DNA from: Cinclus cinclus
Taxonomy: Eukaryota > Chordata > Aves > Passeriformes > Cinclidae
Direction of reading: 5' to 3'
DNA: 64,000 bases
Assembly: GCF_963662255.1 (NCBI RefSeq)
Contig: NC_085073.1
Span: 3,534,001 to 3,598,000, forward strand
Shown: positions 1 through 64,000 of the stretch, in pieces
Position numbering within the stretch: the stretch's first letter is position 1
Layout: each line of letters starts with the position of its first letter
Made by a program: the position numbers and the translations under genes
The notes under the pieces: model-generated
Databases searched by the model: none
The model's input: the letters and a program-made list of their open reading frames with translations, nothing else
What the model was told of the DNA's origin: nothing

Positions 1-1338
1 TCAGTGTATTTTTTTTTTAACATAAAAACATGTCTGTTTTGGCTGATAACATTTTGCAGCTATCTCCTCTGACCAGTTACGTGCTTGGTGATAACTCCAA
101 ATGTATTTCCTTCGTTCTGTATAATGTGGTAGGATGTGGGCCCACTTTTACACTTGTTCTTTAAAGAAATAATTTAAGGTAAAGGTAAGTAAGTACCTCA
201 CATCTAGTTTCATGTAAATATAAGTTTGTTTATTCAGTGTTCTAACAGCTAAATTACTCTTTCTGTGGGTAATTCATGCTTTCGGTGTTTGGAATAATAT
301 TTAAGTGCCAGCAAATTGCTTTAATTTGAGGTGCAATCTGCTAAAACTCGGCAGTGAATTGGTGTTTTCAGGGGCATGGCTTTCACGGGGCAGCAGTGCG
401 TGCCTGAGTGTGATTGTTAATATCAAAGTGTACAATTTTCAGCATGTCCAAACAGTCAGTGGTAGCAATTTCTGCTGAGGAGTCACTGGAAGTAAAACAT
501 AATTAGTTCTGTTGTAGTGAGCAGAGTGGTTTCTAACCCAGCAGCTGGGGAGGAGGGATGCTTCATCCAAGGGGTTCAGGGACACACTCAGCTGGGCATA
601 TTTTCAAACTTTGTGTTGTGGAGATGACTGTGCAGAGGTGGAAGTCTTGTCTGAGAGTGACAGCCAGCACTTCTGTGGAGCTGCTTTCTCACATAGTTTC
701 CATGCAGGATCAGCTTGCAGAGTATCACAGTTATAGTACAGGTCCACAGGGTTTGATTTTTTTTTTTATTTTTTCTTTTTTTTTTTTTTAAGGAGTGTAG
801 AGCTGTGGAAGGTGGAGGAACACGGTGTTTTCTCAGGGTGGTGATGCACAGTCATAAATTGTCTTTGGTGAACAAACTTCCAGCACATTACAAATGTCTG
901 TAACTCAAGCCATCACTTTCTGAGCAGGACAGTACATAACACTCCTCGTGCTCTGTGAATTCACTGCAGCAGGAAGGGACAGGCAATGTCTGTATATAAC
1001 TTGTCATCCTGAGAGTTCCAGGAAAGAAATAGTATTTCAATATTGTATTTAATATTGGAGAAACCACAGTTGATTCTTGAATAGAATTGAGCATGGTGAG
1101 GTGGAGGAGAAGATATGAAAGATGATGTTTCAGATTTCTTTGTGGAGGTGGGTGTCTGCAGCTCATGGGCTGAGCACACTCCTCAGGAGCCTGGCTGCAT
1201 CCTGGAAAACTCAGTGTTCATTGTCTTGTGAGGAGGAAGACTTTGTCAGAATAGGAGCTTTTGGGTTTTGACTTCATATTCTCTTTGCTGCACTTCTCAA
1301 GACAGGCTGCCAAGGGGCTTAAGCATCACTGGGGCTTT

Positions 1339-1560
1339 CTGAACTGGAAATGGAAAAGTTTTTTACCACTAGGTTAGAAATAACCAGGCAGGGTTGGAGC
1401 TTCATGGATGTTCCATCCCTGGAGGTGCTCACTGCCACGTTGGACCAACCTGGGGTAGTGAAAGGTGTTCCTGGCTGTGGCAGGGGGGTGGGATGAAGGG
1501 GGCTTTAAGGTCCTTTCCAACATAAACTAGTCTGGGATTCCACAATTCCATTTTCAGTGT
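1339..1560 (+). mobile_element. CR1 LINE 3' fragment, forward
   Basis: The stretch reads like the end of an avian CR1 element. It contains 'atccctggaggtgctcac', then 'ggaccaacctggggtagtg', 'cctggctgtggcagggggg' and 'aaggtcctttccaac', and it ends near a 'gattccacaattcc' tail that resembles the CR1 terminal octamers. It is 5'-truncated with no reverse transcriptase frame, as is usual for CR1 copies. Confidence 0.8.
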
Positions 1561-3293
1561 TTAAAGATTAAAAAAATGCAGATGAGTGCTGAGTTCCTTG
1601 GTCCTGCCATGACTATGCTGGGCAGCTGGCTCTGGAGTGGAGCTGCTTTCACAAACCCTGAGCTGAGAAGGCTCCATGCTCACCTTCTTCCAGGGAAGAC
1701 TTTTTTTTGTTTTTCCCCAGCCAAAGGTAGAGAAGGCATTTTGTTTCCAAGGAGCAGCTAAGGATTGTGCTGCTGGCTGGAATGGCCAAACATTCTCCAG
1801 GGATTACTGGGGGGCTTTGCTTTGCTGACAGGTGACATTGTCCTGAGGTGACACAGCCTTCAGAGAATAGAGGTATTTGGAAATGGGTGACTGGTAGCAG
1901 TGTTTAATCTAGAATTTGGAGAGCAGTAATTCTAGGAGATGGGTAAATTGATTTCAGGTTTTTTTTTCCATCTCCATAAAACTTGTTTATGGTATGTGCT
2001 GACAAGAGTTCACTGTTGTTGAAAGGATATAGTGACTTCTCCACAAACTTTCCAAGTTTGTAATGCTATTTTTCTCAGGTTTTGTGAACAAACACACCAT
2101 GCCTAAACTCTTATGAGCAGTCACATGAGCATCTTGCACTTCAGTGTGATGAATTAATATATTCCACAAAGAATTCAACATTGTATTCACCTCAGCCTCC
2201 TCTATCATTTAAGGAATCAGCTGAGAAACTTCCCTAGAAATTTGAGAAAAGTTGAGAAAAGTACACTTCGTATGGTGATAAAATGGTTTTACTTTTTTTA
2301 CAAGAGTGAAAATTCTGTATTGTGGGGGCATTAGTAGGGCCTTTCTGAACTGCACTCAGATATAAACTACTCTGTGTTAACAGCTCTGGGTAGATACTTT
2401 AAGGGATGGGTAAAATATTATTTAAAAACTTCACAAAGCTCTGGATCCCTCCTCATCAATCCTTAAATGCATGTTACGTGATTTTAAATGCTCACCAGTT
2501 CTCTGGAGTGCATGAAGATGGAGCAGGTGGTCACAGAATGGTTCTGTCCAAGTGATGCTTTTAGGGGCCCCATGGTACCTCACTGTGCTCTTACCTTAAC
2601 CCAGGGAGGTACCAACAGTGACTTCAGGTGAGCTCCTTAAGCAGAAAGCACCAAGATCATGATGAATCAGAAGGGGCACATATTAAGGCTGGATTTTCTA
2701 TATATTCTGTATTATTCTGCCTGAATAATCATCCAACTGCATTTCTGTCTCGTTGAAGTAGGACCAGTTGTCCCTTTGACTTTGCTTGCACAGCAACCTC
2801 ATTTTTATGGCTCTCTAAATTTTGAAGCAGTAATTTTGGACTTCAGTTCAAAATATAATAAATAGTAACTACCAAGGTTTGTCTGGTTGAAGTTTCTGTA
2901 CGGGGGAAGAGGAGGAGAAATGATTATCCTGCAGACAAGGAAACTGTATCTTAGTTGGAAGTGCTTAGCACCAGTGCAGGGATTGAGGGGTGATTGAGGG
3001 GGTGAGTGTGAGGTGCCTGAAATGGTGACAAGGAGCAACTACAGAGCCTGAGTGGGGAGAGAAACTTTGGGCATTTCTTCTGGGATCTTTGGGGACACAT
3101 GGAGCACTGTAATGGGGCAGTGGGGTTGGAAGTGTTAAATTTTTAGGTCCTTTACAATACAAGCTGTTTCCTAGAGTTACCTGTATTGATCTTTTTGAGG
3201 GGATAATTCTGAATTGCTGATAATTCTGAGTCTAGTTTGGAGTAGGTGGAAATGGGTGTTTCAATGTGTTTGTGCTCCTTCTAGCTCAGTGTC

Positions 3294-3460
3294 TGTTCCC
3301 CAGGTGTAGGGGCAGGGCTGGAAGGGACTTCATATGGTCCTTCACCTTCATGAAACAGCTCCTTCTGACTTACCTATTCTGTTCTTAAACCTCCATAGTG
3401 GCTCTGGAGACTATGGAGAGATTATTTGAGTGCACTGGCAGCTCCCTGGTTATTTCTATG
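3294..3460. mobile_element. Possible degraded CR1 fragment
   Basis: The string 'gctggaagggacttcatatgg' (partly quoted) and the following stretch resemble the start of a reverse-oriented CR1 3' end, but similarity fades quickly. This is a weak call from pattern recognition only. Confidence 0.3.
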
Positions 3461-6400
3461 TGCAATCGGTGTTTGTCTTGTTGCAAATTAGACCAGTGAG
3501 CATGAAAACAGTTAATTAACATTTTCTTTATTATGACTAATAATGCATAGGAGGGCTTATTTCAAGCTTCATGTGTCTCTTTCCTATTTTTTCAATACTG
3601 TGTGAAATGAAAACTTAGTTATTAACCATGTTTTCAAAACCTCTTATCGCTGCTGTGCTCTGACCTCCTCTTTGTCTATGTTCTTCTTGTGCCTTGGGAT
3701 GAAGATGTAATTCCAGCTGAATTGGATTCCTCTCTCATTTCTTACAGCTTGGGATTGAGTGGAAAGCAGCACTAAATGATCTTGCTTGCAGTGTGCTATG
3801 GTGGGTGCTACCCGGAGTGGCAGTGGCTGCCTGGGGTTGTGCTCCCTGGTTCTTGCTCTGTTCCTTCAGCAGGAATTTTTACCAGTTGAATAGTATTCCT
3901 TGTAGCCTCTTCAGCTGCTGGGCTCTTTAAAATCAGGCTAATGAATTTTTGTTTCTTCAGCTTCACAGTCTGGTGGGGTGGGTTTTTTTATGGGATGTGC
4001 AAAAAGAGGTTGGGGTGGTCATATTGCAGTGAATCTTCTCTGTACTTCTGCAGTTCAGGGCTGGCAGTACAGGCATGATTCTTATGGTGTTATACAAAAT
4101 GTTTAATAACTGTTGAAGTTGATAGACAGGTATTTCTCTCTGTAGTAACAAAAATATCTTCCAGTCATTGGCTAATAAAAGTGAATGGAGAAAAGTGTTC
4201 CACTGTTGCTGTTTTCTGTTTGCTTTAAAGACCTTTTCCTGTAGGGCAGGGAACTGGGGGTGTGTCATGTCTTCATAGTCTGTGTTTTACTTCTTGTACC
4301 ATCCTCCTCCAGTGGATGCTCCTTTTGCTGGGTGGTTTCCCCTGCCTTGGCCCAGCCTGGAGTCTGTTCTGCAGTGCCAGGGCTCTTGGGTGCCTCCCTA
4401 GGAATGGGCCATGCAGAGAAGAGCCAGAGCGTTCATGGCACTCCCAGCTGCTGTGGATTTGTGTCTGGAGGCCCTTTGTGAGTGCCAGGGCAAACTGTGC
4501 TTTGTGCTGGCAAGCTCCTCTCATTCTCTTGGCAGCTGTGGTGTCTGCCCAGCTCAGGGATGTGTGTGGGCACTGCCAGGAGGGAGCAGGGGAAATATTT
4601 CCAAGATTTCAGGGGAAGGTTTCTTCGCACTGCGGAATTTTATTGGCATCTGACCTTACTCTCATTTGATGATCCTGCCTTTGTAAAGTTTATACAGGAA
4701 GGTGTCTGGATGATGTTACTTTGCCAATAAATAAAACCTAAGTATGAATAAAATATATGCAGATTGATTTGACTCTTTAAAGTAGACCTGGGAGTTTTAA
4801 GCCCAGAGATGAGGATGATGCTTCCTGTCACTCTTTGGACTGTTCTTGGTACTCAAGGAGCATTTCTTCTACCCCTTGTTTTGCACCATGAATTTCTGAT
4901 CAGTTTTCAAAGCATGGTCTCCATATGAATTTCTCCATCATAGAAGATTCTCTCAGTGAATTACTTTCAACCCAAATAATTGATTCCTTCATGTTTAAAG
5001 ACCTGTTTTACTAAATACTATTGGAATACTGGCCTCCACCTTTAAGAATATCTTTTGTGTACTGGTTAATATTGGACCTTTGCTTGGCAAACTGACTTTC
5101 AGACATTTTCAATAACGTGAGCAAAGTAGTGCATTGTCATCTTTATGGTATGTTGTGTCTGTGAATAGTATCTCATGTTCCCTATCTTTAGACAACTTCA
5201 TGTCATTGGGGCTAAGGGGAACTGTTAATAGATCAGCTGCAAGGGAACTGAACTAAATACCAGCAGGTTGTAACCTGAATTCTAATTTGGTATGTTTGGT
5301 CTGTACCTCTGAACAAATGCCATCACAGTTTTCTCTTGGTGGTGTGTATTGTCAGTGTCTGGTATCTCATAGTTCCTACACAAAGTGCTAAATAAACTGC
5401 ACCACTGGATTTCTATTGTCACGTTTAAATAAAGCCTCCTGTGAATAGCAACTTTTCCTTCCTCACTTCTTATTCCATATTTTGTTTACTGTGCAGCGAA
5501 GTAGGTTTTGTACAAAAGCAGTGTTGGGGCAAGATGTGACATGGAGGGGGGACCCTGGTGTGGAGCAGGAGCTGGTGTTGGGCTGCAGGTGACACTGAGA
5601 GCTCCAGGAGAAGGAACACGAGTGATGCCATCACTCCTGGAACAGGCACTGCACTTCTTGGGAATCAGCTCTGCCTCCCTGGCCTCTCCTGCAGTATTGA
5701 ACTTGGGATTTGCTTGAACATTTTCCTGCACTCCCTGAGTAGATACACGGCCCTGGAGCAGGGGGAAGACAAAAAATATCCAAATGCTCCTGTGAACTTC
5801 TGTCTGGACCCTACTGCTGGTATTGACTGCCACCAGAAACCTCTACCTTGGCAACAGACGTCTGGATTTGTTTTTGTAGGAAGAAAAAAAGACCTGTTCA
5901 GTCTCCTACAGTGTCTCCACTTCTCTGGTGCTACAGGTGGGACAGTGTTACAGAAGTACTTTCTCTGAAACCATGGAAATTTTGAGTATTTATGGATATT
6001 CTGATGTAGTTAAGTGTCATGGCAAATACATGCTCTCCAAAGCAGCGTGTTGTGATACCTGTGTGCTCTGTTCACCATCCCCAGTCAGGCTGTGACTGTT
6101 GTAAGCTGTGATTTCAGGAGGATGATGGTGTTACACTTTGGTTTTAGAGGACTGTCAGTGATGGGTGACTCCCGGCCAAGTTTAAGTATCCTTTAGAAAC
6201 TTCTGAAGGCACTAATGGGACCCAGAAAGAAGATGTATGTTACTGTATCAAATGATACCTTTTAGCACTGCTACCTGAACTTGTGGTTGAAAAGAACCTT
6301 TCTACCAGAAAGGCAGGAATCTGCATGAGCAGTTTCACTGCAAGTTTTTGGAATTATGCATTGAGTTTTTCATGTTATACAGAAAATTATGCTCCTTCGA

Positions 6401-9390
6401 CTCCAGGTGACTCAGGTCCGGTTTGTCATCTGTCACGGTCTAGTCATGCATGCAAAGATCTTTAAAAACATACTGTGAAGTATTAGAAAATCATTGCTTT
6501 ATCTGAATATCTGCAATAGAAAGTTTCTCAAACATTTGTTTTTTGGGTTGCAGTGGGGGAGTGCAGGTTGTGCTGTGTGTCCAGGCAGTCCCCAGGAGGA
6601 CAGGAAGGTGTTCTGGGGGTGCTCACGTTGTGTGACGTGGGTCTGGACTAGTGTGTAAGCAAAGGAAGAGAATCAAAGCATCCCATGGAGTGTGCTGGTC
6701 CCACAGAAAACACATCCCAGCACCTGGGAATGGTGGTAGAGTTTGAATGGATGTTGAGCTTTCTGCTGCTTTCCTGGGAAGGCAACGTTGGAAGTGGAGG
6801 TGGGAGGGAACAGCTGTACCTTAACCTTCCCCAAAACCCCTTTAAATTGCTGTGTAATACCCTGAAATTAGTCACTGACTTGGTCCTGGCTTATAAATAC
6901 TGAAATAAGATTAAGATGGCAGTTAAGGAAAGAAAACTGAGCTGCTTGATCTTTTCTTGAGAGTTCAGAAACCCCTGCTTTTGTCTGAGGCTGGAGTGAA
7001 AACATTCAGTGCTTAACTTGGAAAAGATCTCAGCAATAGTAAGTTGCAGAGTATGGCTGAATGGCTGGATGACTTAAGGAGCCTTGCATGGAATAAATAA
7101 GATTTGTTTTCTGTGGCTGTCATTAGGGTTGGCTGGAAAGGATTATCGTGGATGACTCAAAGCAGATGTTCTCCAGTAAACTTCCGAGTGAATCAGTGTG
7201 TGCCAGTCAGTCCTCTCAACATGGGAGCAGCACGGGAGGATTTGGAATGTTGCATCAATTATTTATCAATTATTTTGAGCTGTTTGCTGCAAGCTCCTAA
7301 ATGGGGGTCCTGGAAATTGTTTTGGGAGTTGCAGTGTGAGCAGACAAAGGCACACAGAAACTAAAAATATAAATTCCTGAGACACTGGCCTGGGCAGTTG
7401 CAGCCCTGCTCAGTGTCCCGAGGAAGCTGAATTCCCTGTCCTGCTCTGCTCTCTGGTACTTCTCCTGTCTGTTCTGTTCCCAGTAATCATCTTCAGTAGC
7501 CCTTTGTGTTAATAAATTCTCCTTTCTGGTGCTGCTCAAAGCAGGGTGGTGTCCTGGTGGGTTTGGTAACATTAGTGTCAGGCTGGTTATGTGACAATGC
7601 ATGAATTTTACTGTAACAGTTGGTTTAAAGTGAAGAGACCTGTGTGCTGCTGTTACCTCTGTGGTGCCTTCCCAAGAACAGGTGATACTTGAGGTGTTTT
7701 GGGAGGTCCTCTTGTTTTCATCACTGTTCAACTGCCCTACAAGAAATTTCACTATCTCTGTTGTTTTAAAAAAGGCAAATATGATTTTTACTATAAGCTT
7801 CTCTTTATGGTGTTTTGGATGAAACATTCTGAGAAAACTACACAAGGGGAAAGGGGGAGAAGTTGTCGAACATACTTGAACATTTTATGTATTTATTTTC
7901 AAAAAAATGAAGCTTCCTTACAGGTCAAAAAAAGGGAAAATGAGAGAAGCTGCTGGCAGTGGTGTGGTGAGTGAGATGTTGGTGCTCAGCAGTGACAGCA
8001 CGTTCTCAATTGGTTACAAATGTGTGAGGAATCCAAAATGGGTGGTTTGTGTTCCAGCAGGAGCTGAGGGTGCAAGGCCACTTTCACTGTCTTTAATTGG
8101 CACCATGTGTCCCCCAGAGCAGGGAGGGAAATCACAGTCTGCCAGTCCTGGTGTTGACCTGGGAGGTGGTTTAGCATTTGGGGCATGCACTGGTGTGTGT
8201 TTGGGGGTATTGAACAAAGGCAAAGCTGTGACTGGAAATTCCCTGAGCAGTTTCACCTTTCTGTAGGTGTGTGTGCACATGAACATATCACTTTCCCCAT
8301 CTTGACCTTCTGATAGGCCAGTGACCCTATTTTTGCCATCAGTTCTTCTTTTAGATAACAAATATTCGGGGATTACCAGTAACTGCAAAAATAATTGTAC
8401 CAGTTAATGGTGTGTGCAACGCAGCCTTTTTCACCCTGGTAATTCATAGTCTAAAATATGTGTTGGGAAGGAGGGTATCATGTTCTGCAAGTTTTAAAAA
8501 TACTTGTCTGGAAACTCCCAGAATTGAGCTTTGACTGTTCTAAAGGCTCTGGCTCTAAAAACTGACAAAAACAACCCTGATGTTGTGTATTGCTTAAACT
8601 GTGGTGCTGAACTGTCCTTCCTGGGCACTGAGGGCAGGGCAAGGGTCGAAATATGGAAGAAAGTCAGTGCACTGAAGTGAAATAATAAGAACTGAAATAA
8701 GTCAAAATAGGTGCTCTTGCTGCTCTAAAGGTTAAGCAGAGTTTTACCAGGCCTGACCTCATGGTTGGGCTTTAAATATCTGCAGGCTGAAGAAAGAACC
8801 AGGACAACTGGAGCTGGTTTTACACCCTGTAGGAGTTAGAATCATTCAAAGCCTGCACGAACTTGAAACATAAGTTTGAGAAAAGTGCATCAAAAAGTCA
8901 GGACAAGTGTTTCATCACTGACAGCATTACCCAGGTATCTCCAGCACTAAACAGTCCTGCAGCGATGGACAAAACATGATCTGAGCCCAAGGTTTTCTGA
9001 AGGGAAGAGACTTCAGCTCCTGGTGCTCCTGTGGTATCTTAGTGGAGAGGTAGAACTGACTTGGAAAAGCCAATTCTTACACAAGTCAGTTTTTTTAAGA
9101 GGAGGGGTCATGCAGGGTAGTGTGTGGCTGGGAGGGCAGAGCTGCCTGGTGGTGATGATGCTGCTCCTGATGAGGTTTCAGGATGATGTGGGATCCCTGC
9201 AGAGGTTCTCGCTGAGAGATTTTTCTCAGATACACTTCACATCCACTTGAGTCACAAATGCAGTTAAGCAATAAATGAGACTGTGATTCAAGTTTTCCTT
9301 TGCTTATCTTTTAAATCTATCTCCAGAGGTGAATTAGAAATTCCACGTTTCAGCGCTCTTAACATCAGGTAATGGAAACAAGGCTCTCTC

Positions 9391-9490
9391 TGTAGGATCA
9401 TAAACTCGTTTGGATTGGAAAAGCTCTCCAAGATTAATGAGTCCAACCCAGTACTGCCATGTTCACCTCTAAACTAAGTCCCTAAAACAT
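9391..9490 (-). mobile_element. CR1 LINE 3' fragment, reverse
   Basis: The plus strand reads 'aggatcataaactcgtttgg', 'ttggaaaagctctccaag' and 'gagtccaacccagtactgcc', the reverse complement of a CR1 3' terminus, so the element lies on the minus strand. It is short and 5'-truncated. Confidence 0.75.
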
Positions 9491-10207
9491 GTATTGTGTG
9501 TTTTCTCATGGAAACCACTAAAATCACACGTGTACTGAGGATGTGCAAGGATGTACAGCTGTGCTGGGGGTGCAGTGCAGCCCATCAGAGAACCTGATCC
9601 TCACTTTTTCAGTGGACGTGGATTGGTGCAATTCCTTCTCCCCAAGCACAGCCCCAGCAAGGGGTGGTGGAGGAGCCCAGGCTGGGACTGATGGTCTGGG
9701 GACACCTGCTGGGCACAGCCCCAGCCTAAAGGAGGGACCTGCAGGCTGAGACTCCTGAGTGCAGTCCAGGAAGTGATACTGGGAGTGAAAGTGCAGAGAA
9801 ACATCGTCGGGTCAATCTGCAGTGGGGCTGAAGGATTAAACTCCACATTTCAGATTGCACCAGCTGCTGCTCCTGCCCCACTTGGCTCTCATTAGGCTGT
9901 GCACAGTTAATTGATGCTTTGCAGGGGGGTCTCAGAACTTTGTTACTCAGTCACAGTGGTTCTATTGCCACTGTTTCCTTGGGTTTTACATAAGAGTGTG
10001 TTTGTTACAGCTCCTGTAGTTTCCAACTAGGTCAATAAAAGTGTCCTTGTCCCTATTCCTTGAACAATCAGCTCCCTAAAGCCAGACAGTCTGATAGCAG
10101 TTTGTGATTAATGCTTCCAGCAATTATAAAGTGGAAGGTCTTAAATTACATTTGTTAACTAAGACCAGTACATGAAACATGAAGTGACTTTGTCTTCCTT
10201 GTTGCAG

Positions 10208-13200
10208 ATCCATAACATGGTGGCAGTGCTGGAAGTGATCTCCAGCCTGGAGAAATATCCCATTACCAAAGAGGCACTTGAGGTACGTCACCGTCTGAAC
10301 ATGATTTTTTTTTTTATGTGTATAAAAGGACTTTTCCCTGCCTTTCTAATTTCCATCAGAGCTTTCCTGGAAACAATAGATGGATTGCAAAGGATTCACA
10401 ATTAAGATATTATTTTGTCCCTCTCGTGCTGCTTCCGACATCTCGCTGAACACAGGGATCCTTTCTGGGCCCAGATCAGTATTCTGGGCAGCACAGTTCC
10501 TGTTTGTGCAGGGCACTACATTAATCATCACTTGCTACTGATTAATTCTGTTGCACTCAGCAATATCACCCTGCAGTTCTGGTCACCTTTGTAGATGTTC
10601 GGTGACCAAGCACCTAAAATCTGAAATAGGAATTAGAGTTGCTCTGGGTCTGTAAAAATTAATCTTAAGTTCAGTTGTGCAGGTTTCAAGGCCTGCTATT
10701 TGTGGTGAGGTCAGGTGTAGGGAGAGCTGAACTCTCACTGGTCACTCATAGAAACAGTCTAAAGAAGTTTTATGGCTGAATTATATACTTCTTTTCACTC
10801 TTTGTATTGAAATTAGTGGTGTTCTTGCTTTTAACCGTTGCTTAATTACAACTCCACCTGTATTTCAACATATCTGTCACAACAGGTTGCATATTTCTCT
10901 CACAGTCTGGTCTGTGTTCTCCTTTGAAGTACTTTTCTTAAGAAATCTGACTTGTGGAACAGTTCTTTGTTTTCACATGTGCTTTGGGAACAATCAAACA
11001 CTTCCTTCCGCTCATGAAACCACCTTGGGACACCCTAGGAATGTTGTTTAAATGGCTTTTTCATACATTTCCACAAGGCTGGGAAGTGAAGGGAGAGGAG
11101 AGAGGTGGAGGAAAAAGGTAGGACACAACTCATGCCTGGTAGTCAGGTTTGTCAAATGGAGGTTTTTATTGTTAGCGAGTTACTGGAACAGGCAAAGATC
11201 CTGGAGTTCCTTTCTCTTGGCTCTCTCTGTAGTTCCTACACTTCCCTTGTGACAGACACACGCCTTTGGGTGCTGCATTTCCTCTTGAATCTGAACCTGC
11301 ACCCTTATTCTTATGGTTCTTTCTCATTAAAGAATTCCTTCCTGATTTTTTTTCCAGCTCTCCTGCTTTTACCAGGGAATAAAGACAGGGTGACTTGAAA
11401 CCTACAGTCGGTTTCATGTTGCGTGGCAGAACACTGGACTAATCCTTTCCAAAAAGATTAATTCAACACTTCAGTCCTTAGTTTTTAACCAGGTGTTTCT
11501 CAGGGGTGAGCATTACAAAGCAGAAACATTCCTTGAGAATTTTGCTTGGAATGATGCATGTTTGTAAAACACCTTGTCTGTCTTTGTAGGAAACCAGGCT
11601 CGGGAGGCTTATCAATGAGGTGAGGAAGAAGACATCCAATGAGGAACTTGCCAAACGTGCCAAGAAATTGTTGCGGAATTGGCAGAAGTTGATAGAACCC
11701 GTAGCCCAGAACGAGCCAGTGCCAAGGGGGCTGCCCAACCTGCCAGGATCAGCAAATGGAGGTGCCCACAACTGCAAACCAGACTCACAACTTCCTGCTG
11801 TGCCTGGCACCAAGCCCATCAGCGAACTGAAAAGCAGGAATGATATCCAGAAACTAAACTCTCCAAAAACAGAGAAACTGGGAAATAGGAAAAGGAAAGG
11901 TGATCACAGGGATGGGCATCAGGGCCCTCCTCCCCCAAAGGTCTCCAAAGCTAGTCATGAAGTATTACAAAACTCTTCACCCCCTCCAACCAATGGAATT
12001 GGAGGTAGTCCTGAAAATTTTCCTAGTCCTGTAGACGTAAACCTACACGCAGGGCCCGAAAGCAGCAGGACAGATCTCAGTGAAAACGATAAACACAGTA
12101 AGATCCCAGTAAATGCTGTAAAACCTCACACCAGTTCTCCAGGACTTGTAAAACCGTCAAGCACTTCCTCATTACTAAAGACTGCAGTGCTTCAGCAGCA
12201 TGATAAATCAGAAGAAGCCACGGGCCCCCACCAGCCCAAGAGCCCACGCTGCTCCTCCTTTAGCCCCAGGAACGTTAGGCATGATACTTTTGCTCGGCAG
12301 CACACCACGTACTCACCAAAGGATTCGATGCCCAGTCCATCTCAAAGGTCTCAGTTTGCAGACGCCGCGCAGGTGCCATCGCCACCACCATCCCTGATGC
12401 AACCATCCACACCTCCCCTGCCAGCCAAGAGACTGGAGTTCCCTCCTCAGGCGGCCCCCGAGGCGGCGCAGCACTGGCAGGAGCAGCAGGGAGCCCCCGA
12501 GGGCCAGCACAGGCACACAGCAGGGACACTTCAGCAGCACACGGCTCCCGGCTGCAAAGCCCACCCCGGGGAATCACACATGGGCTTCCCACAGGACACT
12601 TCCAGAATGGACGGTGATGATGCTGCTTCAGGGTCCGATAGCAAAAAGAAGAAAAGGTACCGACCCAGAGACTATACAGTCAACTTGGATGGGCACGTGA
12701 CAGAAGGGGGTGTGAAACCTGTGAGGTTAAAAGAGAGAAAACTCACTTTTGATCCCATGACAGGACAGATAAAACCTTTAACACCGAAAGATCCTTTGCA
12801 GGTAGAAATCCCTGCGCTTACTGAACAGCACAGGACAGAAACAGAAAAGCAGGAGCAAAAACCCAACCTGCAAAGCCCCTTTGAACAAACGAACTGGAAA
12901 GAGTTGTCCAGAAATGAAATCATTCAGTCATATTTAAACAGACAGAGTAGCTTGCTGTCTTCATCAGGAGTACAGACTCCAGGAGCTCACTACTTCATGT
13001 CTGAGTATTTAAAGCAGGAGGAAAGCACTAGAAAAGAGGCTAGAAAGACTCACGTTCTAGCTCCTAACAGCAAACCTACAGACTTGCCTGGGGTCACCAG
13101 AGGGGTCACGGGCGATGACCTCGACAGAATACGTGACCACAAGTGGCCAGGCGTGAACGGTTGCTATGACACACAGGGTAACTGGTATGATTGGACACAG

Positions 13201-13269
13201 TGCATATCCTTAGATCCACACGGGGATGATGGGAGATTGAACATCCTGCCTTACGTCTGCCTAGACTGA
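10208..13269 (+). CDS. MED26: MED26, Mediator subunit 26 (5'-partial: exons 2 and 3)
   Basis: MED26 is a metazoan Mediator subunit. Its N-terminal TFIIS-type helical bundle contacts TFIID and elongation-factor complexes, and its C-terminus docks on Mediator. Exon 2 (10208-10282, 25 codons) encodes a segment containing MVAVLEVISSLEKYPITKEA. Exon 3 (11590-13269) continues in phase with ETRLGRLINEVRKK and KRAKKLLRNWQKLIEP, which complete the TFIIS N-terminal fold. A long Ser/Pro-rich low-complexity middle follows, then a basic KKKKRYRPRDYTVNLDGHV block, and the conserved C-terminus with YDWTQCISLDPHGDDGR ending in PYVCLD. The visible part is 584 residues; the human protein is 600, so only about 24 N-terminal residues are missing. 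The internal Met at 11620 lies inside the domain and is not the start. The exon 2 donor is gtacgt and the exon 3 acceptor is tttgtag. Confidence 0.97.
10283..11589 (+). other. MED26: MED26 intron 2
   Basis: The intron joins two in-phase MED26 exons (phase 0) and uses a gtacgt donor and a tgtag acceptor. No repeat family, RNA gene or conserved frame was recognised inside it. Confidence 0.85.
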
Positions 13270-14345
13270 GAGCAGTTCTGCTAACCACGCTTCTTACACC
13301 TGCGGTTTAGCAGAACTGGCAGACACGATGCCACTTCCAGCTGGAGAGAGCCTCCTGTCCTGGACAAACAGGCCCCACGAGCAGAGGGGGGGAGGGAGCT
13401 GGGCCTTTCCAGCTCGTTCCTTTAAATTCTCCTTTTGTGAAATGCTGCTACCAGTTTACTAACAATTGCAAAGGAAGGCATACGAAGGTTGATCAGTTGA
13501 GTTCAAAACTCTATAGCGAGCCAGCTATAAAAAGTGTTAGTCCCCAAGAAGTGAAGAGGATTTCCAGCACTTTCTGAATGCCGGAATCTTATTACAGGCA
13601 GGTACAGAGAAAAATTGTGGAAGTTACCTTAACAAAATATGCATCTATTTATTTGACTTGATTTGGGTTTTTATTTGGCAGTGAGATATTCGAGAGAGAC
13701 AATGTGCAAAAACTGTAGTTTTATTTCTATCACATCTCTGAACATGATTGTGTTATTTAAGAGTCATGTGGTATGGAGATTGGGTTTTAAACAGCAGGTG
13801 TTGCACTGCAGGCTGGGCCACCAGCTTCAGCTCAACATTCCATAGGCATCCACATATTTTAGTCTGGTTTCAGTTTAAATCCAGTCTCTGAGAAATGCTG
13901 CAAAAACTAGATGTTTAATGATATTTTTTGATCCCACCACCACCAGCCAAATATTTTTCCTCCTTTTCCCTTCCTGCAAACTTATAGGTAAAAAACAAAA
14001 AGATAAAAAAAAAAAAGACAAGAAAAAAAAAAAAAGAAGAAAAATCACCTTTTCTAGAATCTAAATGTAATGAGGGTGCTACAAGTTTGTAACTGTACTG
14101 TGAGAGGGAAAAAGGAAGCCTGTTTGTATGCTGGAAATATACTTGTTACCATTCCTTTAGATATTGTTTGCCTTATGGATATCCATCATAAACGCAATTT
14201 GCAAAAACAAAGAGCCTTAGTGAATGTACAGTAACTAGACTTCTGTGTTCCTGGGATGCAGAAGGGAGCAACTTTGCTATTTGGTCCTTTAAGTGGACAC
14301 GTTGTGATATAAATGTGGAAATAAAAAAAATTTGCACAAACCAGT
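13270..14345 (+). other. MED26: MED26 3' untranslated region
   Basis: The region runs from the MED26 stop to just beyond an AATAAA at 14320-14325. It includes an adenine-rich stretch at about 13988-14044 that could cause internal oligo-dT priming in cDNA data. The 3' end is inferred from the signal position, as no transcript evidence is available. Confidence 0.65.
14320..14325 (+). terminator. MED26: MED26 polyadenylation signal
   Basis: A canonical AATAAA lies about 1.05 kb after the MED26 stop and is followed by an A-rich stretch and then intergenic sequence. It is the best candidate signal for this gene. Confidence 0.6.
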
Positions 14346-16150
14346 TTGTGAATTATTTATATACACTCCACTCGTTCCCCCCCCCCTGCCTCCAACAAGT
14401 TTGCTCAGTTCAGCCCAGCCAAGGGAGCCCTGGCACTGGGAGCCCTGGGAGCAGGGAGGTGGAGCCCAGTCCCTCGGACACTGCCTTGGGATAACGGGAT
14501 TGTCTTCCAAGAGCCCTGGTGTGCAGTTCAGTCACACTGGGTGGATCTGTTTTTAACTCTGCAGACTGATAACCCAACTGCTGATAATGTACCTCAAAGT
14601 CTAAAGAGATCAGAGTTCATCTTTTTGTCTCGGTAACTTTGTAATGTTTTATTCCTAATTGTTAACAGTGCTTTCTGAAGCAGCCTGGGGTGTAGAAAGT
14701 GAAGGATTTCTATTAACTGTAATTGCTTTAATATTTGGGACTATGTTGTTTGATGCAGTCCCCAGTGTTGGGCTTCTGTTCAGGGGGTCAGGGGAGGGGA
14801 CACTATACCAAAAATATTCCTGGCTTTAGTGATGTTAACTCTGTTAAGCCATCTGTGCTGGAGATGAGCCTTGGCAAGAGTTGTGCTGCCTTTGAGGGTA
14901 GAGTCAAGCTCTTCCCTGGTTTTCAAAGGAAAGTGCTCCTGGCCAGGCCTGCATTGTGTTGGTTCATTCCCTGGAATACAACTGATAAAGTCTGGTTTAT
15001 TTTTAAGTCATTCTTGTTCATCACTTATGATCTAACTGTTACTGAAATGTGTGGGTATCTCAGAAATAACGATGTCTGTGTGCTTCCTTTTCTGAAATCT
15101 GAGAGTGAAACCAGAAAATGGTTACCAAAAAATGCGTCCAAGTATATTTTCAGTTTACTTCCATTTTGTCCTGCTGCAGTTGCTGAGGTTGAGCAGTGTG
15201 GTTTAGAGCTGGGGAAAGCTCCTGCCTTGCAGTTCAGATTTGATGGTAGAGGGCTAAGCTGCTGGTCATTGTGGAAATGCTTGAGTTCTGTTTATGTAAA
15301 GAAGTACTGTGTATCTTATCTCCCCCTCCTTCCTCCCTCCTTCCCTGAATGGTCCCATTTAGGAACAGGGTCTGTGCTCTTTGGAGGCCTTTGAATATTC
15401 CCAAATTTCAGGAAATGATGAAGTATTACTTGATAAATTCCATCTTTTTCTCCACTGCTTCCATTTCTGATGCAATTGATGGCCCTTGACTGCACTGGGT
15501 GAGGTGATGCCCGAAGCTGACCACAGCTTCCAGATTGCACCCAAACTGCCTGTGCTGATGCTCTTCTGTTTGAGGAGGCATCAGGAATCAGACTCAGCCC
15601 TTTCCCTGGTGGTACAAAAACTACTGGAGAAATTCCCTCCCAATGCAAGCTTTAAATCTTGTTCATTGCTGGGTTTGTTGCTGCTGTAAGGGATCAACTC
15701 ACTTGTGTGTCCTCCAGGGTGAGATGAGGCTTGACAATCTTTATTTCAGCATGCCAGTATAAGCAGTTCTGTGAGCTCCAACAAATGTGAATAAGTTTAC
15801 AAGGTGATATTTTTTTGTCAATTTTGTAAACAAGTTCAAATGAAGTTTACCATGTGCGTACCTGCTGTGTACTCTCATTTGTGCATGACTCAGTTCTCTG
15901 CTACTGCTTTCTCCTACCTCTCGCAGAATTTCTCCTTCTATTCCTAAAACCTGAAGTTAAAACACTGCCATTTCTTCCTTGTCAATGGATTATATGAAAT
16001 GGCTCATCAGCAAATCTCTGGGGAGTCCCCATTACCTAAAGTGCGTGTTTTTATGTGCAAAGGAATGCTGTAGAAATGTCTCTTGACAGGGTGCATGGAT
16101 GAACCGGGCTCTACAACCCCTCCTGCCTGCCAGGTACTCACCCATCCTTT
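14346..16150. other. Intergenic region MED26-SLC35E1
   Basis: No supported exon, RNA gene or clear transposon was found. The longest open frame (about 219 codons near 14735-15394) has no recognisable domain and no splice context, so it is treated as chance. GC content rises toward the SLC35E1 CpG island at the right end. Confidence 0.6.
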
Positions 16151-17100
16151 ACCCCAGCCGGCTGCACGCTTCCCTCGCCTTAGTTTTAAAGGTCGGGAGC
16201 GATCGTCTCGGTGCCTGCGAGCCCGCGACCTTCGCTCCGTCCCTGCCCTGTCGCTGCCCTGGGCTCCGGTGTAAAAGGCCCCTGGAGGCGGCTCTGCTGC
16301 CCCAGACGCCGTCCGGGACCACGGGAACGCCTCGGGCTCCATCGCCCCGGGCCGGGGGCCGTGCGGGGCCGGCACGGGGGGTTCGGGGCCGGTACCGGGG
16401 GTTCGGGGCCGGTACCGGGGGTTCGGGGCCGGCACGGGGGGTTCGGGGCCGGCACCGGGGGTTCGGGGCCGGTACCGGGGGTTCGGGGCCGGCACGGGGG
16501 GTTCGGGGCCGGCACCGGGGGTTCGGGGCCGGTACCGGGGGTTCGGGGCCGGCACCGGGGGTTCGGGGCCGGTACCGGGAGCGGAGGAAGTGACGCCCCG
16601 AGCCCGCCCCAGGAAGCGACGCGCTGGCGGCATCGCTGACGTTCGGCGGCGGCTGCGGAGCGATGGCGGCGCCGCTGGCGGCTCCGGGCGGCGCCGGGGC
16701 CGGGCCCGGGGCCGGGGCCGGGGCCGGGGCCGTGCGGGGCGGGCGCGGGCCGGCGCTGCGGGAAGGGGCGCGGGTGTCGGCGCTGTGCCTCGCCTGGTAC
16801 GGGCTGAGCGCCGGCGGAAACGTGGTCAACAAGCTGCTGCTCGGCGGCTTCCCGAGGCCCGTCACCGTGTCGCTGTTCCACATCCTGGGGCTGTGCGGGC
16901 TCCTGCCGCCGCTGCTCCGCGCCTGGCGCGTCCCGCCCGCCGGCCCCGCGCAGCTGCCGCCCCGCGCCTACCCCCGCTACATCCTCCCGCTCGCCTTCGG
17001 CAAATACTTCGCCTCCGTGTCCGCGCACGTCTCGCTCTGGCGGGTCCCCGTGTCCTACGCGCACACAGGTGAGGGCCGAGGGTTGCGGGGTGGCCGGGGG
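16150..17100 (+). promoter_or_regulatory. SLC35E1: SLC35E1 CpG-island promoter
   Basis: An abrupt GC-rich, CpG-dense block surrounds the first exon of SLC35E1. Just upstream of the ATG are an ETS/CRE-like 'ggaagtgacg' at 16586-16595 and a CRE-like 'tgacgtt' at 16637-16643. The 20-bp minisatellite occupies much of the upstream half. The transcription start cannot be fixed from sequence, but is probably between the minisatellite and the ATG at 16663. Confidence 0.75.
16361..16580. repeat. GC-rich 20-bp minisatellite upstream of SLC35E1
   Basis: Eleven copies of a 20-bp unit, gttcggggccggtaccgggg, are arrayed without length change; the first copy is slightly degenerate. Units differ mainly in the second half (taccgggg, cacggggg, caccgggg). 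The variants follow a partly regular order, giving a 60-bp higher-order pattern over the middle copies. Each unit carries two runs of four or more G on the plus strand, so G-quadruplex formation is plausible. Because 20 is not a multiple of 3, all frames stay open through the array, which produces spurious long Pro/Gly-rich open frames. Confidence 0.97.
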
Positions 17101-20100
17101 GATGTTACAGTGACGGCTGTGCTCGTAAGGAGGTGCCCGGAGAGAATGTCCTGGAGCCAATTTGGATTCTTGCCCGGTGGGGTGACCTGAAACCTGGTGT
17201 GTGCTCGTATGGGCACCTGGTGCGGTGTCCCAGTACCCACCGTGTGCTGTGGCACCCCCGAGATAACCAGTGCAGCGTCCCAGTACCCACCGTGTGCTCA
17301 TGCAGGTGCCCAGAGCCATGTCCCCACCCCAGTGTGTGTGCTGGCACCAGATCCAGGTGCAGTGTCCTGGTCTGTGCTATGTGGGTGCCCAGCACGGTGT
17401 CCCGGAGCACCAAGATCCAGTTTGTACAAGTGTCCAGGACAGTGGCAGGCAGGGAGGACCCACCCTGGGCTGTGCTGGGCCTGGATGAGCCCCTGCTCCA
17501 TCCCTCTGCTCGTGGTGGTTGATGGAGCTGTCCCAAGCCTCAGTCCCCACCGATGTTCTTTCTTCCCATCCCCAGTGAAAGCCACGATGCCGATCTGGGT
17601 GGTTCTGCTGTCACGGATCATCATGAAGGAAAAGCAGACGACGAAGGTGCGGACAGGTTTGCTGAGGTTTCTTTTCTTGGTGGTTCTTGAGGGGTGCTGT
17701 GCTGGCTGGGGGCTGCAGGGCTCAGGCTTTGGGTGGATTTTGTGACTGGAATTAGATTATGCAGATTTTAAAAATCCCTTTTCCTTTTATTGTGAGCATA
17801 AAACCCATCTAAACAATGACCAGGGTGATGCTGGAGTTGTCAGTGTCTACTGCAGTGATTTAGATTTCCTTGCACTACAATAGTAAAATGGTTGATATCT
17901 AAATCAGCAGGATGTATAAACTCGGTTGAAAATTCTTAGCAGATGCAACGTACCCCTCTGTCCCTGCTCCAGGTGTACCTGTCTCTGATCCCCATCATCA
18001 CTGGTGTCCTGCTGGCCACGGTCACAGAGCTGTCCTTTGACATGTGGGGACTCATCAGTGCACTTGCTGCTACTCTGTGCTTTTCACTTCAGAACATCTT
18101 CTCAAAGAAGGTACCAGCTCTGTTCATCCACTGGTCACTGGTGTCACCCTTCAGCAGGACAGGGTGTCATTTCAATTACATAAATGTATTTTTTAGTTGT
18201 CTTTGCAATCAGACAAGCCCAGAGGGATGGTTGTTATTCTGTGTGTGTGTTCCCTGTAGCTCTTCCTACCTGTTAACTCTCTTACACTGAGTTTATCCTT
18301 AGCCCTTTATTTACTCCTTAACATGGATTTTTTTTTTCTGATGGCAGTTCAATAGTGCTTAAATTTAACAGTTCATTGAAAGATTTTAATACATCTTGTT
18401 ATAGCAAATCATTCCTCTGTGCTGAACAAGTCGCTGTCAACACTGGTACTCCTTGAAACCACAGAAACAAAATTAAAATGTGTGGTTTGGCTCTATTTAG
18501 TTACAAAATGGTTTCTGTTTTGTAGAGCTTTTAATATTAATATCTTGTTGATACTCAGAGCCACCACTCAAAAAAACATTGTTTTTCAAAGAGACATCAG
18601 TTGTTATTTGGTCACCCTAACAGGAAATTAATACTGTAAGAGTATTTACTTATTTTCCTAACTTACCTGTCCCCTAAAGCAGTGTCTGTTTCCTGACTGC
18701 TGTTCAATAATGGCTCTTGTCAGGTGTTGAGAGATTCTCGAATTCATCACCTGCGGTTGCTGAACATCCTTGGGTGCCACGCTGTGTTCTTCATGATCCC
18801 AACGTGGGTTCTGGTGGATCTTTCTTCCTTCTTGGTAGAGAATGACTTGGTAAGTGCTGTATTTGGAGAACTGTTTGCTATTATGAAAGGAGAAAAAAAG
18901 GAACTCCAGTACCCAACCAGAAAAGTGTACTGAAGTGTTTCAGTGTAGTTCTTGTCAGCGTGGAAGGAAGTGTTGTGAAACACCTGCAAATTGTTTCACA
19001 CGAGTTGGCAAAGTGTTTATTGTGAGAATTCCCGTCAGGGTTAGCAGAGGCAGTTTATGGGAAAGCAGAAATTTCAGGAGCTGGGAGCTGGAGACAGGAA
19101 CAAACGTTCCCAGAGTGTGGGGAATGTCCTGCCCTGGTTTCTCCGAGTTGGGAGTTGCATAAAGGAACATGCTTGGGTGCCTCTTTAGAGCTCAGTGCAG
19201 ACATTCCTCCCTCCAATGGCAGGTGAGAAGTGCCACAGGCTGTGTTTGTGTTGTTACCTGAAACCCCAGATAATTTTTTCCTTCTGCTGTTTGCTTTGCC
19301 ACAGAGCACGATGTCTCACTGGTCCTGGACCTTGATGCTGCTTATAATCAGTGGATTCTGTAATTTTGCCCAGAATGTTATTGCTTTCAGTATCCTTAAC
19401 CTGATCAGCCCCCTCAGTTACTCCGTGGCCAATGCCACCAAGAGAATCATGGTGATCACCGTGTCCCTGATCATGCTGCGCAACCCTGTCACCAGCACCA
19501 ACGTCCTGGGCATGATGACAGCCATCCTGGGGGTCTTCTTGTACAACAAGGTAAGGCATTTCTTTGTTTGTTCATCCAGGAAACACAGTTGAAGCAGTCC
19601 AGTAGCTTGGAATTATTTTTTGTACAATTAAAAAGCTACTTGAGCAAAAATAGACAGCACAGAGGGCACAAGGCTCCATTGCAGAGGAGCAAGTGAAAGA
19701 CTGGGGTCATGCCAGCTGCTGGGCCTCTCATAAAATGAAATTTTGATCTTAAGGTTTTTTGAAAGGGAAGATAGGGAAGTAACTGAAAATCTCTTGAGCA
19801 AAAGATCAGCTTGTTTGTTTGGCATTGTGAGAGAAGTGAGGTTTTTATTAGAAGCCACTGATATGTTAAGACTCTAACAAAAAAAAAAAAAAAAGAAGTG
19901 ACTACAGAACTGTCTGCTTTTTTCTGGGTAGGTGAATATGTCTAGGTGATACCTTAGGTGATATCTAAGAAAATCTACCTTCACTGAAGGGCTGTCAGGC
20001 TTTGGAAAGGGCTGTCCAGGGAGGTTTGGAGTTCCCATCCCTGGAGGTGTCCAAGGAAGACCTGGATGTGGCACTCGGTGCTCTGGGCTGGTGACAAAGG

Positions 20101-20421
20101 TGGGGATGGGTCACAGCTTGGACTCGATGATCTCGGATTTTCCCAGCCTAAATAATTCTGTGCAAAACTTTCTTCCTTTCCCAGACAAAATACGATGCAA
20201 ACCAAGAGGCAAAGAAGCAGCAGCTGCTCCCAGTCACCACTGGAGACCTGGTGAACTTGGAACGGCACCGAAATGCTCCTGAAAAGTCCCAGAATGGACT
20301 CGCAGCCTTTGGGCAGCACGGAGACTTTCAGTACGGCCGCAGCAATGTCCTCACAGACCACTTCCAGTACAGCAGGCAGAGCTATCCAACATCCTACAAC
20401 CTGAATCGTTTTGATATTTAG
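16663..20421 (+). CDS. SLC35E1: SLC35E1, solute carrier family 35 member E1
   Basis: This is a multi-pass transporter of the SLC35E / triose-phosphate-translocator family. Relatives move nucleotide sugars or phosphorylated sugars across Golgi/ER membranes; I know of no established substrate for E1. Six exons join in frame: 16663-17068, 17576-17646, 17973-18110, 18724-18849, 19305-19550 and 20185-20421, giving 407 residues (human 410). Residues 1-35 are Gly/Ala-rich low complexity. Hydrophobic segments start near residue 38 ([20 protein letters not shown]) and continue through exon 5, including SYVANATKR-like family sequence ([20 protein letters not shown], residues about 290-310). The hydrophilic C-tail (330-407) ends in [18 protein letters not shown]. 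All donors are GT and acceptors AG; the exon 2 donor is gtgcgg. The start has G at -3 and +4. Confidence 0.97.
17069..17575 (+). repeat. SLC35E1 intron 1 with two 50-bp tandem copies
   Basis: Within this intron two adjacent 50-bp copies (17221-17270 and 17271-17320) share 'cccagtacccaccgtgtgct'. More degenerate related copies seem to flank them to about 17420. The intron is otherwise ordinary; its donor follows a phase-1 codon and its acceptor is ccccag. Confidence 0.7.
19985..20165 (+). mobile_element. CR1 LINE 3' fragment in SLC35E1 intron 5
   Basis: The stretch contains 'atccctggaggtgtccaagg', 'gacctggatgtggcactcgg', 'tggactcgatgatctcgg' and ends 'cctaaataattctgtg', a textbook CR1 3' end. 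It stops about 20 bp before the exon 6 boundary, leaving only the pyrimidine tract and AG of the acceptor between them. Confidence 0.9.
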
Positions 20422-21990
20422 GATCCTGGCAGACAGGTACAGACTGTGATATCAAAGTGTCCCCAGCATTATCAGAAAACTTTTAGTACATCCATGAATG
20501 TCACAAAGCCATTGAACTGTGCAGGTTTGGCAGCAGGGCAGGTGCTTGTGGAGGGGAGTGGTGCAGGACCTGCAGCTGCTGCTGGGCAGAGCTTTAAACC
20601 TGGAACAGCCAGACCTGACACTGGAACCAAACCCACAGAGCAGATTCTGGTGAGGTGCACGTGTCACTGCCCAGTGGAACATCTGTCACTGCTCCTGTCA
20701 GAGTCTGCCAGCTCCTTGTTCTCTTGGCAGCTGAATTCTGGCCAGTATCTCGTTTCCATGCTGGTAATGTCACCTTTAACTTGTTCTCTAATAACGGTTC
20801 AATGATACTTTTAGTGAAGCTTTCAGAAAGAAGTGAAAGCAAGGGGTACTTGTGCTTATCAGGATTTGTCTAAGGAGGATTGGCTGAGGTAGAACAGCTG
20901 CAGGCAGGTAAACTCCAGTTCATCTCCAGCATCTGTGGAACTTTTGTGGATATTCACAACTCTTGTGCCTCTGCCTTCAGTCCTGGATGACAAACCAGAA
21001 GTGTTTCTGGAGAAGCAGGCAGTGGAAAGATTGATCTCTCTCAGAACTGCTTCAAGCACAGAAAAACACAGTTCTCCAAATCCCTGGTCAAGGCAGAGAA
21101 CAACCAAACCCATTAAAATCATCATTGTTTTCTGAATCATGTAGTCCTGTAACTCCAGACATTGCTATCCCTTGGCCATACAGGAAACTTCTTCACAAAT
21201 AAAAGTGTTTGGAATAATATGATTTTATTTTTTTACTTGCTTCACACCTGATCTTTCAAAACTGCTTTGTTGCTTTAGAAATTGAAAGGTGAAAGGTGTT
21301 TTGTTCTCAGTTTTATGCATAAGTTATGCTTCCTTATATGAGTCATATATTTTGAATGCATTGATTTGAACAATCATTATTAATTGTTTCTTAAATCTTT
21401 TTAGCCTGTAATTGTTTGGGTTGTTAAAATTTCTTAATTACTGCTGTTGGAGTAGCTGTGTGGGTTTAGCCTGACTTCCACTTCCTGCTGAAAGAAGTTA
21501 AATTTTGTATCCTGTGCTGTTCCTGCAACTCCCTCGGCTCGAATAGGAAATTCAAGAAAAATTGTTTGAAGCAGCAGTAAATAGATAATTTATGGTTAAG
21601 AACTGATTCAGTATGAAGTCTAGACAAGGTGATTGTGTGTGTCAGGTACTGTATTTGTGCATGGAAGGGATGAAACTTGGCTTTCATTCCTTTGAAATTC
21701 ATTGGAATGAAGTGAAACCCAACTTGGAACTTGGGTTTCACGGAATCAGATTTTTCTGTCATTGCTTTAGCAAAAGATTTTAGGGGCCTTCTTTCCTTTC
21801 CAGACTGTTGTACAGTGAGACTTTGATAGCATAAGTTTTATGCTTTTAACCAGAGAGGTACCAGACACCAGTGACAAAATTCAGGGTGTGGCACAGAACA
21901 CTCCTCTTATTTATTGCTTTACAAATGACCATTTCCATGATGTGAGATGATGATTTGGCTCCTTTCTGGATAATAAAGAATTTATTTTTA
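20422..21990 (+). other. SLC35E1: SLC35E1 3' untranslated region (extent uncertain)
   Basis: The region runs from the SLC35E1 stop to candidate polyadenylation signals at 21198-21203 and 21972-21977 (both AATAAA). No coding frame in it has support. Transcript data would be needed to choose between the two ends. Confidence 0.45.
21198..21203 (+). terminator. SLC35E1: Candidate SLC35E1 polyadenylation signal
   Basis: A canonical AATAAA lies about 780 bp after the stop and is followed by a T-rich stretch within 40 bp, which fits a downstream U-rich element. A second AATAAA at 21972-21977 is an alternative. Confidence 0.5.
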
Positions 21991-24900
21991 AGTGCAAAAT
22001 CAAGCTGATCTTATTCTTTTGGCTGCTGGGGTGGTAGTTACATTAATAGCCTTCCACCAGAGAGTCCAAAAGAGGAAATGGTCCTTCTGAAACTTCAGAG
22101 ATGGATTAAAAATGCTGCTGCTGTGTGTGAACAGAACTTCTGGAGTTCAGTCTGTTTGTGCAGGCTGAGAACTTGGGCTTTTGGTAGAAAAGCTAAATAA
22201 ATCTGTCCCTAACCCGGGTGAACGAGGTCATGAGGAAATCTTTCTTTCAGATGGAATTTCTTTTGCCTGTTCCAGTATTAATGTATGTATAATTCTTTTT
22301 CAGGGGAGAGTGCCAAATGTGTATTTCTAGGTCTCACTTCCCAACATTTCAGTGCTTTTTCCTACAAGTAACAAGGATTTGGTGGACTCTGGATTTGGAT
22401 TAGGTCCTGACTCTGCAAGAGATTGATTTGAAGATGAGAGATTCAGGCTGAGATTTTCAAGAGGGGCTGAAATTCTCCAGCTGCTTTCAAAGGGAGCTGG
22501 CTGTGACCTGTTAAATTCCTGCAAACGCTGAATTGTGGCCTTTGTGCCTCAGTTTCCTTTTTGGAAAATGGAAATTATTATTTCTCCACATCAAAGTGGG
22601 GGAGATACCAGAAAAAAAGTGGCAGTGGGGGACCCAGAGATATCCAGGCATACTCTGAGTTCATCTGTCCATCCTCTGCTGTGCCATGTTCCTACAACCT
22701 CAGCTGCTACAGGGAGTAAATAAAAATCAGATCAGAGGCTTTATTAAATATGTTCAGATTTGTTTCCTTTTAAAGAACATAACCAAACCTTTTCTGGCAG
22801 GTGTTTTCAGAGGAAGCTTGCCCTTGGCAGGTTTTAATCTCAGCTTTTTCTGTAGTCTTGGCAGCAGGTGAGAGTTTCCTGTTCAGAACTTTCCCAAGTT
22901 CCAGTCTGGACCTGTGGCTTCACTCCTGTCTCTGAAACAAAACTCCTGTGCTTACAGGGACTGGCCTAAAATGAGGATATCCCATGAGGATAACGGGTCC
23001 ATTTAGGAGCCAGGGAGTGAATCTCTTCCCTGGAGAGCTGCTGCTGCTCCAGTCCAGGTGTGGTCCAAGGTGTCATTAAAACCATCGGGTGAGTTGGTTA
23101 CAGGGGGTGGTTTTGCTGGATCCCAAATCCCAGTCCTTAAGCAATATTGCCCACATTCAGGGAAAGGAACTTCCTGACACTGCTGTAAGAAACATTTTAA
23201 TCTTGGACGTCTGCAAGATTTTTATTTGGCTAAGTGAGATGTTTGTTTTAAGCTGGTTTGTAATGAGTGGTGTGTTTGACTGTGTACACAGGTCTGTAGA
23301 AGGTACAGAAACACTGGAATAAAGAGGGCAAAGTCCACACAATTGTGTACAATGACCCTGTTATTAAATCAAAGCCAAGGGGGCTGCTTTGGGTTTATTC
23401 CTTGCAGGAGGCTTTGGGAGTGTCATAATGGCCACTGGTGAAGCTGGGTGGGTGTTTTGCTGTGGGTGATGCCTCACACAGGAATGCTGTAAGCAGGGTT
23501 AGAACACAGGCACTGGGCTCCCTTGAGATATTTTGATTTCCACTATGCATCTTTTACAAATAAATGCATCACAACATTATAAAAATTCTTCCCCAAGCAG
23601 TTCTGGGTAGTTGTGGAAATAAGAAAACCAATCTCTCCCCACTCCACGGGGGTGTTCTGTTGGTAGTTCCAAAGAGTATTTGGTGCTCTTTGAAGAGAGT
23701 TTAGAAATATTCCCCCTGCAGGTTCAATTTTAGTACCCAGTGGTGGTAAGAATATCGTTATCATCTGCTAAAATGCTTGTGGTTTTTAAATAACTGAATG
23801 TTAAATAAAATTGAGGCAAGACAGGCTTTGTAAGTGCACAGTGATTTGTAAAAATAGTGTTGATATTTTGGGGTCAACTCATGATGATTTCCAAAGCTCA
23901 GTTTTCCTTTCTCATCTGTGTTCAACCCAGTTTTTTCTGATGCAGCATTTTTGTAGCAGAAGGAACTTCTGCCATGTAGCTCTTTGTGAAACAGGTGCAA
24001 TATAAGTAAAGGGAAAATTTTGTTTTTCCAAGGCTTAAATTTCTGGGTTGTGCTGTGAGCTGTTAAAAATAATTCTGGTGATGTTCCAGGGCAGTGAAAC
24101 AAATTTGTTAACCCTGGAGTGAGAGGTGATACACTCACAGTGTGTAGATATCTGAAGGGCACCCAGCTTTTTCTGTTACTTTTTTTTTTTTTTATCTTAG
24201 ACCTCTATAAATTGATGGGAATATTTGAGTTTCCCAAAAAAAAACATGAACCAACCCCACACTCCTTCCTGTGTGGAATCCTGCCCTTCAGCAAATGAAC
24301 TTTTTGGTGTTGTTTTCCTGTTCAACTGTTCTGTGAAGTTGTGGATTTCACTCGGGTCCCTGTGGATCCTGCTGAGATCCCTAACACCAGTGACTTCCAA
24401 CTCCTTGGACTCTTCCTGCCTTACACCAGGAGTTCAGATGGTTTTTGGTGGACTCCTCTGTAGCTTTTGGGGCATTGTGTGGATAAACCATTGCTGAGGA
24501 ACGTGGCAGCAGAAGGGTGACTGTGTGGGCTCCAACAGCAAGGCAGGAATGGTGGTATTGGGATGGAAGGTGGCAGCAGTTTCTATTGGCCAAAATTTGA
24601 ACTTCATCTGCTTTTCTGGGATCTGTGAATCTCCAGGACAGCAGAGTGACTCAGAATCATGGCCAAGTCTGTATGATGACTATTTTTTCCTTTAATGTAG
24701 ATACATGAGAATATCCATCTTTCTGAGGTTTTCTATCTGTAGATGACACAGTGGGATCTTCACAGAACATCTGGATGATAATAAACAGTTCTGCCTTTTT
24801 GTGAGGATGTTTGAGTGTCCTCTGTGTGATGGGAAACCCTCTGAGGTGAAGGTAATACCCGAAAATAACACCTGTCTCTCAGTCCTCACAGATCCTATGT

Positions 24901-25082
24901 GGGAGAAGCCCTAGGACATGTGAGATTTTAGGAGGCAGAATCCTAATTTGGGCCTGTGGCCCAGAGGGGGATTCCACCTCCCAAGACAAAACATTGGAGG
25001 ATTTCTCAGACAAGGCTGCTGGGACTGACAGCTCTGGCTGGCCTTGGACTCCCGGGGGCCATCTCTCAACTGTCCCTGAAAC

Positions 25083-25136
25083 ACCTGGGTGTTTGATGGC
25101 ACCTGGGTGTTTGATGGCACCTGGGTGTTTGATGGC
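25083..25136. repeat. 18-bp tandem triplication
   Basis: Three perfect head-to-tail copies of acctgggtgtttgatggc are visible. The local open frames that run through it show the same hexapeptide three times in either strand, which explains their length; there is no other sign of coding. Confidence 0.95.
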
Positions 25137-25179
25137 ACGTGGCTTCCTGGGTATGGCTGCTGCACTGAGTTTGGGACCA

Positions 25180-25470
25180 CATGGCCACTGTGTCCCATCA
25201 TCACTTTGAGTGTGGCACTGTGACACTTGGCTCTCTCCACCACTTTGACTGTGGCACCCATGACTTTTGGCCTGCCCTGCCATGTTGGAGGTGGCCAGCT
25301 TGGGCTTCCAGCCTGCAATGCCTTTTTGAGTGTCACCAAAACTGGCTTCTGGCCAAGCTCACCACCTCTGGTGTGGTACCCTCCCAGTTGTGGCCATGCC
25401 CCTCTTGGGTGTGGCACACTCTGAGGGCCATCCAGAGCCACCATGTTGATAGTGGCATCTGCCACCAGCC
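25180..25470. repeat. Degenerate repeats with a 'tgtggca' core
   Basis: The motif 'gtggcac/gtggca' recurs at irregular spacings of roughly 30-50 bp, embedded in similar C/T-rich phrases such as 'ccaccactttgactgtggc'. It looks like a decayed minisatellite, but a unit cannot be defined with confidence by eye. Confidence 0.4.
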
Positions 25471-25735
25471 AGCCCATACCCATACCCACAGGGCAGACCC
25501 CACACCTTGTGTGTGAGCCCCAGCCCTCACCACCCCACACCCCAGCTGCACTCCGGGGTCTCAGGGGCCACCTCACCCATCTGGTCTCACCCCTTCTGTA
25601 AAAACAGCACCCCTGTCCCTTCTTGTCACCACTCCTGGTTTGGGATCTTTGCCTGTGCAGCTGCAACTGTGGCAAGTTTGGTCAGGAACTCTGCACAAGC
25701 TCCTTTCTTCTCTCTAGCTCCATTTTTATTTGCCA

Positions 25736-25974
25736 GGGGACAGCAGTGAGTCCCCAGTGGCACTGTGCTGGGGACACTGATGAGTCCCTGATGTCACTGT
25801 GCCAGGGGACAGCAGCAAGTCCCTTGATGTCACTGTGCCAGGGGACACTGATGAGCCCCTAATGTCACTATGCCAGAGGACATTGATGAGTCTGATGTCA
25901 CTGTGCTGGGGACAGCAGCAAGGCCCTGATGTCACTGTGCTGGGGACACCGATGAGTCCCTAAAGTCACTGTGC
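25736..25974. repeat. 35-bp minisatellite with two alternating unit types
   Basis: About seven copies of a unit of about 35 bp begin with 'ggggaca' and end near 'tgtcactgtgc'. Two internal versions, 'cagcagcaag' and 'cactgatgag', occur in the order A-B-A-B-B-A-B, suggesting that the array grew partly by duplication of a 70-bp dimer. Confidence 0.9.
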
Positions 25975-26192
25975 CTGTGTCCCTGCAGTTCCACCCTCAC
26001 CCAGGAGGGAGCACTAGCGAGCCCGCAGAACCCTGCAGTTCCTCACTCTCACCGCCAGGCGGCGGCAGTGATTTAAACAGATACAAAATCTCAGCCTAAA
26101 TTTGTTAAGAGGCGGAAAAAATAAACACAAAAAACCTCTATTTCCTCCTTATAGAACCTGTTTTCTTACATTTTCAATGCCTTTATACTTAA

Positions 26193-26193
26193 C

Positions 26194-26224
<31 letters not shown>
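26193..26224. repeat. TA/CA microsatellite
   Basis: A run of alternating 'ta' dinucleotides passes directly into 'ca' dinucleotides. It is a compound simple repeat in intergenic DNA. Confidence 0.95.
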
Positions 26225-27114
26225 AAAGTTATATTTGTATGCTCAAGAGCTATATATATATCTGTATTCAGAATTCCTTACCTTCTAAAATTCTGTGTAT
26301 ACTATGGTAGATGAAGAGAGTTATTTGGAAATAACCCTCGGATATAAGTTTGTATTTTATTTTTCAGTATGTGTAAGAGTAAGAAGTTTTAAAGGGAGGA
26401 ATTAAAACAGGGACAGAAAACCAGAGATGGATGGAAGCTAGAAAGACAGGTCATACAGAAAAATTAAAATTTGTGCCTGAGGGGCTTCACCACTGTGACA
26501 TCACCCACCCCAAATCTGTGAGCATGGCCCCAGGGAATACCTGTTCTTGGTCTCTCCTGAACCCTCCTCTGCCTCAGCATCCCCTCTCTGCCCCAGAGGG
26601 ATGTAATTTAATTTCTGCAATTTCTGCCCCACCTGTGGCCCCCAGGTGTTCGTGGTGCTGCTGAGGGGGGAACGACTTCTGATGCTGGGAGTATTTTAAT
26701 GTTTGGCTTTTATGTTTTTATGTTGAAGATGCAAAACAATGAGCAGAGCAGGCTATCAGCATCAGAGGGAGGTGAACAAGGTGAGCACTGACCCCCTAGA
26801 CTGAACTAGATCCTATTTTTCAGGCCTCCTTTCTCCTTCCCCCTTTCTCCCAGTTTTCCTTCTTCCTCTTTCTTCCTTCTCCTTCTACTCCTATAATGAC
26901 AGAAATCTAAAATGGAAATGTAGAAATAATATTCAAATTTAATTTCAAAGGAAATAATTAAAGACAGGCAGAGTCTGCCAGGACCCTCCACATACACAAT
27001 GTCACAGATCTATCACTTCTCTACAAATCTCACAGTGCTAAAAGCAGATTGTCTCTTCAGTGACTTTTCAAGCTCCCATGAGGTTGCCAAAGACTCCAGA
27101 AACAAGAAAATAGT

Positions 27115-27427
27115 AGCCATAAACCGATTTTATTATTTTTGAAAAATGGAATGTTTCACTTACAGAAACTTCAAAGTGATGTTTGACCATGTTCATTACG
27201 AACAAAACAAAACAACAAAAAAAAAAAAAAAAAAAAAACCAAACCCAAACCAAGTTGACACAGTATTTGGCTACAGTGCAGCAGCAATCTTGCTAGTTTT
27301 TTTTTTGTTTGTTTTTTTTTTTTTTTTTTTTTTAGAATCACAAACTCAAGGTGACCCTGTGGTTAATAAAACTCACGACCACCGTTAGGTGGCGTTAAAA
27401 AAACCCGTCTATGTACAGGGAGCGCCG
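27115..27427 (-). other. SAFB2: SAFB2 3' untranslated region with facing A and T runs
   Basis: The region lies between the SAFB2 stop (27428-27430) and the AATAAA on the minus strand at 27129-27134. On the plus strand it contains an uninterrupted run of 22 A (27217-27238) and a run of 22 T (27312-27333), about 73 bp apart. In the SAFB2 transcript this is an A-run followed by a U-run, which could pair into a long hairpin. Its 3' limit is inferred from the polyadenylation signal. Confidence 0.6.
27129..27134 (-). terminator. SAFB2: SAFB2 polyadenylation signal
   Basis: TTTATT on the plus strand gives AATAAA on the minus strand about 300 bp after the SAFB2 stop. It is the nearest canonical signal downstream of the coding region and past the A/U runs. 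Confidence 0.65.
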
Positions 27428-30400
27428 TCAGTAGCGGCGGCTGAAGCGGGGCTGGCTCAGCCTGTTTGTCCTGTCGGGGCCTGCAAACACACCTGGGATC
27501 CCAGTGCCCTGCAGCACCTGGCCCTGGCTCCCGGCCACGGCGAAGCCTCCGTGCCTGCAAACAACGCCACATGTTGGACGTGCCCAGGAAAAAGCCGTCC
27601 AGAATTTATTTATACTGATTAAGGTATTATGAAAATATTGTAAGCGTTCTGACAGAGTTTCTTACCCTGATGTTCCTCCTCGAGTCATCCCATGGCCTGG
27701 TCCTGACTGACCAGGCATGCTTCTATCACCACCTAATTCAAAAAGAGAAAGAAGAGGGGAAAAAAAAAAAAAAAAAAAAAAGGAATAATACAGGCTTTTG
27801 TGTTTCCCTAATAAAAATGTTACCTTGTTCCTAGAATTTCATTTGCTTTCTCGGTCATTTAGCTACCACTAGAAGGTTCAGCAGCAGTAATTCACAGAAA
27901 AGAAACCACAATCACACTGGTAAGCAGCAAGTGTACCTTGCCATCTCTCATGATCCCGTCCCATCACTCCTCCATCCACATTTCCCTGCCATGTACGATC
28001 TTGATGCCCCTCTAACTTTCGACCATGATCTCCCCAGTCACGTCCATCTCTTAAAAAAATAAAAGAACATCTTCTAGGTATGTCCCCTACCCACTGAGCA
28101 GCACAGGGTAAAGCCAAACACCATACCCCATGCCAAAGTGTGTTAAATGGTTAATCAAGCTGCAGCTGTAGCCACCCAATCACTGCAATCAGAGCTGGTC
28201 AGAGAAACAATGAGAGACACTTGCTGAACAGCATCTTTCACATAACAATACTTGTCTTTTGATCCAGAGACACCACGGATATTGCAATGGACTGAATACT
28301 CAGGCATGGATCAATTAATTGGCTGCTACTCCTGCAGCTGAAAATTATGCAGCTGGAATATGCCCAGCTTGATTAACTGGTTTGAAGAGAAACCACTATG
28401 ATTCCAGGTGAATCCAAATTCTCTACCCCCATGACTGCAGAGTCATTCCACTTCCTTTAAAACCTGACCACTGGCCATCAATGAGACTTGTGTAGGCCTT
28501 ACTGGGGCATCTGTAAATCTCATCTGTAGAAAGAGACTGAATCTCATCTGTAGAAAGGAAGTTGTTTGCAGGAGAACCACAGCCAGGGGCTGAGCTGAGC
28601 AGCTCTTTACTCACTACAGAGCTTCACTCTCCCAAAGGCATGTGGGAGCTACACATGGCCATTCCCTGCTCCTCCAGATGCTCAAATATCTGGAGAGAAG
28701 ATTCACACTTGTCAAGCTGCTTGTGCTGTCAACCTCCAAAGGTTCACTGAGGAAATGTTAAGAACCCCCAAGGAGTTCCCCGATTTGCCAGGCACTAACC
28801 GGGTTTGTGGGGGGATCCCTCTTCCCTCACTCATCCTCCTGTCGGAGCCGTAGCCACCCCAGCTGTCCCGGGAGTGCCGGTCAGGGCCCCCGTGCCGCTC
28901 CTCTGGGTAGTGCTGGAAGGCAAGCAGGACACAGTTATGCTAAAAACCAACACTACAAGTTCTAAAAACCAATCCTAGGAGTTCTCGTTATTTTTCTATG
29001 AGCTGTCGGAAAAAAGCTAGCTTGTCTCTGTTGTTGGGCATTTATTTTGTTTATTGACATTGATTCCAGGCTTTTTACTGGTGGGAGAGGTCTGTTTTGT
29101 TTGGTAAGGATTTTTAAGGCTTACATTCTTGAATTCAGATTTTTAATTTTTACACAGAATATCTGCTGACTTCCTACATCTCTTCAGAAATCAAAGGTTT
29201 TGAATTCCATTATGGCATTGGTTTTCACACCTGTCATTTCACAGCCTTGTTTCATTATGGCACCAGTTGTTTTACTTAAATACATGTGAGAGAAGGCATT
29301 CCTTGCCAGCTAAGTACAGCAGCTCTCTCTTAACATCTAAGATGGCCAACCAAAAAGCTTTTCCTGCCACATACCAGCCTGAAATGATGCTCCCATCACT
29401 CAGAGGTTTCCTCCTGCCTGTATCTGAGGCTCCCACCCCAGCAAGCAGGTAACCTAATGACTTTATGATCTTTAGCACAAAAATTAGTTCTGGCTAAACA
29501 TCTCAGCTGATTGTGTTTGTGCTGTGTGCACACTGTGTCCTTTGTGCTTTTGGGTCAGCTTGTTTTGGTTTTTAACTAAAGCAGTAACTTGGTTCTAACG
29601 CACCTGCCCATCTCGATCTGGAATTCCCCTGGTACAGTCTCTCCTGGAACAAAAAAGGAAAGTTTCTGCTGAATCAACACAGTAATTATAATCCCAGTGT
29701 CTGCATGAAATAACATAGGTAAAGTTTATCTCCATTAGGCTGTAAATCTGGTTGCTAATGTTCAGTGGCAGGGTAACTCAAAAGAGTTCTTGTTTCATTG
29801 TGTGAAAAGATGTCAAAGTAACACCTATCACTGTAGGGGGTAAAAAAGGGACCACTGAGCAGGGCCAGATACTCAGTGATACCAAGGGAGAATACTGAGT
29901 GAACCTACCAGTGTCAGAAATGAGTTACAAGCAAAAACAAGTGATACAGTTTTCACCAGAGATCCTTTGAAAGCAAACAGGAGTTTCAATGGCACCACAC
30001 AGAAAATATTTTTCCATTCTGTGGTGCTAAAAACTTGCATTAGCCAGGCTGCAAGGATGAAAATAAGGAAGGTTTTAAAGCAAAAGGAAACGGCTAAATC
30101 TTAGGGGCTCATAAAGCAGACTCCCATACGTCTTGAGAGAAGCTGTTCTATCTCCATCAGCAACATGGCAAGCTACATTTAAGACTTGGCTTATAACCTT
30201 TATGCAGCCTCTTCTGGTATGTCTCTAACCCACAGAAACAAAGGATTGCAAGCAGGTGTGAAATCAGCCATGAGAAACGCACAAGAGTGATTTCTTTTAC
30301 TGTGCTGACACCATTCAAGCCACAAAAAGACCCCAAATTTCCCTGAAGAGCCAGAGCCTTGCCCACCTGTCCAAGCAGTGGTCCTGGTAGCGGCCGCGGT

Positions 30401-33400
30401 CCCTGTGGTCGAAGTCGTGGAAGCGATCCTGGCGGCCGAAGTCCGAGTGGTACCGATCGTCCAGCGCCAGCCGCTTCGCCTCGGGCCAGTACGGCTCGTC
30501 TCGCCTGCACACGGGCTCACATCAGCTGCAGTCCCAGAAGCACCTCCCCGTTCCTGCCCTCCCAAACCTCATTCAACCCAATCATTAAAAATCTAGGTGT
30601 GTTAAGCAGGAATTGTGTTGTGGTTTCAGAGAAAATTTTGTTACCAAAACCAGCTTCATTTCAGCAGGTGCTGATGTGAGAAGAGTAAGTATCTTTCCCA
30701 TTGCCACTAAGAGTTGAGACACACAGTTACTACTCTTTGGGAAACAGGAGCAGACCGGAGCAGTGCTCACAAGTGTACAAGCACGGCATTTGCTCTTCTT
30801 CAAATGGCTATTAGTATTAAAAGCAGCACGCAAAGAGTCTTTCAGCTGTGAGCTCCCGTGACTGCCTTATCCAGAGTGCTCCCCATTTCCACAGGCTCCC
30901 AAAGAGGATATGGCTGAGGAGTTTGGAGCCCCACTGCCCTGCTCCTCACCTGCTGTCAGGATCATAAGGCCTCCTCATGGCAGAGCGCCGCTCCTGCTCA
31001 TAGCGCAGCTGCTCCTGCTGCCGTCGCAGCTCCTCCCTCTCCCTCTGGATTCGTTCCTGCTCCCGTCTCCTTTCCTGCTCTATGTGCATCCTTTCCCTCT
31101 CCAACCTCTCCCTCTCCAAGCGCTCTCTGTCCAGGCGCTGCCTTTGGAATTCCAGCCGTTCTCGCTCCCTCTGGAGCCTTTGTCTCTCATCCCGCTCGTG
31201 GATGGCTGCAAGGCGCTGCTCCCGGTCCCGCCTCTCTCTCTCTCTAATTTAAAAGAGATACTTGGTTTTTAACTGACACTCTTCAATCCAAGCTTTACTA
31301 TTTCTGTTTTGGGTGGGGTTTCTTGTTTGGTTTTTCCTTTTTTTTTAAAAAAAATAAGTTTCTATGTTCTCCCCCTTCTTCCCAATTAAGTAACAGCTTA
31401 GGGGAAAACAAAAAACTCCACACAAATGACAGAAGCAAAGGGGAGAATTCTGCACAAGTAACGCAGTTATCTACTCTTAAGTCAGGTCTGAAAAAGCTTT
31501 CAGAGATCAAAGCATTTCCTAAGACAGAAATCTGACATGCAAAAAGTATTTACAAGCTTCTGGGGGGAAAAAAAAAAAAATCAAGGAAATTCAAATCTAG
31601 TCAACTGGAATGCAAAGCCTGAAAGCACCTACAGAAGTCTCATGAGAACACTGATTTCAGCAGTCAAAGCCTCCATTTGGCATTATGTCTATTCTAGCAC
31701 TAATTAGTATGAAATCAGTCTGAGGTATCAGTGTTGGAGGCTCAGCACAGCACTGCTTTACAGCCTGCTCAAAACACAAAACAGGTAAGGCAGTAAAAAT
31801 GCCATTAGAAGTTTTGAGGGAACCAGAACTCACCGGCGCCTCTCCGTTTCCCTGATTTCTCTCTCCCTCTGCCTCTGCCGTTCCCGTTCCCGCTGCTCCT
31901 TGATTTTATCAAATGATAAAATGTCCTGCTTCTCTTTGCTCTCTGATTTGCGGTCCTGGCTTTTTGTGCTCTGAGATGAATCAGAACAATGCATGAGCTG
32001 AACACTGTGCATTTCCAGCTAAAACTCCTGGGCAAATACCTACACTATGTCAACTTGAACAAAAAAGGATACCATACCTACCCCAGAGGTAAACAGTGGA
32101 ATTCCAGGGAAAAGTATCCCAAATTTGACCAGAACTTCCCAATATTACAAATAAATACTAGGGGAACACAACCTGACTTACACTGATGTCAAACAACATG
32201 CACCAGTAACATTCCAAGCTCAGGGAAACACATCACCCTAACAACATTTTCAGATTGCAACTCGACTTCTTCCACTAGGTCAGAAGTGAAAAAGTGTTAA
32301 GAAAGATAAAACAGAAGCATTTCCTCTCTGCCACATCATTAACACCCTGATGCTTTCCAGAAAGTGATAAAAGGATAATTATACCAACGTGCAAAGCTAA
32401 AAACCCTTCATCTCTAAGCACATGAATCTACTTGACACCTGTTTTTACATGAAAGCTTCTCTGGAAGTTGGCCTTACCCTCTCTTTTGATGCAGAGGTTT
32501 TCACACTAATAACTGGCTCTCCTTTAGATTTATCCATTACCACTGTCCTTTCGGTTCCTCGACTTGCTAGAAAACAAAACAGAGCCAAAAATAAATGGTA
32601 CAAAAGACATTCAACAATTCTTGCAAGATTCAAAACTCTGACGACACTAAATGGTAAAAAATAATTTTAATGAGGTTTTTAACAACATATGGAACTTTTT
32701 AATGATTTAAATAGCTTGCCAAGATTTGGCCAACTTGAGGATGGGGGCAATAAATTTATCACAAAATGACAGCAGTGTTTTCTGACAGGGATGACAGCTA
32801 AGAGAACACAAATTTAATTAATTCTCCCGTCCACAAAATACATCTTTTGCCACAGTTTAAAAAAAAACACCCAAGAAAGGACACAGAACCACACAGTGTC
32901 AGGTCTAAACCCAGTGGCAGTTCCATAAAAATTATGGAAACTCTAAGTTATTAGAAATTGAAGTCAAAATTTTCAAGGTGTTTTCTGATTTTTGTGTGAC
33001 TTTTACTAAGTAAACTTCTTTTTACTGACTTATCAATCACATCCAATAATATATAAGTGTCCTTGAAAGCATTTCTGAAAGACACCCAGCATCACCTGAT
33101 TTGCTTGCCCTGGATCTATCAGAAGATCCAGTCTTTTGTTCATCCTTTTCTTTTCCTTCTTTTTCATCTTTTTCTGATTTCTTAGCATCATCTTTTTTGT
33201 CGATCTTCTCCTCCTTCTTAATACCAACAGACCTATGAAAAGCAGGAAAGCAAAATGCCTCTTTCAAAAGCAACAAACCATTTGGAAAACCAATGCTGGA
33301 AGTATTACCCACTAACCACACAGCCTATCACAAAGACAGACTAAATCCTAGAGATATTTGTCAGTTAAAAGAAGAGTCCAAGACAGAGTCAGATCAGAGG

Positions 33401-36400
33401 ACAAACAACTGGTAAAAATAACGGTTTACCTAGAAATAATTTGATTTAGTATCTCCTGATACAGCTAACAAGTTTTTATACTCAACACTAAAGAGCTTTG
33501 TATTTCTGAACAGATGGCCAGTTAAGATGCCTTACTATTGTAAAACATCAGCTTTCCAAGCATTATTCCTATTTCAAATGCAGGATGAAACATTAAATCA
33601 AGATTTATTACAATTACTGTTCAACTTGGTCACCTGGCTGTATTTGAAATGAATGGTCTTTAAATATTAAAAAAAGATAAAAATACAAAACAACACTTTA
33701 CTTCTCAGATTTGGAGTCTGCAGAATGGTGCCTGTCTTTTTCCTTCTTTATTTCACCTTCCTTTTTGTCTGAAGGCTTTTTTCCTGCTGGTTCATTTTTT
33801 GCCTAGAAATTCAGTCAGAAATAATTACAGTCAGAGACAGAGACTAAAATTACATGTTTTTATTTTCATTGCACTGCTATGAAATAGCTGTCACTTACCT
33901 TTTCCACAGAAATCATTTTACCATGCAGCTCTGTTCTGTGGAGGTGATTAATACACTTGGTGGCCTCCTCAGATGTTGACATTGTCACAAAGCCATAGCA
34001 GCGAGCGCCAGGACTGCGAGCATTTGTCACCACTTTTGCACCAACCACCTTTGGGAAAAAACCAAAATACTCTGTGTTTGCAGGTCTGACACTAAATAAA
34101 TTCTAATTTAATCACCATTTCTTAGAACAGTATGGATGGGAAAGGACTTTTAAAAGCCATTTAGTTCAATCAATCCCCAGTCACACGTTTAATAATGCAG
34201 CTCAGAAAACTCATCTTCAAGGTCCTGAGCAGGTCAGGAGGTTAAGGCAGATATATACAGAGAAGGGAGAGTGGGATGGTAAAAACCAAAATAAAACTGA
34301 ATGAACAAACCCACTTTCTCTTTGCTTGCATCTTTCCTTACATCTCTTTCCAGATGACAATCTGACAGGCAGTGGCACTTAGTAACATAAACATTTAATA
34401 TTACAGTTAGGAAAGTATTTGCAGAAGGGGAGAACAGAAAGAGTTCCCTTCCACAATGTCTGCTCTTGTACCCTAGCAGGCACTGCAAAACAAGTGCAAG
34501 CTGCCCTCAAGAACTGCATTTCTCCAGAGAATACCCCTTGAAATGGAGTAGTTTAAAGCACCATTGCTGGATACTCAAGCCATAATTAGATACTAAATGA
34601 TAACCTACCAGTCTCTCCTGTCAGGAATTGCCTCATCTCAGGTGTCTGCACAGATATTCTCTGCACACTCCAACTCTGCTCCCACCCCTCCATTTCAATC
34701 CCCTTTGTTGAACTGCACTCCTTTCAGATACACAGTTTCCAAAGAACACAAACTTAAGTATTCAGCCTGCCCAGTCATTAGTTAGGGAAAATAAGAGCTA
34801 AATTTAAGGTCAGCCTTTTCAACTGACAGAATGGTTTGTTAATTTACATATCCACTACGTACCTTTCCATACTTGCTGAAAAGATTTTTCAAATCTGTAG
34901 CTCTAGTAGAGGAGGAAAGTCCACTAACCCACAAATTTCTGCCAGAACTACTCCCCACACGGCCTGGGGTACAAAAAAGCCAAACATAAGAGACCACGTA
35001 GAACACAAATGCAGCAGCACAAAATTAACAGTCCCAAACTCTCCCCTCACATTTTTCCTTCATAAAACTCTTCCACTGCAGTTTTAATTCTGTATCTTCC
35101 ATTCATTCTTAAAATCAATTTGCAGGCTACATGCTGCAGCCTGCAGAAATGAACATCTAAAATCCATTGTTAATGTGCATTTGAAGGGCTTTAATGAGTT
35201 TGTAGCTACAGATTTTCTACCTGTACTTCAGTCACTTCAGAAGAACTAGAGAGTATCAAATGTTAACTCACAAAACAAGACTTACTTGAAACAAACCCCA
35301 ACTCTGTTTGTTAATAATGTTACAGAAGTCACAAGGAACTGGTATTAAAGTTAGATTTTGAAGGGATGTGTTACAACCGCATTGAGGGTTCATTGAATTT
35401 ACAGTTCCCTTTTTTACTTCAGGTCCTTTGAACATAAAAAGCCCCTAAGAAGCCCAAACATACACCTACCCTTCTCATCTTTTGCAACTGCCTTCGTATC
35501 TTTGTCTTCAACAGGGCTAAAGACAAAACACCACATTATTCAAGACATCATATGCAAAAAGAAAATTACTTCTAGACAGCACAACTAAAATTGGATACCT
35601 ACCAGTAAACTAGTTCCAAAATAAACGCTATTAATGGCAAATTTCTAGAAGAGTGACAGGAAATAGGGATTTGTACCCCTGAACGGACAATTCTGTTTTG
35701 CAGATGACAGAAATAAGAGTAATTTGGGGAAAACAACCTTTGAAGGTTGAGGAAGGAAAGAAATCAAACCCACTGCGTTTAAAAAAAATAAAACTATCTG
35801 CACATGGAGAAATAAAAGAGACCTTTAGGAATAGGCTACAATTTCATCAGTCTCGGAGGCCAATTGAAGGAACAGCTTATTCGCATCACTTAAGGACCAA
35901 TGATAAAAGATAGCATCTGGTCTAGAACGGAGAAAAAACAAACCTCTTTTTCTGATCACCGCCCTCACTGGCTGAGGACTCTTTAGTGGCAGGGGAAGAT
36001 TCCTCAGAATTAGCTTTGTCTTCTGCTCTCTTGCCATCTTCTTTGCTATCTCTGGCTTCGGCACCTGCGCCTTTCTCCGCTGTCTCCCCACTAGAGGCTT
36101 CCAGGCCTTGGGAGCGTTTGCTACTCTGATCGCTTAGGGTCTCTACCACTACACCTTCAGAGTCCGGGGCCTCTTCCTCGGGGCTCTGTTCACTTGTCTC
36201 CCCTTTTGCTACCACTAAACGCTTTGCTTCCTTCCTTGCCAAAGCTTGGGCCGATTTGCTGTCCAAAGCTAAAGCATCTTCCTCCAGCTGAGCGGCAGCG
36301 AGAGCGTCCTCTTCCTCAGCCAGCCTCTTGCCTGGCCCCGCGTTACTGGCTTCCTGCGCACGCGGCCGCTCCGCTTCGGGAGGTTCTTCGTTAAGTAGCT

Positions 36401-39400
36401 CAGATTTACAAGTTTCCCCCAAAATGTCGAGTATTTTCTCATTTTCTACGGATTTAACAGGAATAGAACGGCACAAGATTTAATCACCAGGGAAATACAG
36501 CAATCACAAACGTGGAACTGGCATGGCTGCCACACTAACACCAAGAGAACTGCTAAGCTACACAGAGATTGGAAAACCCTAGTGTACACAGTGTTACAGC
36601 TACCACGCTAACTGCTCTCTCACACCCTGCCAAATCAGCCCTAGCACCTCAACAGGCAAGAAAAATGCCCCCACAGATTTTACAAAAAACTTCGGGCTCA
36701 GCCTTCATATTCTTCAGCAAATCGTTCAGCTCTGTTTCTTCTCTAGTTAGCTTCCAGAGTCCGAGATGCTTAACTGAACGTATCAAGGCACTGAGAGTTC
36801 AATTTTCCAAATTTCTGTGAAGTTCTTTTAGCAGAGACAGTCCAACCTGAGAACTGGGCATCTTCTGATGGTGCATGAGTGTGTTTGCAGTCCAGAAAGT
36901 GAGTAGCATCTGTAGCAAATTCCTGTGGCAGCAGCATGTTCCTTCTTCTGATGTCCAGTCACTCTTTAATTCCTGTTCTGCACCAGAGCTTTGCACTGCC
37001 TACACTCCTGTATTTATAGTTATTCACAGAACTACTGTACAGTGTGATATCACAAGATCTGTTTTCAGAACCTTTACATCTTTAAGGCTCGTTCCATAAC
37101 TTCACTGTGCAGTAACAGTTCTAAGAACCATTTCATGGCATTAAACATGTTTTCCAAGCGTGGTTATTCACAGATCTGGTGATATGACTGGGTTTCCAAT
37201 CTCTATGACCCTGCGTGACCTGGATTTTCCACCATAATAACGTACACTACAGTAATGCATTAAAAGAAAGAACCAAAAAAAACCAAACAGGGACGCAAAA
37301 AGCCTAAATGAAGAATGAAACTGTTTAAATGCCCAAGATTTTTTTTTTGTTTCATTAAAAAAATAAATCAAAGTAACCAAACAAAAACAAACAGTACCTG
37401 GCTCCAGTGGTAACTCTTCAAGTTCCTGTAGTGAAAAAAATTTTAAAAAGGAGAAATATCACTATTTCATAACCACAATGCTATTCTGAATGACATCTCT
37501 TAATCACCCATTACAGGAGAGTATTTAGTGAAAGCATTACTATGATTTAATCTATTTCAGCTCTGGAAACACTGAACTGCAAACACATTTCTCAGAATAA
37601 GGTTTAAGGTGAGTTTTTAGCATCCCCAAAGTTTTATGAAGTCTGTGAAAACTTTAACACCTCTCAAATTCAGCCACCTGTTAAAACATATGGTACATAT
37701 TCACATGGGTAAATAAATCAATAAATCTAAGCAGCTGAGAGGAAAGCTTATCTTCACATTACCCTTCTCTACCCTGTGCTTTTCTCCTTTCTGAAAACAG
37801 GATCAACAGAAACACCAGCTTCACCTGGAGCTCTTAACCTACCAGGTGTGATCTGGAAACAAGGCCAGCATTTCAGGAATAGACAGTCCCACCTTCCTTC
37901 TCACCATGGGATATTCCATTTTTAATGGAAGTTAAACACAATGTAAGGCACTGAGCTGGTATTTCCATCAGATAAAAGGAATCCAATCTACCACCAAACT
38001 CAGGATGATACATACACCAGAAATATATATATATATATATATATATGCATATATACATACATATACACATGCATATATACATACACACACACACATATAT
38101 ATACACATGACCTGATAAAGAAATAAATATTTGTCTTTATGAGGAAATTAAAAAGCATTTGTTCCTTTTCTTTGCAAAGTAGGAATGCACCCACTGTACA
38201 TACACTGTTTAAACACATGTTATTATTTAGTCTATTTTATGCTTGCTTTGTTTGTAAAGAAAAACTGGCTACCATTTACCTTTATTACGGTTAAATTTGA
38301 TGAAGAAGCATCTAAACTGTTCCCAACATCTTCAAACTCTACCTTTAAAAAATAAATGGGAGACATCTTGTTATCTGCAGATGAATACTGTGAGTTAAAC
38401 CTGAGGGAGACACTGAAGATTTGTATTTGCACTGACAGCTGTTACCCTGCAAGCACATCCTGCTTCCAAAGTTACCAATAATGGTAAAAACTGAGTGATA
38501 ACCCCCAGGACTCTTCCTGACCCACAATGACTGAATAAGCTCTTTCATTATCTCTTAACTATGATGGTCAGCTCACAAAAATCTTGTAACTACGGGGATT
38601 CCAACAGCAAAACTTCTCTGATTTTTATCCCTGTCATTTACAGTAACAACACAGAGCCAAAAAACCTACAGGACTTGATAATTATTTCCTTCACTGATAA
38701 AAGCAGATCATGGGAGCTGATCTGGCCTCAAGACATTTACTCACTCAAAAAAACCCCCTTTTTCTCAATATTTCCATTTGATTTGGGTAGTACAGGGATA
38801 TACCTGGAGATAAGGGGCCAAGTTTATTTCTGCAACTTTAGAACCTCATAGTCAATGCGGACACACAACAAAGAGCAATACTCCCCCATCAGATGGGGCA
38901 GAAATAATTTCAAATGCTTTGTTGTATATGCCAGGATATAAAACACTTGAGCAGAAAAATAACCTTGAATATAATTCCCTGAAAGGTGCCATTCAGTTGA
39001 GAAGAAAGTAAGCTACACTATTTGTATGCCTCAGATGTTCTCTAAAATAAAGATATAGGAATAATATGTACGTTATAATAAGGTGAAGCAGAGTTCAAAG
39101 CATGATTACAAACAAATGCTCTGTAAACTGCCATTAATACAACCACACGTATACTAACAACATTTAAGTATTTTAAAAATGAAGACTTGTATTTCCACAA
39201 ATATGTAAAAAGAAAAACAAAGACCATAAGAAACTACAGTAGAGTCCCAAATTTTCCCAAGTATTCTTTAGCCACCGTTTTGCTATTTAATTAATAAATA
39301 AATAAATTTTAAAAAGAAAACCCTGATTCCACAGTGATAAGAGATGCATACCATTACTATTGGTATTTCTCTTGATTCTTCTTTAATTTCTGAAAATTGT

Positions 39401-42213
39401 GGGGATGCCTCCAAGTTACCTACAGCATACTCTGTAGGCTGATCTGGAAGTTCTTTCACTTCTGCATCAGCACTTCCTTTACTATCAGACAGCGAATCAA
39501 GAATATTATGGGCACTGTAATCATCTCCACAATCTACAGCATTGCCATTATCTATTTCAGCTTCATCTAACACACTAATATCCATCATGTCAATATCCTG
39601 CAAGTTATCCAAACTTGCTTCAATATCGTCCTGTGGAAAGAAAAAAAGCACATGTCACAGTCAGGGTGACTTGAGAGCCATCTGCCATCAGTCCCCTCCA
39701 AAGCCAGCCCCTGTACCTGGCCATCTCCAGAATCCTCCTCCAGGCCGTTGTCTTCCACTCCCTCTTCGTCTGGCCTACGTCCTAACAACATTACCATCAT
39801 TAGAATGAAAACAGTAATTAGAGCTGTACCTTCAAGCTTTACTTTCTCACCAGAGTTGGTATTCCCTTCAGTTTTTGCCCTTTTTCCCACAACTGTTTGT
39901 TATCACCCCAGTAAGTGACAAACACACCACAGTCCAACAGCTGGCAGGAGCTCAAGCTCTGTGACCTCCCCGGAACATTTGGCTCAGATCAGATTGCAGC
40001 AATTTATTACCTCAACCTTTCGTTTCTTTACTCTTACTAGCACAGAAAAAAAAAAAAAATCCAACCAACCAAAACACAAAATACTGAAAACACCCCACTC
40101 TACCTTTGAGTTTTGCTGCAGTGCTCTGTCCACCAGCTGGATGTGAGTGATCCCAACTGGCATTACTGAAAACACTACACCAGCTTCAGCACCAAAGAGC
40201 AACTCCTCCAACTCTGAGCTGAGCAGCTGCTTGATCTTTTATGAATTTTATTTTCCTCAATAACTACAAGCACATTACAACTGGAAAGTGAGAGGGGTTT
40301 TAGAGCCAAGAGGAACATTTCATCTACTTCCATCCCAACACTAAAAGCACTGTAATAGACATCAGATGTTTTTCTGAGACGTGAAAATGAATATGATTAA
40401 AAAGATCTCTTTCACCCAGAGCTGTGACAATTGCCCTTTATCTGGTCAAGATTGTACATTTTAGCCTGCAAGCAATTGCACCATCACTCCAAATCAGATG
40501 TAGTAACAAAACTCAAATTAGCTGGCAAAACAGTTGATTTTCATATCACAAATTTACATTCTGTGTAAACCAAATCTAGTAATGAAAATACTGTAAGACA
40601 ATTATTTTGCTCAGCTCCAATGCAAAGTTGTAAACACTATTTGCTTACAAAAGACAATCAAATTGTGCTAATTAACCAATTTTTGAAAACCAGCAAGTTA
40701 TTCTCTAAAAATAATGATTACGTAAGACTGTCTCTCCACTACAAAACCCAAACATAAGGCCTTGAAAACATGTCTGACTTGAAAAATTGATTAAAAACTT
40801 GTCTTCTGGGAAGAAAATTGCACCTGCTATTAGCTATGAAGCATAATGCTACAGACCTTATTTTGCATTTCCTAGAAATTCTGTCTTTCTACATAAAAAG
40901 GTATAAAAAATACTGACAGTGCTTCAGTGTTACTTGGTAATTTTCAATACAATCTCAGGGAACTCTGAGAGCAAACCAATGGAAACTTCAACATTTCTTG
41001 CCTTGTTAAATCACATTAAATTCTCTGAATAAAAGACTATTAAGTTTAATATTAGATCACCCATCCCTAGAAACCTAAGCACAAAATTGGGGAAGAGTAC
41101 TGGTAACAAATAAATCTTTTTCTTATGAAGGTTAAGTTCAATGAAGATCCAAGGATGATAAGATGGAAAGTTTCTCTAACTGCCCTGTACCTTTGCTGCT
41201 TCTTTTTGGAGTTTTCTTCACTATATTTTCTGAAACCACTGGAATTTCATCAGGATTCCCTCCTTCCTCTTCAATAGCCTAATAGGGGCAAAAAAAAAAA
41301 ACCACATATAAAAACAGACATTAAATTTTTCATTTGTACATTTTTGTTGAGTTTAAGAGCTGGAAACCACAGGCCAAAAAATTCCAAACCATGAATCAGC
41401 AACTGGGACATGCGAATGAAAAACCACCAGACCAACGCAACAAGCACACAGAAGGCAGTAACATGTTGGTGTAAGGTTTCGGGAAAGCAGTCAGAAAAAA
41501 AACAAAAAAAAAACCAAAACAATCCTACAGCATTTGTGGCTGTGCACAGAAACACGGGTTGCTGTGACAAAGTAAAAACCCCGGGACACTGCAAGCAGCA
41601 GGTCAGATTAGGGAACGCACGAAACGTTGTCATGAAGACAGCGAACGGGCTACCAGCTAGATTGCCAGAAAAACATCAGTACGCAGCAAAAAGCCCGACA
41701 GACAGCGTACAGAACTGTAAATCCAAGAACTCAGGCAACAGCGGAAGACTGTAGTGCACGAAACTAAAAATACTCGGGCCGAGTACTGGAATCACAGCGG
41801 GACTCGATGACACTCCGTGACAGCAGCGGCCGCAGAGCGAGCCTGGGACGGCCCAGGGCAGGCCCGGCCTGGCCGGGCACCGAACGCTCGCGCGGATCCC
41901 GGCGGGCCCCGGCCCCGCCGCTCTTTGGCGCCATTTTCCTCAGCGGTGCTCGCCGGGCCGGGGTCGCAGCAGCTGCACCCACTCCTAAGGCAGCCGCAGC
42001 GCGTCCGCCCGCTCTCACCTTCCTCAGCCGCTCCATGAGGACGCTCTTGTTCCCGCCGCTGTCCAAGTTGCGGTGCCTGAGCTCGGCCCGCAGGTCTATA
42101 ACGCGCAGCTCGCTCAGCGGCCGCCGCCGGCTTTCAGACTCCGAACCGGTGACGCCAGGTCCAGCCAGGGAAGAAGACTCCCCCAGCCCGGCCGCCGAGT
42201 GACTCTCCGCCAT
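27428..42213 (-). CDS. SAFB2: SAFB2, scaffold attachment factor B2
   Basis: SAFB2 is a nuclear matrix and RNA-binding protein that binds S/MAR DNA and acts in transcription repression and splicing. Twenty-one exons join in frame to 933 residues (human 953): 42213-42019, 41278-41191, 39781-39717, 39630-39424, 38342-38280, 37425-37398, 36445-35944, 35516-35470, 34963-34863, 34048-33899, 33802-33702, 33232-33096, 32566-32478, 31970-31834, 31243-30950, 30504-30367, 29643-29604, 28912-28800, 28049-27937, 27732-27666 and 27554-27428. Domains: SAP about 33-67 ([20 protein letters not shown]), acidic region, RRM about 406-485 with NLWVSGL and ARCYGFVTM, Glu/Arg-rich coiled region about 592-735, Gly/Arg-rich tail ending RFSRRY. 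Named SAFB2 because it points away from MICOS13, as in human. Exon 7 is identical to that of SAFB. The exon 4 donor is the weak GCT|gtaggt. Confidence 0.95.
30950..31243 (-). other. SAFB2: SAFB2 exon 15: Glu/Arg-rich coiled segment
   Basis: This exon encodes about 98 residues dominated by Glu, Arg, Gln and Leu, with repeated [14 protein letters not shown] blocks, and ends RRPYDPDS. The coding strand is almost purely purine in long stretches. It has exactly the same length (294 bp) and phase as exon 15 of SAFB. The family uses this region for self-association and partner binding. Confidence 0.93.
33899..34963 (-). other. SAFB2: SAFB2 RRM exons 9 and 10
   Basis: The RRM is split over exon 9 (34963-34863) and exon 10 (34048-33899). 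The RNP2-like motif is NLWVSGL and the RNP1-like motif is [13 protein letters not shown] has NFWVSGL at the RNP2 position. The intron between the two exons holds a weak possible CR1 remnant near 34127-34240. Confidence 0.93.
34127..34240 (-). mobile_element. Possible degraded CR1 fragment in SAFB2 intron 9
   Basis: The plus strand reads 'gatgggaaaggacttttaaa', 'agttcaatcaatccccagtc' and continues with weak similarity to reverse CR1 3' sequence. Similarity is low and the boundaries are guesses. Confidence 0.3.
35711..36806 (-). repeat. SAFB2: Inverted identity tract, left arm (SAFB2 exon 7 and flanks)
   Basis: Read on the minus strand, this 1,096-bp tract matches 49170-50265 on the plus strand base for base wherever I compared it. 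I checked both intron flanks line by line, one internal exon stretch, and translations in several frames. It includes the complete exon 7 (35944-36445). Identity ends abruptly at 35711, where the next bases differ completely, and with three substitutions and one indel over about 90 bp beyond 36806. Coordinates of the arms sum to 85976 throughout, so there are no internal indels. Confidence 0.93.
37397..41190 (-). other. SAFB2: SAFB2 introns 2-5
   Basis: These introns separate the small exons of the acidic region. They hold a TA/CA-rich microsatellite at 38022-38108 and otherwise AT-rich unique sequence without recognised repeats or RNA genes. An in-phase open extension follows exon 4 to a second possible donor at 39352. 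Confidence 0.6.
38022..38108. repeat. Compound TA / CA-TA microsatellite
   Basis: A long 'ta' run is followed by interrupted 'catata' and 'ca' runs. It lies in SAFB2 intron 5, about 260 bp from exon 5, and explains the short Tyr/Cys/Ile-repetitive open frames there. Confidence 0.95.
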
Positions 42214-42707
42214 GGGCCGTGGTTTGGAGCGGCGCGCACGGGACGAGGAGGGACGAAACCAACGCGGGAGCGCCGCAGCCGCAGCTGCAGCACAAAATGG
42301 AGGAGCCCTGAGGCGCTGGGTAGGGAGAGGGGGCGGGAAAGAGAGGGAGGCGCAGCGCGCATGCGCACCGAGGCCCGGGGAGGCCGCGCGCGCCGCGGCG
42401 CCGTCAACTCCGGAGCGGCGGTGACGTCACGCAGCCAGCCGGCCCCCGGACCCCCCTGCGCATGCGCGAGAACACTCGAGCCGTCCTTGGACGCGGGCGA
42501 CGCCATTTGCGCTTGCGCGGGGCGATTCTCCCGCCAGGCCCCGCCCGCTCCGTTCTGCCCGCGCCTGCGCACAGCGCGCTTTGTTCCCCCTCCCCTCGGC
42601 GACTGTCGCTCCCCACCATTTTGTGCCGTGATCGCCAGTTTCGCTGCTGGGTTGTGCCGTGTTCTCCTGCGCGTTCGGGCTCGGGGCGAAATACTGAAGG
42701 GGCCTTG
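42214..42707. promoter_or_regulatory. SAFB2/SAFB bidirectional CpG-island promoter
   Basis: The 494 bp between the two start codons is GC-rich and CpG-dense. Near the middle it carries the palindromic full CRE TGACGTCA (42422-42429) and two NRF1-type palindromes, cgcgcatgcgca (42356-42367) and tgcgcatgcgcg (42457-42468). An Sp1-type gggcgg lies at 42331-42336. A compact shared promoter between SAFB and SAFB2 is known in mammals. All the central motifs are near-palindromic and so equally usable in both directions. Confidence 0.9.
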
Positions 42708-42896
42708 ATGGCGGAGAGTCAATCAGCGGCCGGACTGGGGGATTTCACATCCCTTGGTGGGGCCGTGGCTTTTGGTTCCGAACCCGAAACCCGGCGGCTG
42801 AGCGAGCTGCGAGTCATCGACCTGCGGGCTGAGCTCAAGCGGCGTAACCTGGACAGCGGGGGGAACAAGAGCGTCCTCATGGAGCGGCTGAGGAAG
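42708..42896 (+). other. SAFB: SAFB exon 1: SAP domain
   Basis: This first coding exon holds 63 residues, including the whole core of the SAP DNA-binding motif ([18 protein letters not shown] and SVLMERLRK). The matching SAFB2 exon (42213-42019, minus strand) is 65 residues and has nearly the same 3' end, but the nucleotides have diverged in the middle. The start codon has G at +4 and T at -3. Confidence 0.93.
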
Positions 42897-45800
42897 GTGA
42901 GGCGGGGGGAGACGGGGGGAGCGGCGTGCGGCCATCCGGGTCCTTTGTCTGGGGCGCTCTCGGCGCGTGCGCGCTCGGGGCCGGGCCCGGGGCCTGCGGC
43001 GGGGCTGCCGTGAGGGGAGCGGGGCTCCGCTGCTGCCACCGGCCACCCGGGAGTGTCCCCTTTGCTCCCGCCGCTGCAGAGCCGTTGCCTTCGCGCTGTT
43101 TCATGGCGCCGCTCTGTGCTGTGGGCGCCCGTTCCGCCGCCCGCGCTCCATCGCTGCTCTGGAGCGCGGCTCGGGTTGCACTGGCTGGAATCTGAGATGG
43201 CCTCGGCCTTTCTGTCACTGCTTGACCCCGACGTCCGCGCGTCCTTCCCCCATTTACTCTCCAGTTTTCCCATACACATACATGTGCCCCTTCCCCATAC
43301 CTTTTCTCGTGCTTGTTCTCTACGCCGTTCACATAATAGGTAAAGTTGGAAGGGAGCACAGCGAGTCATCTGCTCCAGCAGCGTTTTGTCCTAGAACCCA
43401 TGGTGTAGGGTTTTGTCCAGACAGTTACTGTATATGTCCAGTGGCAGAGATTCCACACTCTCCCTGGGCAGTCTGTTCCAGTGCAGGCTCACTCGCACAG
43501 TAAAGAATTTTATTCTCCTATTGAGGTGAAACTTTCTGTGCATCAGTTTCTGCCCTGGTGCTTGGCGCCCCCACACTTGACCCAACTCCATCTCTCCGAC
43601 CTTTCTGGAATGTATTCCCATAGATTTCCATGAGGTCAGAACAGCACAGTCAGCCTTGGACCCTTACGGGTTCTAACAGGCCTGCACTTTGAGAAAAAAC
43701 TCATGTAACTGAGCTCCTGTTTTATACCTTTTTTATGAGTCTCTTAACAGTTTTATACTGTTACTGTGCTTATCTGCTCCCCAGCTGTGGCTTGATTTGG
43801 CTGTGGGGTTGTGTTATACCCTATTATTTAGTATTTCTGTCAGGTGATAGAGCTGCCTGGCTGTATGACCTGAGCTAGGGAGAGACACCAGTGTTTCTCT
43901 CTGAAATATCCTTACAAATGCAGTTGTGATTAAACCCTAGCAGGCAGCCAAGCACCACATGGCCACACACTCAGGATGGGGGCTAGAAGTGGAAGGGTAA
44001 AAGGGAGAATAAATTTGTGGGGTTGTGATAAAGACATTTTTATAAACTTAAGAAATGTTAGGGCAAAAAAAACCCCCAAAACTACACAGATGAAGAAAAT
44101 TAATAAAGCACATGAAGCACACAAGAGAAACAAGCAATGTGAAAGAAAATTAATTCCTTACTGTCAACCAGCTCAACTGATGCTGAACCAGATCTCAAGT
44201 AATGGCAACCCCACCAGCATCCACCAGTTTTATTGCTGAGCACAACACCCTCTGGTCTGAAATATCCTTTTGGGCAGCTGTCCGGCTGTGTCTGTTCCCA
44301 ATTCCTTGTGCTCCTCCTCTTGCAGTGAGGCAGAGTGGGAAGCAAGAAAAGCCTTGACATTGTGTAAGCTCTGCTCATCAGTACCCAAAACTTCCCTGTG
44401 TTACCAGCACTGTTCTCAGCACAAACTCCAACCACAGCCCCCTGTCAGCTGCTCTGAGGGAATTATGTGCCCCATCCAAAGCCAGTACAAATGCACACCA
44501 GCAAATAATACAGTGCATATCATCCTGCTGTCTCCAACAGGCCATTGAGGAGGAAGGAGGAGATCCTGATGAAATTCCCGTGGCCTCAGAGCTGACCACA
44601 AAGAGAATGCCAAAAAGAACTAGCAAAGGTATGGTGTCTGGACACTTGCAGTTCTACTGTCTGCATGGCACTAGAACTTGGCATACAAACTCGTTTTCTC
44701 CTTTTGAATTAGTTTAATGTTTTTTTAAATATTGCTTTTTACCTTGTGCAAAATTGTAAAACTCTCTTGCATTAATGAGCAATAACAACTTTAAATGATA
44801 ATACGACACCTGGCTGTGTTTTACCAAGTCCTGAAACTTGAAGATGAAAGTGTAAATTGCAGGTGTTTCTGTGTTTGTGACCATGAGTAAGAATTGTGTC
44901 AGGTACAGAGCAAGCAGCTGCAGCATAAGCTCCATGGAAAGCCTCTATCATTATAATTCATTTATACTTAAACTGTAACTTTAACTGTATGTTGTTTCAA
45001 AATATTACATATTGTACATGTGTACTTTTTACATGTGGCTTATTTGAGTTGCTCACATCTAGTTTTTAAAAGTACTTTTTGATGAGAAACAGACTAGTAA
45101 GCTGCTTCTTTTAAGACAGACTGGCTAAAATAGAAGAAGCTGTTGTCTTTGAATAGCAGTAGGAGTTTGGGGGTGACAGATGTGCTTAAATGTGATTTGT
45201 ATGTCTAAGATCTTGAAAGTGAGCACTAATTCTTAAATCCCTTTAATTAAGGGAGATGTTTTTGTAACAATCTTAAGGTGTTACATTTAAATGGATTACC
45301 CAGAGCCTGTTGCATCTTTTTAGGTGTTGAAGTGTTGTGGAATGAGACTGTAGCTTTAGAAAAATACTGGGCTGCTTGTAGTTTGTGCTCCTGTTTGCTT
45401 TTATGGGGGGGCAAGGTGACCTCAGTTGTAACCATACAGACCCAGACTTCTGAATCAGCCTCATAAGGATTACTTATAACAAGTTGAGTGTTCAACAGAT
45501 AATTCACCAAAGCTTAAACATATTACAAAATGTAGTGCTACATCTTACTGCAGTGATACTGTTTTTAGGAAGAAAACCAGAAGAGGAAGGTGTGGAAGAC
45601 AATGGTCTAGAAGAAAACTCCAGAGATGGGCAGGTAAGTGAAATCATGATTGTAGCTACTAAGAATGTGCATCATGAATCTGCAATGAATACACATTTAC
45701 CCTTTTTCTCTCTCTAGGAGGATATTGAAGCAAATCTGGATACCTTACAGGATATTGACATGATGGATATTAGTGTATTAGATGAAGCTGAAATAGATAA

Positions 45801-48800
45801 CAGCAGTGCTGTAGACTGTGGGGAAGATTATAGTCCTGACAATATTCTCGATTCTCTGTCTGATAATAAAGATAATGTTGAAGCAGAGATGAAAGAGCTT
45901 CCTGATCAGCTAACAGAAAATGAGGTGAGTGAGTAGATGTATTTGTATTTTTTCAGAAGATGTTTAATAGGATATGGGCACATGAACAAGATATTTTAGT
46001 CCAGTAGAATACAGGACATGAATGTGATTCAGATTCTATTCCCCATTCACAGCTCTCATGTCCTATTCTTATAAATGTAAATATTCTTGAGGCTTGAAAT
46101 GTTCTCAGTAGACGAGTCATCTTCCTTACCTTTCAGTATCATCTTTCCTTGCTGTGAGAGGAGCCTGGAATTGAAAATGCTGTATTAGTTTCTGTATTCC
46201 CTCTTCTTGTTTATGTTGCATATGTTAAAGTGTATATGTGCATACACCCAGCCATCCTAGTATTTATATATATGGGGAGAGAGAAAAAATAAATTTTCAA
46301 CTCAGGTAATTTGGATATCTCTTCTGCAGAAATAATGCTCTGGTTTAAGGAAGTTGTGTTGTTCTGTTTTCTTATAGAGATTGATAAAAGAAGAATTCCT
46401 ATATTACCCTGTTTTGACATTGCTTTGACTTGGTTTTGAGAGCAGCTAGCAATGTCATTTGGAGACAGCACAGGGTTATGCATAAGTCACATGCATTCCC
46501 CAAATATTACCCTTCTGGGATCCTTGAGGGTTTGGATTTTTTATTTCTTTTAGGCTGTTCACTCAGCAAATATAACATACTCTCCTTTGCCGTCTGCATA
46601 TCTGCTTCAACTTCTTATCATTTACCTTCTGTCACTTGAAAAGGGAGATTTTTCTCAAAGCCTTTGTGTTTGATTGTCCTGTCAGTGCCACAGGAAAGCC
46701 AAAACCCTTGGGCCCACCAAGTGTCAGCATCCTGTTCTGGGGACTCTTCACTGGGCAGTCCCCTGGATCAGAGAGTGGTTCCAGTGCCTGGGGAGTGTCA
46801 CACAGAGCACAACAGAGCCCTGTCCCAGGTCTCCTCACTCCTCTTATTCACTGGTGGTGCCCTTTAAGGACTCACACTGAACCCATTATGGAATAACACC
46901 GTTTGTATCAGAAAATTACAACAGGGTTCCAGGTTCCAGGGTTGCTAGTGGTAGTATCTGTCTGTAAAAAAAACCCACCATACTAACCAGCTTTAATTAC
47001 TGAGAGAAGCTGGCTGGAGTTCATAATTCATCACACTTATAGTACAATTCTTACTCACTATACATCCCTAAAGGGGAAAAGACAGGTTCAGACTGCTGCA
47101 GTGGAGCCTTCCCTAACTTCTCCCCACTTTTAACTTGTTTTAGTGCTATTTTTATGTTTAGGCGGAGCTTGAGTGATTCTGGTTGTGCATCCTGCTCAGT
47201 GCAGGGTGGTCATGCCTTGGAGGTGGGTGACATCAGTGGGACATCTGAGGTGACCTTTGGCACAGAGCTGTGCATTCTGCTGGTTCAACAAGAAATCTTT
47301 TCCTTTGGTTGACAGCTGCTCTGTGGCTTATCAGCTACAAGGTACCAGTGAGTCCTCCCTCTTGCAGGGATTTCAACAGAGCCCAGCTGTGGTGTCTGCA
47401 CCCCCACAGACCAAACAAACACAAAGGCTTGGAGAGACTCTCCCCTTTGATGGGGCTGAACACAGAGTCATTGCGACAGCATTCCCTTAGCCTGAAAGGC
47501 AATTTTGTAGTGTTCTGTAAATTAACCTTATGTAACCAATGAGTTTTGGTTGAATCTTTCCCCCAGCTCGTTAAAGAAGAAAGATTTTTGGGATATTATT
47601 TTCAGTTTGGAAGAGTGTAAACCTAAGTCAGCTTAATTTCTAACTTGATTTTTTCATTTAGAAACTTAAGTTAAAAAGTGGGGAAGTGAAAAAACATGTT
47701 CAGTACCCACAGAAATGTGAAATAAGACTCTAAAAATAACTTTGAAATGGACAATGTCCTGTTGAAATTAAAGTGAAAAGTAATTAGAGAAAGATGTTTA
47801 AATATGAGGTTATTTCCACGTTGCTCCTAATTTTTGGATCACACTCTGAAGTAGCAATTGAGATCTGTCAAAAACTTTAAAATACTTCTGGTATTCGTGA
47901 AAGGGAAAATTAAATACAGCTGTATTGTTCTTAATCTGCTTTTGGTAAGAAATGCTTTCATTCCTTTTTTACTCTTTCAGGAAGATTATGATGAAATTGA
48001 AAACAATTTAGAAGCTTCCTCTTCTGATTTAATTGAAATGAAGGTAAACTGAAAATATGGCTGTATTTCATAATTGTACGTTGTATTATTAACTCAGTTC
48101 TCATACTACAAAAAAGAAAATGTGACTGTGATATGAAATTGTAACAGAATCCAAGACATTTATTTATGACCTTGCTAAGCACATGTGTGAATTGAGAGTG
48201 CCCTGTGATTTTATTTTCCCCACTTTTCAGTCAGCTCTTAAGATTGCCTTTATGTTATGGCAGATAAAAAGGGTCTCGTACTGCTGATTTCTTCTCTCTT
48301 CCACTGTTATATGAAGTAGTGACTGCGTTTGGTTTTTAGTCTGTAGTTGGTGTGGTAATGCACAAAGATACTTTATTGGTCTCTTTTATAAGTTGTGGCT
48401 GATATTTTGATTTGGCTTTAGTGTGTCAGAAAAGTTACCTATATAAAATACACATTTCCAGTGGCTGGTGAAAAAAGAGCTAAATGTAGTAGATGAATCT
48501 GTTTAGTTTTCAATTTTGGGATTGGGCAGGGAGTCGTTAATATTCTGTGTTAGAAAATGCATTTTATAAAATCCTCATTCTGTGGTCTTTTTCTCCTAAA
48601 CAGAAAATGGAGAAACTACACATGGAGCCAGGTACTGTTAAAGAAAAACATATTCCTGTCTTTTCAACTAATACTTTTTAAACCATTAACTATTAAAAAA
48701 CCCAAGCAAACAAACATAATTTGCATTATTTTTATAATGGACAATCCAGATCGTGCAGGGTCATAGAGATTGGAAACCCAATCATATCCCCAGATCTGTG

Positions 48801-51800
48801 AAGTGATGCTTGAAATACTTCCAGTGAAATGAAATGGTTTAAAAACCTGTTAAACTACATAAATGGATTTAGAGAAGTTTAATCACAGTTTTAAAAGCTA
48901 AATATTCTACTTGTAAACAGATCTTGTGATATTGCACACACCTTAACTCTGTTACTAATTAGAGAGCAGTGAAAGCAGTAAAAAGATATTGTAGGGTATT
49001 AAAATGTAAAGATTAGTTACTGGATACAGAAGAAAGAAGAGAGTTTCTTCATGGAAATTTCATACAGATACTTTTCCCTTTCTGGACTGCAAACACACTC
49101 ATGCACCATCAGAAGATGCCCAGTTCTCATGTTGGACTGTCTCTGCTAAAAGAATTTCACAGAAATTTAAAAATTGAACTCTCAGTGCCTTGATACGTTC
49201 AGTTAAGCATCTCGGACTCTGGAAGCTAACTAGAGAAGAAACAGAGCTGAACGATTTGCTGAAGAATATGAAGGCTGAGCCCGAAGTTTTTTGTAAAATC
49301 TGTGGGGGCATTTTTCTTGCCTGTTGAGGTGCTAGGGCTGATTTGGCAGGGTGTGAGAGAGCAGTTAGCGTGGTAGCTGTAACACTGTGTACACTAGGGT
49401 TTTCCAATCTCTGTGTAGCTTAGCAGTTCTCTTGGTGTTAGTGTGGCAGCCATGCCAGTTCCACGTTTGTGATTGCTGTATTTCCCTGGTGATTAAATCT
49501 TGTGCCGTTCTATTCCTGTTAAATCCGTAGAAAATGAGAAAATACTCGACATTTTGGGGGAAACTTGTAAATCTGAGCTACTTAACGAAGAACCTCCCGA
49601 AGCGGAGCGGCCGCGTGCGCAGGAAGCCAGTAACGCGGGGCCAGGCAAGAGGCTGGCTGAGGAAGAGGACGCTCTCGCTGCCGCTCAGCTGGAGGAAGAT
49701 GCTTTAGCTTTGGACAGCAAATCGGCCCAAGCTTTGGCAAGGAAGGAAGCAAAGCGTTTAGTGGTAGCAAAAGGGGAGACAAGTGAACAGAGCCCCGAGG
49801 AAGAGGCCCCGGACTCTGAAGGTGTAGTGGTAGAGACCCTAAGCGATCAGAGTAGCAAACGCTCCCAAGGCCTGGAAGCCTCTAGTGGGGAGACAGCGGA
49901 GAAAGGCGCAGGTGCCGAAGCCAGAGATAGCAAAGAAGATGGCAAGAGAGCAGAAGACAAAGCTAATTCTGAGGAATCTTCCCCTGCCACTAAAGAGTCC
50001 TCAGCCAGTGAGGGCGGTGATCAGAAAAAGAGGTTTGTTTTTTCTCCGTTCTAGACCAGATGCTATCTTTTATCATTGGTCCTTAAGTGATGCGAATAAG
50101 CTGTTCCTTCAATTGGCCTCCGAGACTGATGAAATTGTAGCCTATTCCTAAAGGTCTCTTTTATTTCTCCATGTGCAGATAGTTTTATTTTTTTTAAACG
50201 CAGTGGGTTTGATTTCTTTCCTTCCTCAACCTTCAAAGGTTGTTTTCCCCAAATTACTCTTATTTGTAATCATCTTCTTAATGTAAGTCAGTTTAAGAAT
50301 CTGACTTCGTTATTTCTTGTCAGATTTCTTAAATCCAGTATACAAAGGTGTGTTTTCGTTTGCAACATATTTTCTGGTAGGTATTTAATTTTAGCTTTAT
50401 TTATAATATATATTTAGTCACTTTTCTTTCTGACTTGAATAATGTGGTGTTTTGTCTTTAGCCCTGTTGACGAGGACAGAGATACAAAGATAATCTCAAA
50501 AGATGAGAAAGGTATGTTTGTTTTCAGATGTAAAACTTCAATGATTGCTTGGATAGCAATTTGTCTTGGATGGGTTATTTCAGTAGAAATTGATTGCAAT
50601 CTATGCAGTTGTTAAATAGCATAAATCCTTCTCTTTCTGCATTTTCACATTAATGTCAAAATAAGTATTTTCCTTTATGCATTTTTTCAAAACATGTGCA
50701 TTGCACTGTTGTGTTTATATGTTGATTATTGAAGCTTGATGTTAATACATGGCAATTAATGCCTTTTTTTGGCACTGGAAGATGCCCACTAACAGCTGTT
50801 AGTGAGTTAGAAACCTTTTGCAATTGTGTTTGCTTTAATATACACTTGAAATTCTCCTTCCCATCTTCTCTTTTGCTGAAGTAATTTGGGATCCAGTATT
50901 AACATATTTAAATGCCACAAATATTACAGCTTAATATTGTCTGATTATACTGATTTTTTGAAGTCTTTGTCCACACCGATCCTATCTGTGGTGCAAATAT
51001 GCACCATAAGCATGAAGAAAATATTTTGATGAGTGTCAGATGCCATCATACTTCCTGCTTTTAATACAACATGTAGCTGAGTCTTTGCAGCTCACCCACC
51101 TCTCTGTCCAGGGCAGAAAAAATGAGATCTGACCGTTACCCTTCTTCTTACATGCTGCTGACAGGTACTTTAGCACTTTTTAATTGTGGAATTTCCAGAA
51201 ATTCCTATAAAAATCAAGAAACTCATCATGAAGTCTGACTGCCAACTGGACAGGAGGAATTGGATTGGTTTTAATTGGGTTTTACAGCCCAGACTCTCCT
51301 CCCTGTCAGCTGCTTTTTCCAAGATCCTGGCCTGTACCTGTTTGCACCAGCTGCTGGACCTCTCTTGTTAGGGTCAGTTTACCTCTTGTTTCCAGTCTAT
51401 AATCTTGGGTTCTCTTATTTCAGAATATTTCAAGGAGTTTTCTGTGCATGCTGTCCTGTACCTAAGGACTTGAGTGCATTATTTTTTGTGGACCGAGAAA
51501 ACTCTTCCCTGAGTTTGCTTTCAGAGCAGCCTTCAGGAACTTGGGTATCTGAAACCACCTTGCTCCTGCATCCCTCTCTGCAATGGATGTGTATTCCATA
51601 ACATTTGTTTTATTCATGTTCTGGCATAGTGAGCAGCAGAGGTGAGAAGGAGCTGCTTGATACTGTAACATTCTCTTCCTGCAGAGCAAAGTGACTGAGC
51701 CAGAAGGAACCTAAACCAGTATAAACAAGTCAGTTCTGCCTCATACATTGCTGTTTTCTCACCTGTATGAAAATATTTTATTTAGGATGAAGAGTTCTTC

Positions 51801-54800
51801 ATATTCCATGCAGTAATTCTAAGAACTGTGTCAACAGGAGTCCAGAAAGATAAATTTGTGAGCTCACCCTGGTGGATTTGTCTGTCAGTGGATGCACATC
51901 TGAAAGATGTCTCCAGTGTTGATGGTTGGCTCCCAATACCTGCATTGTTATTGTCTCTTAAGTTAAATATTTTCATGTCACAGTATTTCTTTGTCTTAAA
52001 AGTGCAGAACCATTACAGGAGCGCTGTAAAGTCTGTTTTTTTTAAAGTCTTATGGGAGGGCAAAACCTGGAGACATTAAGACTAGTCAATCCTTAATCAA
52101 AGGACACTAAGCATAGTTTTAAAAATCTTAAAAAATTCATCAGTAGAATAGCAGAAAAGAGAAAAATGAGCATTTTGTTCTTTCTCCAGGATTCTGGTTC
52201 CAGAGTAACTGCAGGTAGTAATTTTGAAATTGTAGAAATGTGTGGAGTAAAAACATCAAAGCCTTTGGCTTGGCTTTTTTAGTTTTTTTTTTTTTTTTAA
52301 ACACCAAAGCAATTCATCTCCCATGTATTTTGTGTGCATGACATACTTTTGTCCATGCACTTCTGAGATAAATGATGGCAGGTGTGTACTCACCGTTATA
52401 CAGAAAAAGCCTTTTTTTGGGTGTTTTTGTAAGAGGCTGATTTAAATCACGTCATCCTTCCCTAGGAAACCTGTGTAAATATCAATGACTGTGTTCTCAG
52501 TTACTTGTGCCAGTGACTGAAATTATCAGGAAGTAGAAGATGGAGAGGCACTCAAATAAAACAGCATTTATGAAAGGTTCTGGGAAAAATCACTTCCCTC
52601 AGTTAAAGAGGTTCTGTAAAATTCCATATATCACCAAAATAAAAACCAAAGCAGAAGGGTGGAAGCAGGGAGCTGGAGTGAAACCCATTCACTGGGGCCT
52701 TGGAACTGCCCAGACTGACAGAAGGACAGTACAGACATTTCAAAGTGCTCAAACAGTGTCCTTGTGTAAGTGCTTCATACAAACACTGGACCTTGGAGTT
52801 CAGTTCCCTCTTTAATCACTTGATGTTGGTTGTTCAGACTTGGCAGATTGGTTAGCATTTATTAAATCACCTTTGTAGCAGTCATGCAGGATTTGCCAGT
52901 ATTCTGTAATTCTTGCATGGTTAAAGCAGGCCAGGTCTTCCCTAACTCCTGCAGCTGAGGTCAGACTCCATATCCCAACTGTGGATCTGTGTGGGCAGAA
53001 ACAGAAATTTCCTTGGTTTCTTGGTGGTGAATGGCTTTCCTTGAGAGGAATTCTGCATCCCCTCAGCATTCCCTTGGACTTAGGATAAAAAGGCAAGACA
53101 AGAGCACACATGGAGTGCAGAAACAGTTCCTGCAACACTTGCAGGGCTTCTGTCTTCTGTAAGTTACTGAGATCTATCCTGGCACATTTTGAAGGGCCTC
53201 ATTTATTTCAGAGGTGCCCTAATCCACTTGCTTTCTTGAAGAATGATATAAAATACTTGAGTATCAAAACCCATAGGTCCACCTAAATGTTTTGGACTTG
53301 TAATGCTCCTTCAGCAAAGCAAATCATGGGAGGAGAATATCAGACAATACATTTCACTTGCTTTGTGATTTTAAAAAAAATAAAGACCTGTGATCCTGCT
53401 TTGTTTTAATTGACATAACGATTCAAGTAATTAATCCAGATAATTAGGATTTGGGATATGTTTTGGTTTTGTCTGTTTGTTTTCCCAACTAGGTCGCAGT
53501 GCTGGCAGTTCTGGTAGAAACTTTTGGGTGAGTGGATTGGCTTCCACCACCAGAGCTACAGATCTGAAGAATCTGTTTAGCAAATATGGAAAGGTAAGGG
53601 GTTATTTTTGTTGGTTTGTTTTGGTGTTTGGTTTGTTTGCACAGGTTTGTTTGAAACTGTGTTAATAAGACTTTTTAATGATCACTAAAAGTACCCATGA
53701 AAGGAATCCAATTACCAGAAATATTGTGGGATATCAAGGAAAAATCACTGAATGATTGGGGGTTGTTTTATTGTGTTGCTCAGAATATATAAAAATAAAT
53801 ATAAAATGCCATTTGTGGCTCTTTATTTGAAATAGTCAGTAACTGTTTGCACACACTTCTGTGCTGCAGTGTGGTATATTCACCTGCTGAAAATTCACAG
53901 TTGGCTGAATTTAATGCTTATTAAAGATTTCCTTAGGACTCAGTAAATACACAGTAAATGTTGAGACAGAATTACTGGGGAATTAAGAATTGCCTTAGTA
54001 ACTTAAATTTTAATTTATCAGGAGTTGGCAGTTCCTTTAAGAAACACTTGTTTGGTAGTTTGGGATATGGGGAGGTGCTGTTTGGTTTTACAGGAAGGGG
54101 AGATCCTGCAGTTGCTGTTCCGGACAGATAAAATGTCAGATCTCCCTGTCAGCTGGAAAATTGAAGAAGTTCAATAAAAGGCTGATACCAGAGCCATCAG
54201 TAAGGATTTTTGTCGGAATTCTGAAGCCTATTTACAGATTACTACCAGCAGATTGTAGTAAAAGCAAATTGTATGTGCTGACAATCAGCCACTGGATGTT
54301 TTTCTGATGAAAATACTCTGAAACTTAAATATGACTTTACAAATAGGTACAAAACTGGATTAATTGTAGCACAGCTTGGAGTTTGAAAATAATGGGAATG
54401 GTAAAACCTTTTTAAATGCTCCTTGAAATGTAATATTTTCACTGATTTGCTTAGAATTCCATCTGGTAACCTAAAATGTTGATCATAGAGATGAGCCACA
54501 AAATTTTAAATGTAATTAAAAGCTAAACAACAGCCAACCTAGTATTTGGCTCTAGATAGATGCCATGGTATCATTTAGTCATTTAAATAAAACCTTGTCA
54601 TTTTCTTCAGGGTATTAGCAGAGGCAGAGCTTCCTGGAAGTGGATGTACTTGAGCAATAAAGTAAATGCTCAGAAGTAGGTTCTTTATTCAGCTCCTGAA
54701 ATATGATGGATTTCTGTATTACCAAGTGAGCTGTATTGAATATCTGAGCATATGTAAACACCATTTGTGTGACTTTTTCAAGCTGTATTTTTTGGGGAAA

Positions 54801-57800
54801 CTTCCTGTTTCTTAAAGATTGCAAATAACATTGTTGATCTGCCTCAGCAGTGACATATAAACATTTTTTGGAGGGAAAGTGGCACTTGACAGTTGAGCAT
54901 TAATGTGAAAATTTGCTTAAAAATTTGTATTGGTTTTTACTATTTTATGCTAAAGCAAAGTGATATTGTTGATATAAAGTTAGATGCCTTTTAAAAATTT
55001 TTTTATTGTCACCCTGTGGTTTTTCTCTGGAAAATAATTCAATCTTTAGCTCTTACCTCTTGGTTCAGCTTTTGTAGCATTCCACTGGTAACAGAAACAT
55101 GGTTGGCTCCACGCAATGCTCCTTTTATATTTGTTAATCTCTCAAAAACAGAACTTTCCTGCCTGGTAATGAGGAATTAAAAAGAGCAGAAGTGGAGCTT
55201 GTAGCTCTTGTTGTTTAACCCTGGGGACTTGTCACAGGGAGAGTAATTCCTGTTTCTTTTGGGGAAGGTGGTGGGGGCCAAGGTGGTGACCAACGCTCGC
55301 AGTCCTGGTGCTCGCTGCTACGGCTTTGTCACCATGTCCACAGCTGAGGAGGCCACCAAGTGCATCACCCACCTGCACAAGACAGAGCTGCATGGCAAGA
55401 TCATTTCTGTGGAAAAAGTGAGTACTGGGCCTCAGAGATACCGAGTTCCCAGCAGATTGTGCAAATGATGGAGGCCACGTTCTCAGCTGATGATGTGCAA
55501 AATAAATTTCAGGCAAAAAACGAACCCGCTGGGAAGAAGACAAGTGAAAAAAAAGAGAGTGAAGCAAAGAGAGAAACAGTCAGTGAGAGGTACTGTGTTA
55601 AAAATTCTTCTACCAAAGGTGTTTTGCTTATCTTCAGTCTGTGTTGATGTCAGGAAAAACTAAAGTTGCAGTAAGAATTTCTGTGGCAAGCATTCAGAAT
55701 GAAGAGTACGTGGATCTTTTCATAGACTTTGGTTGATATTCAGTGCCTAAATTAAAATGTTTCTATTGTGTGCTTTCAAGTAGGCGTTGGGAAGTTGCAT
55801 TTTCAAGCACACATTTTAATTTAGCCATATTTGAGGTTTAGTAATGATTGTGGGGTTTTCATGTTTTAAATCTGTAGGAAAGACCATGTGAGAATTTTGA
55901 TCTGTGTGTCACTGTTTCTTTGTTACCATGTGTCTCACTGGAATAGAATTTCCTCCAGGTCCCAAACAGCTAAAACAGAGTTGTCCAAAATCTGTTCCAA
56001 GGTCATGTTCCTCTTGAGCACTGTGCTCTTCCTCTCTAGCACTGCTGAAAGTACTGGAAAGTGGTACTAAGAGAGTGAATTAAACACCTTAAAGAAATTT
56101 GCCTTCTTGAACTGTCTTCTTGAGGCATAATTTCTATTAAATGCTACTTGCTGAGAATTTTTTGCTGTTATTTCACCCAGTTGCCTGAACAAAAATGGTT
56201 CACTGTCATGTTGTGTAAGAAGCTCCGTGGGCGTTAAGCACTTGGTGATGTGAATTTGTCTTCATTATTCCAGTTGAGATCCTGAATCCTGCCAAGTTTG
56301 TTGACTACTGCACAGGATGATCTGAATATCTTGTTTTATGGTGCAGGAAGTTGTGGAAGGAAATGTTTGGAAATCTCATTATGATTGTTATCACATCAGA
56401 GTTCTGCTTTGTTACTGGCTTTTCCTTTGAATTTTCTCTTACTCTGTATTAATCTCATCTGTACCAATATCTGTCCACAGACCTGGTGGTGCAAAAAGGG
56501 ATGAAAAATCTGACCAAAAAGATGATTCTAAAAAGACAGAAGATAAAGATGAAAAGGAAAAGAAAGATAAAGATGACCAGAAGTCTGGTTCATCAGATCA
56601 GCCTAAAACTGTTAAATCAGGTAATTTGGCTGTTTGTTTTTTATACAGATATGTTGATGTCGGAATATTTAATTGTGGGTAGTTCTTTCCAAAGATGTGT
56701 TCTAGGATTGTTTCAGATTCTTATTTGGAAATCTAGAATGAATAAGGGGAAGGGGAGATGTTTGACACTGTGCAATTCTTAAAAGAAGTACCTGGATTAG
56801 GTGGAGTGAAAGAATTGATTTTGAAGAGAGGGTTAAATGCCCATTTTCACATTTTAGAGAACAGAAGTTCTGGTGTAGAAATGAGTGGTGTAGGTCATGT
56901 AGTTTGATTGTTTCTTTCCATTTGTGATTTATTTAGGAAGTAAAGGAACAGAGAGAACGGTAGTCATGGATAAATCCAAAGGAGAACCTGTTATTAGTGT
57001 GAAAACATCCAGTACATCAAAGGACAGAGTGAGTGATGCTTCTTCATGGGAAACATTTTCCTTAGAAATGGATCCTGAATCCTGCCAGGCCATGTATAAC
57101 CCACACTTGTCTTGCCGGTTTGTCCAATTCGAGTTTTATATCATGATTTTAATTAGTAAAATACCTCTCATTTGGCTGATACACCACTGAAATCCTGCCA
57201 AACAAATGGGGCAAGGTATTACTGTATGACTATATGGTGCTTGTAATGGTAAAGAAGAACAGCTTTTGGAAAAAAGCAGGGAGGGACCAAGCTTTGAGAT
57301 ATGAACTGTACAAATGGAATCAGAGCTCAGAGGGTTGTGATGGTTGTCCTTTAATAAATTAAAGTTTCTCTTTTAAATACAGAGCGTTAAGAGCCAGGAC
57401 CGCAAATCAGAGAGCAGAGAGAGACAAGGGATTGTCCCCTTTGACAAAATAAAAGCACAGAGAAAAATGAGGGAGGCAGAGCAGCGCCGGTAAGAGCAGC
57501 ACTGACATTGTTTGGGTTTATTCCCTAAAACTGGTATCATTTTCATTTTTAATAAAATAAGACAGAGAAAAAGGCCATCAGTTTTTTTTCCCCCACCTGT
57601 AGCTTGTATTTTTATGGGTGTCTATTGATCTTAATTTAGGTATTTAAGTATTTTTGGTGGGGCTTTTTATTTGTTTTCGTATGTTTAATAGGTTTCATAG
57701 TGGTGCATAATGTTTAAAGGTGGTAATTGCAATCCTTCAAATTCCTTGCTAGAACTGGCACCGGAATTCCATGTTCTCCACACATTACAAAACTTCTATT

Positions 57801-60800
57801 TCTCACCTAAAAGTAGTCAGATTGAACAGGAGGAAAATGCTCTTGTTACTTTTATTGAAGATGAAAAAGTTTCTCCCTGGTAGTTAAATTTCTGAGCTTT
57901 AGTAGAGTCATTATGCACCATACAATCTTGCCTTTCTTCTCAGAAATAAAACATCCTTCACAGGTACTTTATTCCAGTATAAGAAATGAACTGTGGGCAT
58001 TTGGATTCAGGTTCTACTGACCATATAGAAATATTTTGTAGGCATTTCAGGTCAGATTCTCCTGACCATATAGAAGTATTTTCCCCCGGGGATGGGTTTT
58101 GTGGGAGTCATTTGAGGAGTCTCGAAATGAATTTATGTGTACACTGAGTGTCTTCCCTCAGCACACGAGTGGAGTCTTCACATATTTCAAGGTGATGATG
58201 CAAGTTTGTAGCCACTGTGGTTAAAATTTTTAACACTTTTAACTAACTCCCTTTCTTTGTTGAAGCATTACACGTGTAACTTCTGTCTCCGCTCAAACAG
58301 CACCCGCGAGCGCCGGGAGCGGCAGCAGCACCTCCAGACCATCCGCGAGCGGGAAGAGAGGGAGAGGCTGGAGATTGCTCGGGAGAGGCTGGAAATCGAA
58401 AGGCAGCGCCTGGAACGGGAGCGGATGGAGAGGGAGAGGCTGGAAAGGGAACGGATGCACATCGAGCACGAGAGGAGGAGGGAGCAGGACCGGATCCAGC
58501 GCGAGAGGGAGGAGCTGCGGCGCCAGCACGAGCAGCTGCGCTACGAGCAGGAGCGGCGCTCTGCCATGAGGAGACCTTATGACATAGATGGCAGGTAAAG
58601 CCACCAAATCCTGATGATGCTAGTGGGAAATGTCCCTGCCAGGTTCTGTCTCATCTGCCTGGACTGGAAAAAGCTATAGATATGCTCTCAGCAGTTGCTG
58701 CTTGCATTGAGATTGTCATGTTTAACAGGCCAGGTTTTTCAATGCCCTTTTGAACTTAACTGCCCTTCTTTAGATTTGGAAGGAGGAACAATACCAAAAG
58801 GCATTATCTGGGCTGAAATGACGAATGTTCTTCTGAATGGCTGAATGTTCTTTCTTTCAGGAGGGATGATCCATACTGGCCAGAGGCAAAACGAATGGCC
58901 ATGAATGACAGGTACCACTCAGACTTCAGTCGCCAGGATCGCTTCCACGACTTTGATCACAGGGATCGTGGGCGTTACCAGGAGCATTCAATAGACAGGT
59001 TGGTGTCTTACCTCCACTGCTACCTGAAAACAAAAGACAGAAGTATGGACTTAGTGTCACATTTTGCTGCCTTTACTGTGGGCTTGGTTTGCATTTTATT
59101 TTTCATGTGCTATTTAGTGACTGTGGACTTTCCCTTCCAAAACCATGAAAAGATCTGTACTGTGCCATGAGTTAAAGCTTCTGGCAGGTTTGGTCAGAGT
59201 GTTTTTGCAATGCTGCTTCACATATTTGTAGGATTGTGAAAAACTTCTAAATAATATTGTAGGCACCTAGATTTTAACAGGAATATTTAGGTTTATATGT
59301 TAGGATTAACTGGTTTACCAGGAATCCAAAAGGTGTCACATTTTCTATATGTTCCAGATGTTTATGCCTTTTGTGGATGATGTGGCACGATGTGGGAGCA
59401 GGATTTTTCATCTGTGTTGTTAAATAAATGGATTTTTACAGACTGCTGTGTGTTTTACTATCACAGTCTGATTCTAATTGTCTGTTTCTAGGAGGGATGG
59501 ATCCAGAACAATTATGGGAGATCGGGATGGACAAGTGAGTTGCTTTATAGAGCTAACAGAAATATCTTTACATCTTATAACCTGGTTTTCTATAGTGTGT
59601 ATGTCAGATTACACTTCAGTAGTTGAGAATTACATAGTATCTACCAAAATATGTTGGAATAATCAGATTGTCTTGCTTACTTCAATAAGATGAAATTCAG
59701 TTAAAATACTTATTTATTATAAAAGTTAGATACAGTTATTCTGGTAGAAATCAAAGCAAGTGAGTTACGTCAAAATACAGTACTCCAAAAGATTACATAG
59801 AAGAGGCAAAGGTACAAAGTACAAATTCATTCTGTGAGGTTACGTGGCAGTAACAGCTGAACTTGCAGAGATGTTTGTGGTTGAGGGCTGGGAGAAAGAC
59901 CTTCAGGGCTGATTCAAGCAGTGACAGATGAATTTTTTGGAGTCATAGGATCCTCAGTGGCCTTTACTGTGAGGTTTGGAGGCACCTGGATAGGCTGGAG
60001 AGTTGGGCTGATGGGAATATCCTGAAGGTCAAGAGCAGGAAATGCAAAGTCCTGGGCTGATCTTACCAGTGTGCATTAATAACTCATGGGGTGTGGATAA
60101 GGTGTAACCAGGTGCCACTCAGTGGTGCCCATTGACAGGACAAGAGTCAGCACTAACTGAAACACAATTGCATCTGAAGAGGATTCAAATCCCCTTTTAA
60201 CTGGGGAACACTGGAACAGGTTACACGAGGAGCCCGTGAAGTCTCTGGCTGGGAAGATCCTCAGAACCCACTGGGAGATCGCTGGGAAAGCCTGGACCTG
60301 GCTGACCCTGAGTAGATGTCAGGAGGTCCTTTCCCTCCCAGATAATTGTGAGATGAAGTAATTAGAGCTGAGCAGCTTGAAGCAGCGAGAGGTGTGTGCT
60401 GTGCAGCCCTGTGAGAGCTCTGTGCCTTGCAGCATTACCCAGACGAGCGGCACGGGGGCCCCGAGCGGCACTCGCGGGACTCGCGGGACAGCTGGGGAAG
60501 CTACGGCTCCGACAGGAGGATGAGTGAGAGCAGAGGGATCCCCCCCCAGTCACGGTCAGTACTGAAAACGCCTCCCCCTGTGCACCTGAGGGGTACTGCT
60601 GTATGTCAGAGTTTTTGGAAGATGTTCTCTTTTTTTCCCAGCTTTCGCTAAAGGTGTGTTGTCTGGACTGCAGATGATTTGATGTCTTGTGCATCACAAT
60701 CTGCACTTAACCTGATTTTTTTTTTAGTAACTTCACATCTTAAAGTCATAAGGAATTTTTGCTAACATTCCTATCAAAGCTTGCTATTTCAGGGTAATGG

Positions 60801-61674
60801 TTCTCCCCCAGTATCTTATTTATTTGTCATCTTAGTTGGTTTGAGCAGAAACATTCGTCTGAGATTTTACTTAACAGATAGCAACATAAAGATAAGATTC
60901 ATGTGAGCCTTGGTAAAGCATTTGAGTAAATTTGTGACTTAAGATTCAAATATAAAAACCATTTAATGTGCTCTGGCTCATGTGAGAAGATGAGAATTTC
61001 ATGTCTTTACAGGGATGGACGTGACTGGGGAGATCACAATCGAAAGTTTGATGGTCACCAAGATCGTTCCTGGCAGAGCAGTGTGGATGGAGGGATGATA
61101 GGACGGGATCATGAGAGATGGCAAGGTATGGTTCTTGCAGAGCTCCTTAGCTGTGCTGTGTGAAGAAGAAAATACAGACATTTTCCTTGAAGTAAAACTC
61201 TTGCTGTGGATATTAAGGAAGCATTTGATCTTTTTTAGGTGGTGGTAGAGGCAGACCTGGCCATGTGATGCACCGTGGAGGCATGTCAGGGTAAGAACTT
61301 CAAAAGGAGCAAAGTGTTTGTTTTCCTATAAAGGGACATTTCTTCTATTTAAATTGGCCAAGGAAACATTTTATAGGAGTATCAGTAATCTAATTTGTTA
61401 CTTCAGTGTCAAGGAATAATAAAGTATCGCCATGGTTTTTATGTAGTGCATTTTATGGAAGAGTGAAAACAAAAAGGACACCCATTCTAGCAACCTGACT
61501 GTACTAGCATGAGAGAATACTAAAATGTCTGAATCCCTTTGCAGGCGTGGCAGTTTCATGCAGGGTGGCAATCAGAGTCAGATCATGCATGGAGGAGGAA
61601 TGCAAGGAGAAGGATTTGCTGGCCAGGAAAGGGCAAACAGACCGAATGATCCTCGTTTCAACCGTCGCTACTGA
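42708..61674 (+). CDS. SAFB: SAFB, scaffold attachment factor B
   Basis: SAFB is a nuclear scaffold/matrix attachment protein that binds AT-rich S/MAR DNA and RNA and couples chromatin, transcription and RNA processing. Twenty-one exons join in frame to 916 residues (human 915): 42708-42896, 44541-44628, 45569-45633, 45718-45924, 47981-48043, 48604-48631, 49531-50032, 50462-50511, 53493-53593, 55268-55417, 55513-55589, 56481-56620, 56937-57028, 57383-57489, 58301-58594, 58861-58998, 59492-59534, 60433-60554, 61013-61125, 61239-61290 and 61545-61674. Domains: SAP about 31-65 ([20 protein letters not shown]), acidic region to about 380, RRM about 405-483 with NFWVSGL and ARCYGFVTM, Lys/Asp-rich linker, Glu/Arg-rich coiled region about 585-718, Gly/Arg-rich tail ending RFNRRY. 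It points toward MICOS13, as human SAFB does. The exon 10 acceptor (ttttggggaag) is purine-rich and looks weak. Confidence 0.96.
43339..43640 (-). mobile_element. CR1 LINE 3' fragment in SAFB intron 1, reverse
   Basis: The plus strand reads 'gttggaagggagcacagcg', 'ctccctgggcagtctgttcc' and 'cagtaaagaattttattctc', the reverse complement of a CR1 3' end. It is about 300 bp long and 5'-truncated. It lies about 440 bp after exon 1. Confidence 0.85.
44629..49169 (+). other. SAFB: SAFB introns 2-6
   Basis: These introns separate exons 3-7 of the acidic region. They are mostly AT-rich unique sequence; I recognised no RNA gene or intact transposon. From about 49079 to 49169 the intron before exon 7 is closely similar to the corresponding SAFB2 intron, and further left it shows only faint homology. 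Confidence 0.6.
49170..50265 (+). repeat. SAFB: Inverted identity tract, right arm (SAFB exon 7 and flanks)
   Basis: This is the plus-strand partner of 35711-36806. It starts about 360 bp before exon 7 (49531-50032) and ends about 230 bp after it. No mismatch was found in the compared flanks, and the exon encodes the same residues in both genes, with identical translations also in other frames. The exon donor is the unusual AG|gtttgt in both copies. The arms flank 12,363 bp that hold the first six exons of both genes and the shared promoter. Confidence 0.93.
50512..55267 (+). other. SAFB: SAFB introns 8 and 9
   Basis: Two long introns flank exon 9 (53493-53593). They contain AT-rich unique sequence and short T runs (for example near 52281-52298). 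No repeat family was recognised with confidence. The 108-codon frame near 52812-53138 on the minus strand has no supporting signals. Confidence 0.6.
53493..55417 (+). other. SAFB: SAFB RRM exons 9 and 10
   Basis: The RRM is encoded by exon 9 (53493-53593, RNP2-like NFWVSGL) and exon 10 (55268-55417, RNP1-like ARCYGFVTM). Exon lengths and phases equal those of SAFB2, but many third-codon positions differ, unlike exon 7. Confidence 0.94.
58301..58594 (+). other. SAFB: SAFB exon 15: Glu/Arg-rich coiled segment
   Basis: The exon encodes heptad-like [10 protein letters not shown] blocks followed by [17 protein letters not shown] and ends RRPYDIDG. It is 294 bp with the same phases as SAFB2 exon 15. 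It forms a long charged alpha-helical region typical of the SAFB/SLTM family. Confidence 0.93.
59930..60360 (+). mobile_element. CR1 LINE 3' fragment in SAFB intron 17
   Basis: It contains 'gcacctggataggctggag', 'gcaggaaatgcaaagtcctg', 'cactggaacaggttacacg' and 'caggaggtcctttccctccc', all recognisable CR1 3' phrases in order. Internal gaps and decay suggest an old copy. It ends about 70-80 bp before exon 18. Confidence 0.85.
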
Positions 61675-61920
61675 TTGTGTTTGGTTTATAATGCAAGGTG
61701 GCAAGTGAAACAGATTTGTTACCCAGGGTTACCATTAATTGTAACTTATGGGCTACTGTAAGTGTAATTTTTTTTTTTAAGCTGCTGCCATATTATGTCA
61801 CTCAATCCAATGTGAACTCATTTGTTTTGTAAGGTGTTGTTCATACCCCATTTAAAAATGTTTGTTAATGAAGCATTCCATTTTCCATAAATAAACACCA
61901 GTTTACAGTTACTTGCTTTG
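61675..61920 (+). other. SAFB: SAFB 3' untranslated region
   Basis: A short 3' UTR runs from the SAFB stop to just beyond the AATAAA at 61890-61895. It contains a nine-base T run. Nothing else was recognised. Confidence 0.7.
61890..61895 (+). terminator. SAFB: SAFB polyadenylation signal
   Basis: A canonical AATAAA lies about 215 bp after the SAFB stop and is followed within 30 bp by TG/T-rich sequence, a good match to a vertebrate cleavage site. Confidence 0.75.
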
Positions 61921-63732
61921 TTTCAGCAGTTTCTGTCAAACAGATTTCTTCAGCTATGTGTTAAACTATAGCTTTGTTTCAAAGATGAAGTGTCAAAATG
62001 CTTTACAGGTGTCCTTTTGCACTCCTAGAAATAGGGAAATACTGTTTTACTTCAGAGCTGTCAGTTACCAATCCATGTAACCATGGCCCATGTGCCACCA
62101 TGAGACAACCTTCGTGGATCACAGCTGTCAAAGTCTGAATGCCTTGCCACTGCAAAATTACCACAGGAGCTGGTAGGGCAAGTGGTGAAGAATTCTTTTC
62201 ATCTGGTGTCATGTGCAATATAATGCCTGAAAAAGGAGTTACATTCTGTGATAGCAGCACAGCTTCTGTAAGAGACAGCAGAGGTGCTGACTGAGATTGG
62301 TGCAACTGATCTGTCACTTTGTCAAATCCATAATTTGTCTTCCTGCAGACATCTCTGGAGCAACATGACCTTAGCCTTACCCTAAAATGACTTTTATGAT
62401 GCCAGGAAGGAAAAAAAAATGTTACTTTCCTTTGTGTAGGGTCTCTAGGGTTTTTTCTATCTTTAGAGAAGGGGTTTTTTATGAGTTGCCTGAAAGTATT
62501 TTTTCATTTATCAATGGAGAAAGCATATTACAGTGATGAAGCTTTGGAGAGCAATCATCAGAGGGCAAAGAAGTGGCACAGAAGATCCTGAAAAACATGG
62601 AGAGCTCAAGTGCTCAAGTTCTGAGCATACCAGAAGTGCAATATTCTGTTTGTACTTGGTGTTCTTTGCTCAAAGTGGTTTGTAGCAAAAGCCAGAGAGA
62701 GGAAGACTTGATGAATGTCAGAACTTCATTAGTGGAGGTTTGGCCTAGTGAGTAGACCTAAAACCAAAGTTGTGCTTTGGTGGATACTGGAGCAGTGGAT
62801 ACTGGAAAGTTGGAGAAGAAATTGGGTATTCATAGAGGTTATCTGGGTTCTGGGGTGCAGTGAAGCATCTGGCACCTGCAGCACACAACTCCAGTGTTTA
62901 CTGAGCTTGAAGCTTCCATCCGGACCATCAGGTTAAAGAGCTGCTGATAGACCCATCCTTGAGGAATTAACCTAAACAATTTTTAAAGCCATTTGCATCT
63001 TAACCAAATCCTCTACAGTTTCTGGGTAGCAGGCTTCATTGTGTATCTGTTTGTTAAAAAAGGAAACAAAACTGCACATCCTTCTTGATCCTTGTGTTTT
63101 AAATGTGCTTCCTGACTTGAGTAAGGATTCATCCTGCTCTTCCTCCCGCTGTTCCCTGTTCTGCAGCTGTGCTTTGGCTCATTCTGTAATTGTAACAATC
63201 CTATCAAAAAAGGTTAAAACCACAGAATCAATTTGTAACTTTATTTTACAGTAGTGGTGCCCTCCAGGCCACTGGTGCTCTTTGCATTTGCCCAGGCTGT
63301 GACTGAAAAGTGACCTCATTAAAGTTTTCTTCCACATTAAAATGAAAATATGCACATTCTGCCAACTTCAGCTGGGGCATAGTGCAAGCGAAGGTTTCAT
63401 GCAGATAAACTTTGCTCAGTTACTCTCCCATGTGCATGTGTAATCCTCCTAGGCCATCTTTTACTGTTACCTTGCATTTTTGTATTTATTTCTTTTTAAC
63501 TCTTGTTGGCTTGGTTTGAATTGGGTGGCATTCAACTTCAAGATTAATTCAGCTTCAGAATAATCTATTTGGTTTCCAAGCTTTAGAACAGAAGCTGTTC
63601 CTCAGCACATGGCCATCACTTCATCACAACTGATCTGTGATTCTTGGAGCTTTGGATCAATGCTAAGACAAAGCAATTATTCCACTCTGCAGGCTAAAAT
63701 CAACCCAAATACAAATGGAAGTTCCAAAGTCT
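61921..63732. other. Intergenic region between convergent SAFB and MICOS13
   Basis: No supported exon, RNA gene or clear transposon was found. Open frames here are short and without recognisable domains. Confidence 0.6.
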
Positions 63733-63738
63733 TTTATT
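63733..63738 (-). terminator. MICOS13: MICOS13 polyadenylation signal
   Basis: TTTATT on the plus strand gives AATAAA on the minus strand, about 70 bp after the MICOS13 stop. This implies a very short 3' UTR. Confidence 0.7.
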
Positions 63739-63809
63739 GTAGCCCTTACATGGCCAATCTGCCCTCCAGAGGGATGAACTGAGAGAATCCTGAACCTTGG
63801 AGAACATAT

Positions 63810-63907
63810 TCATTTAACAAGATCTTTCACGTATTTCCAGCCTTCCACTGTGTATTCACAGGCCCTGGTGGGAGCTACAGACAAGGCAGACATGACTGTG
63901 TGAACTC
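63810..63907 (-). CDS. MICOS13: MICOS13 (QIL1), last coding exon, 5'-partial
   Basis: MICOS13 is a small inner-mitochondrial-membrane subunit that helps assemble the MICOS complex at cristae junctions. Read on the minus strand, a ccttgcag acceptor is followed by a phase-1 codon and then VHTVMSALSVAPTRACEY and VEGWKYVKDLVK, then TGA at 63812-63810. This matches the conserved C-terminus of vertebrate MICOS13 (C19orf70), including the MSALSVAP and EGW-YVK motifs. About 31 of roughly 118 residues are in the window; earlier exons lie to the right. Its position after SAFB in convergent orientation matches human 19p13.3, which supports the call. It has no ATG in the window, so simple frame searches miss it. 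Confidence 0.88.
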
Positions 63908-64000
63908 CTGCAAGGAAAGCAGAGAATTACTACAACATCACCATCATTCAAGCCAAATTTTCCAATTTCCAGCACCACCATTGTAGATCTCTTTAAGCCC

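Follow-up and report, generated by a model that had tools for sequence, protein, structure and literature searches.

SAFB2 and SAFB, which lie in the window analysed here (64,000 bp of Cinclus cinclus contig NC_085073.1), are old inverted duplicates, and it is highly probable that the two inverted copies undergo recurrent non-crossover gene conversion, mainly in one exon, exon 7. The genes form a head-to-head, divergently transcribed pair. Of the roughly 20 exons, the longest mapped is exon 7. The mapped features are:

27431..42213, minus strand, SAFB2 coding span, from the first mapped coding exon to the last (tblastn of avian SAFB2 orthologs P0071 and P0067)
42708..61671, plus strand, SAFB coding span (tblastn of P0001)
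35946..36446, minus strand, SAFB2 exon 7, an acidic stretch lying between the SAP and RRM parts, 167 mapped codons (tblastn with avian SAFB2 orthologs)
49530..50030, plus strand, SAFB exon 7, 167 mapped codons, same sequence as SAFB2 exon 7 (tblastn of P0001)
42214..42707, no strand, GC-rich interval from start codon to start codon, 494 bp (tblastn-mapped starts)

GC content is 0.69-0.72 across 42000-42999, around the intergenic interval, and 42214..42707 is likely to be a shared divergent promoter of SAFB2 and SAFB. A divergent arrangement of ~500 bp is described for human SAFB1/SAFB2 (PMC4582101).

The original prediction that an inverted tract of 1,096 bp around exon 7 is perfectly identical was borne out. 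Its two arms are:

35711..36806, minus strand, SAFB2 arm, comprising the end of intron 6, exon 7 and the start of intron 7 (0/1096 mismatches to 49170-50265)
49170..50265, plus strand, SAFB arm of the identical tract (direct comparison and inverted-repeat search)

In the direct comparison, 1096/1096 positions of the reverse-complemented SAFB2 arm matched the SAFB arm with 0 indels, and the base just beyond the tract differs between the arms at each end. The inverted-repeat search recovers the same pair of arms, extended slightly beyond the tract ends, and the count of N in the window is 0. In this one window, 590 bp of the tract is noncoding intron, identical in both arms. None of the 112.7 synonymous sites of exon 7 has changed between SAFB and SAFB2; outside exon 7, dS is ~0.93 (408 codons), and the two proteins of the window share 72% (154/213) and 76% (400/526) identity. 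Given the 17-25% divergence elsewhere, the chance of a clean 1096-bp run has a log10 P of ~ -89 to -137. The latest conversion in the Cinclus cinclus tract probably occurred within 1.3 My.

Exons 6 and 8 are diverged between SAFB2 and SAFB, identity being confined to exon 7, and almost all of the remaining blastn matches between the two genes are exon-sized. Introns outside the tract had been claimed not to align, which needs correcting: the intron 6 flank, a 74-bp island and a patch at the intron 7/exon 8 border do align. These, together with a part of exon 1, are:

36807..36921, minus strand, intron 6 flank of the SAFB2 arm (10 differences in 115 columns; 4 in the 93 nearest the tract)
49056..49169, plus strand, intron 6 flank of the SAFB arm, counterpart of 36807..36921
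37167..37240, minus strand, intron 6 island of SAFB2, 74 bp, 88% identical to SAFB 48729-48802 (inverted-repeat search and blastn)
35510..35544, minus strand, exact match of 35 bp or more to 50434-50468, spanning the intron 7/exon 8 border
42014..42123, minus strand, part of SAFB2 exon 1, inverted, 90% identical to 42792-42901 (inverted-repeat search)

The flank at 36807..36921 is probably an older conversion tract, and the island at 37167..37240 is either the remnant of an older exchange or a constrained element. CpG is enriched in the introns of the tract (12 in 590 bp vs 87 in 22616 dinucleotides; 5.3-fold, Fisher p 9e-6), but as the comparison windows overlap, and SAFB2 intron 6 near the tract (windows ~37010-37130) is CpG-rich too though not identical to SAFB, this enrichment is no more than a hint.

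At the protein level, 23 pairs were compared, and three were set aside as uninformative, namely Heliangelus (the SAFB model is without exon 7), Cariama (the entry is two SAFB isoforms) and Corvus brachyrhynchos, where each model is without a different part of exon 7 and the exon-7 segment scores 70/93. The 61 exon-7 residues held by both Corvus models agree, with one common change relative to the window. Among the 20 informative pairs, the exon-7 segments of SAFB and SAFB2 are 100% identical in 13 and 97.5-99.4% identical in 7, and the parts before and after exon 7 are 65-85% identical. Exon 7 is likewise near-identical between SAFB and SAFB2 in the placental mammals examined, though Bos mutus, with an odd gene model, departs from this (93/100/72% across three thirds). 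One protein set, of 28 SAFB and 13 SAFB2, was chosen by hand among 120 listed.

Paralogs agree in 3790 species-by-column cells of exon 7 and differ in 16, compared with 11919 and 3798 elsewhere, and residues unique to a species yet common to both copies number 70 in exon 7 vs 7 elsewhere. Such residues are present in exon 7 of both paralogs in 16/23 species, which, from the sequences compared, argues that homogenisation of exon 7 is repeated in independent lineages. The pattern is best explained by conversion of exon 7 that has recurred from the archosaur-turtle split or earlier, and also in placentals. The original prediction of recent conversion is supported but incomplete in one respect: rather than a single recent event, exon 7 shows concerted evolution across all the groups examined (birds, alligator, turtles and placentals). 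GC-biased conversion, sought in the amino acid changes, was dropped as evidence, the result being null overall (28 toward GC and 19 away in exon 7, 132:95 in the rest; p=1.0). The leaning varies, with passerines and pigeon each at 9:0 toward GC, and sandpiper (0:5) and duck (1:6) away from it.

The test proposed for conversion was whether paralogs group by species within the tract and by gene elsewhere, and trees of proteins gave this result. Same-species paralogs are nearest to each other in 23/23 pairs in the exon-7 tree, and form cherries in 0/23 in the trees of exons 2-6 and of exons 8-20, which is strong evidence for gene conversion between the two inverted loci. In the trees of exons 2-6 and of exons 8-20, the sauropsid SAFB/SAFB2 clades have support of 92/90 and 100/88, and the mammalian SAFB and SAFB2 clades 100 each. 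A single SAFB exon-7 clade is rejected in birds (p 4.6e-64, 11 sets of identical rows being unconstrained) and across all 23 (p 1.9e-5, 14 such sets being unconstrained). The tree set consists of 23 hand-chosen pairs including the window, and two pairs are composite (Cynocephalus SAFB with Galeopterus SAFB2, and two Buteo species). Macaca and Callithrix SAFB2 were left out because their identity to SAFB continues over long stretches beyond exon 7, suggestive of chimeric transcript assemblies, as were Bos mutus (odd model), Eublepharis (one paralog seen), Strix and Nothoprocta perdicaria.

The front and back parts match the same window gene in 173/174 scored proteins, all but a sheep model whose scores are almost equal, and hence the listed sauropsids show no sign of a fixed crossover-inversion swapping the 5' halves. 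When mammals are compared with sauropsids, the quick tree of the front part has the swapped grouping with support of 9, and the tests leave both the orthologous (p 0.62) and the lineage-wise grouping (p 0.65) standing. For the back part, the tree has the orthologous grouping with support of 75 (swapped, p 0.094; lineage-wise, p 0.35). These proteins are thus compatible both with one pre-amniote duplication and with two separate ones.

Conversion would proceed by repair of a break in one exon 7 from the other copy, ~12 kb away and inverted, mostly without crossover. Each event would overwrite exon 7 together with a few hundred bp of intron, such that new mutations are lost or end up in both genes. 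Exon 7 may stay an efficient partner because it is the longest mapped exon and is still identical, other exons and introns being too diverged.

Exact identity of the arms is also what would be seen if the reads of one gene had been set at both loci and the second arm were false, and records can break at exon 7, as the Corvus brachyrhynchos models do. Such an assembly error, raised as an alternative in the original prediction, is nevertheless very unlikely. All 20 informative pairs, from other records, combine 97.5-100% identity in exon 7 with diverged flanking exons, the flank adjoining the tract shows slight divergence and is not a copy, and an assembler is not expected to collapse copies that are ~80% identical. 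A single new duplication of exon 7 into the other gene, in an ancestor of Cinclus cinclus, would account for exact identity and for the sharp end on the intron 7 side. However, chicken, alligator, turtles and mammals have exon 7 in both genes, which refutes it, and lineage-specific changes are common to both copies; we give it hardly any credence. Equally little can be given to purifying selection alone. Human SAFB1 has SUMO acceptor lysines K231 and K294 (PMC4402547), the exon 7 segment holds what position and context indicate to be their equivalents, and the hippopotamus rows have VKEE and VKRE there. But these motifs vary, with only AKGE at the second site in the window, chicken, alligator and Pelodiscus, and AKGE at the second with LKEE at the first in the other matched turtle rows. 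Moreover, among 16 birds exon 7 has changed faster (mean divergence 0.122) than the rest of SAFB (0.065) or SAFB2 (0.094), and introns and all synonymous sites are identical too; the identical introns of the window refute selection alone, provided that the assembly is right.

Given conversion, persistence in one exon may reflect selection for matching exon-7 segments (a SUMO/repressor surface, or partner binding) rather than a local conversion-prone site, a reading that we hold possible but somewhat doubtful. In favour of such selection, SAFB1 and SAFB2 are reported to form heterodimers (PMC4582101), the homogenised segment coincides with exon 7 in 6 sauropsid and 3 mammalian pairs, and the sole other part with a comparable signal is exon 1, where species-wise grouping is confined to the two turtles. 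Fast change in exon 7 speaks against a fixed required sequence, though it is compatible with required sameness, and the CpG-rich tract introns fit a hotspot or biased repair instead. A wider scenario, which we consider rather unlikely, is that after a pre-amniote inverted duplication one exon has been kept in step for >300 million years in every lineage keeping both genes. Sameness would be selected as a SUMO-dependent repressor surface and renewed at a conversion-prone site, and crossovers inverting 12 kb and swapping the gene fronts would be purged.

Recurrent conversion in SAFB/SAFB2 can be compared with known systems. In inverted-repeat palindromes, arms are kept identical by intrachromosomal arm-to-arm conversion. 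The SAFB/SAFB2 tract likewise has inverted arms with identity held by conversion, but palindrome arms are long and near-identical throughout, whereas these arms are 1.1 kb inside otherwise diverged genes. The mammalian stress-inducible Hsp70 pair is intronless, with nearly the whole coding sequence homogenised, whereas SAFB/SAFB2 is homogenised in one exon of about 20 and its proteins in the window are diverged outside exon 7. Purifying selection and gene conversion act together in the Hsp70 pair (PMC5865164). The comparable class is long-lasting mosaic concerted evolution, as in BMP8A/B, DDX19A/B and TUBG1/2 (Carson and Scherer 2009, PMC2720389), which are also old pairs with some exons and introns homogenised, others diverged and conflicting trees; BMP8A/B is inverted too, ~235 kb apart. 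SAFB/SAFB2 belongs with them, as exon 7 groups by species and the rest by gene, intron is homogenised (in this window) and the pattern is repeated in lineages. Those pairs mostly have runs of consecutive exons, over >100 My in eutherians, whereas SAFB/SAFB2 has one exon, in birds, alligator, turtles and placentals. The Carson and Scherer screen required two consecutive exons plus intron >97% identical (PMC2720389), so a one-exon case such as SAFB/SAFB2, with exons 6 and 8 diverged, would escape it. SAFB is not mentioned in the main text of that paper, and a literature search found no published report of SAFB/SAFB2 exon 7 conversion.

Short reads mapped to exon 7, gene trees built on it, and siRNAs or antibodies directed against it may fail to separate SAFB from SAFB2. 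The pair represents long-lived and unusually narrow concerted evolution, with one exon kept alike across the sampled sauropsids and placentals as the remainder of each gene diverges. It makes testable whether long conversion is upheld because sameness is selected or because a stretch of identity or a hotspot sustains itself.

SAFB2 and SAFB are arranged head-to-head in the window, which contains no N, and their start codons are 494 bp apart. Coding regions were located by tblastn of avian orthologs. The gene names follow the original prediction; most bird records list both genes as 'SAFB1 factor' or 'SAFB1-like'. The features found are as follows:

11590-13266, plus strand, open frame matching MED26 (Pfam Med26, Med26_M and Med26_C; PDB Mediator subunit 26)
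16364-16579, GC-rich tandem repeat of a 20-bp unit, 10.8 copies with 93 % matches
17940-18287, plus strand, part of a gene of the triose-phosphate-transporter family (PF03151)
25731-25975, degenerate 34-bp tandem array, approximately 7 copies, downstream of the SAFB2 coding end
27431-42213, minus strand, SAFB2 coding region
42708-61671, plus strand, SAFB coding region

The MED26 match covers almost the full length of its open frame, and we take the transporter fragment to be perhaps SLC35E1, which adjoins MED26 in human.

As originally predicted, the inverted arms at 35711-36806 (SAFB2) and 49170-50265 (SAFB) are identical, at 1096 of 1096 positions. This tract consists of exon 7 (167 codons mapped), the longest mapped exon, and 590 bp of intron. 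At both ends the adjoining base differs between the arms. At the intron-6 edge there are 4 differences in the adjoining 93 alignment columns, and further into the intron identity drops to 56-73 per 100 columns, with a 74-bp island at 88 % identity in the otherwise diverged flank. At the intron-7 edge similarity drops immediately, except where the exon 8 border carries a patch, at least 35 bp long, that matches exactly. The tract introns contain 12 CpG in 590 bp, compared with 87 in 22616 dinucleotides elsewhere, a richness that would suit a recombination site free of methylation or repair that is biased. Amino-acid changes were tested for the GC bias expected of conversion, with a null result. 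SAFB2 intron 6 is comparably CpG-rich outside the tract, at approximately 36990-37360.

The identity could reflect exchange between the genes, selection on the protein or an assembly error, the alternative considered originally. Over the 408 codons of nine mapped blocks that lie beyond exon 7, dS between SAFB and SAFB2 is 0.93 and dN is 0.11, compared with differences at 0 of 112.7 synonymous sites in exon 7. Protein-level selection cannot equalise introns and synonymous sites, which are identical too. For assembly error, vertebrate SAFB and SAFB2 proteins were taken from the best 120 of 1765, of 1863 and of 686 database hits, and 23 pairs were compared. Among the 20 informative pairs, exon-7 segments are identical in 13 and 97.5-99.4 % identical in 7; identity is 65-84 % before the segment and 73-85 % after it. 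The segment itself varies across species (window versus chicken 84 %, versus alligator 76 %). As the same exon is alike in many records, with lineage-specific letters, a copying error at one exon across so many protein records does not appear credible. The parts of exon 7 missing from the two Corvus brachyrhynchos models are not the same, and the 61 exon-7 residues common to both agree, including one change from the window. This hints that such identity can disturb assembly or gene modelling.

Exchange was expected to make paralogs cluster by species inside the tract and by gene outside it, and both parts held in protein-level trees of 23 hand-picked pairs (46 rows), two of the pairs being composites. 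Same-species paralogs pair in 23 of 23 cases for exon 7 and in 0 of 23 for exons 2-6 and 8-20, where SAFB and SAFB2 separate into clades of their own, with support of 92/90 and 100/88 for sauropsids and of 100 each for mammals. Forcing bird SAFB exon 7 together was rejected (p 4.6e-64, 11 identical-row sets left free), as was uniting exon 7 of every SAFB (p 1.9e-5, with 14 such sets free). The two paralogs match in 3790 of 3806 species-by-column cells in exon 7 and in 11919 of 15717 in the rest of the protein. Single-species residues common to both copies number 70 in exon 7, in 16 of 23 species, and 7 elsewhere. Barring parallel change, these 70 residues need at least one separate exchange, after the change, in each of the 16 lineages.

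Mammals were compared using 13 SAFB2-side and 28 SAFB proteins, both hand-picked. For exon 7 of 11 of the 13, the nearest SAFB is at least as close as any other SAFB2, being closer for 7 and equal for 4. The other two are pinnipeds, fully alike in exon 7, whose own SAFB is absent from the set. For the N and C parts, all 13 have another SAFB2 as their closest match. In elephant, hippopotamus and elephant shrew, SAFB and SAFB2 are 98-100 % identical in exon 7 and 41-94 % identical in other blocks; Bos mutus, an odd model, gives 93/100/72 %. The SAFB2 records P0271 (Macaca) and P0273 (Callithrix) equal SAFB well beyond exon 7 and are probably chimeras from transcript assembly across the shared exon.

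The homogenised protein segment corresponds to exon 7 in 6 pairs from sauropsids and 3 from mammals. Long identity would ease conversion, which would in turn renew identity. Function may add selection on this exon. In human SAFB1, K231 and K294 are SUMO acceptor lysines with a reported important role in repression and in recruiting HDAC3 (PMC4402547), and from position and context they appear to lie within it. At these candidate sites VKEE and VKRE occur in hippopotamus rows; in the window, chicken, alligator and Pelodiscus the only motif is AKGE, at the second, to which the remaining turtle rows that match add LKEE at the first. Exon 7 evolves faster than the rest of either protein in 16 birds, which argues against a rigid sequence requirement. 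Exon 1, adjoining the probable shared promoter, is a possible second conversion site, with a parallel but weaker signal. In the window it is a 90 % inverted match, and it pairs by species in 2 of 22 species, both turtles (P0025/P0070 and P0043/P0111); in Trachemys the copies are identical at 63/63. The turtle SAFB protein P0023 is labelled septin-4 in its source record, apparently a misannotation.

Among the papers listed by literature searches, some of which showed part of their hits (20 of 158, 10 of 15 and 8 of 210) and which covered few subscription journals, we recognised no report of SAFB/SAFB2 conversion. PMC12767296 has both terms, but the passages seen concern gorilla acrocentric SAFB2 copies. 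Available passages place peak protein conservation in the SAF-box and RRM (PMC4582101) and give a similarity of 74 % for the whole proteins, rising to as much as 98 % in certain functional domains (PMC4402547); those passages do not mention exon 7. The mosaic pairs of PMC2720389 are the nearest known class. Human SAFB and SAFB2 are described as divergent and approximately 500 bp apart (PMC4582101), and this layout is common to human and the window. The protein trees are compatible both with a single duplication common to mammals and sauropsids and with separate ones; the layout favours a single one.

At the 1.9-4.6e-9 mutations per site per year of birds, the tract would be expected to gain three differences in 0.3-1.3 My, so the last full exchange in the window is probably younger than this. 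Since the sauropsid SAFB and SAFB2 clades span turtles, alligator and birds, exchange has been recurrent at least since their split, approximately 250 My ago; in placentals it has recurred for approximately 100 My.
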